42,958 nt of DNA from a virus, in the IMG/VR virus record IMGVR_UViG_3300046683_000382, positions 1-42,958 of that record; one strand, 5' to 3'. Numbering within the stretch: the stretch's first letter is position 1; each line of letters opens with the position of its first letter. Position numbers and translations under genes: made by a program. Below the pieces are notes generated by a model, which did no database searches, was not told the origin of the DNA, and worked only from the letters and a program-made list of their open reading frames with translations. Positions 1 to 42,958 of the stretch are shown here, piece after piece.

Positions 1-127
1 GGGCAGCCTCTTCTCAAGTTCTGGCCCCCGCCGTTTTCGGCGCAAGACCTCTGCCTCCTGTACTACAAGAATTTCGCCCCGCTTCTCTTGGACAACGACG
101 TCTCGGTGCTTCCGGCGGAATTCGAAG
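1..127. repeat. Terminal direct repeat closing the circle (copy 1)
   Basis: Bases 1-127 are identical to 42832-42958. The repeat lies inside a continuous reading frame, so it is the overlap of a circular assembly and not a biological long terminal repeat. The length of 127 equals a common maximum assembly k-mer. Confidence 0.95.
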
Positions 128-354
128 AGTGTCTGATCCTGAACGCGAAATTCCGTTGCCAGAAACTCTATGGCGTCCCGGGGTGGATGGAGAGCGAGCG
201 GGCTTCATCCCGGCTGCTGCTCCAGTTCCGCACGAAGTCGGCCACCGCCTCTCAATACGACTACCTGACCAATTGGGGCTTGGAACAGGATGCCGACTCC
301 TACGTCGCTGACTGGCAATTCGGCGGCGGGGCGTGGCCCGGGAGGCTTTCGTGA
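1..354 (+). CDS. Head-tail connector protein, C-terminal part (continues from 42280)
   Basis: This is the C-terminal 117 codons of a gene that starts near the window end (42280, possibly 42241) and crosses the circle junction. The whole product is about 340 residues. Its N-terminal part is helical and resembles the protein encoded just downstream (351-1037), followed by a small beta-domain with a GTTWNT motif. Residues in this part (KFWPPPF, LLYYKNFAPLL) are typical of short-tail adaptor or head-completion proteins. The TGA stop overlaps the GTG of the next gene. The connector role rests on position after capsid genes and before tail-hub genes, and on weak resemblance to the P22 gp4 class. 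Confidence 0.6.
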   Translation, partial: GQPLLKFWPPPFSAQDLCLLYYKNFAPLLLDNDVSVLPAEFEECLILNAKFRCQKLYGVPGWMESERASSRLLLQFRTKSATASQYDYLTNWGLEQDADSYVADWQFGGGAWPGRLS

Positions 355-1037
355 GCGCCAACGCCACGCAGCTTGCGACCGAGGTTGCCTTCCGGATCGG
401 GCAGCGACTCACGATTCCGCAGATCACCCCGTATCTCAATCGTGGAATCTCGCTCATCGAGGGCGCCGGATCGTACTTCTGGGATTTGCAGCAGCGAACG
501 GTCACGGTCACCGGCAACGTCCCCACGCTTGATCTCTCGACCCTTTCGCCGCTCCCGGAGATCGGGAAGGCCATCAGCTTCTCAAATGCCAACGGCCTCC
601 CGATTCTGAAATCCGACTCTGACACGGCGGCTCGCGCCTCGCTCAACTACAAGAACGTCTCCGCGACTATCTTCAACACCTACGTCATTCAATTCGGGGC
701 GAACAGCCCCGGGTCTATTCTCTTTTCCCCGCCGCTCGCGGCGCTGCCCTTTCAGGTGTTCGTCACCTACCACGCGGGGGCGGTCGTTCTCGATGCGGCG
801 CTGCCGCTTGTCGTCACCCCGTGGGCCGAGGTGTGGCTGGACGATCTCGTCATCGACTACGCCGAGGCCGAGATCAAGAGGATTCTGAATTGGGCCGAGT
901 GGGACGTTCTCGAAAAGAGGTTCCAGGCCAAGCTCGCAGAAATGCGGCGGACCTTCACGACCCAGAGGGAGTCCACGGGTCCGCTCCAGGAGCAGACCGA
1001 AGCGGTGGCGGAAGAACAGTCAGTCGGGAGATCGTAG
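351..1037 (+). CDS. Second connector/adaptor-like protein
   Basis: The product has 228 residues from GTG 351, which overlaps the previous stop and has a GGAGG Shine-Dalgarno sequence five bases upstream; a GTG at 333 is the less likely start. Its N-terminus (ATQLATEVAFRIGQR, then PYLNRGISLIEGAGSYFWDL) aligns by eye with the neighbouring connector (FLQLTSEVMRQVNST, then QAINDALQEIVQFHDWPFL). The two are therefore likely paralogues with the same helical fold. The middle is beta-rich, and the C-terminus is a charged helix ending in a Glu/Gln-rich tail. A role in the head-tail joint is inferred from position and from this relationship. Confidence 0.55.
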   Translation: MSANATQLATEVAFRIGQRLTIPQITPYLNRGISLIEGAGSYFWDLQQRTVTVTGNVPTLDLSTLSPLPEIGKAISFSNANGLPILKSDSDTAARASLNYKNVSATIFNTYVIQFGANSPGSILFSPPLAALPFQVFVTYHAGAVVLDAALPLVVTPWAEVWLDDLVIDYAEAEIKRILNWAEWDVLEKRFQAKLAEMRRTFTTQRESTGPLQEQTEAVAEEQSVGRS

Positions 1038-2807
1038 ATGCCCGCTGTCTCACGGGCTCTTCGCCACAAATGGATTCCTCTGGGATTGTCGAAGGGCGGG
1101 GAGTTCCCGAATTCGACCTCCCACGACTCGCAGCCTGACACCCTCACGACCGTCAACGATCTGGTGATCTCCGGTGGGGAGTGGGTTCCCCGGGCGGGAG
1201 ACTCCGTATTTGGCCCCACGCTTCCCTCCCAACCGTTGTCGATGACCGTGTTCAACCGCTACCCGACTTCCCCCGGGCCATCCACTTCCCACCTTCTGAT
1301 CTCGATCGCAGGAACCGTCATCGAGCAGACGTCGATCGCCACGACGACGATCAAGGGCTCGCTTTCGAACCGGCGCGTCGTTTTCAACTCGATCAAGAAC
1401 CGCTGCTTCATGTGCAACGGGGTCGATACCCCTTTCATCTTCGACGGGACGACGGCCTATCGGTGGGGCGTCTCCGCGCCCTCGACCAACCTTCTGTACA
1501 CGACAAACACCGCGATCTACAACACCGGAACGATCACGGTGTCCGGGGGTCCCGGGGCCGTTACGCGGATCGACCTGACCTATCAGGGTACGGGATACGG
1601 TGTCGCCCCTGCGGTCACAATCGCCCCTCCCCCAAGCGGCGTTACCGCGACCGCGACGTCGGTGATCGCTGGCGGGGTCGTCGTGGCCGTCGTCATCACC
1701 AACGGCGGAACGGGCTACGTCTCGGCGCCCGTCGTCACCATCGCGGCCCCCGGTGGACCCGGGCAGACGGCGACGGCGATGGCGACGATCACGACCGTCG
1801 GATCAACGATGGTGACCGGCGCCGGAACGACCTTCACGACGGCGGGTCCGCTCGCGGGATCGCCGGTTGGATGCCCGATGTACATCTTCGGAGTCCGGTA
1901 TCAGATCGCATCCGTCACCGACAACACGCACCTGGTTCTCTCGACTCCCTACCAGGGGATTTCGGTTCTGTCGATCGCGGCCCCGGAGTGGCAGATCAAC
2001 AACGGGGCCATGCAATGGGAAGCTGGTAACGGCTTCCGGTATGGGTACTCCTACTACGATCCGGTCACGGGCCATACGTCGAACCTGTCCCCCATTCTGT
2101 CGGTCGATGACGCGGCACCCGCCAACGACTTCTCGACGGTGGTGATTTCCAACATCGTCACGACGGGCGATGCCAGATTTACGAAGATCGTTCTCTGGAG
2201 GACTGCCCACGGAGGGGGAGTTCTCTTTCCCTTGGCCGTGCTGACCAACGCGGGCGGTCCTCTTTCCTACTCGGACAACAACAACGATGACACCCTTCTC
2301 GGGACGGTCGGACCGGGGACCCTCCCGGGACCGATTACGACCAACGCTCCGCCCCCGACCGACCTCGACAACGTGTCGGCGTGGGATGGGAGGTTCTGGG
2401 GGTCCCGGGCGTCCGTGCCGGGGCTCATCTACTACTCGGCCAAGAACGACCCTTCCGAGCTTCCGGTCGGGGTGGGTGAGGAATGCTGGCCTCTTCCGTA
2501 CACGATCCCGATCCCCGAGGATTCCGGTTCGATCACGGGCACCAGGCCCGTCGGCGGCAACATCGTCATCGAGACAGAGAAGTCGCTTTTCTACGTCGTG
2601 GGCAACGCCCCGGAGAACTACACGATTCTGCGCCTCTCTTCGAAGGGGAGGGGATCGTCGCATTTTGCCTGCGTGACCCTCCCGGGCGAGGACGCCAATT
2701 CCGCCGACGTTCTCGTTCACTTCGGCAATGACGCGAGGCTCTACTTCCTCTTTGGCCCGGGTGGAGACCTCTCCTACTCCTACCCCATCCAGAACAGGCT
2801 GATCTGA
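1038..2807 (+). CDS. Large beta-propeller tail-hub-like structural protein
   Basis: The product has 589 residues and starts directly after the previous TAG. It is almost entirely beta-rich. Two related GTGY-x-x-AP-x-VTI motifs lie near residues 183-194 and 222-236, followed by a GTTFTTAG segment near 258 that resembles the GTTWNT motif of the connector. Phrases such as FIFDGTTAYRWG and RFWGSRASVPGLIYYS are typical of P22 gp10-like hub proteins of short-tailed phages. It ends abruptly at YPIQNRLI, where a longer propeller might be expected to continue. The next gene overlaps it by one base (TGATG). The hub role is inferred. Confidence 0.5.
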   Translation: MPAVSRALRHKWIPLGLSKGGEFPNSTSHDSQPDTLTTVNDLVISGGEWVPRAGDSVFGPTLPSQPLSMTVFNRYPTSPGPSTSHLLISIAGTVIEQTSIATTTIKGSLSNRRVVFNSIKNRCFMCNGVDTPFIFDGTTAYRWGVSAPSTNLLYTTNTAIYNTGTITVSGGPGAVTRIDLTYQGTGYGVAPAVTIAPPPSGVTATATSVIAGGVVVAVVITNGGTGYVSAPVVTIAAPGGPGQTATAMATITTVGSTMVTGAGTTFTTAGPLAGSPVGCPMYIFGVRYQIASVTDNTHLVLSTPYQGISVLSIAAPEWQINNGAMQWEAGNGFRYGYSYYDPVTGHTSNLSPILSVDDAAPANDFSTVVISNIVTTGDARFTKIVLWRTAHGGGVLFPLAVLTNAGGPLSYSDNNNDDTLLGTVGPGTLPGPITTNAPPPTDLDNVSAWDGRFWGSRASVPGLIYYSAKNDPSELPVGVGEECWPLPYTIPIPEDSGSITGTRPVGGNIVIETEKSLFYVVGNAPENYTILRLSSKGRGSSHFACVTLPGEDANSADVLVHFGNDARLYFLFGPGGDLSYSYPIQNRLI

Positions 2808-4837
2808 TGCCCAACGTCGCCGCCACCATCATCGTTGGGAACAATCCGACGCGGGTCAACGCGAGCGCGAGCTACGTCTATGCGTTGAATTCCGGCGACG
2901 GAACCCTCTCCAGGATCGACCCCTCGACCAACAACGTCATCGCGACCGTCTCTCTCGGGGGCACGTTCTACGACTTCGCGGTCGGCTCGGGGAATTTCTT
3001 CGCGGTGGATTCTTTCGGTAATTTCAAGAGGTTCAATCCCTCCGGGGGGCTTCTTACGACCGTAGCGGGGAGCTATTTCGGCCCCGTGTTCTACGACGGG
3101 ACGTATGTCTGGGCCGCGCAGCTCACCGGGAATGCGATCACCCGCTTCACGAATCTGGCCGTCGGGACTTCCCTTTCGCTCGGGAGCCCTCCCGCCGGTA
3201 CGACCTTCGTCGTGCAATCGTTCGCGTTCGACGGAGCAAACGTCTGGGCATTCGTCCGAAACGACGGGGGGACGGCCCACAAGATCGTCAAGATCAACCC
3301 CGCTGGCCCAACGATCACGGCCACGTTCTCGACCACGGTCGGATCAACCGGCTTCTGCGGTCTCGCCTTCGATACGACCAACACGTTCCTCTGGCTCGAT
3401 GGCGGGAACACGATCAAGAAGATCAACCCCGCGACCGGGGCGGTCGTCGCCACGATCTCGGCTACCAGCTCGTCCAACGTCGTATTCGAGTCCACGAGCC
3501 CCGGCATCTGGAAGGACGAGCAGTCCACCTCCGTCTATCGGCTGGACCCCGTAACCGGGGGCATCACCGCGACCATCGTGGGCTTGGCGAACCTGACCCG
3601 AATGTGGGTGTTTGCCTTCGGGGACGTCTGGGCGTCCTCTTCTTTCACGGGAGCGAAGTCCGTCTATCGAATCACGGGCTTGGGGCCTCCCGCTGCGGCG
3701 CCCACGGTCACGTCGATCACTCCGAACAACGGCCCGACTTCCGGAGGGACCCCGGTTTCTATCGTCGGGACGAACTTCCAGAGCGGAGCCGCCGTCGCGA
3801 TCGGGGGAATCTCCTGCACGGGAGTCTCCTTCATCAGCGCGACGAACCTGACGGCCACCACTCCACCGAACCTGGTTGTTGGGGTGTACGACGTCATGGT
3901 CACGAACCCGGACGGAAATACCGGGATCAAGGCCGCCGCCTACACCTACGCCTATGGCACTCCGACGATCGTCGGGGTCTCGCCGTCGTCCGGGCTCACG
4001 GTGGGAGGAAACGTCGTCACGGTCATCGGTACGAACTTCTCCAGCCTCTCGACGGTGACCTTTGGCGGCGTCTCTGCGACCGGCGTGGTCATTACTACCA
4101 GTTCGTCCCTGACGTGCATCGCCCCTCCCAGTGCCGCAGGAGCCGTGACCGTTGCGGTCACCAACCCCGGTCCGCTGACCGGCTCCCTGGCTGCGGCGTA
4201 CACCTACCTCACACTTCCCCCGCCACCGCCCGTCTCGTCCCGCTGGAACGCGGGGAACACGATCCTGGGGCTGGTCCACACCCGGGACTCGACGTACATC
4301 GTCCTGTCCAACCGCGATCCCGCCGTGACCCAGACCTTCCTCTACGACATGGACCGGAAGCTCTGGTTCGAAAACACGATGGGGATCGTGGCGATGACCG
4401 AAGAGCTGTACTCCGGGTCCCTGACCTTCTTCTACGGGACGTCTGACGGGGTGGTCCACCAAGGATTCACGGCCACCCCGCCCAACTACGGGAACACCCC
4501 GAGGGTCCAGACCATCTTCATGAACCCCCCGGGCAAGAGCCGGGAGGATTGGGCCGTGCTTCAGGGGGTCCACGTTTACGGGACGGATGCGGGTCTGGTG
4601 GTCACCGCCGCCACGGACGACGCCTCCCCGGTCACCCTTGTCCCGGTGGTCGATCCGACGAATACTCTGCCGCAGGGGGTGGACGACATTTTCTACGCTC
4701 CGCAGGGTGCCGTTCCGCGTGGAAGGCTCTTCCGCTTCACGCTGTCGTGGCCCGGAAGCTCACCGGAGGCTATGGCCGCGTTCGAAGCCCTCTGGTCCTT
4801 TGCGACCGACCAGCAGGGCGCCGGGGGCGTTCCGTGA
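2807..4837 (+). CDS. YncE/NHL-like propeller with two IPT/TIG domains, tail protein
   Basis: The product has 676 residues. Residues 1 to about 295 contain repeated strands of the type DP-x-T-N-x-VIATVSLGG, TGAVVATISAT and TGGITATIVG, as in YncE/YVTN beta-propellers. Two IPT/TIG immunoglobulin-like domains follow at about 297-380 and 383-468; both show the PTVTSITPNNG/PTIVGVSPSSG opening and a TNPDG or TNPGP turn. The last 200 residues return to the style of the preceding gene (FLYDMDRKLWFEN, FYGTSDGVVHQGF). I infer a virion-surface tail protein, possibly the second half of a hub propeller with an inserted adhesion module. It overlaps both neighbours by one to four bases. Confidence 0.55.
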   Translation: MPNVAATIIVGNNPTRVNASASYVYALNSGDGTLSRIDPSTNNVIATVSLGGTFYDFAVGSGNFFAVDSFGNFKRFNPSGGLLTTVAGSYFGPVFYDGTYVWAAQLTGNAITRFTNLAVGTSLSLGSPPAGTTFVVQSFAFDGANVWAFVRNDGGTAHKIVKINPAGPTITATFSTTVGSTGFCGLAFDTTNTFLWLDGGNTIKKINPATGAVVATISATSSSNVVFESTSPGIWKDEQSTSVYRLDPVTGGITATIVGLANLTRMWVFAFGDVWASSSFTGAKSVYRITGLGPPAAAPTVTSITPNNGPTSGGTPVSIVGTNFQSGAAVAIGGISCTGVSFISATNLTATTPPNLVVGVYDVMVTNPDGNTGIKAAAYTYAYGTPTIVGVSPSSGLTVGGNVVTVIGTNFSSLSTVTFGGVSATGVVITTSSSLTCIAPPSAAGAVTVAVTNPGPLTGSLAAAYTYLTLPPPPPVSSRWNAGNTILGLVHTRDSTYIVLSNRDPAVTQTFLYDMDRKLWFENTMGIVAMTEELYSGSLTFFYGTSDGVVHQGFTATPPNYGNTPRVQTIFMNPPGKSREDWAVLQGVHVYGTDAGLVVTAATDDASPVTLVPVVDPTNTLPQGVDDIFYAPQGAVPRGRLFRFTLSWPGSSPEAMAAFEALWSFATDQQGAGGVP

Positions 4838-7341
4838 GGGGACGCGACGATCAGAGCGACGACGCCCCGCTGCCGGGAAGGGTCCTCCAGAAGCAGTTCT
4901 ACCAGACCGGGACGTATCCCAGGGCGCTCTCGCTTCAGTCGATCGACGGGGGCAAGAACGTGCTGGCCACCCTTGCGATCGGGGAGCAGTTCCTGCTCGA
5001 CAAGAAGATCATCACCTTCCGGCTTTTCTACCTCTCGGCCAAGGAAGTGACCGCCGACCAGATTGTGACGAATTTTGGTCCCAATCAGAACGGCAACAAC
5101 TTCCCGTATTATCAAGACCTTACGTCCAAGGCGAAGTGGCTCGTGGACCTTCCGGTGGCCGGTCAGACCATGACCACCGTGATTTCCGGCAACCTCGTTT
5201 CGGACGGCGGGTGGATTTACGCCGTGGGTCTCGGCGTTCTGGGTCGCGTTCGGGCCGGAGCCACGACGGCCCCGGTGCCCATCCCGACCGCATCCGAGGC
5301 GTCCGCCGTCCCTCGTTTCGAGGTGAGGAACCCCCAGGTCTCGTTTTCTTCGGAGTGGGCCGACAACCTCCGGGCGAGAACGTACCGCGACACCATCACG
5401 ATCGCGTACCTTGCACCGAGTCCACTCGACACATTCCGGTATCTCCAAATCTGGATGTTCAATTATCAAAACAGCCAGCAGATGCGGGAGGGTCCGACCT
5501 TCTCATACCTCGGTGGACCCGGAGGGCAGGGCACGGGAACCTTCTACCTGGAGACCGACGACGCCATCAATCCGACGACGGGACGCTCGGTCTATCCGGC
5601 TCACGACGTTGTGTTCTATTTTGTTGCGCTGTCAGCCACTTTCGCCCATCGGTCGGACTTCATTCTCCCGACGCAGGGACAGGTCGTCCCCATCGTCGGA
5701 AGGGGTCCGCAGCCCTCGACCCGGACGCCGATTCCCTACGTCATTCTGCGTGGCGGAATCCTGGGGGGAATGACTCCGCCGATCTCGCCGCTCCCCTCCG
5801 GGCAGATCAAGGGCGCAAAGATTCAGATCACCTGGACGGAGATCAACGATCAGACAATCGATCATGTCAACATCTACCGCGCCAATCAGGGGACGGTGGG
5901 AACGCCCGTCACCAACGGGATGCCCGCCACCCCGTTTGCCGTCAGGACGAAGGACCAGATCATCCAGAGCGGCACGAATACTTGGGTGGACGCGGACTTC
6001 AACGACTACCGTGGGGGAGACCCGCAGTACTCCCCCACCAACCCCCCGGACGACTTCTCGGTCGTTGATCCCGCCAGATTTCAGTATTGGCTGGAGACGG
6101 TAAATCTGATGGGGATGCGCTCACTTCACCCGGAGACGACGGGGGTCATGATCCTGCGCGGCGTGGATGGCACGGATACCCACCCCGGGGCCACCTACCG
6201 GGACAACATCTTCAACTGCTTCTGGAACTGCCAGTTCTTTTCGAATGTCACGGTCGCGTCCGCTGCCGTTGCCCCGGCGAACCAAACGAGGGGCGCTCCC
6301 AACAACGCCAATGGGGACGCCTACGGGAAGTGGGACAACGACTCGGCGGGGACGGTCGGAACGGTCCCCCAATTCGTTTCTGACGGCACGAACCGGACCG
6401 GCGAGGTGGATATCTTCGCGAACACCTCCGCTGCCATCAATGATTTTGTACGAATTTTCAACGATTCTCCCCGGTCGGTTTTCGTGGTCGATGAAAGTCT
6501 CGTCTCGTCGGTTTTCATCGGGTACGACGGGGTGGGCAACGCCCCCTCGGAGTCGATCGCGCTCGGGATCGCGGAGGTCTCGGGCGGCGTCCAGATCGGC
6601 GGGTCGTACATCATCGCCTACTTCCCCGGGTCGATCCTGGGCAACGTGGGAACGGGCGGGAATCCCGTCAACTACGTCAGGATCGTCGGCTACGGAATCC
6701 TCGCGACCAACACCTACGATCACGTCCGATTCGCGATCGGGTTGAAGAATCAGGTCGGCGGCGCCGCATCCGGGATGATCCGGATCAAGCAGCCGATGGT
6801 CAACGGAGGAATCGAAGTGGCGAGCTGGACGGCGACGGTGCGGGACCAGGATTCTCCCGGAGGTCCCGGGACCGGGGGCGGGGGAAACCCCCCTCCCGAC
6901 GGCGGGCAATGCCCCCTCTCCGGGACGCTGGTCGAGACGATCGACGGGACCTTCCCGATCGACGTCGTTGCCCCGGGCGACATGATCTGGTCCCCCATCA
7001 CGAAGAGGGTGACCAAGGTCGTCCAGAACAAGGAGTATCCCTGCTCTGAAATCTGGTCGATCTCGACGGACGCGGGGACCAACCTCCAGGCGTCCCGCGA
7101 TCACCCGATCCTGATGAAGGGCCGATTCTGGAATCGCTTCAAACGGATCAGGGAAATCCGGCCCAACGACAAGATCATGGTCTATCGGCACGGGGTTCTC
7201 CGGGCCGAGACCGTCAAGGCCGTGTTCCAGGCGACCAACGCCAACGGCTTCGTTTTCATGCTGACCCTTGAGACCGACCACGTTTACTGCGCCAACGGGG
7301 TCGTCTCCCACAACAAGGATTATGGACACCAAGTTCCGTAG
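4834..7341 (+). CDS. Large virion protein with C-terminal Hint (bacterial intein-like) domain
   Basis: The product has 835 residues from GTG 4834, which overlaps the previous stop (GTGA). The first 690 residues are beta-rich, with a fibronectin-III-like stretch near 325-380, and end in a Gly/Pro linker. A Hint domain then runs from Cys693 to Asn827: block A is CPLSGTLVETIDG, the DVVAPGDMIWS turn follows, block B is QASRDHPIL with the catalytic His, and the C-terminal block is VVSHN. About 135 residues fits bacterial intein-like domains. The residue after His826-Asn827 is Lys rather than Cys, Ser or Thr, so cleavage is more likely than splicing. The gene sits among tail and internal virion genes; the role of its N-terminal part is unknown. 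Confidence 0.7.
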   Translation: MRGRDDQSDDAPLPGRVLQKQFYQTGTYPRALSLQSIDGGKNVLATLAIGEQFLLDKKIITFRLFYLSAKEVTADQIVTNFGPNQNGNNFPYYQDLTSKAKWLVDLPVAGQTMTTVISGNLVSDGGWIYAVGLGVLGRVRAGATTAPVPIPTASEASAVPRFEVRNPQVSFSSEWADNLRARTYRDTITIAYLAPSPLDTFRYLQIWMFNYQNSQQMREGPTFSYLGGPGGQGTGTFYLETDDAINPTTGRSVYPAHDVVFYFVALSATFAHRSDFILPTQGQVVPIVGRGPQPSTRTPIPYVILRGGILGGMTPPISPLPSGQIKGAKIQITWTEINDQTIDHVNIYRANQGTVGTPVTNGMPATPFAVRTKDQIIQSGTNTWVDADFNDYRGGDPQYSPTNPPDDFSVVDPARFQYWLETVNLMGMRSLHPETTGVMILRGVDGTDTHPGATYRDNIFNCFWNCQFFSNVTVASAAVAPANQTRGAPNNANGDAYGKWDNDSAGTVGTVPQFVSDGTNRTGEVDIFANTSAAINDFVRIFNDSPRSVFVVDESLVSSVFIGYDGVGNAPSESIALGIAEVSGGVQIGGSYIIAYFPGSILGNVGTGGNPVNYVRIVGYGILATNTYDHVRFAIGLKNQVGGAASGMIRIKQPMVNGGIEVASWTATVRDQDSPGGPGTGGGGNPPPDGGQCPLSGTLVETIDGTFPIDVVAPGDMIWSPITKRVTKVVQNKEYPCSEIWSISTDAGTNLQASRDHPILMKGRFWNRFKRIREIRPNDKIMVYRHGVLRAETVKAVFQATNANGFVFMLTLETDHVYCANGVVSHNKDYGHQVP

Positions 7342-7795
7342 CGACCGCCGCGTGCTGATGCACAAGGGGCGACCGCACATGGCCGTCTCGTTTGCCGTGC
7401 GCGGCAAGCGTGAGCATCCCGTCACCGTGTTCATTCCCCCGGAGAATGCCGACACCTTTGACCACGACAAGCTGATCGAGAACTGGCAGAAAACGATGGA
7501 TACGGTTGACGCCAACGACGAGCAATACCGAGCCTACGAAGGCAAGGAGCTGGACGTTTGTCATCGAAAGGTCACGATCTCCGACTTCAAGATCGTCACG
7601 CATGGTCTCTGCGATTTCGAGCTGGTCATGCTCTACCACGGCACCTGGGCCAGGCAATTCCATCACGGAAAAAAGTCCTTCCGTTCTACGTCGCCCGACG
7701 TTTTTCCGACCGCAGAGCAGATCGTCCGTAGGCTCGCGGAAGATTTCAAGGACGAGTGCGTGGACACCCACGCATTCGCGAAGTTCATTGAATAA
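7322..7795 (+). CDS. Hypothetical protein in the virion operon
   Basis: The product has 157 residues and starts inside the end of the Hint-domain gene (20-base overlap). An AAGGA lies close to the ATG; an internal ATG at 7358 is an alternative. It looks soluble and mixed alpha/beta (VSFAVRGKREHPVTVFIPP, then HRKVTISDFKIVTHG). I recognise no motif. Co-transcription with virion genes suggests a minor structural or assembly role. The region opposite the Hint-domain end is read in a different frame, so the genes share sequence without sharing protein. Confidence 0.55.
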   Translation: MDTKFRSDRRVLMHKGRPHMAVSFAVRGKREHPVTVFIPPENADTFDHDKLIENWQKTMDTVDANDEQYRAYEGKELDVCHRKVTISDFKIVTHGLCDFELVMLYHGTWARQFHHGKKSFRSTSPDVFPTAEQIVRRLAEDFKDECVDTHAFAKFIE

Positions 7796-7823
7796 GCTCC
7801 GATCCCGCGACCGGCGCCACCTG

Positions 7824-8414
7824 ATGGGCGGCATCTACGAGGACGAGGCCGTCAAGGGCGACTTTCGCTGCGGGATGCTCTTCCGCTCGACTTTCACCGA
7901 CGTCGTGTTCTACGAGTCCGAGATCGCCCAAGCCGATTTCTCAAACTCTACCTTCGTCCGGACGAGCTTCAGGGAATGCGACCTCTCGGGCACCAACTTC
8001 ACGATCTGCCGTTTCGAGGACTGCTCCTTCATCGGCTGCACGATGGACCTGGCCAACTTCCGGACGGCGTATTTCAAGAACTGCCTTATGAGCGAGGGTC
8101 GGGCGGAATACACGAATTTCTCCGATGCGATCGTGGATGGGATGACCTTCAACCTCTCGCTCCACGGCTCGGACCTTCGGTTTTCCTCGTCATCCGGTCT
8201 GGTCGATTTCCAGGATTCGAACCTCTGGGGCTGCTCGATCACGATCTCCTGCAAGACTTTCTTGGACGTGGCGATCTCGCGGAGATCATTGGAGCTTCTG
8301 GTCGGATTGCTCGCGACGACCAAGGGCAACGACGATCTTCGGGAGACGCTCGATTCGACAATTTCTGAACAGTACCGTAAGATGCTGGAAGCTCTGACTT
8401 TGAAGGAGTCCTGA
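7824..8414 (+). CDS. Pentapeptide-repeat protein
   Basis: The product has 196 residues from ATG 7824; an in-frame TTG at 7788 overlapping the previous stop would add 12 residues. Residues from about 19 to 110 contain consecutive pentapeptide units with a central Phe or Leu, such as ADFSN, TSFRE, CDLSG, TNFTI, CRFED, CSFIG and ANFRT. These would form a right-handed quadrilateral beta-helix. The C-terminal 60 residues are helical. Known pentapeptide proteins include DNA mimics that bind gyrase (Qnr, MfpA), but many have no known role. Its place between virion genes suggests either a virion component or a protein delivered with the DNA; neither is proven. Confidence 0.75.
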   Translation: MGGIYEDEAVKGDFRCGMLFRSTFTDVVFYESEIAQADFSNSTFVRTSFRECDLSGTNFTICRFEDCSFIGCTMDLANFRTAYFKNCLMSEGRAEYTNFSDAIVDGMTFNLSLHGSDLRFSSSSGLVDFQDSNLWGCSITISCKTFLDVAISRRSLELLVGLLATTKGNDDLRETLDSTISEQYRKMLEALTLKES

Positions 8415-9043
8415 TGGGCCAAACCGGCGGTCAGAAAGACGCGGGCAAGATCGCCGCCCAACAGGCGCAGGAAGAGACAGCCCTGTACAACATGGCAGAG
8501 CCCTCGATCCTGGCTTCGCTTTCGGGATTCGTTCAGGACTTGGGTGCCCCGGGCTCCGAACCCGCGTCGATCACCAGCGCGTTCAAGGAAATCCGAAGCG
8601 ACACCAACAAGGCTTACGCTGGCGCGGCCAAATCCTCCACCGCCACGGTCGAGCAGATCGCCAAGCAGGGCGGTAGCCGCATGGACCCCGGCGCCACGAA
8701 ATCCGCCAGCGATGAAATCCTCTTCTCGCTGGAGAAGAATCGTCGGGGAACGATGCGCGGCTTGGCGCAGCAGGAGACCGACGCCGCCATGTCGCAGAGG
8801 GATTTTGACCTTTCCTCGATTCTCGGAGTCGGAGAAGGGGGCGTTGGAGGGGCGTTCGGATTCCAGAATGATGCCCTGAACGCCGCTCGCCTGAACACCT
8901 CCAATCCCACGGGCGGCGCGATCTCTGGTGCCGCATCTGGTGCCGCGTTGGGTGCTCCCTATGCCGGTGCCACCTACGGTCTTTCCGTTCTGGCGGGCGC
9001 GCTGATCGGTGGCGGCATCGGCTACTACGCTGGCGGTGGGTAA
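8414..9043 (+). CDS. Probable internal virion protein with glycine-zipper membrane segment
   Basis: The product has 209 residues; its ATG overlaps the previous stop (TGATG) with AAGGAG upstream. It is Ala/Gly/Ser-rich and helical, and it ends in a Gly/Ala-rich hydrophobic stretch (GGAISGAASGAALGAPY, then LSVLAGALIGGGIGYYAG) that looks like a glycine-zipper transmembrane hairpin. Short-tailed phages often encode such a small ejection protein before two larger internal proteins, as in the T7 gp14-gp15-gp16 order, and the next three genes fit that order. The role is inferred from composition and order, not from homology. Confidence 0.55.
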   Translation: MGQTGGQKDAGKIAAQQAQEETALYNMAEPSILASLSGFVQDLGAPGSEPASITSAFKEIRSDTNKAYAGAAKSSTATVEQIAKQGGSRMDPGATKSASDEILFSLEKNRRGTMRGLAQQETDAAMSQRDFDLSSILGVGEGGVGGAFGFQNDALNAARLNTSNPTGGAISGAASGAALGAPYAGATYGLSVLAGALIGGGIGYYAGGG

Positions 9044-9693
9044 TGGGCGGCTCAACCAAACAGTCGCAACAGGCCACCGATCTCAATCGGAAGCTCTCGG
9101 CGCGTCAGTTTCAGACGGGGAGCCGTGCCCTTGGCGGTGGGCTTGAATACGGACTTGGAGAGCTGGCCTTCGACCAATCCGACAACAGGATGGAGCAGGA
9201 TATCGCGGCAAAGGAAACGGACGTCCTGGAAGGAGCCGCGAGCCGTCCGGTCGGTAGCACCCTTCTCGGGGCGACCAGGGATATCGAAAATCGCGAAGCC
9301 GCGAAGGCGATCGGAACATCGTCCGTCGCTGGCCAGAGGGTCACCGACGCGTTGGACGAGATCAACAAGTTGCACTCGACGCTCGCGGGTCACGGTCTCC
9401 GGACCACCGGACTTTCTTCGCAGGCGGGGGCGCTCGGTATTCAGGCTCTCTCCCTGGTTCCGAAGAATCCAAAGCTCTCGGAGGCTCTGGGAGTGGGGGC
9501 TGCCGGTGCGGCGGTTTACGGCGGACTGACGCAGCCCACCACCGCCCCGAACAAGCTCTCGATTGCGCCGCTCTCGGCAACGCAATTCTCCGGCTCTGAT
9601 ATCTCCACGATCGCCCCGAATATTTATACCGACCAGCAAGCGGCGGCGGCGACGTCCGGGGCCGCGTCGGCCTTCAACATGGGGCCGTACTAA
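9043..9693 (+). CDS. Probable internal virion protein
   Basis: The product has 216 residues, with start and stop coupled to both neighbours by TAATG overlaps. It is Ala/Gly/Ser/Gln-rich, with a helical middle (REAAKAIGTSSVAGQRVTDALDEINKL) and a weakly hydrophobic segment (LGVGAAGAAVYGGL). The composition matches the preceding protein and suggests the same ejection or internal-core class. I recognise no catalytic motif. Confidence 0.5.
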   Translation: MGGSTKQSQQATDLNRKLSARQFQTGSRALGGGLEYGLGELAFDQSDNRMEQDIAAKETDVLEGAASRPVGSTLLGATRDIENREAAKAIGTSSVAGQRVTDALDEINKLHSTLAGHGLRTTGLSSQAGALGIQALSLVPKNPKLSEALGVGAAGAAVYGGLTQPTTAPNKLSIAPLSATQFSGSDISTIAPNIYTDQQAAAATSGAASAFNMGPY

Positions 9694-11294
9694 TGCCTGA
9701 CCAGGGATTCTCTCTCGGCGGAATGGTGCAGCCTCCGGCGCAGAACGAGGCGGACGCCTTCCGTCAAGGTGCCAGCGAGGCGATGACCCCGATCATCGAC
9801 TATTTCACCCGTCGCGTGGAGGCCCAAAAGGACGCCGAGGACCAGGCGAAAATCAACGTCACGACGGATAGTCAGACCGGGATGGCCCATCTGGAGAATG
9901 TCCCGATCCCCTACCTCAACAAGATGGTCGAGGCAGCCGGGAAATTCCATCAGATTCAGGACGTTTACGAAAAGCAGATCATGCAGAAAACCGCCGAGAT
10001 CGCCCAAGCGCGTCGGCATCCCTTCGCGAACACGCTCGCGACCATCGCGGGGTCTCTCGCCCACAACGACCCCAACCCCATCACCCGGGGCCTCGGGGAG
10101 GCCGCGATCCGTCTGAACCCGCAGCCCGCGCAGCTTGAGGCGGAGCGCAATCAGCTTCTCGGAGACGAAGCCGGGATCGTCGGCGCGGAGGTTCGCACTT
10201 ACCAGGATATGTCGAAGTTCTACTCGGACTACGCCCGGGAGAACCGGCTGGAGCGCGGCGCCGAACTCGCCCAGAGGAAGGAAGATCGGATCGCGGAGGA
10301 CAACAAGCGCAAGGAGCGCGGGAAATTTATTGCCCAAGGGTACTCCCACGCTACTACCGGAGGGTTCAGCCCCGAAGGATTCGCGATCGAGGGTCGCTCT
10401 CTCGGGATTCCCGAAGGGGACATTAAATCCTACTCGGACGCCCTGATGCAGTCGCAGCAGCAAATCAAGGACGTCCACGATCAGAGGGAACTGCACCGCG
10501 ACGAACGTCTCCAGAAGGGCTATGACGAGAGGGAGAAGATCGCGAGGTTCCAGGCCGAGCAGGCGATGGCCCGACTCGACAAGACTCTCCAGGAGCGCGA
10601 CAAGCTGCGCGATCTCGCCGAGGAAAAACAGGCATCGAAGTTGGGGCAGCAGGAATTCACGAAGGAGATTCCCAAGCTCCAGGCGATGAACGAGGTTGAG
10701 GATTCGATCAACACCCTGCGCGGGCAGTTGAAGAAGATGGGAGATCGAGTTGGGCCAATCATCGGCAGCGTGCGCGGCGTATTTGGTGGCTCATTCCTCT
10801 CCGAGGAAGAGAACAAGATGCGGGCGCAGTTCTTCATCAACCTGAACGCCACCCGCCAACTGATTGACGGTGGCGCGAGGTTCTGGAACCCGACCGAGTA
10901 CAAGAACCTCTCAAACGTCCTTGAGCAGGCGACCAAGAGCGAGAAGGCCAACCTCGGAATCATGGACGCCTTGGACGACTTCAAGCGCCGCGAGCGTCAG
11001 GCCGTCGTGGATAGCAACCCGAACATCGACTGGAAGCCGCCCCAGATGAAGGCTGTTCTCGGTGGCGATGCCCCCGGGGTGCTGGCGAGGCATGACGCCT
11101 TGGTGAAAAAGTACACGGAACCAGATGCCGGTGGTGGTTTCGATACATCCGCCGTCCCGAAGGAACTCCAGGATTCGGTGTTTTTGAAGAAGGCGTCAAC
11201 CATGCCCGACGGAGATTATCCGGTCGAGTGGAAGGGCAAGAAATACAAGAAGGTCACGATCAAGGGAGGTCGCCCCGTTGCCGCAGTCGAGTAA
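9693..11294 (+). CDS. Long coiled-coil internal virion protein
   Basis: The product has 533 residues, coupled to the previous gene by TAATG. Residues from about 230 to 340 are highly charged heptad-like helix (QQIKDVHDQRELHRDERLQ, EKIARFQAEQAMARLDK), indicating a long coiled coil. The C-terminus (DGDYPVEWKGKKYKKVTIKGG) is a short basic beta-like domain. Length, charge and position after two small internal-protein candidates fit the ejected internal proteins of podoviruses. No lysozyme or transglycosylase motif is evident. Confidence 0.55.
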   Translation: MPDQGFSLGGMVQPPAQNEADAFRQGASEAMTPIIDYFTRRVEAQKDAEDQAKINVTTDSQTGMAHLENVPIPYLNKMVEAAGKFHQIQDVYEKQIMQKTAEIAQARRHPFANTLATIAGSLAHNDPNPITRGLGEAAIRLNPQPAQLEAERNQLLGDEAGIVGAEVRTYQDMSKFYSDYARENRLERGAELAQRKEDRIAEDNKRKERGKFIAQGYSHATTGGFSPEGFAIEGRSLGIPEGDIKSYSDALMQSQQQIKDVHDQRELHRDERLQKGYDEREKIARFQAEQAMARLDKTLQERDKLRDLAEEKQASKLGQQEFTKEIPKLQAMNEVEDSINTLRGQLKKMGDRVGPIIGSVRGVFGGSFLSEEENKMRAQFFINLNATRQLIDGGARFWNPTEYKNLSNVLEQATKSEKANLGIMDALDDFKRRERQAVVDSNPNIDWKPPQMKAVLGGDAPGVLARHDALVKKYTEPDAGGGFDTSAVPKELQDSVFLKKASTMPDGDYPVEWKGKKYKKVTIKGGRPVAAVE

Positions 11295-13176
11295 CGAGCC
11301 CGTATTCGGAGAGAAGCTGCCCGAGGGCGGCGATCCCTCCGGTGGCCCGATTTTCGGTGCGCCCATTGCCCAACAGGAGGGTAGGGCGATTGCTGCGACC
11401 AAGCCGTCGGTCATCAAGGGGCTCGCCCGTGGAGCCACGTCGGCACTTCCAGATCAGGCGATGTTCCTGTCTGACGTTCCTATTGTTGCCGGTCTCGCTG
11501 GCGGCGCCCTGGAGGGTGCGCGGCGATTGATCGACAACGTGTTCGATCTCCAGTTCCCGGGCGAGAAGAAGATGACGGCGAAGGAAATTGGTCATTCGAT
11601 GTACACGGAGGCGTGGCATCAGTTGGTCTTTTCCGGGGTTGCCAAAGCCTTCGGTCATGCAGTCGCCGGTATTCGTAACGTGGCGGTTTCGAAGGTCGCG
11701 CAAGCTGGTCAGAGGGCTCTCGAAAACCCAGAGGCGGCAAGGGCTCTTGAGATTGCCGAAACGAAGAAAATTCCATTGTCCCACGCCGAGATCACGCAAG
11801 GGACGATGCCCAAGCTGATCCAGAGAGTCGCGACGTCGCAGCCCCTCTCGAAAGACATTGCCGTTGCCGCAGAGAAGAAAACTACCGACCGCGTGATCTC
11901 TCTCTTGGATGAAATTCGCGCTCCGCTCGGGGCGCTCAAGGAGGGTCAAGCCACCGGGGAAATGGTTCAGGACGTTCTGACAAAGGGGGAAGAGAACTTT
12001 TCCAACGCAGCGAGAACTCTCTACAAAACCAACCGTGACGTGGCTTCCCAAGCCAAAATCACGATCCCTCGCAAAGGCATGATGCCGGTCGTTGACGATA
12101 TCGAAAAGGAAGTCAACGATTTCCAGGAATACTTCCACAAGATCGGCAACCTCGACCCCAGGATGGAAAACGCCATTGAGTCGATCCGTGGAGATATCGC
12201 AGAGGCCAGAAGCGTTGGCCCGACATTTGTCGATAAGAGTGGCAAGCCCCTCATCGAGAAAACTACCGCAAAGAAAACCTCACCTCCAGAAATTCCGTGG
12301 CACATCGCCGACAACTTTCGCCAATGGCTCAACGATGCGATTGACGCCAATATGCCCGGGACGTCTATGGCTGCCGCCAAAAGGATTCAGAAGAGCGTTA
12401 CCGAACTCATGGAGGGCGCGGCCAATAAGGCTGGCGGGGGCGTTCTTTCATCGTGGAAAGAGGCCCGTTCATTCTGGGAGAAGGGCAAGTCTATCTTTGA
12501 GGACAGCCTGTATCGCAGCGTGGTGACGTCCGCCCCGGAGGCGGTGGCAGAGTCAATCGGCCCGAGGGAATCCACAAAGCTGTCCAAGGTTCTTGAGGTC
12601 ATGAGGGACCCGAGAATGAGCGGCGGTATCGAGGGAAGCAAGAAGGCCGAGGATGCGCTTCGTCTCCGGTGGGTGGCCCATCACATCACGGGCGGCGACG
12701 AACCCACAAGAATGTCGATTGACCTGATGCAGGACAATCTGAAGAAAATGACGCCGGAATTCGCGAGGACCATGTTCGGGGGTTCCAAGGAGGCGGAGAC
12801 ATACCTGAAGGACCTCCGGGACATTGCCTTCGTCATGCAGAAGGGCAGGAAGGTCGTCAATCCCGGGATCGCCGGAACGCTCGCGGAGCAGCACACGGCG
12901 TCGATGATGTTCCGCTCGGCAATGTCGATGGCCCTGATGCGCTTCAAGTCGATTCCCTTCATGATCTCGACCCAGATGACGGGGCCGGTTCTCGCGAAAA
13001 TCGCCTTTGATCCCGCCGCCACGAAGCTGCTCTTGGAGGGGGCGTACATGGCCGAGAAAACCCCGTCGAAGGCCGTCAGCCTGATGTTCCGGTCGATTGA
13101 TCTCGTCATGAAAGAGGGGAAGCTCTATCGGCAGTTCCAGGATTCCAAAACGGCAGCGGCAGAACCCAAGGAATGA
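11278..13176 (+). CDS. Large internal virion protein
   Basis: The product has 632 residues. The start is TTG 11278, supported by a strong GGGAGGT Shine-Dalgarno sequence about eight bases upstream, inside the end of the preceding gene. The protein is mainly helical, with a Gly/Ala-rich segment near 45-75 (VPIVAGLAGGALEGARR) and a moderately hydrophobic region near 540-570. No enzymatic motif is visible. It is the longest of the four consecutive internal-protein candidates, and its position before the end of the late unit fits an ejection protein. Confidence 0.5.
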   Translation: MPQSSNEPVFGEKLPEGGDPSGGPIFGAPIAQQEGRAIAATKPSVIKGLARGATSALPDQAMFLSDVPIVAGLAGGALEGARRLIDNVFDLQFPGEKKMTAKEIGHSMYTEAWHQLVFSGVAKAFGHAVAGIRNVAVSKVAQAGQRALENPEAARALEIAETKKIPLSHAEITQGTMPKLIQRVATSQPLSKDIAVAAEKKTTDRVISLLDEIRAPLGALKEGQATGEMVQDVLTKGEENFSNAARTLYKTNRDVASQAKITIPRKGMMPVVDDIEKEVNDFQEYFHKIGNLDPRMENAIESIRGDIAEARSVGPTFVDKSGKPLIEKTTAKKTSPPEIPWHIADNFRQWLNDAIDANMPGTSMAAAKRIQKSVTELMEGAANKAGGGVLSSWKEARSFWEKGKSIFEDSLYRSVVTSAPEAVAESIGPRESTKLSKVLEVMRDPRMSGGIEGSKKAEDALRLRWVAHHITGGDEPTRMSIDLMQDNLKKMTPEFARTMFGGSKEAETYLKDLRDIAFVMQKGRKVVNPGIAGTLAEQHTASMMFRSAMSMALMRFKSIPFMISTQMTGPVLAKIAFDPAATKLLLEGAYMAEKTPSKAVSLMFRSIDLVMKEGKLYRQFQDSKTAAAEPKE

Positions 13177-14495
13177 GCAATTTCCTGCTCGTCTCTCCGT
13201 GCGGCGAATCCCTGATGCTTCTCGAAAACCTTCGGGCCTCCGGGCACAACGTCGTCATGTGGAATCCCCAACCCACCAAGGCGGGCGACGGGATCGTGTT
13301 CAAGACCGACGACCCGGAATCCTTCGCAGGACAGGCCGACGCGATCGTCTTTGACGACAACGGCAAGGGGTACATGGCTGACCGCTGGCGGGAGCGTGGA
13401 CTTCCGGTCTGGTGCGGCGGTACGTTTGCCGAAGCGATCGAGTACGACCGCCTCTACGGGCAGAAGGTCTTTGCCGAGAACGGAATTCCCGTCCCCGAGA
13501 CTTTCGAGGTTTCCTCGATCGGGGACGTGAAATCGGTTCTCAAGGCCGAGTTCTCCAAGAAGGAGAAGGTGGTCATCAAGGTGTCCGGAGAGGGCGGCGC
13601 TGGAACGTCGTTTTCCTTCTGCGCCACCGACTCCGAACAATGCGAGGATCAGGTTTCCCATTGGATTGATGACGGCCTTCTCCCGGGGGCCTGGACCGGC
13701 ATCCTCCAGAGGTTTGTCGAGGGGATCGAGGTCTCCATCGAGGCGTGGTGGAACGGATCAGCCTGGACCTATCCCAACATCACCATCGAGGAAAAGAAGT
13801 TCGCGTCAGGGAATCTCGGTCCCTCCGTCGGGTGTGCGTTCAACACCGTGGCGAGGATTTCGCCGACGTCCCGGCTCTTCCAGATTGCTCTTCAACCTCT
13901 TGGCCAACTCCTGAAGGATCGTGGGTACGTTGGCCAGATCGATACGAACACGATCGTAGATCGCGACGGAATCCCTCACGCGCTCGAATTCACGCCGCGT
14001 CCGGGATACGACGCTACGCCCACGCTCGTTTGGGGCGGGGGTCCCCGTTACGGTGATGCGGTACTTGCCGCCCTCCGTGGGGCAGACGTAGAGGAATTCG
14101 AAGGTGACGTCGCGAGTCGGAAAGGGAAGTACCTGGTTGGAGTCAGGGTCCATATTCCACCTTATCCTTTCGAAAGTAAGTCAGACGATCTCTCCGAGAA
14201 AGTTTACGAGACGGCCTACGGGGTTCCCATTGATGGGTGGGAGTCCGTAAGAGAGGACTTCTACCTCTATGATGCCTGTTACGACGGCGGGCGACTGGTC
14301 TGCGCCGGGACGAGTGGTATCGTTGGTATTGCGATGGGGGCAGGAGATTCCCCGGCTGACGCCGCACGAGCGGCATACCGAATCGCGGAGAAAATCCGGG
14401 TTCCCAACAAGAGCTATCGCGCCATCGACGGCGCAAGACGTGCAAACGATGCGATTCCGGAGCTGGTCGCTCTTGGACTCGTGAAAATCCTGTAA
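13173..14495 (+). CDS. ATP-grasp ligase, PurD (GAR synthetase)-like
   Basis: The product has 440 residues; its ATG overlaps the previous stop (ATGA). The order of elements matches phosphoribosylamine-glycine ligase: an N-terminal pre-ATP-grasp domain (SNFLLVSPCGESLML), the YDRLYGQKVFAENGIPVPE helix, a nucleotide-binding strand (VVIKVSGEGGAGTS), the ILQRFVEGIEVSIEAWWNG strand, and the metal-binding GIPHALEFTPRPGYD region. In that region PurD normally has E-F-N-x-R; here Asn is replaced by Thr. The length matches PurD (about 420-430). No other purine gene is near. The late-operon position, directly after ejection proteins, suggests ligation of an amine to a carboxylate on another substrate, but this is inference. 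Confidence 0.75.
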   Translation: MSNFLLVSPCGESLMLLENLRASGHNVVMWNPQPTKAGDGIVFKTDDPESFAGQADAIVFDDNGKGYMADRWRERGLPVWCGGTFAEAIEYDRLYGQKVFAENGIPVPETFEVSSIGDVKSVLKAEFSKKEKVVIKVSGEGGAGTSFSFCATDSEQCEDQVSHWIDDGLLPGAWTGILQRFVEGIEVSIEAWWNGSAWTYPNITIEEKKFASGNLGPSVGCAFNTVARISPTSRLFQIALQPLGQLLKDRGYVGQIDTNTIVDRDGIPHALEFTPRPGYDATPTLVWGGGPRYGDAVLAALRGADVEEFEGDVASRKGKYLVGVRVHIPPYPFESKSDDLSEKVYETAYGVPIDGWESVREDFYLYDACYDGGRLVCAGTSGIVGIAMGAGDSPADAARAAYRIAEKIRVPNKSYRAIDGARRANDAIPELVALGLVKIL

Positions 14496-14524
14496 GGATG
14501 GCCCGGGGGCCATCCCCCCGGGCC
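14496..14524 (+). terminator. GC-rich hairpin after the late unit
   Basis: Immediately after the stop, GGATGGCC (14496-14503) pairs with GGCCATCC (14508-14515) around CGGG. An alternative, longer pairing joins GGCCCGGGGG (14500-14509) to CCCCCGGGCC (14515-14524). The following bases are GATATAT rather than a T-run, so the terminator call is moderate. It lies where rightward and leftward units converge. Confidence 0.5.
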
Positions 14525-14614
14525 GATATATCAAACCCCACCCGGAACCATCGCGGGAGAGGCTGGCGGGGACTTTCCAAGGTGACCGCCAGTTCTCCCC
14601 AGATGGGGGTGCCA

Positions 14615-14652
14615 CTATTTTGCACCCGTTTTACCACTTGTGCAAATAATAG
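14615..14652 (-). terminator. Hairpin ending the leftward early unit
   Basis: TTTGCAC and GTGCAAA arms, extended by CTATT/AATAG, form a hairpin that begins one base beyond the stop codon of the last leftward gene. It lacks a long U-run. Together with the hairpin at 14496-14524 it fills the convergent gap. The remaining bases 14525-14614 show no gene. Confidence 0.4.
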
Positions 14653-14952
14653 TCAGAATCTCCCCGGGACAAGATCGGCAGCCCACCGGATTCCCCTGTC
14701 GAGTTCCTTGACCCTTTCGGCCATGTGCGGGTGATCCAAGCTCAAGAGCATGGCGACCACCTTCGCCCGGAATTCCTCCCTGCCCTTGGTCTGGTACTCC
14801 CCGCGATCCCATGTCCCCAAGGCTTGAGCGCACGGCGAGCAGATGAAGGTGTTGTCGTTGATCCCTGCGTAAACGTGCTGCTGGAGTTCCTTGTCCGAGC
14901 CGCAGATCAGGCAGCGATTGCAGTAGTGGCAAGCCTTGTTGTCACACGCCAT
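14653..14952 (-). CDS. Small Cys-rich zinc-binding protein
   Basis: The product has 99 residues. N-terminal cysteines (C3, C8, CNRCLIC around 11-17, and CSPC further on) form a probable zinc ribbon or treble clef, followed by a helical charged half. It is the last gene of the leftward early unit and follows its upstream neighbour by three bases, with an AGGAAG upstream of the ATG. The function is unknown. Confidence 0.6.
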   Translation of the reverse strand: MACDNKACHYCNRCLICGSDKELQQHVYAGINDNTFICSPCAQALGTWDRGEYQTKGREEFRAKVVAMLLSLDHPHMAERVKELDRGIRWAADLVPGRF

Positions 14953-14955
14953 CGG

Positions 14956-15483
14956 TTACTTCCTGTCCAGAATCTTCACCACTCCATCGAGCCCGATTCC
15001 GGGCGTCCTGATCTCGTCCTTCTCGGCGTCGGAGAGGAAGGCGGGCCTCTCCGGAGCGCAGCCCGGGGCTTCCGGGATGCCCCTGTTGGCCCGGGCCTCG
15101 ATGTCCTTGAAGATTTCCTGTCCCAAGGACCCGCCCAGAGGGGTGAAGATGGCGTTCTTGGCGTCGTACTCTCCCTGCGGCTGCATCGACATTTCCTTTG
15201 CGTACCACGCGGGATTGGTCTGCTTGACGAACCTCACGAGCATCCCGATCCATTGATCCCGGGAGCCGATGCGCCCCTCCCAATTCTTCGGAGAGTCCAC
15301 GATCCTGTCCCGCTCCAGCTTGGCCATCCGGGAGGGCAGGGACAGGTAGTCCAAGACCTCGATCTTCTCGGTTTTCGAAATGTGCTTGTCGCACCTTCGC
15401 TTCAGAATCCAGGTCTCGGCCAGGTTGTAGGCGGTCACCAGCACCGATCCGATCGCGATTCCGGCGACGATTTCGACGTTCAT
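14956..15483 (-). CDS. Membrane-anchored hypothetical protein
   Basis: The product has 175 residues from ATG 15483, which overlaps the previous stop (TGATG). One N-terminal transmembrane segment (IVAGIAIGSVLVTAYNLAETW) is followed by a basic stretch (KRR) and a soluble charged domain, predicting an inner-membrane anchor with a cytoplasmic C-terminus. I recognise no family. Longer upstream reading in the same frame is the shadow of the preceding gene. Confidence 0.6.
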   Translation of the reverse strand: MNVEIVAGIAIGSVLVTAYNLAETWILKRRCDKHISKTEKIEVLDYLSLPSRMAKLERDRIVDSPKNWEGRIGSRDQWIGMLVRFVKQTNPAWYAKEMSMQPQGEYDAKNAIFTPLGGSLGQEIFKDIEARANRGIPEAPGCAPERPAFLSDAEKDEIRTPGIGLDGVVKILDRK

Positions 15484-15668
15484 CAGTCCTTCAACTTTCT
15501 CCCGCATCGCGGGCAAACGTGTTTCAGGGTGGCCTCCATGTACTTTCTCCGTTGGTACTTGGCCATGTAGTGCTGGCAGGAAAGGCAGAGGTTGATCCTC
15601 CCGAGAGCGGGATGCGCCCCGCATCGGGTACACATACCCTTGCTCTTCCTTTCCTCAAATCTGTTCAT
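15483..15668 (-). CDS. Small double zinc-ribbon protein
   Basis: The product has 61 residues with three CxxC pairs (CTRC, CLSC, CPRC) and a basic linker (YQRRKYME). This resembles short phage zinc-knuckle proteins of the type CTRCGxHPA...CLSC. It probably binds nucleic acid or protein; the target is unknown. It overlaps both neighbours by one to four bases. Confidence 0.65.
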   Translation of the reverse strand: MNRFEERKSKGMCTRCGAHPALGRINLCLSCQHYMAKYQRRKYMEATLKHVCPRCGRKLKD

Positions 15669-15871
15669 CCCTTCCTCTTGACGTCCTGAATGAATCCCTC
15701 CAGGCGGTACGCGAACCGCTTGGTGGCGAAATTGGCGGCCCCGACGTCATCGCCGCAATTCCTGATGATCTGCGTGACCCGGATGAATTCCGGAGTCTTG
15801 AACATGGCGACCAGCGCGGCCTCGATCCGGGAATCGTAGTTCCTTGGCTCGCGCCTTTGGACAGCGGGCAT
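15665..15871 (-). CDS. Hypothetical small helical protein
   Basis: The product has 68 residues, is basic and is predicted helical (SRIEAALVAMFKTPEFIRVTQIIRN). Start and stop overlap the adjoining genes (TGATG, ATGA). I recognise no motif. Its place between a zinc ribbon and a VRR-NUC nuclease suggests a DNA-metabolism accessory, but nothing in the sequence proves it. Confidence 0.55.
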   Translation of the reverse strand: MPAVQRREPRNYDSRIEAALVAMFKTPEFIRVTQIIRNCGDDVGAANFATKRFAYRLEGFIQDVKRKG

Positions 15872-16221
15872 CAGACTTCTCCTTTCATGTATTTCTTCGT
15901 GTCCTCAATGGCCTCCGCGCAGGAGTGGACCAAGGCGTATCCGTATTCATACGCGAGGCGCCTCTGCCACTCGATCTGCTCGGGGGTCTGCCTTCCCCTC
16001 CCGAATTTGAACTCGATGAAGAGGCCGCCATACGGCCCCTTGGGGTGGGCGATGAAGAAGTCGGGAACCCCCTTCTTCATGCCCTCCTTTTTGAAATATC
16101 TCGCCGTGGCGTAGCTACGCTTGGCGGCGTTCGGGATGGAGAAGAAATTCTCCACCCCGATCGTTTTCCCGAACCTCTCCAGGAACGTGTTGAATGCGAC
16201 CTGTTCCCCGTGTTCGCTCAC
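15871..16221 (-). CDS. VRR-NUC domain nuclease
   Basis: The product has 116 residues from GTG 16221, which forms a GTGA overlap with the previous gene and gives the usual N-terminus (SEHGEQVAFNTFLERF). The VRR-NUC fold of the PD-(D/E)XK superfamily is clear: FFSIPNAAKRS, then KKGVPDFFIAHP with Asp54, then GGLFIEFKFG with Glu70 and Lys72, then the QTPEQIEWQRRL helix and GYALVHSCAEAI. Such stand-alone phage proteins act as structure-specific (Holliday junction or flap-type) endonucleases in recombination or replication. It lies in the same unit as ERF and a RecB-like nuclease. Confidence 0.88.
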   Translation of the reverse strand: MSEHGEQVAFNTFLERFGKTIGVENFFSIPNAAKRSYATARYFKKEGMKKGVPDFFIAHPKGPYGGLFIEFKFGRGRQTPEQIEWQRRLAYEYGYALVHSCAEAIEDTKKYMKGEV

Positions 16222-16328
16222 TTCAGAATCCACACCTTCAGCGCCAGAATGAACATCCCCCACATGAAGATGCTCAAGAGGACGACGGCCAGCCCCATGA
16301 TGACGAGCCTCAATCCTTCGTTTTTCAT
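16218..16328 (-). CDS. Small single-pass membrane protein
   Basis: The product has 36 residues from ATG 16328, which overlaps the ERF stop (TGATG). After a short charged N-terminus, nearly the whole chain is one hydrophobic helix (LVIMGLAVVLLSIFMWGM, then ILALKVWILK). The function is unknown; early phage membrane peptides of this size often target host envelope or superinfection functions. The longer open frame upstream reads through the ERF gene and is not used here. Confidence 0.55.
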   Translation of the reverse strand: MKNEGLRLVIMGLAVVLLSIFMWGMFILALKVWILK

Positions 16329-17086
16329 CAGACGTCCTTGCGGAACTCGCACTTGGTAGGATCGCCCTTCTTCTTGGCGCAGTAGAACCGAGCCATGAAC
16401 TTCCCGTCCTTCACCCACGGCGCGGCAAGCTCACCGCATTCGCAGTAGGGAACCCGGAACTGATGACCGGAGTTGGAAGTAAAGAACTGGTCCGATTCCT
16501 CCCCGGGGAGCTTGTCGTCCATCGGGGGGTTCAGCGGCTCCTGTCCCGGCTTCGTCCACGCGCTCTCGGGCTTCGGGTTGGCCGGAGGCCGGGGAGCCAT
16601 GCGCGGCGCCGCCGCCGTGGTCTGCGGACGATCCGTCGAAGCATCGGCCTCCGGGTTGTCCCCGAAGGGGATGCAGAGGAAGTCCCTCCACGCGTACTTG
16701 TACGCCGCCGTACACGCCTTCATGACGGCCTTGTCGCCCTTGTCGGTGCCCGATCCCATCCCTTCGAACATCAGGGTGTCGCGCAGACTCCCGGCGCACC
16801 GGATGATGATCGTGACGTGGACGACAACGACGTCCCCGTGCCACTCCAGAATCTTCCAGCGCGGCGTAACGACAAGCTCCAGCTTCGACAGGCCGTTCTG
16901 GACCTTCTCCAGCACGGCCTCGGCGGACGTGTAGGAGTAGTGATGGAAGTCGTTTTCCGCATCCTTGGGAATCGACCCCACCAGGATCATCAGGGCGTTG
17001 ATCCGGCTCCCGAGATCGGAGGTCGCATCGGCCTCCTTCATGAGTTCCTGCGCTTCAGGAACCCGGGACAATGATTCGCTTTCCAT
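16328..17086 (-). CDS. erf: ERF-family single-strand annealing protein with C-terminal zinc ribbon
   Basis: The product has 252 residues from ATG 17086, with AGGAGG six to eight bases upstream. The ERF core has DFHHYSYTSAEAVLEKVQNGLSKLELVVTP (about 42-74, abridged here) and the signature GMGSGTDKGDKAVMKACTAA leading to YKYAWRDFLCIPFGDNPEAD. A Pro-rich linker follows, and then a Cys-rich end (CECGEL, CAKKKGDPTKC) that looks like a zinc ribbon, which is not part of classical P22 Erf. ERF proteins anneal complementary single strands during phage recombination and circularisation. The adjacent RecB/Cas4-like exonuclease would supply the resected ends. Confidence 0.88.
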   Translation of the reverse strand: MESESLSRVPEAQELMKEADATSDLGSRINALMILVGSIPKDAENDFHHYSYTSAEAVLEKVQNGLSKLELVVTPRWKILEWHGDVVVVHVTIIIRCAGSLRDTLMFEGMGSGTDKGDKAVMKACTAAYKYAWRDFLCIPFGDNPEADASTDRPQTTAAAPRMAPRPPANPKPESAWTKPGQEPLNPPMDDKLPGEESDQFFTSNSGHQFRVPYCECGELAAPWVKDGKFMARFYCAKKKGDPTKCEFRKDV

Positions 17087-17324
17087 TCATTTCCTCCTGG
17101 ATCGCGGTCAGGTGATCCTCGACCATCTTGACGTGGCGATCCGTTTCGTCCAGCCTCATTTTCAGAATCTTCCAGCCTTCGGCGTATGCCCCCAAGATGC
17201 CCCCCATCCCCCTCATGGTCTGGGCGATCACCTCTTCCACCGGGACGGGGGACGGCGGGGGCGCGGCCTCCGGTTGCGGAGTGATTCCGGCTTCTCTCAA
17301 TTTGCGGGGTCCCTTTTTCTTCAT
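17055..17324 (-). CDS. Hypothetical helical protein
   Basis: The product has 89 residues from ATG 17324, which makes an ATGA overlap with the methyltransferase stop and has GGAGG just upstream. A basic N-terminus and a Pro-rich stretch (PEAAPPPSPVPVEE) precede one long amphipathic helix (AYAEGWKILKMRLDETDRHV). Its last 32 bases overlap the ERF start in another frame. A role as an ERF partner is possible but rests only on coupling. Confidence 0.55.
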   Translation of the reverse strand: MKKKGPRKLREAGITPQPEAAPPPSPVPVEEVIAQTMRGMGGILGAYAEGWKILKMRLDETDRHVKMVEDHLTAIQEEMNGKRIIVPGS

Positions 17325-17923
17325 GATCCTCCCCATTGGTCGGCCATCGCGTTTGCGATGCCGGGATACGTTCTGGCTCGGTCGGCAGCCCTCGTCGGAC
17401 TCGGGCCGAGCTTGTTTTGTCCCGAAGGGGTCTGGTTTGCCCTTCTCGCTTTCCTGCCACCCGGAAGCTCGTTGGTCGGCTCAAGCAACGGCAGACCCTT
17501 TAGCCAGAGACACGTCGCCTTGCTCGCATCCTCACCAAATTGCCACGGGTGGATGATCTGGTCGGGCCTCCGGTACGCCGTCGAGATTCTTCCGATCGGA
17601 TTTTCGAGAGCGATCTTCGGAATCCGGTGCGCGATTGACCCCACCCCCATGAGGTTGAAGATAAAAAGCATCGACTCATGGGTCCTCTCTTCCCGCCCGG
17701 GAATCCGGGTGTTCCAATGGAGTCCCGACGACGCGAGATAAGTGCATGGAGGATGGGCGATCATCATGTCCCATCCGTCCTCAAGGATTTCGCACACGTC
17801 CCCAACGATGTGCGGCCCCGGCCTTTCCGAGGGCACGAGATCGCAGGAAACGGCTTCATGCCCCCGGGCGATGAAGGCGTCCCTGACGATTCCCGAGAAT
17901 TCACACGCTACGAGAACCCTCAC
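17321..17923 (-). CDS. DNA cytosine methyltransferase-like protein
   Basis: The product has 200 residues from GTG 17923, supported by GGAGGAAAG directly upstream and a GTGA overlap with the nuclease gene. An SAM-binding N-terminus (RVLVACEFSGIVRDAF) resembles motif I of C5-methyltransferases. HEAVSCDL follows as motif II-like, and MIAHPPCTYLA carries the Pro-Pro-Cys of motif IV (C60 as the candidate nucleophile). ALENPIGRIS and the C-terminal TRAADRARTYPGIANAMADQW are typical of a widespread short phage family. It lacks an obvious target-recognition domain and is much shorter than full Dcm-type enzymes, so its specificity is unknown. It may protect phage DNA from restriction. Confidence 0.8.
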   Translation of the reverse strand: MRVLVACEFSGIVRDAFIARGHEAVSCDLVPSERPGPHIVGDVCEILEDGWDMMIAHPPCTYLASSGLHWNTRIPGREERTHESMLFIFNLMGVGSIAHRIPKIALENPIGRISTAYRRPDQIIHPWQFGEDASKATCLWLKGLPLLEPTNELPGGRKARRANQTPSGQNKLGPSPTRAADRARTYPGIANAMADQWGGS

Positions 17924-18765
17924 CTTTCCTCCAATGCCACCGACACCTGGGAACGCTTGCCGTAGGGACAAACCGATTCCCATGCGCCGCACCACTTCTG
18001 GGAGCAGACCCACCCGTTGGTAGAACCCTTGTCCACGGGCAGCATCAACCCCTGCTTGAATACCTCCGAGAGATTGGCGACGACCGACTCCAGGACCTCG
18101 TGCTGGCGTTCTCCGCGCCACGACTTGACCACCTCGAAATCGGGAACGGGGTTCTTCTTGTAGGCATTCACCTCGTCCACGAATTGGTCCTGCTCGCCCG
18201 TTTTCTGGGCCTTCAACGCCGCGTAGGTCGAATACTGATAGTCCGTATGGACCTGTTCCGGGGTACGGCGCCGGGAGCCCCGGCGGGTCAGGTCACGAGT
18301 CTTGAGATCGAGAATCCGGTTGTCCGAGACGTCCACGTCGAGATGCCCGATCACGGTCACGCCGCCCAATTCCCCGATGATCTCGGTTTCGACGGCGCGG
18401 CCAGAGAGAAGGTCCCGGTTCTCGTTGTACTTGTCGAGCATCGACATTCCCGTATCGGAATAGACCCCGAACGCCTTGGCGACACCCCCGAGATCGAGGA
18501 TTTCCGGATCGTCCGGGTTGACCACGCGGGACGACTGCTCCAGGTCGTCGTATAGGCATTCCTTCAGCTTCTCGATCGGCTCATAGGAGCCGGTCCGAAT
18601 CTTGACCTTCTGATCCCTTTCCAAGATCGTCCGGTGGACGGCAGAGCCGAATTCCGTGGCGATCCCCGGAGGAAGCCTCAACTTCTCGACGTAGAAGTAG
18701 TACGCCCGCATCTGGCAGAGCATCGCGCTCTTGATGAAAGACGGGCGCATCACGAAGTCGGTCAT
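17920..18765 (-). CDS. Cas4/RecB-like PD-(D/E)XK exonuclease with four-cysteine signature
   Basis: The product has 281 residues from ATG 18765 (ATGA overlap); a GTG at 18771 would add two residues. The motifs in order are Cys17 (KSAMLCQMRAYYFY), GSAVH at 40-44, GHLDVD with Asp143, DLK at 153-155, the QYSTYAAL helix at 177-184, and a C-terminal triplet of cysteines (C254, C259, C266). One N-terminal and three C-terminal cysteines match the Fe-S cluster arrangement of Cas4 and AddB-type nucleases. It probably resects double-strand ends to feed the ERF annealing protein two genes downstream. Confidence 0.85.
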   Translation of the reverse strand: MTDFVMRPSFIKSAMLCQMRAYYFYVEKLRLPPGIATEFGSAVHRTILERDQKVKIRTGSYEPIEKLKECLYDDLEQSSRVVNPDDPEILDLGGVAKAFGVYSDTGMSMLDKYNENRDLLSGRAVETEIIGELGGVTVIGHLDVDVSDNRILDLKTRDLTRRGSRRRTPEQVHTDYQYSTYAALKAQKTGEQDQFVDEVNAYKKNPVPDFEVVKSWRGERQHEVLESVVANLSEVFKQGLMLPVDKGSTNGWVCSQKWCGAWESVCPYGKRSQVSVALEER

Positions 18766-19040
18766 TTCCACCCCATCTTCTTTCTGATCTCTGCGATGGA
18801 AGCCTCCCGTGCCTCTGCCTTGGCGATTCGCTTGGCCTCCAGCTTCTTCTGCTTTTCCCGCATCGCCACCTCGTACTTCTCGGCTGCCGAGAGGTAGAGC
18901 GCGATGAAGGCTTCCGAGAGCTTTCGTTCGGTGAGAACCTGACGGTCGGTCGTTCCGACGATCGCGATCATGTCCCCCGGCGAATGGTCCAGAATCTTCA
19001 GTTCGTAGGTCGAGAGGGTCGCGAGATCAATCTTCTCCAA
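18762..19040 (-). CDS. Hypothetical coiled-coil protein
   Basis: The product has 92 residues. I chose TTG 19040, with GAGAGG about seven bases upstream; no ATG lies before residue 24. After a short alpha/beta start (SPGDMIAIVGTTDRQVL) the chain becomes one Lys/Glu/Ala-rich helix (MREKQKKLEAKRIAKAEARE). No family is recognised. It is directly coupled to the Cas4-like nuclease and may be its accessory. Confidence 0.5.
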   Translation of the reverse strand: MEKIDLATLSTYELKILDHSPGDMIAIVGTTDRQVLTERKLSEAFIALYLSAAEKYEVAMREKQKKLEAKRIAKAEAREASIAEIRKKMGWK

Positions 19041-19221
19041 TTTCCATCCTCTCTACGATTCTCCGCATTCGGCGGTAGTCCCAACTTCCCACGCTCCTGC
19101 CAAGGATGGTGAATTCGTCCGTTGGGCGCGGTTTCCTGCTGTACCGGAGCTTGGAGAAGAGAAACGCCCCGAGGGCGAATCCCCCGACCAGGAATGCGAT
19201 GAACGTGTGATCGTCAGCCAT
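19027..19221 (-). CDS. Small membrane protein
   Basis: The product has 64 residues with an N-terminal transmembrane segment (FIAFLVGGFALGAFLFS), followed by a basic stop-transfer region (KLRYSRKPR) and a soluble tail. It overlaps the next gene by 14 bases and the previous by 8. The function is unknown. Confidence 0.5.
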   Translation of the reverse strand: MADDHTFIAFLVGGFALGAFLFSKLRYSRKPRPTDEFTILGRSVGSWDYRRMRRIVERMEIGED

Positions 19222-19438
19222 TTTCCACGTCCAGCGATTTCGTGATCTTCACTCCGAGTTTCTTTAACCGCGATGCCGTGTTCTGGACCCACCTCCAGTC
19301 CGACGGGCTGGCTGCCCACGAGACCACGCCACCGTTGACCCTGGCCAGATAGTGATTCTTTGCTCCGTAGCGAACGTCGAATCCGGCTTGCGTCAGATTG
19401 GCCGCGAGCCTTGCGGCATCCCTTTGTTCCTGGCTCAT
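19214..19438 (-). CDS. Small HicA/dsRBD-like fold protein
   Basis: The product has 74 residues. The pattern LTQAGFDVRYGAKNHYLARVNGG, then SPSDWRWVQNTASRLKKLGV, resembles short phage proteins with the HicA-type fold, in which GGxxxSAxxHxxY-like strands precede a helix. No HicB partner lies next to it, so a toxin role is unlikely. Start and stop are coupled to both neighbours (TAATG with the preceding gene). Confidence 0.5.
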   Translation of the reverse strand: MSQEQRDAARLAANLTQAGFDVRYGAKNHYLARVNGGVVSWAASPSDWRWVQNTASRLKKLGVKITKSLDVENG

Positions 19439-19962
19439 TACCCACTCCTTTCTTTCCAGATTTCATCGAACTCGCGCATTTCTTCTTGGTCGGCGCAGAA
19501 ATCCCGGCCATACCCCAGGTCCTTCACGCGCCACGGCTGGAAGAGTTCACCGGCTGCCATGAATCCCCGAAAACTGTACGGTCCCCATCCGTCACCCATG
19601 ACGAGCGCAAAACCGTCGGGCCAATGCTTCCTGATCTTCCACTCCTGAACGATCAGACGGTGCCACCGATGCCTGATGGACTTCGAATCAAACGTCTTGC
19701 CGCGATAGGAGAAATCGTGGTTATCGTCCGCCGCCCTACGGGGATGAACAACGAAGAACTCATCACCTACCGGAATTCCGAGAATCTTCCTGCACGCAAA
19801 CTCTCCGAGCCATCCGCGTTCGTTCATCGCGAGGGTTGTCTCAATCCCGTAGGTTCCATTCCCCGCCAGCCCGTCACGCTTATTGGCGTCATCGACGGCT
19901 CGTGCGAACGCCTTGACCTTCGTGAACTCTTCGTCCGTGAGGGTATAAATCTCCCCGATCAC
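19438..19962 (-). CDS. Probable PD-(D/E)XK-type nuclease
   Basis: The product has 174 residues from GTG 19962 (GTGA overlap with the HTH gene). Candidate active-site elements are Glu54 (GWLGEFACRKILG), Asp83 (DNHDFSYRGKTF) and Asp92-x-Lys94 (FDSKSIRHRW), in the order expected for restriction-endonuclease-like folds. The C-terminal half is Trp/Phe-rich and lacks recognised domains. It would be the third nuclease of this superfamily in the unit. Family assignment is by motif only. Confidence 0.6.
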   Translation of the reverse strand: MIGEIYTLTDEEFTKVKAFARAVDDANKRDGLAGNGTYGIETTLAMNERGWLGEFACRKILGIPVGDEFFVVHPRRAADDNHDFSYRGKTFDSKSIRHRWHRLIVQEWKIRKHWPDGFALVMGDGWGPYSFRGFMAAGELFQPWRVKDLGYGRDFCADQEEMREFDEIWKERSG

Positions 19963-20237
19963 GCCCGGGCTCTCCGTAAGACCTTCTCGCGGATCGCCCT
20001 CATTTTGCTGCGATGGGCAGATGCGGCCTCCGTCAACCATCCCCACCTGGCGCCCAGAGCAATATCCACCGCTGTTTGTTTGGAGATTCCAAACGCTGCG
20101 GCGACGTTGGTGGGAGAGAACCCCGCGTTGATCGCGTCGTAGATCATCAAAGCGTCCGTCGGCCCGATCTTTGCGGACGGGCTCTTGCTGCCCCGCAGCG
20201 GACTTGGACCCCGGGGCACCACTTTCTTCCAGGACAT
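19959..20237 (-). CDS. Helix-turn-helix DNA-binding protein
   Basis: The product has 92 residues. After a basic N-terminus, DALMIYDAINAGFSPTNVA followed by AAFGISKQTAVDIALG forms a sigma70-region-4-like or Hin-like helix-turn-helix, followed by the typical W-x-W-LT end. It is a candidate early regulator or DNA-binding accessory. The ATG follows the previous TAA directly. Confidence 0.65.
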   Translation of the reverse strand: MSWKKVVPRGPSPLRGSKSPSAKIGPTDALMIYDAINAGFSPTNVAAAFGISKQTAVDIALGARWGWLTEAASAHRSKMRAIREKVLRRARA

Positions 20238-20426
20238 TTATCCTTCCTTTCTTTCGCCGAGCGCGTCCCCCGCAGCCACGGCGGGGCGCGAACGGGCGAA
20301 GGCCGACGCGATGATCTCGCAGTCCTCGCAAGTTGAATCATGGCCCGTCAGCGGATTGCCGAGACCCAATGCTTCGCACGCCTCCCGCATCCACGGTTCC
20401 ACTTTCGGTTTCGATTCGTCGGTCAT
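20238..20426 (-). CDS. Hypothetical small protein
   Basis: The product has 62 residues from ATG 20426 (ATGA overlap). It contains WMREACEALGLGNPLTGHD and a CEDC pair, and may bind metal weakly. The longer open frame upstream reads through two other genes and is not used. No family is recognised. Confidence 0.5.
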   Translation of the reverse strand: MTDESKPKVEPWMREACEALGLGNPLTGHDSTCEDCEIIASAFARSRPAVAAGDALGERKEG

Positions 20427-20674
20427 TTCGCCACCGCCGGATCGCACGGCGGTTTCGGTTTTGTCGTATCTTCCCCGTTTCGGATCGCGTCCCGAAGATC
20501 GGCCAGAGCGAGAAACATTTCGTCCCGCTGTTTTTCCGCCGAACCCAGACGCGCCACCAAATTGTGAATCACTCGTAGCCGTTCGACGGCCACGCGCCGC
20601 CAATCGGTATCGACCATAGGCGGCCCCCATGACACGGCGGGTTCCTGATTTTGGGCGCGAGTTTCCTTTTTCAT
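20423..20674 (-). CDS. Hypothetical helical protein
   Basis: The product has 83 residues, overlapping both neighbours by four bases. One long helix (RRVAVERLRVIHNLVARL, then QRDEMFLALADLRDAI) sits between flexible, charged ends. No recognised motif is present. Confidence 0.5.
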   Translation of the reverse strand: MKKETRAQNQEPAVSWGPPMVDTDWRRVAVERLRVIHNLVARLGSAEKQRDEMFLALADLRDAIRNGEDTTKPKPPCDPAVAK

Positions 20675-20913
20675 TTCGCGTTCTCCTTCTCCCCGTCAGG
20701 CGCGACGGAATCGGCGGCAATCCACTCCTGCACCGCTTTCGCTGCCGTGATGTATTCGGAACTCGGCGTTTTCGTGATCTCCTGCCCCGGAACGTAGGTC
20801 ACCCAAATCAAGTCACGGAGATGCTTCGGCAGACGGAACCAATGCGGTCTGCAACCCCACATCGCGGGCGGAACCGGCTTGCCGCACCCCGGCCAATGGC
20901 AGGTGTGCGTCAT
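20671..20913 (-). CDS. Conserved phage zinc-finger protein (CHWPGC family)
   Basis: The product has 80 residues from ATG 20913. It opens with CHWPGCGKPVPPAMWGC and continues RPHWFRLPKHLRDLIWVTY, a pattern widespread in tailed phages with a Cys/His metal site. The function is unknown. The ATG overlaps the stop of the 32-residue membrane peptide gene upstream (ATGA). Confidence 0.7.
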   Translation of the reverse strand: MTHTCHWPGCGKPVPPAMWGCRPHWFRLPKHLRDLIWVTYVPGQEITKTPSSEYITAAKAVQEWIAADSVAPDGEKENAK

Positions 20914-21008
20914 GGGGTCACGCTCGAAAGCAGGGCTATCAGCAACATCCCTACCCACACGCCACTTAAGAATGCGATAGCTACGCCCACGAGCGAGTAT
21001 CGCTTCAC
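20910..21008 (-). CDS. 32-residue membrane peptide
   Basis: GTG 21008 is preceded by GGAGGAACC, a strong Shine-Dalgarno sequence, and forms a GTGA overlap with the previous stop; its own stop forms ATGA with the next start. The peptide is basic at the N-terminus (MKRYS) and then one hydrophobic helix (LVGVAIAFLSGVWVGMLLIA). Perfect coupling on both sides makes a real gene likely despite its size. Confidence 0.6.
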   Translation of the reverse strand: MKRYSLVGVAIAFLSGVWVGMLLIALLSSVTP

Positions 21009-21265
21009 GGTTCCTCCTTCTCGGCGGCGGCGCGGATCGCGTTGCAGTTTGCGGAATGGACTGAATACAGCCCTTCACGACAATGCAAGCACACCGCCGC
21101 GCAGTCCGCCTCCCGCGTCTCCCGCTCGACCGCCAGAAGCGCGGCGGCGATGATCTCCTCACCGAGCTTGAACGTCTTGCTGTTGAACGCCGCGATGTCC
21201 TCGAAATCGCCCATGCAGTCTCGCGCTCGCGCAGCGATCCGGGGCGGGATGGCGGGGGCGCTCAC
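21005..21265 (-). CDS. First gene of the leftward early unit, hypothetical
   Basis: The product has 86 residues from GTG 21265, about 20 bases downstream of the promoter at 21287-21315. The C-terminal half has CAAVCLHCREG, then SANCNAI, a possible Cys-rich metal site, after a helical ALLAVERETREADC stretch. Phage proteins of this pattern are common, but I cannot assign a function. Confidence 0.55.
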   Translation of the reverse strand: MSAPAIPPRIAARARDCMGDFEDIAAFNSKTFKLGEEIIAAALLAVERETREADCAAVCLHCREGLYSVHSANCNAIRAAAEKEEP

Positions 21266-21286
21266 GGCATCACCATCGGTAAGATA

Positions 21287-21315
21287 TTCATACTACACAC
21301 TCCATGCTTTGTCAA
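21287..21315 (-). promoter_or_regulatory. Sigma70-type promoter of the leftward early unit
   Basis: On the minus strand a perfect TTGACA (-35, 21315-21310) is separated by 17 bases from TATGAA (-10, 21292-21287). The first start codon lies about 20 bases downstream. It would drive the roughly 6.6 kb run of coupled genes down to 14653. Confidence 0.75.
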
Positions 21316-21328
21316 GACATTTCTCGTG

Positions 21329-21808
21329 CTACGCCTTCTTCCCGCCCAAGAGGTGGTCGGAGACCTTGACCCTCTGGACGTAGGGGGAGAGGTCGAGCTT
21401 CAGGGCGAGGGCGACCTTCTGGGCGGGCATCCGGAAGCCCTTGCCGTCGTCCCGCTTGACGTTGATCGGGTACTTCTCCGAGCGGGGCGACATTCCGGTC
21501 ACGGTCCACCCGCGCCCCGACTCCATGAAGGTCATGCCGAAGTGTTCCGGGCGGAAGGGGCCTTCGAAGGAGTAGCCCGAGCCCAGATGAATGTACCGGC
21601 AGCTTGCGTTCCAGAGGGCGCGGTCCCTCTCGGTTCCCACGCCCCCCTTGTCCGGGATTCCGATCTCGACTGCCCAATTGAATCCGCCGTCGCCGTACTT
21701 CATGCGGGTCTTGGTGGTCGTCAGCCCGTGGGCTGACAGGACCGCCTTGACCGCCGCCGTAAGCTCGCCCGCGAGAATCCTTGCGTTGTCACGATCTGCT
21801 GTTTCCAT
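21329..21808 (-). CDS. Conserved hypothetical protein
   Basis: The product has 159 residues from ATG 21808, with AAGGAGG about seven bases upstream. It is mixed alpha/beta: a helical start (DNARILAGELTAAVKAVL), a central strand-rich part (YIHLGSGYSFEGPFRP), then KYPINVKRDDGKGFRMPAQKV. I recognise no enzyme motif. It stands alone between the terminator at 21960-21983 and the early promoter, which lies just beyond its stop codon, so it needs its own promoter or read-through. Upstream in-frame sequence is made of repeated CAACGCAAGG units. Confidence 0.55.
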   Translation of the reverse strand: METADRDNARILAGELTAAVKAVLSAHGLTTTKTRMKYGDGGFNWAVEIGIPDKGGVGTERDRALWNASCRYIHLGSGYSFEGPFRPEHFGMTFMESGRGWTVTGMSPRSEKYPINVKRDDGKGFRMPAQKVALALKLDLSPYVQRVKVSDHLLGGKKA

Positions 21809-21858
21809 TCGATTCCTCCTTGCGTTGCGATTTGTCCTTGCGTTACGTCCTTGCGTTG
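21779..21858. repeat. Four CCTTGCGTTG repeats around the start of the 21808 gene
   Basis: Copies lie at 21779-21788, 21818-21827, 21836-21845 (last base A) and 21849-21858. On the minus strand they read CAACGCAAGG. The copy at 21818 includes the Shine-Dalgarno sequence, and the one at 21779 lies within the coding region (residues NAR). Confidence 0.7.
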
Positions 21859-21889
21859 CAAAATTTCCGGCGCCCCGGCGGGGCGGGGG

Positions 21890-21936
21890 CCGGTGGTGGT
21901 GGTGCCACCGCCGCCTGGTGGTTGTGCTACCACCGG
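21890..21936. repeat. Nested GGTGGT palindromes
   Basis: CCGGTGGT (21890-21897) pairs with ACCACCGG (21929-21936). Inside lie GGTGG-TG-CCACC (21898-21909) and GGTGGT-TGTGCT-ACCACC (21917-21934). The unit resembles the palindromes clustered at 26286-26493. Confidence 0.6.
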
Positions 21937-21959
21937 CGGAAATCCTGCGGAAAAGGAAA

Positions 21960-21983
21960 GAGGCGGGGATTTCTCCCCGCCTC
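21960..21983 (-). terminator. Intrinsic terminator of the amidoligase unit
   Basis: GAGGCGGGGA and TCCCCGCCTC form a ten-base-pair stem with a four-base loop. On the minus strand it is followed by TTTCCTTTTCC. It lies eight bases beyond the stop of the last gene in the 25857-21991 unit, so that unit is transcriptionally separate from the early unit. Confidence 0.75.
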
Positions 21984-21990
21984 CCGCCCG

Positions 21991-22089
21991 CTACTTTTTC
22001 TTTCCTCCTTTCCGCTTCTCTGCCAGAAGCCTGTCGATTCGCTTCGCCCTGGCTTTGGCGATCACCTTCCAATTGTTTTTTACCTTCAT
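21991..22089 (-). CDS. 32-residue basic peptide
   Basis: ATG 22089 makes an ATGA overlap with the glutamine amidotransferase stop. The peptide is strongly basic and helical (NNWKVIAKARAKRIDRLLA, ending in KGGKKK). It is the last gene of the amidoligase unit and may bind nucleic acid or act as a substrate or partner; this is open. Confidence 0.5.
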   Translation of the reverse strand: MKVKNNWKVIAKARAKRIDRLLAEKRKGGKKK

Positions 22090-23255
22090 GAGATCGCCGT
22101 TTCCCTCCCCAGACACGAGTCGCAGATGATCATGTTCTGGTATGGAGTCCAGCCGTCTCCCGCGCCAATCGGCATATCGCACCGATCGCAGACGGGAGAA
22201 CCGGAACCTTTCAGAACGGCCTGGGCTTCGGAAGTCTGGAATTCAAGCTCGTCGGCTTCGTCCCATTTCCCCGATTGGATAGCCTGCTCGACTTCCTTCG
22301 GCGTAGGAACGGCGGTCAACGGGCGAACCGGCTTTCCGAACCGCTGCCAATCCCCGTAGTTGAACGTACCGCCGTGTTCCTTGTAATCGAGATACGCTTT
22401 CGCAGGAACGGCGTCCTTGGATTCTCCGGCGTAATTAACCCATTTGCCGGATCGATCCTTGATCCAATATCCACCGTGTTTCCCCGTGAAAACGTCCTCA
22501 TCGACGCGACCATCCCATCCGTAGGAACCGGAATAGCTGGAAGCGTTCGCCTCTTTCAGTTTGACCTTCATCTTTGAATGAAAGAGGGTTCCATCCTCGA
22601 CGTAATAGAGGCGCCTTTGCTTGACGGTGTAGAACCCATGATCGGCAATCCCCGCCAATCCGCACGCCATGTCAATCGCGTCCCTGGTAGATGCCCAGAC
22701 GACGCCATTGCAGACCTTCGTGTCTTTCGGATCATTGAAGATTCCCGCGATGTAGAGGTCACCACGACCCCATCTCGCCATGTAAACCCTCTGCGGTTCG
22801 TCGGAACGGATGTAGGTAATCGCGCCGTATCCCTCGATATCGGAGCAATCCTTTCCGTTTGCGATCTGCCAGAAGATATGCATGGAGTCCACCGGAAGAT
22901 CGATTGAATACTTCCGGTTTAATTCGTCATCGTTCCAGATGATCCCATTGTGCGCCCCGATCACGTTGCATTCCGGACCTTCGATGTAGAACGGATGGGA
23001 ATTTTCCTCCGTGACCGCGCCCGTAGTGGCTTGGCGAGTGTGTCCCAGAACCGCCCCATGTTTGGAGAGTTCTGCCGCATTGACTCCAATCGTAGGATTT
23101 CCTACGCCCCGTTTGGTCTCACCTCCCGGAACGTGGTATCCCCACGATTGATCGCCCCGATCCTCCATTTCCCGAATCAGGATGGCGAGCAGCGCAGAAC
23201 GCTGCGACCTGGAGGACGATTTCTCGAACCCCTGTATTCCGTACAATCCGCACAT
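22086..23255 (-). CDS. Class II glutamine amidotransferase (Ntn hydrolase) with zinc ribbon
   Basis: The product has 389 residues. It begins MCGLYGIQGF, so Cys2 becomes the N-terminal nucleophile after Met removal. GHTRQATTG (71-79, Arg74), NSHPF (85-89), GAHNGIIWND (100-109) and the DSMHIFW region match the glutaminase sites of GlmS, PurF and AsnB. No synthase domain follows. The C-terminus instead has a CDRC...CDSC zinc ribbon (about 353-378). It would release ammonia from glutamine, or hydrolyse a related amide, for the amidoligase encoded just upstream; the two genes overlap by TAATG. Amidoligases of the PF12224 family are known for such neighbours. Confidence 0.88.
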   Translation of the reverse strand: MCGLYGIQGFEKSSSRSQRSALLAILIREMEDRGDQSWGYHVPGGETKRGVGNPTIGVNAAELSKHGAVLGHTRQATTGAVTEENSHPFYIEGPECNVIGAHNGIIWNDDELNRKYSIDLPVDSMHIFWQIANGKDCSDIEGYGAITYIRSDEPQRVYMARWGRGDLYIAGIFNDPKDTKVCNGVVWASTRDAIDMACGLAGIADHGFYTVKQRRLYYVEDGTLFHSKMKVKLKEANASSYSGSYGWDGRVDEDVFTGKHGGYWIKDRSGKWVNYAGESKDAVPAKAYLDYKEHGGTFNYGDWQRFGKPVRPLTAVPTPKEVEQAIQSGKWDEADELEFQTSEAQAVLKGSGSPVCDRCDMPIGAGDGWTPYQNMIICDSCLGRETAIS

Positions 23256-24655
23256 TAGAATCCCCTCTCTCTCTGTTGGTTGGCCTGTTGTCTCGCCTCA
23301 TTGCAGACTCCGCAATTGCATCCGGTTCGCGCCGCGTAATCTCTCAGAGATTCGTTCTCCGGCGGTTCCGGTTCCTCCGGTTCTTCGTAGGAATCCGCCG
23401 GTTCTTCGTCCTCTCCCGAATCCTCGGGAGGTTCCGGGAACCGGAAATTCTTCGCTACGCCGAATCGTGAGGTCCGATCATTGATGTATTCCAGAGAGAG
23501 GGAGGGCATCGGAACGGATCGAAGGATATCCAGAGGGGTTCCAGACAGGGCGATGATTTCCCGCTCGGGGGTTTTCATGGCGTAATCTAAAATTGCCGCC
23601 CACATCATTGCCCATGCCTGCATTCTCTCGGGGCGTGTCGAACCCTGGTGAATACGACACTCGACTGTCCCACGGTAAACCCATGAATCGAGATTCAATC
23701 CCCGGTATCTGTCGGACATTCCCTTTTGCGCTTTCCCGTGGCGGTATCGATCGGTTAAAACCTCTGTCGGCTCGGCGTCATCGCCGGTGAATCCTTCGCC
23801 GTAGAGGGCACCGATGATTCCCTTTTTGGATTCCTTCGGAACCGCGCCCGTCTTTCGCAATGCGTCTGCGAGATACTTCCCGCATGGAGAGCAGTAGGAA
23901 TTTCCTCTGCGCCATTGCGGAACGATGGAATACAAGGCCAATTCGATCTTCTCGTAGAGAAAGATCAATCGCCTCATGTCGTACCATCTGAAATCTCTCG
24001 CGTCAATGTGGCAATGCATTCCTGCATCGGAGTAACAGCTACCTCCGTTATTCCTGATAGCCTCTCCCAGATCGGAGAGTTGATTCAGAAGGAGGTCACC
24101 GTTTGCCGGAGAGGTATTGATCTCTACGGCGGTATCCCGATGCAGAGAACCGTCTGTCACGATCGAGCAGGACCATTGATACGCGGCACGATTCGTAAAA
24201 GACCCTGGAGTCCGGAATTCCGACACTTCTAATTCCAGAGATACGAAACGCTTCGAAGGATTGCGAGAGAATTCCTTTTTGAGCTTGGACGATTCCCAAA
24301 ACTTCAGAGGTTGCGTCCAGACTTGCGGGAAATAATTCCGCAGCCGGGGCTCCCCTGGGTCATGGGAAATATCCTCGTGGTTTTCTCTCTGCGTTTCGGC
24401 AATGCGTTTCTTGCAACACTTGAAACAGATTCCGCATTGCTTGCACGTTTGAACACCGAAAAGAACGGTTCCGCAGCGGCACCGGCACGCGCAATGTGAT
24501 TTGCATGACGCGCATATCGTGCAGCGTTTCGGTCCGACTTTCCTGCATTCAGAATTGGAATATACGTTCCGCCTGGAACCGTTATCCCAATTCCTTTGCG
24601 CGACGTAATTGCATCGCGGCGTTTTTACTTTCGCCGCAGCCTTTGCGTCTGTCAC
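23255..24655 (-). CDS. Amidoligase (COOH-NH2 ligase, PF12224-like) with Cys-rich N-terminus
   Basis: The product has 466 residues from GTG 24655, with AGGAGG six bases upstream. Residues 37-81 hold at least eleven cysteines in CxxC-type spacing (CTICASC, CACRCRC, CKQCGICFKCC), a probable multi-zinc domain. The ligase core follows: SLELEV (139-144) for metal binding, VTDGSL (166-171), Glu178, SDAGMHCHID (209-218), then LNLDSWVYRGTVECRIHQGS (320-339) with Asn321, Arg328, Glu332 and Arg334. These match the glutamine-synthetase-like amidoligase pattern. The tail is Glu/Pro-rich and ends with CNCGVC. It probably joins an amine to a carboxylate with ATP; the substrate is unknown. Confidence 0.85.
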   Translation of the reverse strand: MTDAKAAAKVKTPRCNYVAQRNWDNGSRRNVYSNSECRKVGPKRCTICASCKSHCACRCRCGTVLFGVQTCKQCGICFKCCKKRIAETQRENHEDISHDPGEPRLRNYFPQVWTQPLKFWESSKLKKEFSRNPSKRFVSLELEVSEFRTPGSFTNRAAYQWSCSIVTDGSLHRDTAVEINTSPANGDLLLNQLSDLGEAIRNNGGSCYSDAGMHCHIDARDFRWYDMRRLIFLYEKIELALYSIVPQWRRGNSYCSPCGKYLADALRKTGAVPKESKKGIIGALYGEGFTGDDAEPTEVLTDRYRHGKAQKGMSDRYRGLNLDSWVYRGTVECRIHQGSTRPERMQAWAMMWAAILDYAMKTPEREIIALSGTPLDILRSVPMPSLSLEYINDRTSRFGVAKNFRFPEPPEDSGEDEEPADSYEEPEEPEPPENESLRDYAARTGCNCGVCNEARQQANQQRERGF

Positions 24656-24664
24656 GATTTCCTC

Positions 24665-24677
24665 CTGGTACTACCAG
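24665..24677 (-). promoter_or_regulatory. GGTAGTACC palindrome touching the amidoligase ribosome-binding site
   Basis: On the minus strand CTGGT-AGT-ACCAG runs directly into the AGGAGG of the amidoligase gene. The 11-mer TGGTAGTACCA is identical to three copies in the 26.3-26.5 kb cluster. It could act as an operator or an RNA site controlling translation. Confidence 0.5.
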
Positions 24678-24922
24678 CCCGTCATTTCCCTGATTTCCTT
24701 TGGAATTTTCAGGGTTCCATCGGCTTCGTGTATGACGGCTTCGGCGTATTCCAGAATGGAAACCGCGAGTTCAATCGCTTGTTCCATCGAGAGCGTTTTC
24801 TCAATTCGTTGGGTAAGATCATCAACCCGGAGAACGTATCCTCCGCGATGATCTTTGCGGAAACGGATTCCGTTCATTTCGAATCCGTCATACTCCGCGA
24901 TGATTACCACCGGTTTTATCAC
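24671..24922 (-). CDS. Hypothetical small protein
   Basis: The product has 83 residues if started at GTG 24922, where a GGGGAG abuts the codon. GTG 24910 would place the same Shine-Dalgarno sequence at a wider distance and is an alternative. It is alpha/beta with an N-terminal VVIIAEYDGFEM strand and a helix (EKTLSMEQAIELAVSILEYAEA). No family is recognised. Confidence 0.5.
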   Translation of the reverse strand: MIKPVVIIAEYDGFEMNGIRFRKDHRGGYVLRVDDLTQRIEKTLSMEQAIELAVSILEYAEAVIHEADGTLKIPKEIREMTGW

Positions 24923-24974
24923 CTCCCCTCGGTTTAGACTCCGCGTGTTTTACTCTCCCGCCTGTATTCTCGTT

Positions 24975-25175
24975 TCAGTTTCCGTTCAATTCCAGATCGC
25001 CCTGGGTCCAGCAATACCAGAAAAAGAAATCTTGAAACTTCGGATCGAGCCCGTCTCTCAATTCCAGAACGCAACGCCAGCAGGTAGCGGTAACATCGTG
25101 AATTGTGGAACCGGCGTTGACCTGGAATCTGCCGCAGACGTCGCAGAAGAACCGCCAATCGTTTACGGTTCTCAT
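24975..25175 (-). CDS. Small zinc-ribbon protein
   Basis: The product has 66 residues with CDVC and CWRC pairs about 20 residues apart, typical of a zinc ribbon, and an aromatic C-terminus (FQDFFFWYCW). The ATG overlaps the previous stop (ATGA). A second frame over the same bases lacks such features and is rejected. The 52 bases after it (24923-24974) hold nothing recognisable. Confidence 0.6.
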   Translation of the reverse strand: MRTVNDWRFFCDVCGRFQVNAGSTIHDVTATCWRCVLELRDGLDPKFQDFFFWYCWTQGDLELNGN

Positions 25176-25417
25176 ACGAACAGCGGCTCATCGTTGTAGT
25201 AGGCGGATTCGTTGGAATCGTCCACTACTTCGATGGTCCCGCGCCTGGCCAATTCCATCCATCCGTACACAGCGTTGACGCCGCAGAATGGGCAGGTTCC
25301 CATTGCGACGTCCGGATCAATCGTTGACACCGTTTCGTCGCATGAGAGGCAGGCTCCTTCGTTGGGGTCACCAGAGAAGTAGAATTCCCTGGCGTCTAAT
25401 TCGATTACCATTTTCAT
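25172..25417 (-). CDS. Small acidic zinc-ribbon protein
   Basis: The product has 81 residues with CLSC and CPFC pairs, and is acidic (DPNEG, EVVDDSNES). GGGAG precedes the ATG. The coupled neighbour is also a zinc ribbon, so the two may form a pair. No function is recognised. Confidence 0.6.
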   Translation of the reverse strand: MKMVIELDAREFYFSGDPNEGACLSCDETVSTIDPDVAMGTCPFCGVNAVYGWMELARRGTIEVVDDSNESAYYNDEPLFV

Positions 25418-25465
25418 CGCTCCCTGGCGGGAGGATAAAACACGCGAAATCCTGGTTACTTTTCC

Positions 25466-25490
25466 CTACCGGCAGGATTGATGCATCGGC
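25466..25490. repeat. Inverted repeat, distal copy
   Basis: These 25 bases are the reverse complement of 25872-25896 with one mismatch. They begin CTACCGGCAG and end GATGCATCGGC. The copy lies 14 bases beyond the stop codon of the gene at 25504-25857. Confidence 0.85.
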
Positions 25491-25503
25491 TGTTATCTCG
25501 TTT

Positions 25504-25857
25504 TTACTTTCCGCTGTTGGCTGCGGTTTGTTCGGCTTTGTCGGCTGCGATTTTGTCGGCTGCGAGTTTCGTCGCGTGCGCTTTCGCATCGGCCAGCTTC
25601 GCGGCTGTCTCGATTCTTTCGTCCTTATTCATCAGGGTCCGAATCGGGCGATCGAGCGTGTCGGCGGTCTGCCGGAATTTCTTCGCTTCCTCACGGGAGG
25701 ATACCGTTGTGCGTCCCCGTAGTTTCTGGTCCTGTTGGAAGCAATACTCTTGCACGTGCGAGAGAATGGCAGCGACGCCTCTCACGGCTCCACCGTTGCG
25801 GACGATGATTTTTTCGATTTCGGCAATGGTCGTTTCCTCAAGCGTAGGAATCGTCAT
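25504..25857 (-). CDS. Hypothetical Ala/Lys-rich helical protein framed by inverted repeats
   Basis: The product has 117 residues from ATG 25857, with AGAGG upstream. It is almost wholly helical: an N-terminal domain (EIEKIIVRNGGAVRGVAAIL, then EYCFQQDQKLRG) and an Ala/Lys/Asp-rich C-terminus (ADAKAHATKLAADKIAADKAE), which looks like a coiled coil or nucleic-acid-binding tail. It is the first gene of the amidoligase unit. The gene is framed by a near-perfect 25-base inverted repeat (25466-25490 and 25872-25896), the upstream copy lying 15 bases before the start codon. Confidence 0.5.
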   Translation of the reverse strand: MTIPTLEETTIAEIEKIIVRNGGAVRGVAAILSHVQEYCFQQDQKLRGRTTVSSREEAKKFRQTADTLDRPIRTLMNKDERIETAAKLADAKAHATKLAADKIAADKAEQTAANSGK

Positions 25858-25871
25858 GGTATTTGACCTCT

Positions 25872-25896
25872 GCCGATGCATCAATTCTGCCGGTAG
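25872..25896. repeat. Inverted repeat, proximal copy
   Basis: This is the partner of 25466-25490 (24 of 25 bases complementary; one more matching base at 25897). It contains the palindrome GATGCATC. In the leftward transcript it lies in the leader, just before the Shine-Dalgarno sequence of the 25857 gene. Confidence 0.85.
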
Positions 25897-25992
25897 GATG
25901 ATTGTTTTCGAGGTACGCTGACCGGAGTGCCTCTCCGTATTTCCTGACCTATTGCCGCTATCAGGCGCCGTACCCTTATCAGAGAACCCTCA

Positions 25993-26050
25993 CCTCTCGC
26001 GCATGGCGAGAGGGTTCCGGACACGTATATCGGGGTTTTCTCTCCCCGAT
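25993..26050 (-). promoter_or_regulatory. Two leader hairpins upstream of the amidoligase unit
   Basis: CCTCTCGC and GCGAGAGG form one stem (25993-26014), extended by GAACCCTC/GAGGGTTC. ATCGGGG (26029-26035) and CCCCGAT (26044-26050) form a second with an eight-base loop. They would lie in the 5' leader of a leftward transcript. Confidence 0.45.
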
Positions 26051-26212
26051 CCTTCCGGACAGATACAGGGAATAGCAAGGCGTAGGCCAGAATACCAGAC
26101 GCTAGAATCCCTGTAGAATGAATGAGTTAGAGCCAGGCAGGTGACAATAAACGGTGTCTGTCTATTGAACAAATCGAGGTTAACTCCAATGTTCTCATAG
26201 GTTTAACGTCAT

Positions 26213-26231
26213 ATTGTCACCGTATGACAAT
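26213..26231. promoter_or_regulatory. ATTGTCA-N5-TGACAAT operator-like palindrome
   Basis: Perfect seven-base arms flank CCGTA. A further half site TGACAAT occurs at 26142-26148. The size and symmetry suit a dimeric HTH repressor or activator, for example the HTH protein at 19959. Confidence 0.5.
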
Positions 26232-26285
26232 TCCTATTCTCGTGAAAACAAAGGACTTATTCGTCTAACCCATTTGGGGCCAGCA

Positions 26286-26493
26286 GTAGTACCACTACCA
26301 GGGCCAGGAGCGTCCACTTATCGAGAATCCCGATATCGGGAATCCCGATAATGGGACGAGCCATCTGGTGATGGTAGTACCACTACCGGGGTAGGCTCCC
26401 GGTAGTGTCGCTACCAGGTGACAGTCGTGGTAGTACCACTACCGCGTCCCGGTGGTGGTAGTGCCACTACCAGCCGGTGGTGGTAGTACCACC
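26286..26493. repeat. Cluster of GGTAGT/ACTACC palindromes
   Basis: Units lie at 26286-26298 (GTAGT-ACC-ACTAC), 26373-26387, 26401-26415 (GGTAG-TGTCG-CTACC), 26429-26443, 26457-26471 (TGGTAGTG-C-CACTACCA when extended) and 26479-26493 (GGTGGT-AGT-ACCACC). The 11-mer TGGTAGTACCA occurs at 26372, 26428 and 26481. Spacing is irregular, so this is not a CRISPR array. Confidence 0.75.
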
Positions 26494-26581
26494 GCCTCCG
26501 GGGCTCGGGGCTCTCCCCTGTTCACCCCCCAAGGGGGATCGGAACTGGAAAACGGACAGGGGTAACCTCCCCTCTCGACAC

Positions 26582-26705
26582 CTGACCCCCCCCCTCTCAC
26601 GCTCTGGGCTTCTCTTCAACATCACCCCAGGTGACCAGCCCAAGAGCCCCGGGGCTTACCCCCCACGGGGGGCTCTTCCTCGGGGGAGGGGGGGGGGTAG
26701 GTCAG
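26582..26705. repeat. Paired poly-C and poly-G tracts with inner hairpin
   Basis: CTGACC plus nine C (26586-26594) and TC is complementary to GA plus ten G (26688-26697), TA, GGTCAG. Between them AAGAGCCCC (26642-26650) pairs with GGGGCTCTT (26669-26677). The region could form a large hairpin or G-quadruplex. Confidence 0.6.
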
Positions 26706-26826
26706 ACTTTGAAAGTTGGGAGACTCATGCGGGGACAGGAGACCGCGAGGCGACTTCCCGGGGCATGGCCCCCTGCTCGATCGCAGGCCCCTGAAGCGTA
26801 AGAGGGGCATGGCCTTGCGTCAAGTA

Positions 26827-26846
26827 CCACTTTGAGGGGAAAGTGG
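26827..26846 (-). terminator. Hairpin after the 26848 gene
   Basis: CCACTTT (26827-26833) and AAAGTGG (26840-26846) flank a six-base loop, immediately beyond the stop codon at 26848. No T-run follows on the minus strand, so termination is uncertain. Confidence 0.4.
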
Positions 26847-26847
26847 G

Positions 26848-27147
26848 TCAGGCTCTATAACCACTTTGGAGGGCACAAGTCCTATGGTGAGGCTGTCCTT
26901 TCCAGAAGATACCGTCCGGAACGGGCTGACCACACTTGGCGCACACCGCGACGGTTGACCACCCCGGCAAGGCCCGCTCGTTGAAGTCGGACTTCCCTTC
27001 GACTGGTTTCGGGAGGTGGTATCGGTGGTACGGCAGATTCCCATCGAAGGCGGGGTCGGGGGCGTACTTTCCGCAGAACCGGCAGATGGCCGATTGAGGA
27101 AGGTCTTGATCAGAGAGGTGGGGCGTCAGGGCGCCGTCGTGTTTCAT
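26848..27147 (-). CDS. Small zinc-binding protein
   Basis: The product has 99 residues with two Cys pairs (CRFC, CAKC) and trailing His/Cys (HHRTCAL), suggesting two zinc sites. It overlaps the gene upstream by four bases (ATGA). These two genes form a short leftward unit divergent from the late unit. The function is unknown. Confidence 0.6.
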   Translation of the reverse strand: MKHDGALTPHLSDQDLPQSAICRFCGKYAPDPAFDGNLPYHRYHLPKPVEGKSDFNERALPGWSTVAVCAKCGQPVPDGIFWKGQPHHRTCALQSGYRA

Positions 27148-27359
27148 TCGCAGACCTCGATGGGCTGGAAGGCCACCGCCCCGGCGCCGTAGTCGTAGTC
27201 CTTTACACCGTGGAAGAGGGGGTCGTCACACTCCGAAGTGCAATCGTAGAGACGGTGCTTCAAGATTTCGTCAGCCCTCTTCCAGAGCTTCTGGATGTAC
27301 TCGGAGACCTCGCCCTCGGAAAGGCGCATCGAAACCGTCACGTTCTTCCACTCGTACAT
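27144..27359 (-). CDS. Hypothetical small protein
   Basis: The product has 71 residues. It resembles short phage proteins with a strand-helix start (WKNVTVSMRLSEGEVSEYIQKLW) and a CTSEC pair. GGGAG precedes the ATG by eight bases. It is divergent from the late unit, whose first gene starts 73 bases away. Confidence 0.55.
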   Translation of the reverse strand: MYEWKNVTVSMRLSEGEVSEYIQKLWKRADEILKHRLYDCTSECDDPLFHGVKDYDYGAGAVAFQPIEVCE

Positions 27360-27377
27360 GGCCCATTCTCCCTTCCT

Positions 27378-27395
27378 CCTTGACTTCCGTCAAGG
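27378..27395. promoter_or_regulatory. CCTTGAC-TTCC-GTCAAGG palindrome between divergent units
   Basis: Perfect seven-base arms with a TTCC loop lie in the 72-base gap between divergent genes. Each arm contains TTGAC, so both strands carry a -35-like element. The -10 matches 17 bases downstream (GACACT rightward, GAGAAT leftward) are weak. It could be an operator or a divergent promoter core. Confidence 0.4.
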
Positions 27396-27431
27396 ATTGA
27401 TCGACACTCTTTCCGATTTCGGGGGACAGAA

Positions 27432-27866
27432 ATGCCGTACTCACCCTGCTACTCTCACGGTGGAGGCGCGACACAAGGCGGCATCCCCGCCGTCCCCGGG
27501 ACGGCAACCGGACCTGGCAGACCCGTCTCCCTGCTTGCCGTATCGGCAGAAATGGCCATCCAGAACACCCCCGTCTTTGCCGTCATCTGCAAGACCGCTT
27601 CCGCAACCGTCAAGGTCGAGTGCAACGCCGGTCCCACCGATATCCTGGGGAATCCCCCCGCCACCGAATGGATCGACGTCTCCGCTGGCGGGATCGGGAT
27701 GGTCAACGGGGACGTGCTGGCCAAACGCTGCCCGCCCGGGATGCCATTCTGGAGGACCAACATCATCGCCATCTCCGGAGGTGGCTCGGTGCAATCCTAC
27801 TTCCCGGTCACCCCCGTCTGCCCCGCTGCCTACCCGTCCACAAACGCCGTGACCTCCGAGTTCTAA
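27432..27866 (+). CDS. Virion-associated beta-rich protein, first gene of the late unit
   Basis: The product has 144 residues with GGGGGA upstream of the ATG. It is Pro/Gly-rich and beta-rich (VFAVICKTASATVKVECN, then GGIGMVNGDVLAKRC). There are no recognised domains. Its place before a fibre gene suggests a fibre or tail component. Confidence 0.5.
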   Translation: MPYSPCYSHGGGATQGGIPAVPGTATGPGRPVSLLAVSAEMAIQNTPVFAVICKTASATVKVECNAGPTDILGNPPATEWIDVSAGGIGMVNGDVLAKRCPPGMPFWRTNIIAISGGGSVQSYFPVTPVCPAAYPSTNAVTSEF

Positions 27867-29615
27867 TTGGCACTCCCGGTCACGCCCGCCTTTGATTTCT
27901 CCGGGCTCTTTATCGATTTCACCATCCTCGATGCATCGGGCGGCGGGGGTGGTGGTGGTGGAGGCGGAACAGGAACCGTCACCTCTGTCGGAATGTCAGG
28001 AGGTACGACAGGGCTGACGGTAACAGGCTCCCCCGTCACGACGTCAGGAGCCTTCGTCCTTCACCTGGCAAACGGCTCGCAGCTCGCAGGACGTAACGCC
28101 GCCGACAACGCCGACGTCGGTTTGATCGGAGTCGATGCCTCCGACCGGATCGCGATCGGCTCGATCGTCTATCTCGACCAGGTAAACGACACCTTCCGAA
28201 TCACCGAGAACGCCACCAATCCCGACCGTGGATTCTCGGCACTCTCGATCACCGCCGCAAACGCTGGAGGAAACTTCGTCGCGATGAGGGCGGGCGGAGT
28301 CATCGGCGCACCCACGATCATCCCCGACACCAACTCGATCGCCAACTTCTCGGCGATGCCCTACGATGGGGTCAACTACCTCCGCACGGGGATCATGCGC
28401 CTTGCCTCGATGACCGGATGCGGGGTCAACCATATTCCGACCGTCTGGGGCCTCTACCTCTCCGACGGTTCAATCGACGCCATCCAGACGCCCCCCAAGA
28501 TCACCGTCAACGACCAGGGAAACGTCGTCATCCGGACCGCGACGTCGGGTCGCACTCTCCAGGTCGGCCCTCTCACCTATCCCGAGGTCGATGGCACGGC
28601 TGGTCAGGTCATGCAGACCGACGGCGCCGGGAACCTCTCGCTCGGGAATGTCTCCGGGGCGCTTGCGATCTCGTCCGTGTGGTCGGCCCAGGTCGTCACG
28701 AGAACCCTTGGAACCGCCTACCAGAATACCTCCGGAAAAACCATACTCGTGATGTGCGTCGTTCAGAGTTCAAGCACGAATACGACATTGGCCGGATTTA
28801 CCGACTCTTCCAATCCTCCGACTACCCAGGTAGCGGCGGCAACGACCAATACGTTCGGGGGAGCAAACGTCACGTCATCCATCGCGATCTTCGTCAAGAA
28901 CAACGACTTCTACAAGATCACTTCGACCGGGGGAACCCCGTCGATCATGAGTACGCGTGAATACACGATCACCAAGGGGTCGATCACGGACTCCGGGGAC
29001 CTTTCCGGGTCGAAGGCTTACGCGACCACCTACCAGAATACGTCCGGAAGCCTGATGATCGTCCAGATTCAGATTGGAACGGGGGGTATGACCTCGGCGC
29101 AGTCTGACGCATCCAGTCCCCCGACCGTTCAGGTGGACAAGGCGAGCGTCCAGAATTCCGGTAACTGCACGATGTTTTTCCCCGTCTTGAATGGGCACTA
29201 CTACCAGATCACCAATAACGGGACCGGATCGATCGTCAAGTGGCATGAGTACACCTGGTCCGGGGTGTCCGTCCAGAGGTCCAATCCCGCCGCGACCAGA
29301 ATCGCGGCAGACGGGATTCAGAGTACGAACAACTCGCTGGCTTCGTACTCCAATAATTCCCTGGCGTCCGTAATGTCGTCTGTCGCTGTACACTCTACGG
29401 GTGCGGGAACGCTCCACTTCTATAACGAGCCCCTGTCTCTCGATGGAGTTTTCACGCAATCGGTAGCGACCAATTCGTTCTCGTGGTTTACTTCCGCGTC
29501 GGCTGGTCCGGTCGTGCATGGATTTGCTCTCGTAAACAACGCGGAGACGTTCAACGTGAATTTTGACGTTGGTGCCGTCACGGTCGATAACTGGCTGGAA
29601 TGGAGAATTTCATGA
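27867..29615 (+). CDS. Tail fibre-like protein with poly-Gly hinge and tandem domains
   Basis: The product has 582 residues; the TTG start follows the previous TAA directly. A run of ten Gly near residues 25-34 forms a hinge after a short N-terminal anchor. A TVTSVGMSGGTTGLTVTGSPV segment (abridged here), common in phage fibres and base proteins, follows. From about 275 the sequence has two related domains, opening GTAYQNTSGKTILVM (about 281) and TTYQNTSGSLMIVQ (about 386) and each ending in a SI-x-REYT or KWHEYTW strand. I infer an elongated fibre that binds the host. Confidence 0.6.
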   Translation: MALPVTPAFDFSGLFIDFTILDASGGGGGGGGGGTGTVTSVGMSGGTTGLTVTGSPVTTSGAFVLHLANGSQLAGRNAADNADVGLIGVDASDRIAIGSIVYLDQVNDTFRITENATNPDRGFSALSITAANAGGNFVAMRAGGVIGAPTIIPDTNSIANFSAMPYDGVNYLRTGIMRLASMTGCGVNHIPTVWGLYLSDGSIDAIQTPPKITVNDQGNVVIRTATSGRTLQVGPLTYPEVDGTAGQVMQTDGAGNLSLGNVSGALAISSVWSAQVVTRTLGTAYQNTSGKTILVMCVVQSSSTNTTLAGFTDSSNPPTTQVAAATTNTFGGANVTSSIAIFVKNNDFYKITSTGGTPSIMSTREYTITKGSITDSGDLSGSKAYATTYQNTSGSLMIVQIQIGTGGMTSAQSDASSPPTVQVDKASVQNSGNCTMFFPVLNGHYYQITNNGTGSIVKWHEYTWSGVSVQRSNPAATRIAADGIQSTNNSLASYSNNSLASVMSSVAVHSTGAGTLHFYNEPLSLDGVFTQSVATNSFSWFTSASAGPVVHGFALVNNAETFNVNFDVGAVTVDNWLEWRIS

Positions 29616-29860
29616 CGGAAGGCATCCTTGCTTCCGAGCGTTGCGGGACCTCTTCCCTTTCGTGCCCCCGGTGCCGAAAGGGTCGCCCGTACTTTATCAA
29701 GCACACCGATTCCGACGGGGAAATCCAGTTGATCGAGATGATCTGCGAGTACTGCTCCCCCTCTCACGGCCCCGTCAAGGAACTTTCTCGCGGGAACCCG
29801 CGAATCAATGCTGTTGATTACTACCGCTTCCTCGCGAGAAAAGGAGAGGTATCCGTATGA
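29612..29860 (+). CDS. Small zinc-ribbon protein
   Basis: The product has 82 residues from ATG 29612, an ATGA overlap with the fibre stop; an ATG at 29600 is an alternative. Cysteine pairs CPRC and CEYC flank a strand region (GRPYFIKHTDSDGEIQLIEM). The function is unknown. Confidence 0.55.
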   Translation: MTEGILASERCGTSSLSCPRCRKGRPYFIKHTDSDGEIQLIEMICEYCSPSHGPVKELSRGNPRINAVDYYRFLARKGEVSV

Positions 29861-30015
29861 GAAAAATTCCGACAGGCTCCAAGGTCATGCCCACGCAGAT
29901 TCCGGCGCCGTCCCATCCCGTCGGTTCGAAGAACTTCGGACGAAAGGGAAACGGACGCATCAAGGGCAACGCCCACGATCCCGGCAACAAGACGCCGAAG
30001 AAGGGGGGCTACTAA
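29857..30015 (+). CDS. 52-residue basic protein
   Basis: ATG 29857 overlaps the previous stop (ATGA) and follows AGGAGAGGT; its TAA overlaps the next ATG (TAATG). The product is Lys/Gly/Pro-rich without hydrophobic segments (GSKNFGRKGNGRIKGNAHD). It may be a small DNA- or virion-binding peptide. No family is recognised. Confidence 0.55.
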   Translation: MRKIPTGSKVMPTQIPAPSHPVGSKNFGRKGNGRIKGNAHDPGNKTPKKGGY

Positions 30016-30527
30016 TGCCCAGAGGTCCAAGCCACAAGACCCTTTCCTCGGAGTACTACCCCCACCCCGGGGTATTTCTCGCGCAGCAAGGGGGCGCCCC
30101 TCCCGGCATCACCCCGGGCACGGGCTCGGGGGCCTGGTATCAGCAGATCACGGTGCTGTCGGCCTCCGCATCGAGGCTCGCGGCTCTTCTTTCCGGAGCG
30201 ATCATCCCCCAGGTCATGGACGAGCAGTCGGTTCTTTCGTCCTATTCCGCGTCCTCGGCGCTGAACCTGCGCCCCCCGTACCACGTTTTCTTCCAGCTTC
30301 TCGCGGGCGCCACCAATCTCGTCTATCTGACCTGGGACAACGTGACGACTCCGGTCGCGGGCTCGGTCGGCATGGAACTCCAGAAGGGGACGATCTACGT
30401 TTTCGAGAACGCCAGAAACCTTCTGACCGCCAAGGGCTCCGGAATCCAGCAAGTCAACGCGGGATCGGCCTTCCAGTTGATCGCGTCCACGGCCCCGCAG
30501 ACCATGAACGTCTGGTTCTCGGATTAA
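30015..30527 (+). CDS. Virion-associated beta-rich protein
   Basis: The product has 170 residues from ATG 30015; a longer upstream frame is the shadow of other genes. The C-terminal part (AGSVGMELQKGTIYVFENARN, abridged here, then TAPQTMNVWFSD) resembles small decoration or fibre-accessory proteins. The role is inferred from position only. Confidence 0.5.
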   Translation: MPRGPSHKTLSSEYYPHPGVFLAQQGGAPPGITPGTGSGAWYQQITVLSASASRLAALLSGAIIPQVMDEQSVLSSYSASSALNLRPPYHVFFQLLAGATNLVYLTWDNVTTPVAGSVGMELQKGTIYVFENARNLLTAKGSGIQQVNAGSAFQLIASTAPQTMNVWFSD

Positions 30528-30530
30528 CCG

Positions 30531-31343
30531 ATGGGACTTCTGATCTATGGCTCCGGTTCCGGTGGTGGGGGAGGCGGCTCCCCTTACGGCGGTGCGCTCA
30601 ATCCCTCTGGGCAGCTTGCGTTTTCCCCGTCCGGACAGGGTGGCCAAAGCTACGTATCGACCTCCAACAGCGCGACACTCAATCCTGCAAATGCACTCTC
30701 TATTTCGGCATGGGTGCAGACGTGGCCGTCGCTGGTTGCAACAAACGGTCTCGGAATCGTTTCGAGGGGAGACGGGACCGCCACCGGGGCATGGGGAAAT
30801 CAGCCGTATTTCATGATTATTTCCGCCGGTCCTCCCCTGATCGTGAATTGTGGACTGAACGCCGCCGGGGCCGCTATTGGGGTGGTCGCGGCTGCCCCGA
30901 TCCCTGCCGGGGGATGGCACCATATCCTGATGGCCTACGACAAGGTTAACCTGAAGGTTTATGTTGACAACGTGCTTCGTGTGACGACGGCGTTCTCAAC
31001 GTCGATTACATCGAGCGCCGTTCTCACCTACATTGGAACGTGGTATAGCCTCGTGGCAACCCGCTGTTTCTTCGGGAGAATTTTTGATGTTCGCATCTGG
31101 AACTCAACACTTCTCCAGGCCGACTGCACGGGGCTGTATAGCTCCGGTCTTTCCGGGTCAAATCTCGTGACCCCGATTCAGCCGGGAAGCCTCGTCGGCT
31201 GGTGGAAGTTGAACGATTTCACCCCCGGGCAGACCGGCGCCGTTCCAACGACAGCCGCTGATTCATCCGGGAATGGTTTCACGGGAACGCTCGCGGGTAC
31301 GGACAAGCCGATGTGGCTGGCCGGATCGAATCTCCTGTTCTGA
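30531..31343 (+). CDS. LamG-like (concanavalin fold) receptor-binding candidate
   Basis: The product has 270 residues. A Gly-rich start (GSGSGGGGGGS) precedes a LamG_3-type jelly-roll: NALSISAWVQTW, then GGWHHILMAYDKVNLKVYVDN, then GRIFDVRIWNSTL, and a final LVGWWKLND...DSSGNGFTGTL motif typical of sugar-binding LamG modules. Such domains in tail proteins usually contact host surface glycans. The neighbours upstream and downstream are other tail-like proteins. Confidence 0.72.
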   Translation: MGLLIYGSGSGGGGGGSPYGGALNPSGQLAFSPSGQGGQSYVSTSNSATLNPANALSISAWVQTWPSLVATNGLGIVSRGDGTATGAWGNQPYFMIISAGPPLIVNCGLNAAGAAIGVVAAAPIPAGGWHHILMAYDKVNLKVYVDNVLRVTTAFSTSITSSAVLTYIGTWYSLVATRCFFGRIFDVRIWNSTLLQADCTGLYSSGLSGSNLVTPIQPGSLVGWWKLNDFTPGQTGAVPTTAADSSGNGFTGTLAGTDKPMWLAGSNLLF

Positions 31344-31353
31344 CGAGGATGCG

Positions 31354-31785
31354 ATGGGACTGAAATCCTACGGAAACAACGCCGCCACCGCCGCACCGGC
31401 AATCCCGCTTACCCAAGCGGCGGTTCTTCCGTTTTCGGGGAACCTGAAATCCGCGCTCATGAACTCGACTTCCGACCAGCCGATCGCCATCGCGATCCCC
31501 GCAGGCGCGGTCGCCTACTACATCGACAGGATCGTCGTCACCAACGCCTCGACGTCCTTGACGACAGCAGCGGGAGGCATCTACACGGCAACCGCCAAGG
31601 GCGGGACGATCATCGTCGCGGCGGCGCAGACCTACGCTGCCCTGACCAATGGAGCCAAGACGCTCGTTCTGACCCTGAACAACACCGACCGCCGCACGGA
31701 AGCAATCCTCTATCTTTCCCTGACGACGGGTCAGGGTGTGGCGGCAACGGCTGATTTCTACGTGGAAATCTGGCCCCTGACATAG
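31354..31785 (+). CDS. Virion-associated small beta-rich protein
   Basis: The product has 143 residues from ATG 31354, with GAGGAT upstream. It is Ala/Thr-rich with alternating strands (AVAYYIDRIVVTNASTSL, then TLVLTLNNTDRRTEAILYLSL), like small tail or decoration proteins. No family is assigned. Confidence 0.5.
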   Translation: MGLKSYGNNAATAAPAIPLTQAAVLPFSGNLKSALMNSTSDQPIAIAIPAGAVAYYIDRIVVTNASTSLTTAAGGIYTATAKGGTIIVAAAQTYAALTNGAKTLVLTLNNTDRRTEAILYLSLTTGQGVAATADFYVEIWPLT

Positions 31786-31794
31786 GAGGAACCC

Positions 31795-31950
31795 ATGACG
31801 GTTTCAGTCGGTATCGTGGCTCTTCTGGCTCTGGGTGGAATCATCGGCGGCGCGATGGGCGCGGCCAAGAACGTCGTCGCCTACGTCGGGATCGGCGTCT
31901 GCCTCGTGGCGGTCGCGGTTCTTATCCTCGTGGCGGGAGGGGCAAAGTAG
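31795..31950 (+). CDS. Two-helix membrane protein, holin candidate
   Basis: The product has 51 residues from ATG 31795, preceded by AGGAGGA. It consists of two hydrophobic helices (VGIVALLALGGIIGGAMGA, and VVAYVGIGVCLVAVAVLILV) joined by a short polar AKN turn and ended by a Lys. Size and topology fit class II or small holins, and no other protein in the window fits better. A general membrane role is possible. No endolysin was recognised beside it. Confidence 0.5.
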   Translation: MTVSVGIVALLALGGIIGGAMGAAKNVVAYVGIGVCLVAVAVLILVAGGAK

Positions 31951-33198
31951 ATGACCCCGATCGCTTCGCATTCGACCCCCTTCCCGAACTCTCCCTGGGG
32001 ATTCGTGGCGTCCTTCCACAACGGACGGCGATCCAAGACGCTTTACTTCCGGGGTCACTACGGCCTCTTCGGGGTCGGCCTGGCAAACCCGATGGCGCCC
32101 GTCATGCGGCACTTCCCCATGTCCTACCGGGACGTTCCTCCGGGACCGCTCCCGCCGCATCCCGGTGGGGGGGATTTCTGGCCGGGACCGGCTGACTTCT
32201 CGATCGCCGATGGTCCCTCGGGCGCGGTTCGCGCCGCCGTCGGTTTTACTCCTGTCGCTGACGCGATGGGGTGCCAGGCGGTCAAAATGTCGGCGGGCGG
32301 CGTTGCCTCCATCGGTCAGCAGGTGGCAGAGGATCAAACGATTGCCTTTACCGCCTCGACGTTCTTGAAATCCGGCAAGCAGTTCGGCTACTACGTCCAG
32401 AACAAGGTGTTCTACGGCTTTGACATGACGACGCTTCCGGGCAACGTCAACCTCCCGTATCTGCCGGTCACCCAGATCAACACGGCGGCAAACCTGATTA
32501 ACTTCGAAGCGATCGGGGACACGAGCTTCGATCGGTTCATGGTCCTCCTGACCTCCGAATCGAACAACACGCAGCGCGCCATCCGGATCGCCAGATTGAA
32601 CGACGATGGGACGCTCACGGTTCTGCCTTCGTTCGTTCTCCTGACCACCTCAAGCGAACCGGGACCTGGCCCCGTCGTCACGGCCATGTGGAACGGCTCG
32701 ACGTACACGATTGCCGTCCTGCTCAAAAACGGCGTCAACATCTTCCACTTCGACGGAACGACGCTCACCCACACCAACGTCCTGCCGCATCCGGCGGCAT
32801 CCCCCTACTACTCCGTCGTCACGCCGTCGATTGCGCCTCCTGCCTCGATCCTTCTCTGCGGTCGAGCCAACGGGGACGTTGACGTCTGGACGGGGGCCGG
32901 TTCCGGCGCACCCTCCAACTTCGGGACGGCTGCGAGGCCGGTGAACTACCTGAACGGATTCGGCGCCTGGATCGACCCTCTCGCTCCGGCGGTCCTCTAC
33001 ACCTATCGGGTCACGACTCCCGACGGACTCACCTATTTCCTGGTCTCCGAGTCGTGGTCTGTTCCCGGCGGGACGCCGCCCCCGGTCGATCCCCACGCGG
33101 CGGACCTCGTGACCCTCAAGACCGCTGTCGCCGCTGCGACGATCTCGACCGAAGCCGTGGCGCCGTGCAAGACATTTCTGGCGGCAATGGGAGTGTGA
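31951..33198 (+). CDS. Beta-propeller-like tail protein
   Basis: The product has 415 residues, starting directly after the previous TAG. A Pro-rich linker near 60-80 separates a short N-terminal domain (GFVASFHNGRRSKTLYFRGHY) from repeated strands of the type RAIRIARLNDDGTLTVLPS, FHFDGTTLTHTNVLP and CGRANGDVDVWTGAG. The C-terminus is a short Ala-rich helix. It is probably a tail or appendage protein; no enzyme motif is seen. Confidence 0.45.
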   Translation: MTPIASHSTPFPNSPWGFVASFHNGRRSKTLYFRGHYGLFGVGLANPMAPVMRHFPMSYRDVPPGPLPPHPGGGDFWPGPADFSIADGPSGAVRAAVGFTPVADAMGCQAVKMSAGGVASIGQQVAEDQTIAFTASTFLKSGKQFGYYVQNKVFYGFDMTTLPGNVNLPYLPVTQINTAANLINFEAIGDTSFDRFMVLLTSESNNTQRAIRIARLNDDGTLTVLPSFVLLTTSSEPGPGPVVTAMWNGSTYTIAVLLKNGVNIFHFDGTTLTHTNVLPHPAASPYYSVVTPSIAPPASILLCGRANGDVDVWTGAGSGAPSNFGTAARPVNYLNGFGAWIDPLAPAVLYTYRVTTPDGLTYFLVSESWSVPGGTPPPVDPHAADLVTLKTAVAAATISTEAVAPCKTFLAAMGV

Positions 33199-33897
33199 GT
33201 GGCTGCCCGTCGAGGCCAGAAGAGTTCTTTGAGGACGATTCATCAAGTCGTTTGCGCATTTCTCATTTGCCTGGTCTCGATGGGCTGTCAAATCAACGGA
33301 CCGCTGATTACTTTCGAAAGGAACAAGAAAATGGCCACGAAGTCAGACGCACCCCGCCCCTCCCCCAAGCCCCCCGGCGGTAGCGCCGTCGATCCGGACT
33401 ACGGCAAGCCCGTCGGTCCGGGCGATCCGGTCGATCCGGGGTACGGTAGGCCGGTAGGCCCCGGCGACCCCGGCTACGACAAGCCGGTCGGTCCGGGGGA
33501 CCCCGACTACGGCAAGCCCATCGGAGGCCACCCGTCCCACCCGATCGCGGGTGGCGGTGCCGGGGGTCATCCTGCCAACCCGATCGCCGGGACCGGCGGA
33601 AGGCCGTCCACGCAGCCGGTTCCCCCGGGCGGCTCCGGCGGGACCCCGACCCACCCGATGGCCCCCGGGGGTTCCGCCGAGCCCAAGGAGATCGACTACT
33701 CGATTCCGGCGACGATGCGGATTCTCCAGGAGGGATGCAAGGACGCGCCGCACGTCATCACCTTCGTTCAGGCGTGCTACGACGCGATCGTGGCCAACAG
33801 GAGCGAGACCCCGGCGTCTGATATCGGGATGGATATCGTGTACGGCACCTTCCCGACCTACAAGGCTCTCATCAAGCAGTTGGAAACCGAGGTCTGA
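33199..33897 (+). CDS. Pro/Gly-repeat protein, possible lipoprotein
   Basis: The product has 232 residues if started at GTG 33199, with GGGAG upstream, directly after the previous stop. The N-terminus then has basic residues, a hydrophobic core (VVCAFLICLVSMGC) and a Cys at a lipobox-like place. Starting at ATG 33331, also with a ribosome-binding site, would remove this. Residues from about 64 carry four repeats of the type YGKPVGPGDP, then a Gly/Pro-rich stretch, and a helical C-terminal domain (ATMRILQEGCKDAPHVITFV). A lipoprotein in the lysis region would fit an outer spanin, but the Pro/Gly content is unusual. Confidence 0.45.
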   Translation: MAARRGQKSSLRTIHQVVCAFLICLVSMGCQINGPLITFERNKKMATKSDAPRPSPKPPGGSAVDPDYGKPVGPGDPVDPGYGRPVGPGDPGYDKPVGPGDPDYGKPIGGHPSHPIAGGGAGGHPANPIAGTGGRPSTQPVPPGGSGGTPTHPMAPGGSAEPKEIDYSIPATMRILQEGCKDAPHVITFVQACYDAIVANRSETPASDIGMDIVYGTFPTYKALIKQLETEV

Positions 33898-34319
33898 TGC
33901 ACTTCGAAGCCCACACCGCGCCCCACTCGGATCAGCGTTACGAGACGGTCGGAGACTGGAAGCTCGTGGACGAGTCGATTCTCGTGAAGGTGTCGGAAAT
34001 GGGGAACTCCGATTGGGAGTTCCTGGTGGCGATCCACGAACTCGTGGAAGCCTATTCCTGCGCCAAGTTCGGAGTGACCGAAGAGGACGTGACCGATTTC
34101 GATATCGCGTATGAGCGCGATCGGGCAGAGGGGGACGTCTCCGAGCCAGGAGACTCCCCCGCAGCCCCCTACCAGAAGCACCACCAATTCGCCTCTATCA
34201 TCGAGCGTCTGCTTGCCGTCCACCTGGGGGTGAACTGGCAGGAGTACGAGGCGAAGATCAATTCGCTCTCAAGCGAAGCAGGCGAAGCAAAGGAAGAAGA
34301 TGCCAACGATCAGGCGTAA
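33897..34319 (+). CDS. Conserved phage protein with HELVE motif
   Basis: The product has 140 residues, coupled by TGATG. Features are a strand start (WKLVDESILVKVSEMGN), the helix AIHELVEAYSCAKFG with an H-E-x-x-E arrangement, then DFDIAYERDRAEGD and HHQFASIIERLLAVHLG. This layout recurs in many phages near terminase genes. The histidine and acidic residues could bind metal, but no activity is known to me. Confidence 0.6.
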   Translation: MHFEAHTAPHSDQRYETVGDWKLVDESILVKVSEMGNSDWEFLVAIHELVEAYSCAKFGVTEEDVTDFDIAYERDRAEGDVSEPGDSPAAPYQKHHQFASIIERLLAVHLGVNWQEYEAKINSLSSEAGEAKEEDANDQA

Positions 34320-34980
34320 GCCCCGGGCCAGAGACAAGAGGAAGAGGAAGGCTCTTCGGGGGGCCTCGGCCTACGGGCACGTTCGAAAGAACCCGCTCTC
34401 GATCACGATGACCCACATCAACGGGAGGGTCCGCTACATTCATTGCGTCGGCGTCGAAGAGACCACCGAGGACTTCCGGGTAAAGATCACCATGCACGAT
34501 CGGGTCTCCGGCGTCCGGAACCTGATTGAAATTTTCGAGAAGTCCGAGTGGGCGATCAAGCGAGACCTCCGGTCGGAACTCGATTTCGCGAGGAAGGAAA
34601 TCGAGCGCCTGAAGCAGTTCCAGCCCAGAGTCGTCGCAACCGCCGAAGTCGCTCCCGTCGAAGCCCCTTTCGAGCCTCGCAAAACTTCGGGCAGGGCGGT
34701 CGATCCCAAGCCCCTGATCGGAATGGACGAGAAGGACAACGAGGATCGGGTCAAGGAGCTGATCGGTGATCCCTTGGACACCCGCAAGGGCGAGTACAAC
34801 GCGATGGACCCGAAGAATTGGGAGCAGCCCATCGAGCTGACCATTGACCCGAAGATGATGGTCGAGAAGGAATTCGCAGTCAGGGAGATCGAGAACAAGG
34901 CCAAGCAACGTCGCGCCCGGGCGCAGCTCCAGTTGAGCCCCGAAAAGGCGGGGGCGGGGTTTACCCCCGATTGGTCGTAG
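34300..34980 (+). CDS. Hypothetical protein, positional small-terminase candidate
   Basis: The product has 226 residues, overlapping the previous gene by 20 bases and ending directly before the large terminase. A very basic N-terminus (RRKPRARDKRKRKAL) precedes a compact domain and a helix (KSEWAIKRDLRSELDFARKE) and a charged C-terminal helix. DNA binding is plausible. The small-terminase suggestion rests on position only; no helix-turn-helix is evident. Confidence 0.4.
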   Translation: MPTIRRKPRARDKRKRKALRGASAYGHVRKNPLSITMTHINGRVRYIHCVGVEETTEDFRVKITMHDRVSGVRNLIEIFEKSEWAIKRDLRSELDFARKEIERLKQFQPRVVATAEVAPVEAPFEPRKTSGRAVDPKPLIGMDEKDNEDRVKELIGDPLDTRKGEYNAMDPKNWEQPIELTIDPKMMVEKEFAVREIENKAKQRRARAQLQLSPEKAGAGFTPDWS

Positions 34981-36570
34981 ATGGCGCCAAGCAACGTCAC
35001 GCCGTTTGCGGAAAGGAAGATCAAGGGACGCCCGACCAACGCCGAGCGCGGCCTTCGTGATCTCTTCTACTTCGCCCGCGAGATCATGGGCTTCGATGCG
35101 CTCGCAACCGAGCCGCACGAGGCCATCTGCGAACAACTCGCCAAGCGTTTTGCCTTGGCGCCCGACGGCCTGAACCAAGCCCTCATCATTCCCCGTGACC
35201 ACCTGAAATCAACCCTGGGCCGCGCCCTCTGCTTGTGGCTCTTTACCCGTCACGCGTGTCTGGAAAACGACCTGGAATTCCGTGTATTGATCGACACCTC
35301 GACGCTCACTCTTTCGAAGAAGGACATTCGTTTTCTCGAAACGCAGTTCTCTTCGAACAAGCTCTACCGCACCCTGTACGGCGATTTCTACGGGGTGGGC
35401 GACGGGTTCACCGAACGGCAGATTTACGTCAAGGGCAGGGCTCGCAGCGGAGTCGTGATCGAGCCCAACTTCATGGCCTCCGGAATCAAGGCCGAGGTCA
35501 CGGGACTCCACTTCGATCTGATCTGGCCCGACGATCTGTCGTCGGAGCAGACGGCCTACTCCAAGCACATGAGGGAGAAGGTCATCGACCACTACGAGAA
35601 CCTTCTTTCCCTTCTGTCGGAGGGCGGGACCGTGTTCTATACGGCGACCCCGTGGCACGACGGGGACCTGACGGGATTCATCCGGAGGAACGATGCCGCC
35701 CGTCTTGAGTCGGGGGACAAGCCGATCTACTCGGTGATCTTCCGGCCCTGCTACAACGATGACGGGTCCGCGCTCTTTCCTTCCCGCTGGCCGGTCGAGG
35801 CGCTGGAAAAGAAGAAGGCGTCGCTCCGGGCATGGAAGTGGTCGTCGCAGTACTTGCTCAATCCCGTCCGCCCGGAGGACTCGATCCCCTTCGACAAGAC
35901 GGAAATGTACATTCCCCGGGACAGGTTCCCGGAGAAACTGCGCCTCCGGACGATGACGATCGATCCCAACTTCCGCCACGACGACCAGGAGTCGGGCGAC
36001 AACGGGGCATTCATCGTCGGTGGGTTCGATCGGTACATGAAGTGGTGGGGCATCGACGTCAAGCTCGCCCCGTACACGGCGGAGCAATTTCTGAACACCT
36101 TTTTCGAAATGGTCGATACCTGGAAGCCGCAGCTCGTGAAGATCGAAGAGAAATTCGCGTCCTTCATCAATTTCACCCTGCGCGAGCGGGCCATGAGGGA
36201 AAAGCGTATTCTTCCCCGCATCTATCTGATCCGGAGGGACAATGAAGGAAAGCTCCAGCGGTACTCCAATCTCCACCCCTTGTTCGCCTCCCGCTCCATC
36301 CATTTCGCGGACGAACTCACCCCCGACGTCAAGGCCGAGATCGAGGACGAGCTTGAGCGAGTTGGAACGTCTCGCTTTGACGACTTCCTTGACGCCCTGT
36401 CAGACCAGTTCCGTGACGTCAACCCGTCGAACGCTGCCGACGAGGATGCCTTCGGTCAGCCGGAAGAGCGCCGAAGCGAAGGACTCGTCCCGGGGATGAT
36501 GCATCCGGCGACCGACCTTGAAATGTGGGAGAAGTTCTACACGAAAGACGAAGGCCCAACGTGGTCATGA
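34981..36570 (+). CDS. terL: Terminase large subunit
   Basis: The product has 529 residues, starting directly after the previous TAG. The ATPase has a deviant Walker A at 71-78 (PRDHLKST), Walker B at 178-185 (FDLIWPDD, with Asp-Asp in place of Asp-Glu) and a coupling motif TATPW at 221-225. The RNase H-like nuclease begins at TMTIDPN (Asp328) and ends with FDDFLDALSDQ. This matches the Terminase_6 type. The protein packages DNA into the prohead through the portal encoded next (ATGA overlap). Confidence 0.92.
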   Translation: MAPSNVTPFAERKIKGRPTNAERGLRDLFYFAREIMGFDALATEPHEAICEQLAKRFALAPDGLNQALIIPRDHLKSTLGRALCLWLFTRHACLENDLEFRVLIDTSTLTLSKKDIRFLETQFSSNKLYRTLYGDFYGVGDGFTERQIYVKGRARSGVVIEPNFMASGIKAEVTGLHFDLIWPDDLSSEQTAYSKHMREKVIDHYENLLSLLSEGGTVFYTATPWHDGDLTGFIRRNDAARLESGDKPIYSVIFRPCYNDDGSALFPSRWPVEALEKKKASLRAWKWSSQYLLNPVRPEDSIPFDKTEMYIPRDRFPEKLRLRTMTIDPNFRHDDQESGDNGAFIVGGFDRYMKWWGIDVKLAPYTAEQFLNTFFEMVDTWKPQLVKIEEKFASFINFTLRERAMREKRILPRIYLIRRDNEGKLQRYSNLHPLFASRSIHFADELTPDVKAEIEDELERVGTSRFDDFLDALSDQFRDVNPSNAADEDAFGQPEERRSEGLVPGMMHPATDLEMWEKFYTKDEGPTWS

Positions 36571-38474
36571 GCCCCAAGGACAAGAAGATCGAGCGGGAGG
36601 GCCAGGTCAACCTCCGGCGATCCCTTGCCCATCTGAAGAAATTCTCCCAGGGATGGAAAACCAACAAGAAGCTGATGTACGGAGCTACGGAGCTTGGCAC
36701 GGGCTACAACGGGATCGCCCACGCCTACGGCCTCTTCCGTTCGCTCGTGACGTCGATTCTCGTGGGCGTTCCGCGCCCCTATTTCGAAAACACCGCATCC
36801 CCCGCCCATCCTCTCGCGCTTCTTCTGGGCGATGCGGTCTGGTACGACTTCAAGATCGGGCGCCTGCGCGACCGGCTGGTCAAGGCTCTCTGGCAGACCT
36901 TCCCCTATGGCTTGGGGATCATCGGGGAGCAGATGGAGACCAACAAGGTCCCCACCTACGACAAGGACAAGAAGGCCGACGGCGGATCACTCATCGACGG
37001 TCAGCGGTACTTCTGGAAGAATGTGCCCGGAAAAGACACGACGTTTGACCCGGACGGATTCCAGATCGACTTGGATGACCACCGCTTCATCAACGTCGCC
37101 TACTACAAGACCGTCACCGAGATTGAAGAGGACAAGACCTACTTCAACAAGGAAAAGATCGATGATTTCCCCAGGGCCAACGAGACGTCCGACACCGACA
37201 GGAACCGCTACTTCAACCTGGGTGAGGTGGACAAATCCAACGAGGACAACCCCGCCTTCCACCAGATCAAAATCTGGCGGCAGTACGACCGCGTGGACGA
37301 GAAGATCAAGGATTTCGCAGACCACGACAAGCGCCTGATTCGCGTGGAGCCGTGGCCGGTTCCGGTCAAGATTCAGGGCATCCTCCAGTTCCCGGTCCGG
37401 ATTCTGGCCATGAATACCGAGACCGACGACTTCTACCCGACCCCGGAAGTCGATCTCATCAAGCCGCAGCTCCGGGCTCTGATCCGGATGAACGACACGA
37501 TGATGACCGACATGACGACCAAACTTCGAAAGTACATTGGTCTCGCGCCGTACATGGACCAGGCCAAGATGGAGAAGCTGACAGCTCTCAATCAGCCCAA
37601 CTCCTTCATCGTCACGTCCAACGAGGACGTTCTGTCCTTGAAGTCCGAGGTTCCGAAGGTCGATTCCGCCGCCGACGTCGTTCACCGCATCCCGGATATC
37701 CAGGTGGACCCCCAGATTTTCGCGGGCATGGCGGAAGTCCGGACCCAGATTCAGCAGATCACCGCCTACGGCGCCGCCGAGCGCGGTGGGCTCCCGGCCA
37801 TCCGGTCTGCCAAGGAAGCCTCCCGCGTGGCCGAGGCTGCCCAGAAATCGATGCTCGGACGCCAGATGACGATGGAAGATACGGTGCGGGATATCGCCCT
37901 GTACCACGTCCTTTTGCTCAAGATTTCCTCGTCGGACGTCAATTCCGCAGAGCGGTACGTCCGTATCTCGGACAGGGCCGGTGCCTTGGTCGAGTGGAAG
38001 AAGTACCAGCCATCGGAAATCCCTGATGAGAAAGACCTTTTCTGCGATGTGTACATTGGATCGTCAACTCCGATGACACTTGATACTAAACGCGCCCAAG
38101 TCCTTCAGGAGATTGGGGTTATGGGTCCGATGCTCCAGAAGGAGGGTCTGCCCATCACGCCCTTGATCTACCGCTACGCGGAGGTCAATCAGGTCCGGGA
38201 CATTGACGAGCTGTTCAGAAACGCCAAGGGAGCCGCCAGGCTGGCCCTTGCCGCGCTGGTCAAGGCCGGTCAGATGGGCAAGGACGCGCCGCCGGAACTC
38301 TTGCTCAAGCCTATGATGGACCTGATCGGAGCCAACCTCTCCCAGATGGAGCAGCAGATGGTCATCGAAGCGATCAGGAATCCGCAGAAGGGCCTGGGCG
38401 GTGGCGGCGAGAACGCCGGAAGTCCGATGCCCGCCGGGGAGTCTCCCGGTACGGCCAACGCGGGCGTGTCATGA
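36567..38474 (+). CDS. Portal protein
   Basis: The product has 635 residues from ATG 36567, an ATGA overlap with terL. It is highly charged and helical, with LFRSLVTSILVGVPRPYFEN near the N-terminus, the LIRMNDTMMTDMTTKLRKY helix in the stem/crown region, AAERGGLPAIRSAKEASRVA, and a Gly/Ala/Pro-rich end. Length and order after terL fit podovirus-type portals, which form the dodecameric DNA channel. I assign it by context and general features rather than one signature motif. Confidence 0.85.
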   Translation: MSPKDKKIEREGQVNLRRSLAHLKKFSQGWKTNKKLMYGATELGTGYNGIAHAYGLFRSLVTSILVGVPRPYFENTASPAHPLALLLGDAVWYDFKIGRLRDRLVKALWQTFPYGLGIIGEQMETNKVPTYDKDKKADGGSLIDGQRYFWKNVPGKDTTFDPDGFQIDLDDHRFINVAYYKTVTEIEEDKTYFNKEKIDDFPRANETSDTDRNRYFNLGEVDKSNEDNPAFHQIKIWRQYDRVDEKIKDFADHDKRLIRVEPWPVPVKIQGILQFPVRILAMNTETDDFYPTPEVDLIKPQLRALIRMNDTMMTDMTTKLRKYIGLAPYMDQAKMEKLTALNQPNSFIVTSNEDVLSLKSEVPKVDSAADVVHRIPDIQVDPQIFAGMAEVRTQIQQITAYGAAERGGLPAIRSAKEASRVAEAAQKSMLGRQMTMEDTVRDIALYHVLLLKISSSDVNSAERYVRISDRAGALVEWKKYQPSEIPDEKDLFCDVYIGSSTPMTLDTKRAQVLQEIGVMGPMLQKEGLPITPLIYRYAEVNQVRDIDELFRNAKGAARLALAALVKAGQMGKDAPPELLLKPMMDLIGANLSQMEQQMVIEAIRNPQKGLGGGGENAGSPMPAGESPGTANAGVS

Positions 38475-38643
38475 TTTCCGCAGAGTTTTCCGCAGGATTT
38501 CCGCAGGATAAGTCCGTGTATTCATTGAGCAAACTCTACTTTTCCACAAGTTTTCCGCAGTCCTACGTACTCCTATTGAGAGAAGGGGTTATCTCTTATA
38601 GAAGTAGTAGGGGTGTGGAAAACTCGTTTTCTGCGGAAAACTC
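38475..38643. other. Intergenic cluster of TTTTCCRCA repeats, possible replication origin
   Basis: Seven related 8-9-mers lie in 169 bases: forward at 38475, 38486-38494, 38497-38505, 38540-38548 (TTTTCCACA) and 38551-38559; reversed at 38614-38622 (TGTGGAAAA) and 38632-38640. The two with ACA match the relaxed DnaA-box consensus TTWTNCACA; the others have CGCA. A 13-base inverted repeat (38483-38495 with 38631-38643) frames the cluster. The sequence is clearly less GC-rich than its flanks. It is the only clear gene gap inside the late unit. Confidence 0.6.
38576..38602 (+). promoter_or_regulatory. Possible promoter before the capsid module
   Basis: TTGAGA (38576-38581) is followed 15 bases later by TATAGA (38597-38602), or 17 bases later by TAGAAG. 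The spacing is not ideal, so this is tentative. It would drive the Zn-ribbon, scaffold and capsid genes from 38644. Confidence 0.35.
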
Positions 38644-39030
38644 ATGAGGCTCGCTGATCTCGGGTGCCGCTGCGGTCACCGCTCGCGAAATGAAGCGTTC
38701 GATTCGCGAGTCTCCCTCTTGACTCTGCGGAGGAAGTGCCCCTCGTGCGGGAAGCGCACGCTCGTCTGGATTCCCTCCTTCGGGAGCGCGGATGCGCGTG
38801 AGCCCTTCTACGACCCGTTCACCGGGAACAAATTCACGTCCTTCCACGAGAAGGAAAAGTGGGACAACGCCAACGGGAAAACCACGGTATCCAGGAAGGA
38901 ATTCGAAGTGAATCACCTCGGGAAGAATGATCCCGAGCGCCTGATTGAGGATCGCTGGAAGCGCGATCCAAAACGCCGGGAGGTGGTGGAAAAGACCGTT
39001 TACCGCGCACTTCATGGATACCGGGATTAG
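38644..39030 (+). CDS. Zinc-ribbon protein preceding the scaffold
   Basis: The product has 128 residues. N-terminal CRCGH and CPSCGK pairs, with RRKCPSCGKRTLVWIPSFGS, form a zinc ribbon; the C-terminal half is charged and helical (GKNDPERLIEDRWKRD). Its ATG lies inside the repeat cluster's last copy, so the repeats may also control it. The function is unknown. Confidence 0.6.
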   Translation: MRLADLGCRCGHRSRNEAFDSRVSLLTLRRKCPSCGKRTLVWIPSFGSADAREPFYDPFTGNKFTSFHEKEKWDNANGKTTVSRKEFEVNHLGKNDPERLIEDRWKRDPKRREVVEKTVYRALHGYRD

Positions 39031-39053
39031 ACAACGGAAATTTTTCGTCTAAT
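39026..39053 (+). promoter_or_regulatory. Hairpin between zinc-ribbon and scaffold genes
   Basis: ATTAGAC (39026-39032) and GTCTAAT (39047-39053) are perfect arms around an AT-rich loop that includes a T5 run. The hairpin overlaps the stop codon and ends just before the TAGGAGA of the scaffold gene. It may be an mRNA processing or stability element. Confidence 0.45.
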
Positions 39054-39065
39054 ATAGGAGAATCT

Positions 39066-39992
39066 ATGCCCGATCTTGCAGTCAACGCTCCACCGGAGAC
39101 GGACCAGACTCCACCGTCGCCACCCGGGACCCCTCATCCCGCTGGCGCCCCTGGAACACCCGAACCGCCGAAGGAGACGGGGCCGAAGCTGTTTTTCTCG
39201 AAAGGAGACGCGGACGAACCCGCGACTCCCGCCGCCCCCGCCGAGCCCAAGGGAATCGACCCCACGACCTTGCCACCGGACCTCCAGGTTCTGTACAAGT
39301 CGATGCAGGCCGACTACACCCGAAAGACTCAAGAAGTCGCGGAGCTGCGGAAGTCGATCGAGGGAGAACGCCGCGCCGTTCTGGACGAACGGGAGAAGTT
39401 CCTGTCTCGGTGGGAGGAAGCGCAGCGCGAACGTGCGCCCCGTCCCGTCGAAGAACCGGCCTCCAACCCGCTCGAAAGGATTCGCCAGCTTCGGGAAGAG
39501 GGAAGGCACGAGGAAGCCGACGCCTTGCTGATGGCAGCCGCCGAGGAAACGGTTGCGCCGATCAAGGCCAAGGCTGAAGTTCAGGAGCGACAGGCGACCT
39601 TCCGCAACATCATCGCGGAAACGAGGAACGCGGACCCGATCGTGGCGAACTACTTCAAGGACGTCGCCGCCATCTGGGACGCGCCCGATCCTGCCGTGAC
39701 CATCGTCCGCAACGCCCTTCTGTCCTCACCCGAGAACATGAAGTACATTCCGACGATCCTGAACATCGTGGCTCGTGCCGTTCATGCGGAGAAAATCGAA
39801 GCCGAACTCGAAACGCGAATCAAGAAGGAGCGCAAGAGTGCGGTGGAATCCGAAAAAGCACGAGCCGCAGGAATCCCTTCTTCCCTCATCGAATCGGGGG
39901 GCCGGTCCAGAGACGGGGCTGCCCCGAAATTGAGCATCAGGGAGGCGGCTCGTTTGGCGCTCCGTAGCAGCCTGGGCGCTTCGGACGCGTAA
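39066..39992 (+). CDS. Capsid scaffolding protein
   Basis: The product has 308 residues with TAGGAGA upstream. The N-terminus is Pro/Ala-rich and disordered (PPSPPGTPHPAGAPGTPEPP); the middle is a long charged helix (DYTRKTQEVAELRKSIEGER, EEAQRERAPRPVEE); the C-terminus is basic and helical. This composition directly before the major capsid gene is typical of scaffolds that guide prohead assembly and then leave. No protease domain is visible. Confidence 0.78.
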   Translation: MPDLAVNAPPETDQTPPSPPGTPHPAGAPGTPEPPKETGPKLFFSKGDADEPATPAAPAEPKGIDPTTLPPDLQVLYKSMQADYTRKTQEVAELRKSIEGERRAVLDEREKFLSRWEEAQRERAPRPVEEPASNPLERIRQLREEGRHEEADALLMAAAEETVAPIKAKAEVQERQATFRNIIAETRNADPIVANYFKDVAAIWDAPDPAVTIVRNALLSSPENMKYIPTILNIVARAVHAEKIEAELETRIKKERKSAVESEKARAAGIPSSLIESGGRSRDGAAPKLSIREAARLALRSSLGASDA

Positions 39993-40005
39993 ACAGGAGT
40001 CGTAG

Positions 40006-40998
40006 ATGGCCTTCCCCCAACTTCAAACGGTCAGCCTCGACTCGCTCGTGTCCTCGACGCTCCAAAACATGGGGACTGGACTGACGGACCAGATTCTGAA
40101 GTCCACCCCCGCCGTGGCGCATCTGTTCGATGAGAACTCCCGAAAGACGACGGGAGGGACGCGAATCTATGCGCCTCTTCTCTACAACTACAACGGTACG
40201 ACGACCTGGTACAACATGGCCGATTACATCGACCTGTCGCCCCAGGAAGCCATCACCGCCGCGCAGTACACTTGGCGCAACTTGACGGGTGCTGTCACGG
40301 TGTTTGGAGAGGAAGAGCATCAGAACTCGGGTGAATCGGTCATCGTCAATTTTGTCGAGAGCAAGATCAAGCAGCTTGAACTCTCGATGGCTCGGCAGTT
40401 GAACCAAGCTGCCTACGGAGACGGCACGGGATTCTTCGGTGCCGCCCCGGACGGGCTCGCAAACCTCATCTTCTTGACGGCCACCCCCGCCGATCCCCCG
40501 GGTGGCGCCGTCGGCGCAATTTCGGCTGTCACCTTCCCCTTCTGGCGCAACAACGCCAACACGTCGGGCGGCGTCTATACGTCCAACGGCGCGATGGCGG
40601 GCGGAACGGTGGACAACCAACTGCGTATGTTCAACCTTTGCTCGGATGGCGCGATTCGCCCCAAGTTGATCCTGTCCGACCTGAACGTGTACGAGGGATA
40701 CCAGCTCAATGCCCGGGCCGAATACCGGACGATGGAGACTTCCTCGCTCGACCTCGGGTTCAAGGACAACATCAACTACAAGGGCGTTCCCTGGTATTGG
40801 GATCGGGATTGCCCGAACAAGCAGCAGTTCTTCATCAACACGGAGTTCCTGCACGCTTACATCGACCCGACTCGTTTCTTCCAGCAGACCCCCTGGATGC
40901 CCACGCAGGCGCAGGACGGCAAGGTCATGCGGGTTCACCTCCGCATGGATTACGTCTGCACCAACCGGATGCTCCAGGGAGTGATTCAATGGTCGTAA
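40006..40998 (+). CDS. Major capsid protein
   Basis: The product has 330 residues with AGGAG upstream. Features suit an HK97-fold coat protein: an N-terminal arm (DSLVSSTLQNMGTGLTDQIL), an E-loop-like segment (GGTRIYAPLLYNYNGTTTWYN), the long spine helix (VESKIKQLELSMARQLNQAA), and a closing strand (RVHLRMDYVCTNRMLQGV). The order scaffold, capsid, connector supports it. A strong GGAGG follows for the next gene. Confidence 0.88.
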   Translation: MAFPQLQTVSLDSLVSSTLQNMGTGLTDQILKSTPAVAHLFDENSRKTTGGTRIYAPLLYNYNGTTTWYNMADYIDLSPQEAITAAQYTWRNLTGAVTVFGEEEHQNSGESVIVNFVESKIKQLELSMARQLNQAAYGDGTGFFGAAPDGLANLIFLTATPADPPGGAVGAISAVTFPFWRNNANTSGGVYTSNGAMAGGTVDNQLRMFNLCSDGAIRPKLILSDLNVYEGYQLNARAEYRTMETSSLDLGFKDNINYKGVPWYWDRDCPNKQQFFINTEFLHAYIDPTRFFQQTPWMPTQAQDGKVMRVHLRMDYVCTNRMLQGVIQWS

Positions 40999-41008
40999 GG
41001 AGGTAGCG

Positions 41009-41812
41009 ATGCTTCAACACATGGTCCGCCTCCATTTCACCAAGACCGGGAAGGGTCAGGGCGTGGCGACGATTCCGTGGGTCTCTACGGACTTCTCGGA
41101 TATCGGCACCACGCTCACGGGTCAGGGTCAGCTCGGCAACGTCTGGTACGACGGCTTCGGCAATTCGTTCATGGTCAAGAAGGCCGCCGGTGTGATGGCG
41201 ATCGGCAACACGGTTTGTCTCGCCGCCCCCGGAACGGATACCGCCGCCGCCGGTTCCACGACCCAGGTCGTCAACCTGACCACGGGTGCGCTGACGGTCA
41301 ACGCCGAGGTCAACAATTTCCTCTACGAGAAGCAGATTGCCTCGGGTGGAACGGGAACGACCAAGAGCGATGCCCTGAAGCTCATCAAGGCCAATGCCGC
41401 CGGGACGATCACGGTGTCGCTCACGGACACCAAGCAGTCCAATCTCCAGATCGATCCGGACGCCTACGTCACGGCCCCGGCGACCAACGACAACTTGACG
41501 ATCATCCGACCGTTCAACGTCGTTGCGATCCCGACGGCCCAGGCGGCGACGGCCCTCTGTCAGGGGATCGCCATGCAGGCGGTCACCTCGGGCGATTTCG
41601 GCCTCTTCCAGACTGGCGGAATCGCGCTCGTCCTCTACGAAGTCACGACGGCTGCCGTGGCCAATGCCCCGGCGGTTCTTTCCGGCGCGACGGCGGGTGC
41701 CGTCACCGGAGTCGCCAACTTCGCGGCGGGCAACAACCCCGGTATCTTCCTCGCCGCGCAGACCGTCGCTGGTCTGTCGGTCATGGGTCTCAACATCGCG
41801 GACGGCTGCTAA
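41009..41812 (+). CDS. Capsid-associated structural protein
   Basis: The product has 267 residues, with AAGGAGG directly upstream of the ATG. It is Ala/Thr/Gly-rich with regular strands (VCLAAPGTDTAAAGSTTQVV, NAEVNNFLYEKQIASGG) and no charged helices, like head decoration or minor capsid proteins. It is followed by a terminator, so it closes the most highly transcribed block. The exact role is unproven. Confidence 0.6.
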   Translation: MLQHMVRLHFTKTGKGQGVATIPWVSTDFSDIGTTLTGQGQLGNVWYDGFGNSFMVKKAAGVMAIGNTVCLAAPGTDTAAAGSTTQVVNLTTGALTVNAEVNNFLYEKQIASGGTGTTKSDALKLIKANAAGTITVSLTDTKQSNLQIDPDAYVTAPATNDNLTIIRPFNVVAIPTAQAATALCQGIAMQAVTSGDFGLFQTGGIALVLYEVTTAAVANAPAVLSGATAGAVTGVANFAAGNNPGIFLAAQTVAGLSVMGLNIADGC

Positions 41813-41834
41813 TCCTTGAAGGAAACGAGTTCTT

Positions 41835-41863
41835 GGGGGTCTCGTAAAAACCCCCTGTTTTTC
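41835..41863 (+). terminator. Intrinsic terminator after the capsid block
   Basis: GGGGGT (41835-41840) and ACCCCC (41850-41855) form a stem with a nine-base loop, followed by TGTTTTTC. As late genes continue 15 bases on, it probably acts as a partial terminator that raises capsid over downstream expression. Confidence 0.7.
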
Positions 41864-41877
41864 TTCTTGGAGGAATC

Positions 41878-42234
41878 ATGAGCGGTGCAACCGAATACGA
41901 CGCGCAGGGCGAGTACGCCCGGGAAATGCGGGCCGGGATGCGTCCCCGGAATTACTCTCCGCGAGTCGCGCAGGCGTTCCGGGAGAACCTTTCGACGGCC
42001 ATGAAGAACGATCCCGCGCTCATCGCGCAGATGAATCCGGGCTACACGGATCGGGTCAAGAACTGGACGGCCCTCTCCGTCGAAGAGCGCATGGCCGAAG
42101 TGGTCGGCATGAACAACTACGACGAGCTGCGTGCGGCGATGATCGTGGAAGAGGACCCCAACGTCCTGTCCGTCATGGTGGAGAAGGTTGCGGAGCTGAA
42201 GGGCAAGCAGAAGTCGGTTCTGTCCTCGCGGTAA
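41878..42234 (+). CDS. Hypothetical protein between capsid and connector genes
   Basis: The product has 118 residues with GGAGGA upstream. It is helical and charged (EYAREMRAGMRPRNYSPRVA, then LSVEERMAEVVGMNNYDEL). Position suggests a head-completion or assembly role. No family is recognised. It ends in TAA, immediately followed by open reading in the same frame that belongs to the connector gene. Confidence 0.55.
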   Translation: MSGATEYDAQGEYAREMRAGMRPRNYSPRVAQAFRENLSTAMKNDPALIAQMNPGYTDRVKNWTALSVEERMAEVVGMNNYDELRAAMIVEEDPNVLSVMVEKVAELKGKQKSVLSSR

Positions 42235-42279
42235 GAAGCCACGGGCTACCGGACGTTCCTTCAGCTCACTTCGGAGGTG

Positions 42280-42958
42280 ATGCGTCAGGTCAACTCGACC
42301 GTGCCGCGTGCCACCGCATTTGACGTCCAGCAAGCCATCAACGACGCGCTCCAGGAGATCGTCCAGTTTCACGACTGGCCGTTCCTGATCGATCGCTACG
42401 ACATTCCGCTGGTCAACGCCTACGGGACGGGCACCATCACGGCGACGGTTGGATCGGTCAACGTCGTGGGTGTCGGGACGACCTGGAACACCGGCTGGTA
42501 CAACAAGAAGATGATTATCTCCGGCGATTCGCTGGAGAAACAGGTCGATCATTTCACGAGCGCAACGCAAGCGGTCCTTCGGTTTCCGTACAACGGAACG
42601 CTCGCGGTGACGACAAACGTCGGGTATCAAATCTATCAGGACGAATACCCCGCGCCGATCTCCCCCGGGCGGGACCTGATGATCGTCAACCCGATCCGTC
42701 AGCGCCGCATCAAGCGGTCCGGGCGGTACGCGCAGGAGGACCGCTTCGCATTCGCCCGCTACTCCCAGGGGACCTATCCGAGGGTTTACGCCGACGCCGG
42801 AACTGACCTGAATGTGGCCTCCCCGACCTACGGGCAGCCTCTTCTCAAGTTCTGGCCCCCGCCGTTTTCGGCGCAAGACCTCTGCCTCCTGTACTACAAG
42901 AATTTCGCCCCGCTTCTCTTGGACAACGACGTCTCGGTGCTTCCGGCGGAATTCGAAG
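42280..42958 (+). CDS. Head-tail connector protein, N-terminal part (continues at 1-354)
   Basis: The frame is open from 42235 through the circle junction to 354. ATG 42280 is the first standard start apart from GTG 42277, with GGAGG only two bases away, which is unusually close. Conserved-looking sequence (RTFLQLTSEV) lies upstream of it and aligns with the start of the paralogue at 351, so translation may begin at ACG 42241. From 42280: a helical region (QQAINDALQEIVQFHDWPFL), then a beta-domain (VGVGTTWNTGWYNKKMIISG), then PGRDLMIVNPIRQRR. Together with 1-354 it makes a connector or head-completion protein. Confidence 0.6.
   Translation, partial: MRQVNSTVPRATAFDVQQAINDALQEIVQFHDWPFLIDRYDIPLVNAYGTGTITATVGSVNVVGVGTTWNTGWYNKKMIISGDSLEKQVDHFTSATQAVLRFPYNGTLAVTTNVGYQIYQDEYPAPISPGRDLMIVNPIRQRRIKRSGRYAQEDRFAFARYSQGTYPRVYADAGTDLNVASPTYGQPLLKFWPPPFSAQDLCLLYYKNFAPLLLDNDVSVLPAEFE
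42832..42958. repeat. Terminal direct repeat closing the circle (copy 2)
   Basis: This is the exact second copy of bases 1-127. Joining the two copies restores one uninterrupted connector gene, which supports a complete circular (or circularly permuted) genome of about 42,831 bp. Confidence 0.95.

Follow-up and report, generated by a model that had tools for sequence, protein, structure and literature searches.

Type A bacterial intein-like domains (BILs), as excerpts of the source describe them, combine a cysteine at the first position (Cys1) with a C-terminal His-Asn pair and have no +1 nucleophile, and domains with this Cys1/His/His-Asn residue set mainly cleave (PMC4031507). In excerpted accounts of two further Hint proteins, BIL2 is reported to link to lysine through an isopeptide bond and to dispense ubiquitin-like domains independently of ATP (PMC8616854), and Hedgehog carries out the first step only, with cholesterol (PMC7664689). 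For phages, the excerpted papers discuss inteins in terminases and replication genes (PMC7824862, PMC7412058, PMC6143709, PMC3556154, PMC5259590, PMC7468147, PMC8228797), report one case in a minor head protein (PMC7468147), and describe the S74 autopeptidase as a self-cleaving C-terminal chaperone domain on phage fibres (PMC7824862). Those portions of the open-access literature that we covered do not describe a function for Hints at the C-terminus of phage virion proteins, nor a lysine tail, and for ATP-free isopeptide ligation the sole comparable case in them is the ciliate ubiquitin-like locus. That a C-terminal intein or Hint domain occurs on jumbo-phage tail proteins is already recorded in database annotation.

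The window analysed here, the whole stretch of 42,958 nucleotides of virus record IMGVR_UViG_3300046683_000382, encodes a putative virion protein that ends in a Hint domain. We propose, with a probability of roughly 0.6, that the last 143 residues of this protein are an autoprocessing Hint on a phage surface (probably tail) protein, acting through a thioester at Cys693. The record carries an exact 127-bp direct repeat at both ends (1-127 and 42832-42958) and is therefore probably a complete genome of ~42.8 kb, in which, by virtue of the same repeat, the terminase and major capsid genes (34981-40998) adjoin the module of tail-fibre, adhesin and Hint genes:

1038..2807, + strand: tail-fibre-like protein, upstream, with matches to tail-fibre and virion PHROG families (phrog_5342, E 1.5e-11)
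2807..4837, + strand: adhesin-like protein, upstream, with YVTN beta-propeller repeat and IPT/TIG (choice-of-anchor Z) repeats (profile matches PF01833, E 5.5e-23; NF058597, E 5.6e-20; TIGR02276, E 1.4e-7)
4834..7341, + strand: Hint-bearing putative virion protein, 835 aa, with GTG as putative start codon
7322..7795, + strand: next gene, with an annotation that names no function; its ATG at 7322 lies in another frame and overlaps the codons of the tail KDYGHQVP
34981-36570, near the right end: terminase (phrog_38, E 5e-64)
40006-40998, near the right end: major head (capsid) protein (phrog_9953, E 4e-41)

Because its gene directly follows two tail-fibre/adhesin-like genes, the 4834..7341 product is plausibly a surface or virion (tail) protein, and the name of tail protein given by the first-pass annotation holds as far as this context carries it and no further. 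Residues 1-691 had no relative by tblastn in 50,697 phage records or by peptide patterns in IMG/VR, the whole protein had none among GTDB contigs, and a single-sequence AF2 model of carrier residues 301-678 gave no confident fold (pLDDT 30.8). The best-ranked phage-record matches of the terminase include phages of Pelagibacter, Lentibacter and Anabaena, which we take to be podoviruses; a pattern search of IMG/VR with this terminase yielded no relatives. Elsewhere in the genome, the structural module includes a purD-like ATP-grasp protein (13173-14495(+), E 3e-10), and genes for a class II glutamine amidotransferase (PF13522, E 7e-8) and an Amidoligase_2 protein (PF12224, E 1.6e-13) lie at 22086-23255(-) and 23255-24655(-). 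These three form an amide-bond enzyme set of the window phage, possibly for peptide modification of proteins, a role that has been predicted for such sets. A Laminin-G/ConA-like protein is encoded at 30531-31343(+) (PF13385, E 5e-16).

The Hint domain of the window protein

The features of the C-terminal part of the protein are as follows:

6856..6909, + strand: Gly/Pro-rich linker PGGPGTGGGGNPPPDGGQ before Cys693, with 7 Gly among the last 15 residues
6910..7314, + strand: Hint domain, residues 693-827, from profile, AlphaFold, Foldseek and VIA-align
6910..6912, + strand: Cys693, equivalent to Cys1 and putative nucleophile of the N-S acyl shift, from sequence and HMM alignment
7093..7104, + strand: block B motif SRDH with His757, with Ser in place of the commoner Thr
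7309..7314, + strand: His826-Asn827, the C-terminal block G pair, from sequence and HMM alignment
7315..7338, + strand: tail KDYGHQVP, eight residues, then TAG; the Lys828 codon AAG is at 7315-7317

The residues named by the first-pass annotation (Cys693, the SRDH histidine and His826-Asn827, then Lys, with eight residues in total) all stand in frame 4834-7341(+), and His816 of block F is intact as well. Residues 693-827 form a Hint domain. Pfam Intein_splicing matched it with an E-value of 4.8e-8 at 33.4 bits, slightly below the cut-off of 35.8, and Hint_2 with an E-value of 0.004, while an HMM from 60 viral Hints that excluded the window matched the full span of residues 693-827 (49.9 bits, E 2.6e-17) compared to a top score of 12.4 bits for shuffled sequences (1925 of 2000 shuffles reported). 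AlphaFold with 63 aligned Hints produced a model with pLDDT 93.1 and pTM 0.86, in which the beta fold of the Hint superfamily extends across the whole domain. Foldseek against the PDB returned Hint proteins only among the best 50 matches listed, and VIA-align gave Z scores of at least 19 to Hedgehog, the Mtu RecA and DnaB inteins, BIL2 and the C. thermocellum BIL, with scores tied within 1 Z across Hedgehog, inteins and BILs. The score of 49.9 bits against a shuffle best of 12.4, together with the structure matches, thus places the assignment far beyond chance; the C-terminal Hint of bacterial-intein-like kind that had been called from the letters is confirmed, and a predicted structure, which had been suggested as a check, does show the fold. 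The invariance of Cys1 in the 63-row alignment is uninformative, as rows were selected for Cys or Ser first and HN last.

With its Hint fold, Cys1, block-B His, C-terminal His-Asn and no +1 nucleophile, the domain has the defining combination of type A BILs, and the C. thermocellum BIL (2lwy) is a structural match to its model (Z 19.1). It differs from these BILs in that nothing substantial follows the Hint and in that its profile score is closer to inteins. BIL2 (Tetrahymena BUBL1 locus, 6y75) was the top Foldseek match (E 5.9e-9), but it sits between two ubiquitin-like domains, whereas the window has no downstream domain. The Hedgehog autoprocessing domain (1at0, 6tyy) has the same fold (Z 19.4-19.9) and C-terminal position and passes its thioester to an external nucleophile, as proposed for the window. 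The Hedgehog Hog domain, however, has a sterol-recognition region after the Hint and no His-Asn end, whereas the window keeps His-Asn, lacks such a region and has eight residues downstream. Terminase large-subunit class 1 inteins L133 and L184, the nearest tree rows, share Cys1 and HN with the window, but they lie inside terminase-like proteins (which we take to be terminases from motifs read by eye) with Cys at +1 and a C-extein, in contrast to the window's position at a protein end with Lys at +1.

Cys693, His757 and His826-Asn827 are the residues of a class 1 intein, but in place of a +1 Cys, Ser or Thr with a C-extein, the window has Lys828 and seven further residues, then a stop. Without Cys, Ser or Thr at +1 the Hint is therefore no classical intein, and a canonical splicing intein was ruled out on the absence of both the +1 nucleophile and the C-extein. 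The initial claim that a Cys, Ser or Thr must stand here for full splicing is nevertheless too strict, since type A BILs can splice through attack of a freed amine on the thioester, with cleavage dominating, according to excerpts of the source (PMC4031507). Two other candidates were rejected: a toxin-releasing PT-HINT (no PF07591 match, only eight residues downstream) and a gene split by a frameshift into the next ORF (the other two frames start Arg-Ile-Met and Gly-Leu-Trp, without a +1 Cys, Ser or Thr).

We found that the window Hint scores 64.7 bits with an intein profile versus 52.9 bits with a profile of other viral Hints; in an 8-fold control of this profile difference, 97% of 73 inteins and 7% of 86 others fell on the intein side, and none of the 86 non-inteins reached the window's difference in cross-validation. 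A tree placed the window among 16 inteins (support 99/97), nearest to L133 and L184, although keeping it outside these 16 was not rejected (AU test, p=0.405); its highest identity was 34% over 106 columns, to L184. These data suggest an intein-type profile kinship, with a tree position that is not firm. At block F position F:4 the aligned rows show Asp or Asn in the nearest terminase inteins and Met809 in the window; directly before Cys693 the window has Gln, with Gly-Gly at -3 and -2. Excerpts of one source give F:4 a role in splicing coupling (PMC4031507), and Met809 would fit a loss of this coupling. Because of the profile scores, the tree placement, Gln at -1 and Met at F:4, we read the window Hint as an intein-type domain that now serves, or has decayed, where a phage surface protein ends.

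Decay bears on an alternative in which the domain is an inert relic: a terminase-type intein, either captured at the gene end or left there, would have lost its C-extein and splicing and persist as an unreactive fold. The kinship to inteins, with the terminase inteins L133 and L184 nearest, would suit such an origin, as would a very long branch (3.29 changes per column), the lost F:4 residue and the replaced +1 residue. The long branch and the F:4 loss are both compatible with decay and count against autoprocessing, as does the fact that the window was picked for the presence of catalytic residues. However, this long branch has kept Cys1, the block-B His, the block-F His816 and HN, along with the reading frame and a fold predicted with confidence, and the tree placement is itself not firm; we regard the relic as distinctly unlikely.

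Terminal Hints and tail lysines on other viral proteins

We scanned IMG/VR with four productive DNA patterns derived from protein motifs, with frequencies that describe the first 120 stretches of each scan in database order. Pattern (a), ANG[hydrophobic]2-x-HNK, matched at least 120 stretches, most of them real Hints, and 20 of 120 among the matches listed end exactly in HN-Lys-stop, one being a chance match in a 12-residue frame. Pattern (b), FANG..HN with the +1 residue free, also matched at least 120 stretches, and typical inteins dominate among the matches listed: the +1 residue of the 114 new matches was Cys in 85, Ser in 21, Thr in 2 and another residue in six, and the remaining 6 stretches (by subtraction) lay in scan (a) loci with Lys at +1. 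Pattern (c), block A MxDGTxKxIE with the C-terminus free (at least 120 stretches, at least 124 matches), and pattern (d), GGGGCxxxGT (at least 120 stretches, at least 125 matches, 40 of them Hint-like among the matches listed), revealed long proteins with a Hint at their extreme C-terminus, Hints in tandem arrays and Hints that lack HN. The longer pattern HNKDY had no match in IMG/VR.

From at least 72 hits, delimited with an HMM built mostly from HNK hits and cut at Asn, we obtained, after removal of redundancy, 44 C-terminal Hints that end in HN and are followed by 1-52 residues, with Cys1 in 44/44 among the matches listed. In cellular DNA, which served as a control, 117 stretches with the block-A pattern of scan (c) contained 55 Hint hits that were closed and start-covered; just 2 of these 55 were terminal with HN, and their tails are KNIN and KSPNRRQW. 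Single terminal Hints are preceded by glycine more often than inteins are, with a mean Gly fraction of 0.26 versus 0.09 in the 15 residues before Cys1 (29 versus 72 rows, p=9e-6) and Gly at -1 in 21/31 (window included) versus 7/68 among the matches listed (p=1.3e-8). HN was missing from 23 of the 117 terminal hits listed, some being N-terminal intein halves; its loss in several viral terminal Hints suggests that this architecture can in some cases do without one of its two ends, which counts against autoprocessing.

Among the carriers of these Hints are PHROG 2048 tail proteins (L119 and L350), in which the N-terminal half is a match to 'minor tail protein L' of Roseobacter phage CRP-406. Other carriers are collagen-like virion proteins from cultured jumbo phages of Dickeya, Yersinia and Erwinia, with tails that end in TDIVAKAEKK, TDIVAKAEKL, TDIVAQAEKT and VDLVSKAEKN. 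Erwinia Y3 gp110 (record note 'putative phage tail protein, contains intein domain'), Dickeya AD1 gp108 and phage NCTB BN7874_132, the last with GGGGGG before Cys1, resemble the window in that a surface or tail protein leads into a Hint, HN and 7-10 residues; they differ from it in having Thr, Val or Ala at +1 and Lys near the tail end, and the jumbo-phage Hints are tblastn matches of the viral terminal Hint L116, not of the window Hint. Such recurrence of the layout on other phage carriers, often with a Gly-rich linker and with no nucleophile at +1, supports autoprocessing. The window shares the group layout of surface-type carrier, Gly-rich linker, Hint, HN and short tail with one Lys, though by lineage it does not clearly belong with the viral terminal-Hint group.

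Several further architectures were observed. L353 (5071-6510) and L354 (5092-6534) are collagen-like (Gly-X-Y) jumbo-phage virion proteins ending in a Hint, and L267 combines a collagen-like protein with a terminal Hint lacking HN. L008, L015, L030 and similar proteins continue from the Hint through HN-KGTTTQP into about 250 residues (-GLRMYLDPSKASS-), so that a Hint that cleaved or ligated would release or transfer an entire C-terminal domain. Two to four tandem Hints form the C-terminus of L300, L270, L014 and L058, and in the related arrays L269 and L341 the final Hint has lost His-Asn. Another set (L250, L301, L331, L345, L390, L438, L453 and L461) has a terminal Hint-like domain with Cys1 kept and without His-Asn, and its C-terminal end is acidic around DY(D/F)E.

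The tails after HN are rich in lysine. Using scans that were not conditioned on Lys, we found Lys in 28 of 29 non-redundant terminal tails among the matches listed, compared to 11.8 expected from the C-terminal ends of 2008 long ORFs in these loci, most of which are AT-rich (0 of 100000 simulations). This count left out the Lys-conditioned scan loci, the window, redundant rows, domains weaker than E 1e-5, tails longer than 30 residues, Hints that do not start with Cys, and two tails starting with Cys, both with Lys, which would make it 30/31. The signal appeared in two scans separately (13/14 and 10/10 among the matches listed for (c) and (d)), Lys was penultimate in 16/29 tails against a background of 7.2%, and exactly one Lys was present in 20 of 25 short tails, both again among the matches listed. 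Arg was depleted (4 observed versus 9.6 expected), and no other tail residue was comparably enriched, with Ala and Gln reaching only about P 0.03. Internal Hints without Cys, Ser or Thr at +1 likewise had Lys within the next 8 residues in 19/25 cases versus 11/65 for inteins (Fisher p=2.5e-7). The lone tail without Lys is that of L330, from an array family ending SP, and final Hints without HN (e.g. L269, L275, L276, L060) also have no Lys after the lost pair, in few independent families. A Shine-Dalgarno origin was ruled out for the group, with 2 of 34 lysine codons overlapping such a motif; the codon of Lys828, unlike most of the group, sits within the Shine-Dalgarno-like AAGGA. In related pairs, tail Lys columns were conserved no better than others (25/39 versus 120/187).

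A profile of 63 Hints, window included, matched BIL2 first in the PDB (E 2e-30), with the C. thermocellum BIL at 9e-25, ahead of all inteins. The next-best match after the BILs (E 1.7e-18) was 8w20/8w22, an 'Intein C-terminal splicing domain-containing protein' of 1368 aa with its Hint at 1083-1220.

Possible reactions and their meaning

In the autoprocessing that we favor, Cys693 would attack the Gln692-Cys693 bond, aided by Ser754/His757, and form a thioester at the end of the flexible Gly/Pro-rich linker; resolution by water or an amine would then free the 692-residue protein from the Hint, while cyclisation of Asn827 would remove the eight-residue tail at most. The lack of Cys, Ser and Thr after Asn827 rules out a class 1 branched intermediate, and because the Hint lies at the extreme C-terminus, only the N-terminal reaction has a large product. 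We infer that the Hint reacts and that its N-terminal bond matters; the earlier suggestion of an N-terminal thioester open to another nucleophile was right as a possibility.

That His816, His826 and Asn827 are all intact would also allow C-terminal cleavage only, in which Asn827 cyclises and sheds KDYGHQVP, and loss of Asp at F:4 favours C-cleavage in Mtu RecA variants. Yet the product would be an octapeptide whose codons overlap the start of the next gene, and in those other phages with HN-Lys-stop the same reaction would free one amino acid. We consider it highly improbable as the sole outcome, and C-terminal cleavage, put forward by the first-pass annotation as a likely result, is unlikely to matter here.

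The Cys693 thioester might instead be attacked by Lys828 or by a lysine of a neighbouring subunit, which, with cyclisation of Asn827, would join the Gly-rich end through an isopeptide bond. At the level of the group, the tail Lys excess, Arg depletion and single Lys per short tail point this way, as do the Lys-rich internal Hints without Cys, Ser or Thr at +1 and the first place of BIL2 in the profile search, BIL2 being reported, in excerpts, to form such a bond (PMC8616854). The tail Lys and the BIL2-first match thus make ligation a testable reading for the viral terminal-Hint group, and a Gly-ended thioester with a lone lysine would resemble the BIL2 design. The reading is weaker for the window, where the Hint scores as an intein, Gln rather than Gly stands at -1 and the Lys codon lies inside AAGGA, and the conservation of tail Lys columns and the SP tail of L330 count against it more widely. 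Ligation in the window is accordingly, in our judgement, unlikely, and the cross-linking raised by the first-pass annotation gains support from the group (tail Lys, Gly before Cys1, BIL2 likeness) but is weakened for the window protein by its intein-type profile, Gln at -1 and ambiguous Lys.

A broader and tentative reading, which we rate as rather unlikely, is that phage C-terminal Hints are ATP-free, ubiquitin-like conjugation modules on tail or surface proteins, with the window as an independent, intein-derived entry. The Gly-rich end would be activated as a Cys1 thioester and passed to the dedicated tail lysine after His-Asn or, in trans, to an acceptor on a neighbouring subunit or the host surface, and the outcome would be fibres with a covalent cap, cross-link or anchor.

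A thioester-forming Hint at the end of a tail protein, as the autoprocessing reading holds, would be a maturation chemistry different from that of S74, and recurrence in uncultured and cultured phages makes the idea of terminal Hints testable now. Should the tail lysine act as acceptor, phages would be a natural source of isopeptide ligases that work without ATP, which would be useful for protein engineering.

Follow-up and report, generated by a model that had tools for sequence, protein, structure and literature searches.

A coupled amidoligase and class II glutaminase gene pair with cysteine-rich modules in a complete tailed-phage genome

The gene pair and its genomic setting

The window, that is, the whole stretch of 42,958 bases that was analysed, is a virus record carrying a 127-base direct terminal repeat, which is why it is treated as a complete genome. 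Its plus strand encodes terminase and the major capsid protein, while a minus-strand block encodes an ERF protein, a DUF3799 PD-(D/E)XK nuclease and a VRR-NUC protein; judged by this gene content, the block is probably the early (replication and recombination) module. Inside it lies a gene pair that a sequence-only reading of the same DNA had described as a PF12224-like amidoligase and a class II glutaminase overlapping by TAATG. The coordinates, strand and overlap given there proved exact (Table 1), and the Pfam matches of both proteins lie above cut-off. Searches with the PADLOC anti-phage defence profiles gave no match for the pair.

The same reading had placed two small zinc-ribbon proteins ahead of the pair as members of the unit. 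Both genes exist and both products carry CxxC motifs, but their membership did not hold up: neither the 66-aa nor the 81-aa protein has relatives in the related pair loci, and they are therefore not counted as parts of the system. The zinc-ribbon matches of the 81-aa protein are weak and sub-threshold.

Other elements of the genome are recorded here as separate observations. Palindromes of the type GGTGGTGGTAGTACCACC, spaced 22–28 bases apart, form a cluster at 26286–26519, in a gene-poor stretch upstream of the presumed early block, and one related copy stands at 21890–21935, directly downstream of the pair; these palindromes could be operators or an origin. A 26-base inverted repeat (25465–25490 and 25872–25897, 96% complementary) encloses a small gene at 25504–25884. 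In the structural block, the 930-aa protein encoded at 4549–7341 (+) has a C-terminal intein/Hint-like domain (PF14890, E 1.1e-5, below cut-off), which begins with CPLSGTLVET and ends with VVSHNKDYGHQVP exactly at the C-terminus, and this protein may cut itself. At the end of the same block lies a PurD-like ATP-grasp gene (13173–14495, +; TIGR00877, E 2.9e-10, below cut-off), whose sole relative among annotated phages is found in MW202796. It was considered as a third partner and rejected, as no relative of it occurs near any other pair. The protein encoded at 17321–18121 (−) contains HPPCTYLASSG, which recalls a methyltransferase catalytic motif, and has no Pfam or NCBIfam match.

Table 1. 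Features of the amidoligase/glutaminase locus, in window coordinates
Feature	Position	Strand	Details and basis
Class II glutamine amidotransferase gene	22086..23255	−	389 aa; PF13522 and PF13230 above cut-off
Glutaminase C-terminal ribbon	22113..22190	−	residues 356-381, CxxC-18-CxxC, Cys 356/359/378/381; sequence
Glutaminase (Ntn-hydrolase) domain	22566..23255	−	residues 1-230: Cys2, R74, N103, G104, D123
TAATG stop/start overlap between the amidoligase and glutaminase genes	23253..23257	−	1 nt common to both; sequence
Amidoligase gene	23255..24655	−	466 aa, GTG start at 24655; PF12224, phrog_2443, AlphaFold, Foldseek
Amidoligase C-terminal Cys trio	23303..23320	−	CNCGVC, residues 446-451; sequence
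Amidoligase catalytic core	23456..24280	−	residues 126-400: E141, E143, D168, S170, E178, H214, H216, R249, N321, E332, R334
Amidoligase Cys array	24413..24547	−	residues 37-81, 13 Cys; CTICASCKSHCACRCRC then CKQCGICFKCC
Amidoligase ribosome-binding site	24661..24666	−	AGGAGG; sequence
83-aa protein	24671..24922	−	no Cys; directly upstream of the amidoligase
Small CxxC..CxxC protein	24975..25175	−	66 aa, CDVC..CWRC; upstream of the pair, same direction
Small zinc-ribbon-like protein	25172..25417	−	81 aa, CLSC..CPFC; overlaps the 66-aa gene by 4 nt

Folds and active sites of the two proteins

Residues 175–354 of the amidoligase match PF12224 (Amidoligase_2) with an E-value of 1.6e-13 and 51.5 bits against a cut-off of 22 (52.2 bits in the genome-wide search), and the phrog_2443 amidoligase profile matches the protein with an E-value of 3.2e-20. 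Among 96 distinct amidoligases aligned, and gaps aside, H214, R249, N321, E332 and R334 are invariant and E141, E143, D168, S170, E178 and H216 nearly so. The catalytic core is modelled by AlphaFold with a pLDDT over 90, and Foldseek places YbdK first (E 2.4e-5), followed by glutamine synthetases, gamma-glutamylmethylamide synthetase, plant glutamate-cysteine ligase and Dop/PafA. The TM-scores of these matches are low, in part from about 100 disordered residues in the model, and the fold assignment is therefore based on the E-value, the probability and the agreement of many superfamily members. On this basis, the amidoligase is assigned a fold of the glutamine-synthetase/GCS type, and the Glu, His and Arg residues that go with it are conserved. 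The CNCGVC trio near its C-terminus was not found in a ten-sequence alignment of near relatives.

The partner protein matches GATase_6 (PF13522; E 7e-8, 33 bits, cut-off 27) and GATase_4 (PF13230; 24.2 bits, cut-off 23), and its family profile, run against the PDB, matches GlmS with an E-value of 2e-30, with PurF and AsnB also matched. Most of the predicted model of the glutaminase domain has a pLDDT over 90, and Foldseek aligns it with the glutaminase domain of GlmS (E 1.1e-11); EgtC, a hydrolase of the glutaminase fold, is also among the matches (E 2e-8). Across 105 aligned homologues, H72, R74, N103, G104 and D123 occur without exception, and Cys2 is kept in 101, the other four being gaps. 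The protein carries the class II signature: a Cys follows the initiator Met, and the glutamine-site residues Arg, Asn-Gly and Asp are all in place. The residues that the sequence-only reading had singled out, Cys2 and those of the SLELEV, DGS and ECR motifs, are present and conserved.

Gene coupling and cysteine-rich modules among relatives

A scan of IMG/VR with the amidoligase as a single protein gave no match, and the relatives there were obtained with small alignments as queries, in scans that yielded up to 80 loci for either protein, from which identical proteins were then removed. Among the distinct glutaminase loci listed, 65 of 68 have an amidoligase beside the glutaminase, always on the same strand and within 700 bp in 62 cases, so that the co-conservation of the two genes expected from the sequence-only reading is borne out, in a set that was seeded from paired loci and is thus biased towards paired members. 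Two of the three exceptions end close to the glutaminase (L134 and L165), and the third (L163) has a PF14395 ligase instead. The 1-nt stop/start overlap recurs in five related phages (L019, L037, L071, L090 and L102), making six with the window. In the other direction the coupling is looser: a glutaminase is found in 42 of the 81 amidoligase loci listed, and the remaining 39 are without one within the available DNA, which suggests that an amine can also reach the ligase from elsewhere. Judged from these gene neighbourhoods, the glutaminase appears to depend on the ligase, whereas the ligase can apparently do without the glutaminase.

No fused ligase–glutaminase protein was found among the related loci. 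PF14395 and RimK-like ATP-grasp genes lie near the pair in 13 distinct related loci, and the complete window genome has no match to PF14395 or RimK. Gene arrangements among the relatives vary: one locus (L092) has six consecutive amidoligase genes and a single glutaminase, three (L036, L040 and L073) have a ligase–glutaminase–ligase order, and two (L063 and L071) have two tandem pairs.

The Cys-rich additions on both proteins had been noted from the sequence alone, with at least eleven Cys in residues 37–81 of the ligase and a C-terminal ribbon on the glutaminase; we count 13 Cys in the former (binomial p about 3e-11 versus the remainder of the protein), and the latter is a CxxC-18-CxxC motif. 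In near relatives, the N-terminal array of the ligase is built from one to four copies of the unit CxxCxxCx(2-3)CxCx(1-2)CxxC, a loose form of which occurs in 13 of 100 distinct amidoligases, the window counted, and in none of 200 shuffles of the first 100 residues of the window amidoligase. This repeat marks one branch of the amidoligase family. Searches with five N-terminal regions gave no Pfam match above cut-off for the array, known zinc-ribbon and LIM families included, and profile similarity to LIM chains is weak (E 0.0013). AlphaFold gives no usable model of the array (pLDDT under 50). A DNA-pattern scan for the unit gave chiefly reading frames of low complexity, with a single plausible protein (L207) among them, and is uninformative about other contexts of the unit. 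A scan of genome contigs returned three loci, one of which (L172) has the amidoligase/glutaminase pair. The latter locus, at 7452–10223 of an Elusimicrobia MAG contig, encodes an amidoligase whose N-terminus has a tandem duplication of the Cys unit. The Cys modules of both proteins probably bind zinc, or they could bind Fe-S instead.

A CxxC-n-CxxC tail is present in 38 of the 105 glutaminase homologues. With thresholds of our own choosing (at least 6 Cys with 3 CxxC for the ligase, 4 Cys with 2 CxxC for the glutaminase), 100 pairs comprise 48 amidoligases with a Cys-rich N-terminus in this broad sense and 38 partner glutaminases with a C-terminal Cys tail; both modules occur together in 34 pairs, the ligase module only in 14, the glutaminase module only in 4 and neither in 48 (odds ratio 29). 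On the ligase-core tree, the ligase Cys module changes state about six times, which leaves too few independent pairs and shows mainly common descent of a clade trait. We therefore rejected this co-occurrence as an argument for contact: the joint presence of the modules mostly reflects shared ancestry and alone is no sign that the two proteins touch.

Possible function and comparison with known systems

Because an intact glutamine site stands beside an ATP-dependent carboxylate-amine ligase, the simplest reading of the pair would be a two-part amidotransferase, and we see about an even chance that the two proteins together make up a single amide-forming enzyme, dependent on glutamine and ATP and encoded in the presumed early module of a tailed phage. 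In such an enzyme, the glutaminase would split L-glutamine with Cys2 as the nucleophile to yield ammonia, while the amidoligase, with ATP and Mg2+, would activate a carboxylate as an acyl phosphate and join it to the glutamine-derived ammonia to give an amide. The Cys modules are probably zinc-bound parts that dock one subunit on the other, bind the target, or do both. This target would most likely be peptide-like, such as a peptidoglycan stem, a small peptide or a protein; the sequence-only reading had named a phage protein, a host protein or peptidoglycan, and all three stay candidates. The amidotransferase reading is favoured by the family and fold of both proteins, by the nearest solved relatives of the glutaminase by sequence (GlmS, PurF and AsnB), which donate ammonia, by the position of the glutaminase nearly always beside the amidoligase, with overlapping genes in six phages and conserved catalytic residues, and by the precedent of MurT/GatD (PMC6085368). 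It is weakened by the lack of any fusion among the loci, by the ligases without a glutaminase, by the fold match to EgtC and by the chance that the Cys modules hold Fe-S in place of zinc. A more specific form, in which a phage-specific amidotransferase recruits a macromolecular target through the repeated Cys array and so amidates a protein or nucleic acid of the host at an early stage of infection, seems to us quite unlikely; such a modification would be one that is not known from phages so far.

The main rival to an amidotransferase is a gamma-glutamylation cycle, in which the ligase would couple an amine to glutamate or to some other amino acid, and the glutaminase-like protein, acting as a hydrolase, would later take the gamma-glutamyl group off again, as in EgtA/EgtC; we regard it as possible, if tentative. 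Ergothioneine synthesis offers the EgtA/EgtC precedent (PMC10805701), and the fold matches are consistent with it, YbdK being the best for the ligase, with plant glutamate-cysteine ligase among the next, and EgtC being one for the glutaminase. R74 and D123 would suit the binding of a gamma-glutamyl head group as well, the related phage GP100 has a gene annotated as gamma-glutamyl hydrolase, and phage UFV-P2 has a GGCT/AIG2 gene (PMC3890496). However, EgtC is absent from the sequence matches of the glutaminase, where GlmS, PurF and AsnB are present, and the fixed coupling of the genes, with its stop/start overlap, points to a single complex more than to separate steps of a cycle. Another proposal concerns the target and purpose and is compatible with the amidotransferase mechanism: the pair would be a reduced form of the peptidoglycan-modification module of phiEco32/LUZ24, altering the host wall and blocking superinfection, which is unlikely in our judgement. 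The amidoligase and class II glutaminase families are the same as in that module, PF14395 and RimK-like ATP-grasp genes accompany the pair in the 13 related loci, and the module has been called a putative peptidoglycan modification set (PMC11945000) and linked to a superinfection block (PMC10580990). The wall role is nevertheless a prediction in both papers, and PF14395 and RimK are missing from the complete genome, although a PurD-like ATP-grasp gene lies elsewhere in it.

It is very improbable that the pair amidates a carboxylated base in DNA, the activity proposed for those CmoY relatives that have a glutamine-hydrolysing domain and act on 5-carboxymethylcytosine. ATP-dependent amide ligases acting on 5cxmC do occur in phages, and a glutaminase domain is present in one large cluster of the ligases (PMC12783734); in the window, the pair sits among the DNA-handling genes for ERF, the DUF3799 nuclease and VRR-NUC, and an HPPC motif occurs in the protein encoded at 17321–18121 (−). 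CmoY, however, is an asparagine-synthetase-like ligase of a different fold, and a base-modification role is unlikely because neither CmoA (TIGR00740) nor a DNA cytosine methylase (PF00145) is matched anywhere in the complete genome.

If the Cys modules of the preferred amidotransferase are docking or targeting parts, pull-downs with them could lead to the substrate. The two-gene version lacks the two extra ligases and is thus the form most easily purified and assayed. This matters for a pair whose roles, in the literature examined, have been assigned only by prediction. The amidoligase/glutaminase pair itself is of an already known kind that is widespread in phages, and the association of this ligase family with glutamine amidotransferase-like neighbours, as stated in the sequence-only reading, agrees with its presence in LUZ24- and phiEco32-type phages, in which two further ligases go with it. 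Within the tools and literature examined, the measured co-conservation, the minimal two-gene form in a complete genome and the Cys repeat of its own kind are new.

In the parts of PMC3890496 and PMC10580990 that relay Iyer et al. (2009), LUZ24-like and phiEco32-like phages are described as having an amidoligase and a class II glutaminase. As in the window, a PF12224 ligase and a GATase_6 glutaminase lie close together in the early module; in LUZ24-like phages the unit additionally comprises genes for a PF14395 COOH-NH2 ligase and an ATP-grasp protein (PMC3890496), whereas the window genome has no PF14395 or RimK match and differs further in the N-terminal Cys array of its ligase and its directly overlapping genes. 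The nearest annotated phage pair is that of Caudoviricetes sp. ctUh1700 (MW202637), which has the same gene order, the same families and a Cys-rich region before the ligase core, but shares about 29–34% identity with the window proteins, has a 43-aa ORF between the genes and has a glutaminase without the CxxC-n-CxxC tail. EgtA/EgtC likewise combines a glutamate-cysteine-ligase-type enzyme with a glutaminase-fold protein, but EgtC removes a gamma-glutamyl group, and its likeness to the window glutaminase is at the fold level only.

MurT is a Mur ligase and GatD is a class I (triad) glutaminase. In MurT/GatD, a peptidoglycan amidotransferase, the ligase has a Cys-rich, zinc-ribbon-like insertion that makes up part of its contact with the glutaminase, and channelling of ammonia is probable (PMC6085368). 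The logic of ligase plus glutaminase is the same as in the window pair, whereas neither protein is homologous to its counterpart there, so that MurT/GatD is a system that the pair may work like rather than one to which it belongs.
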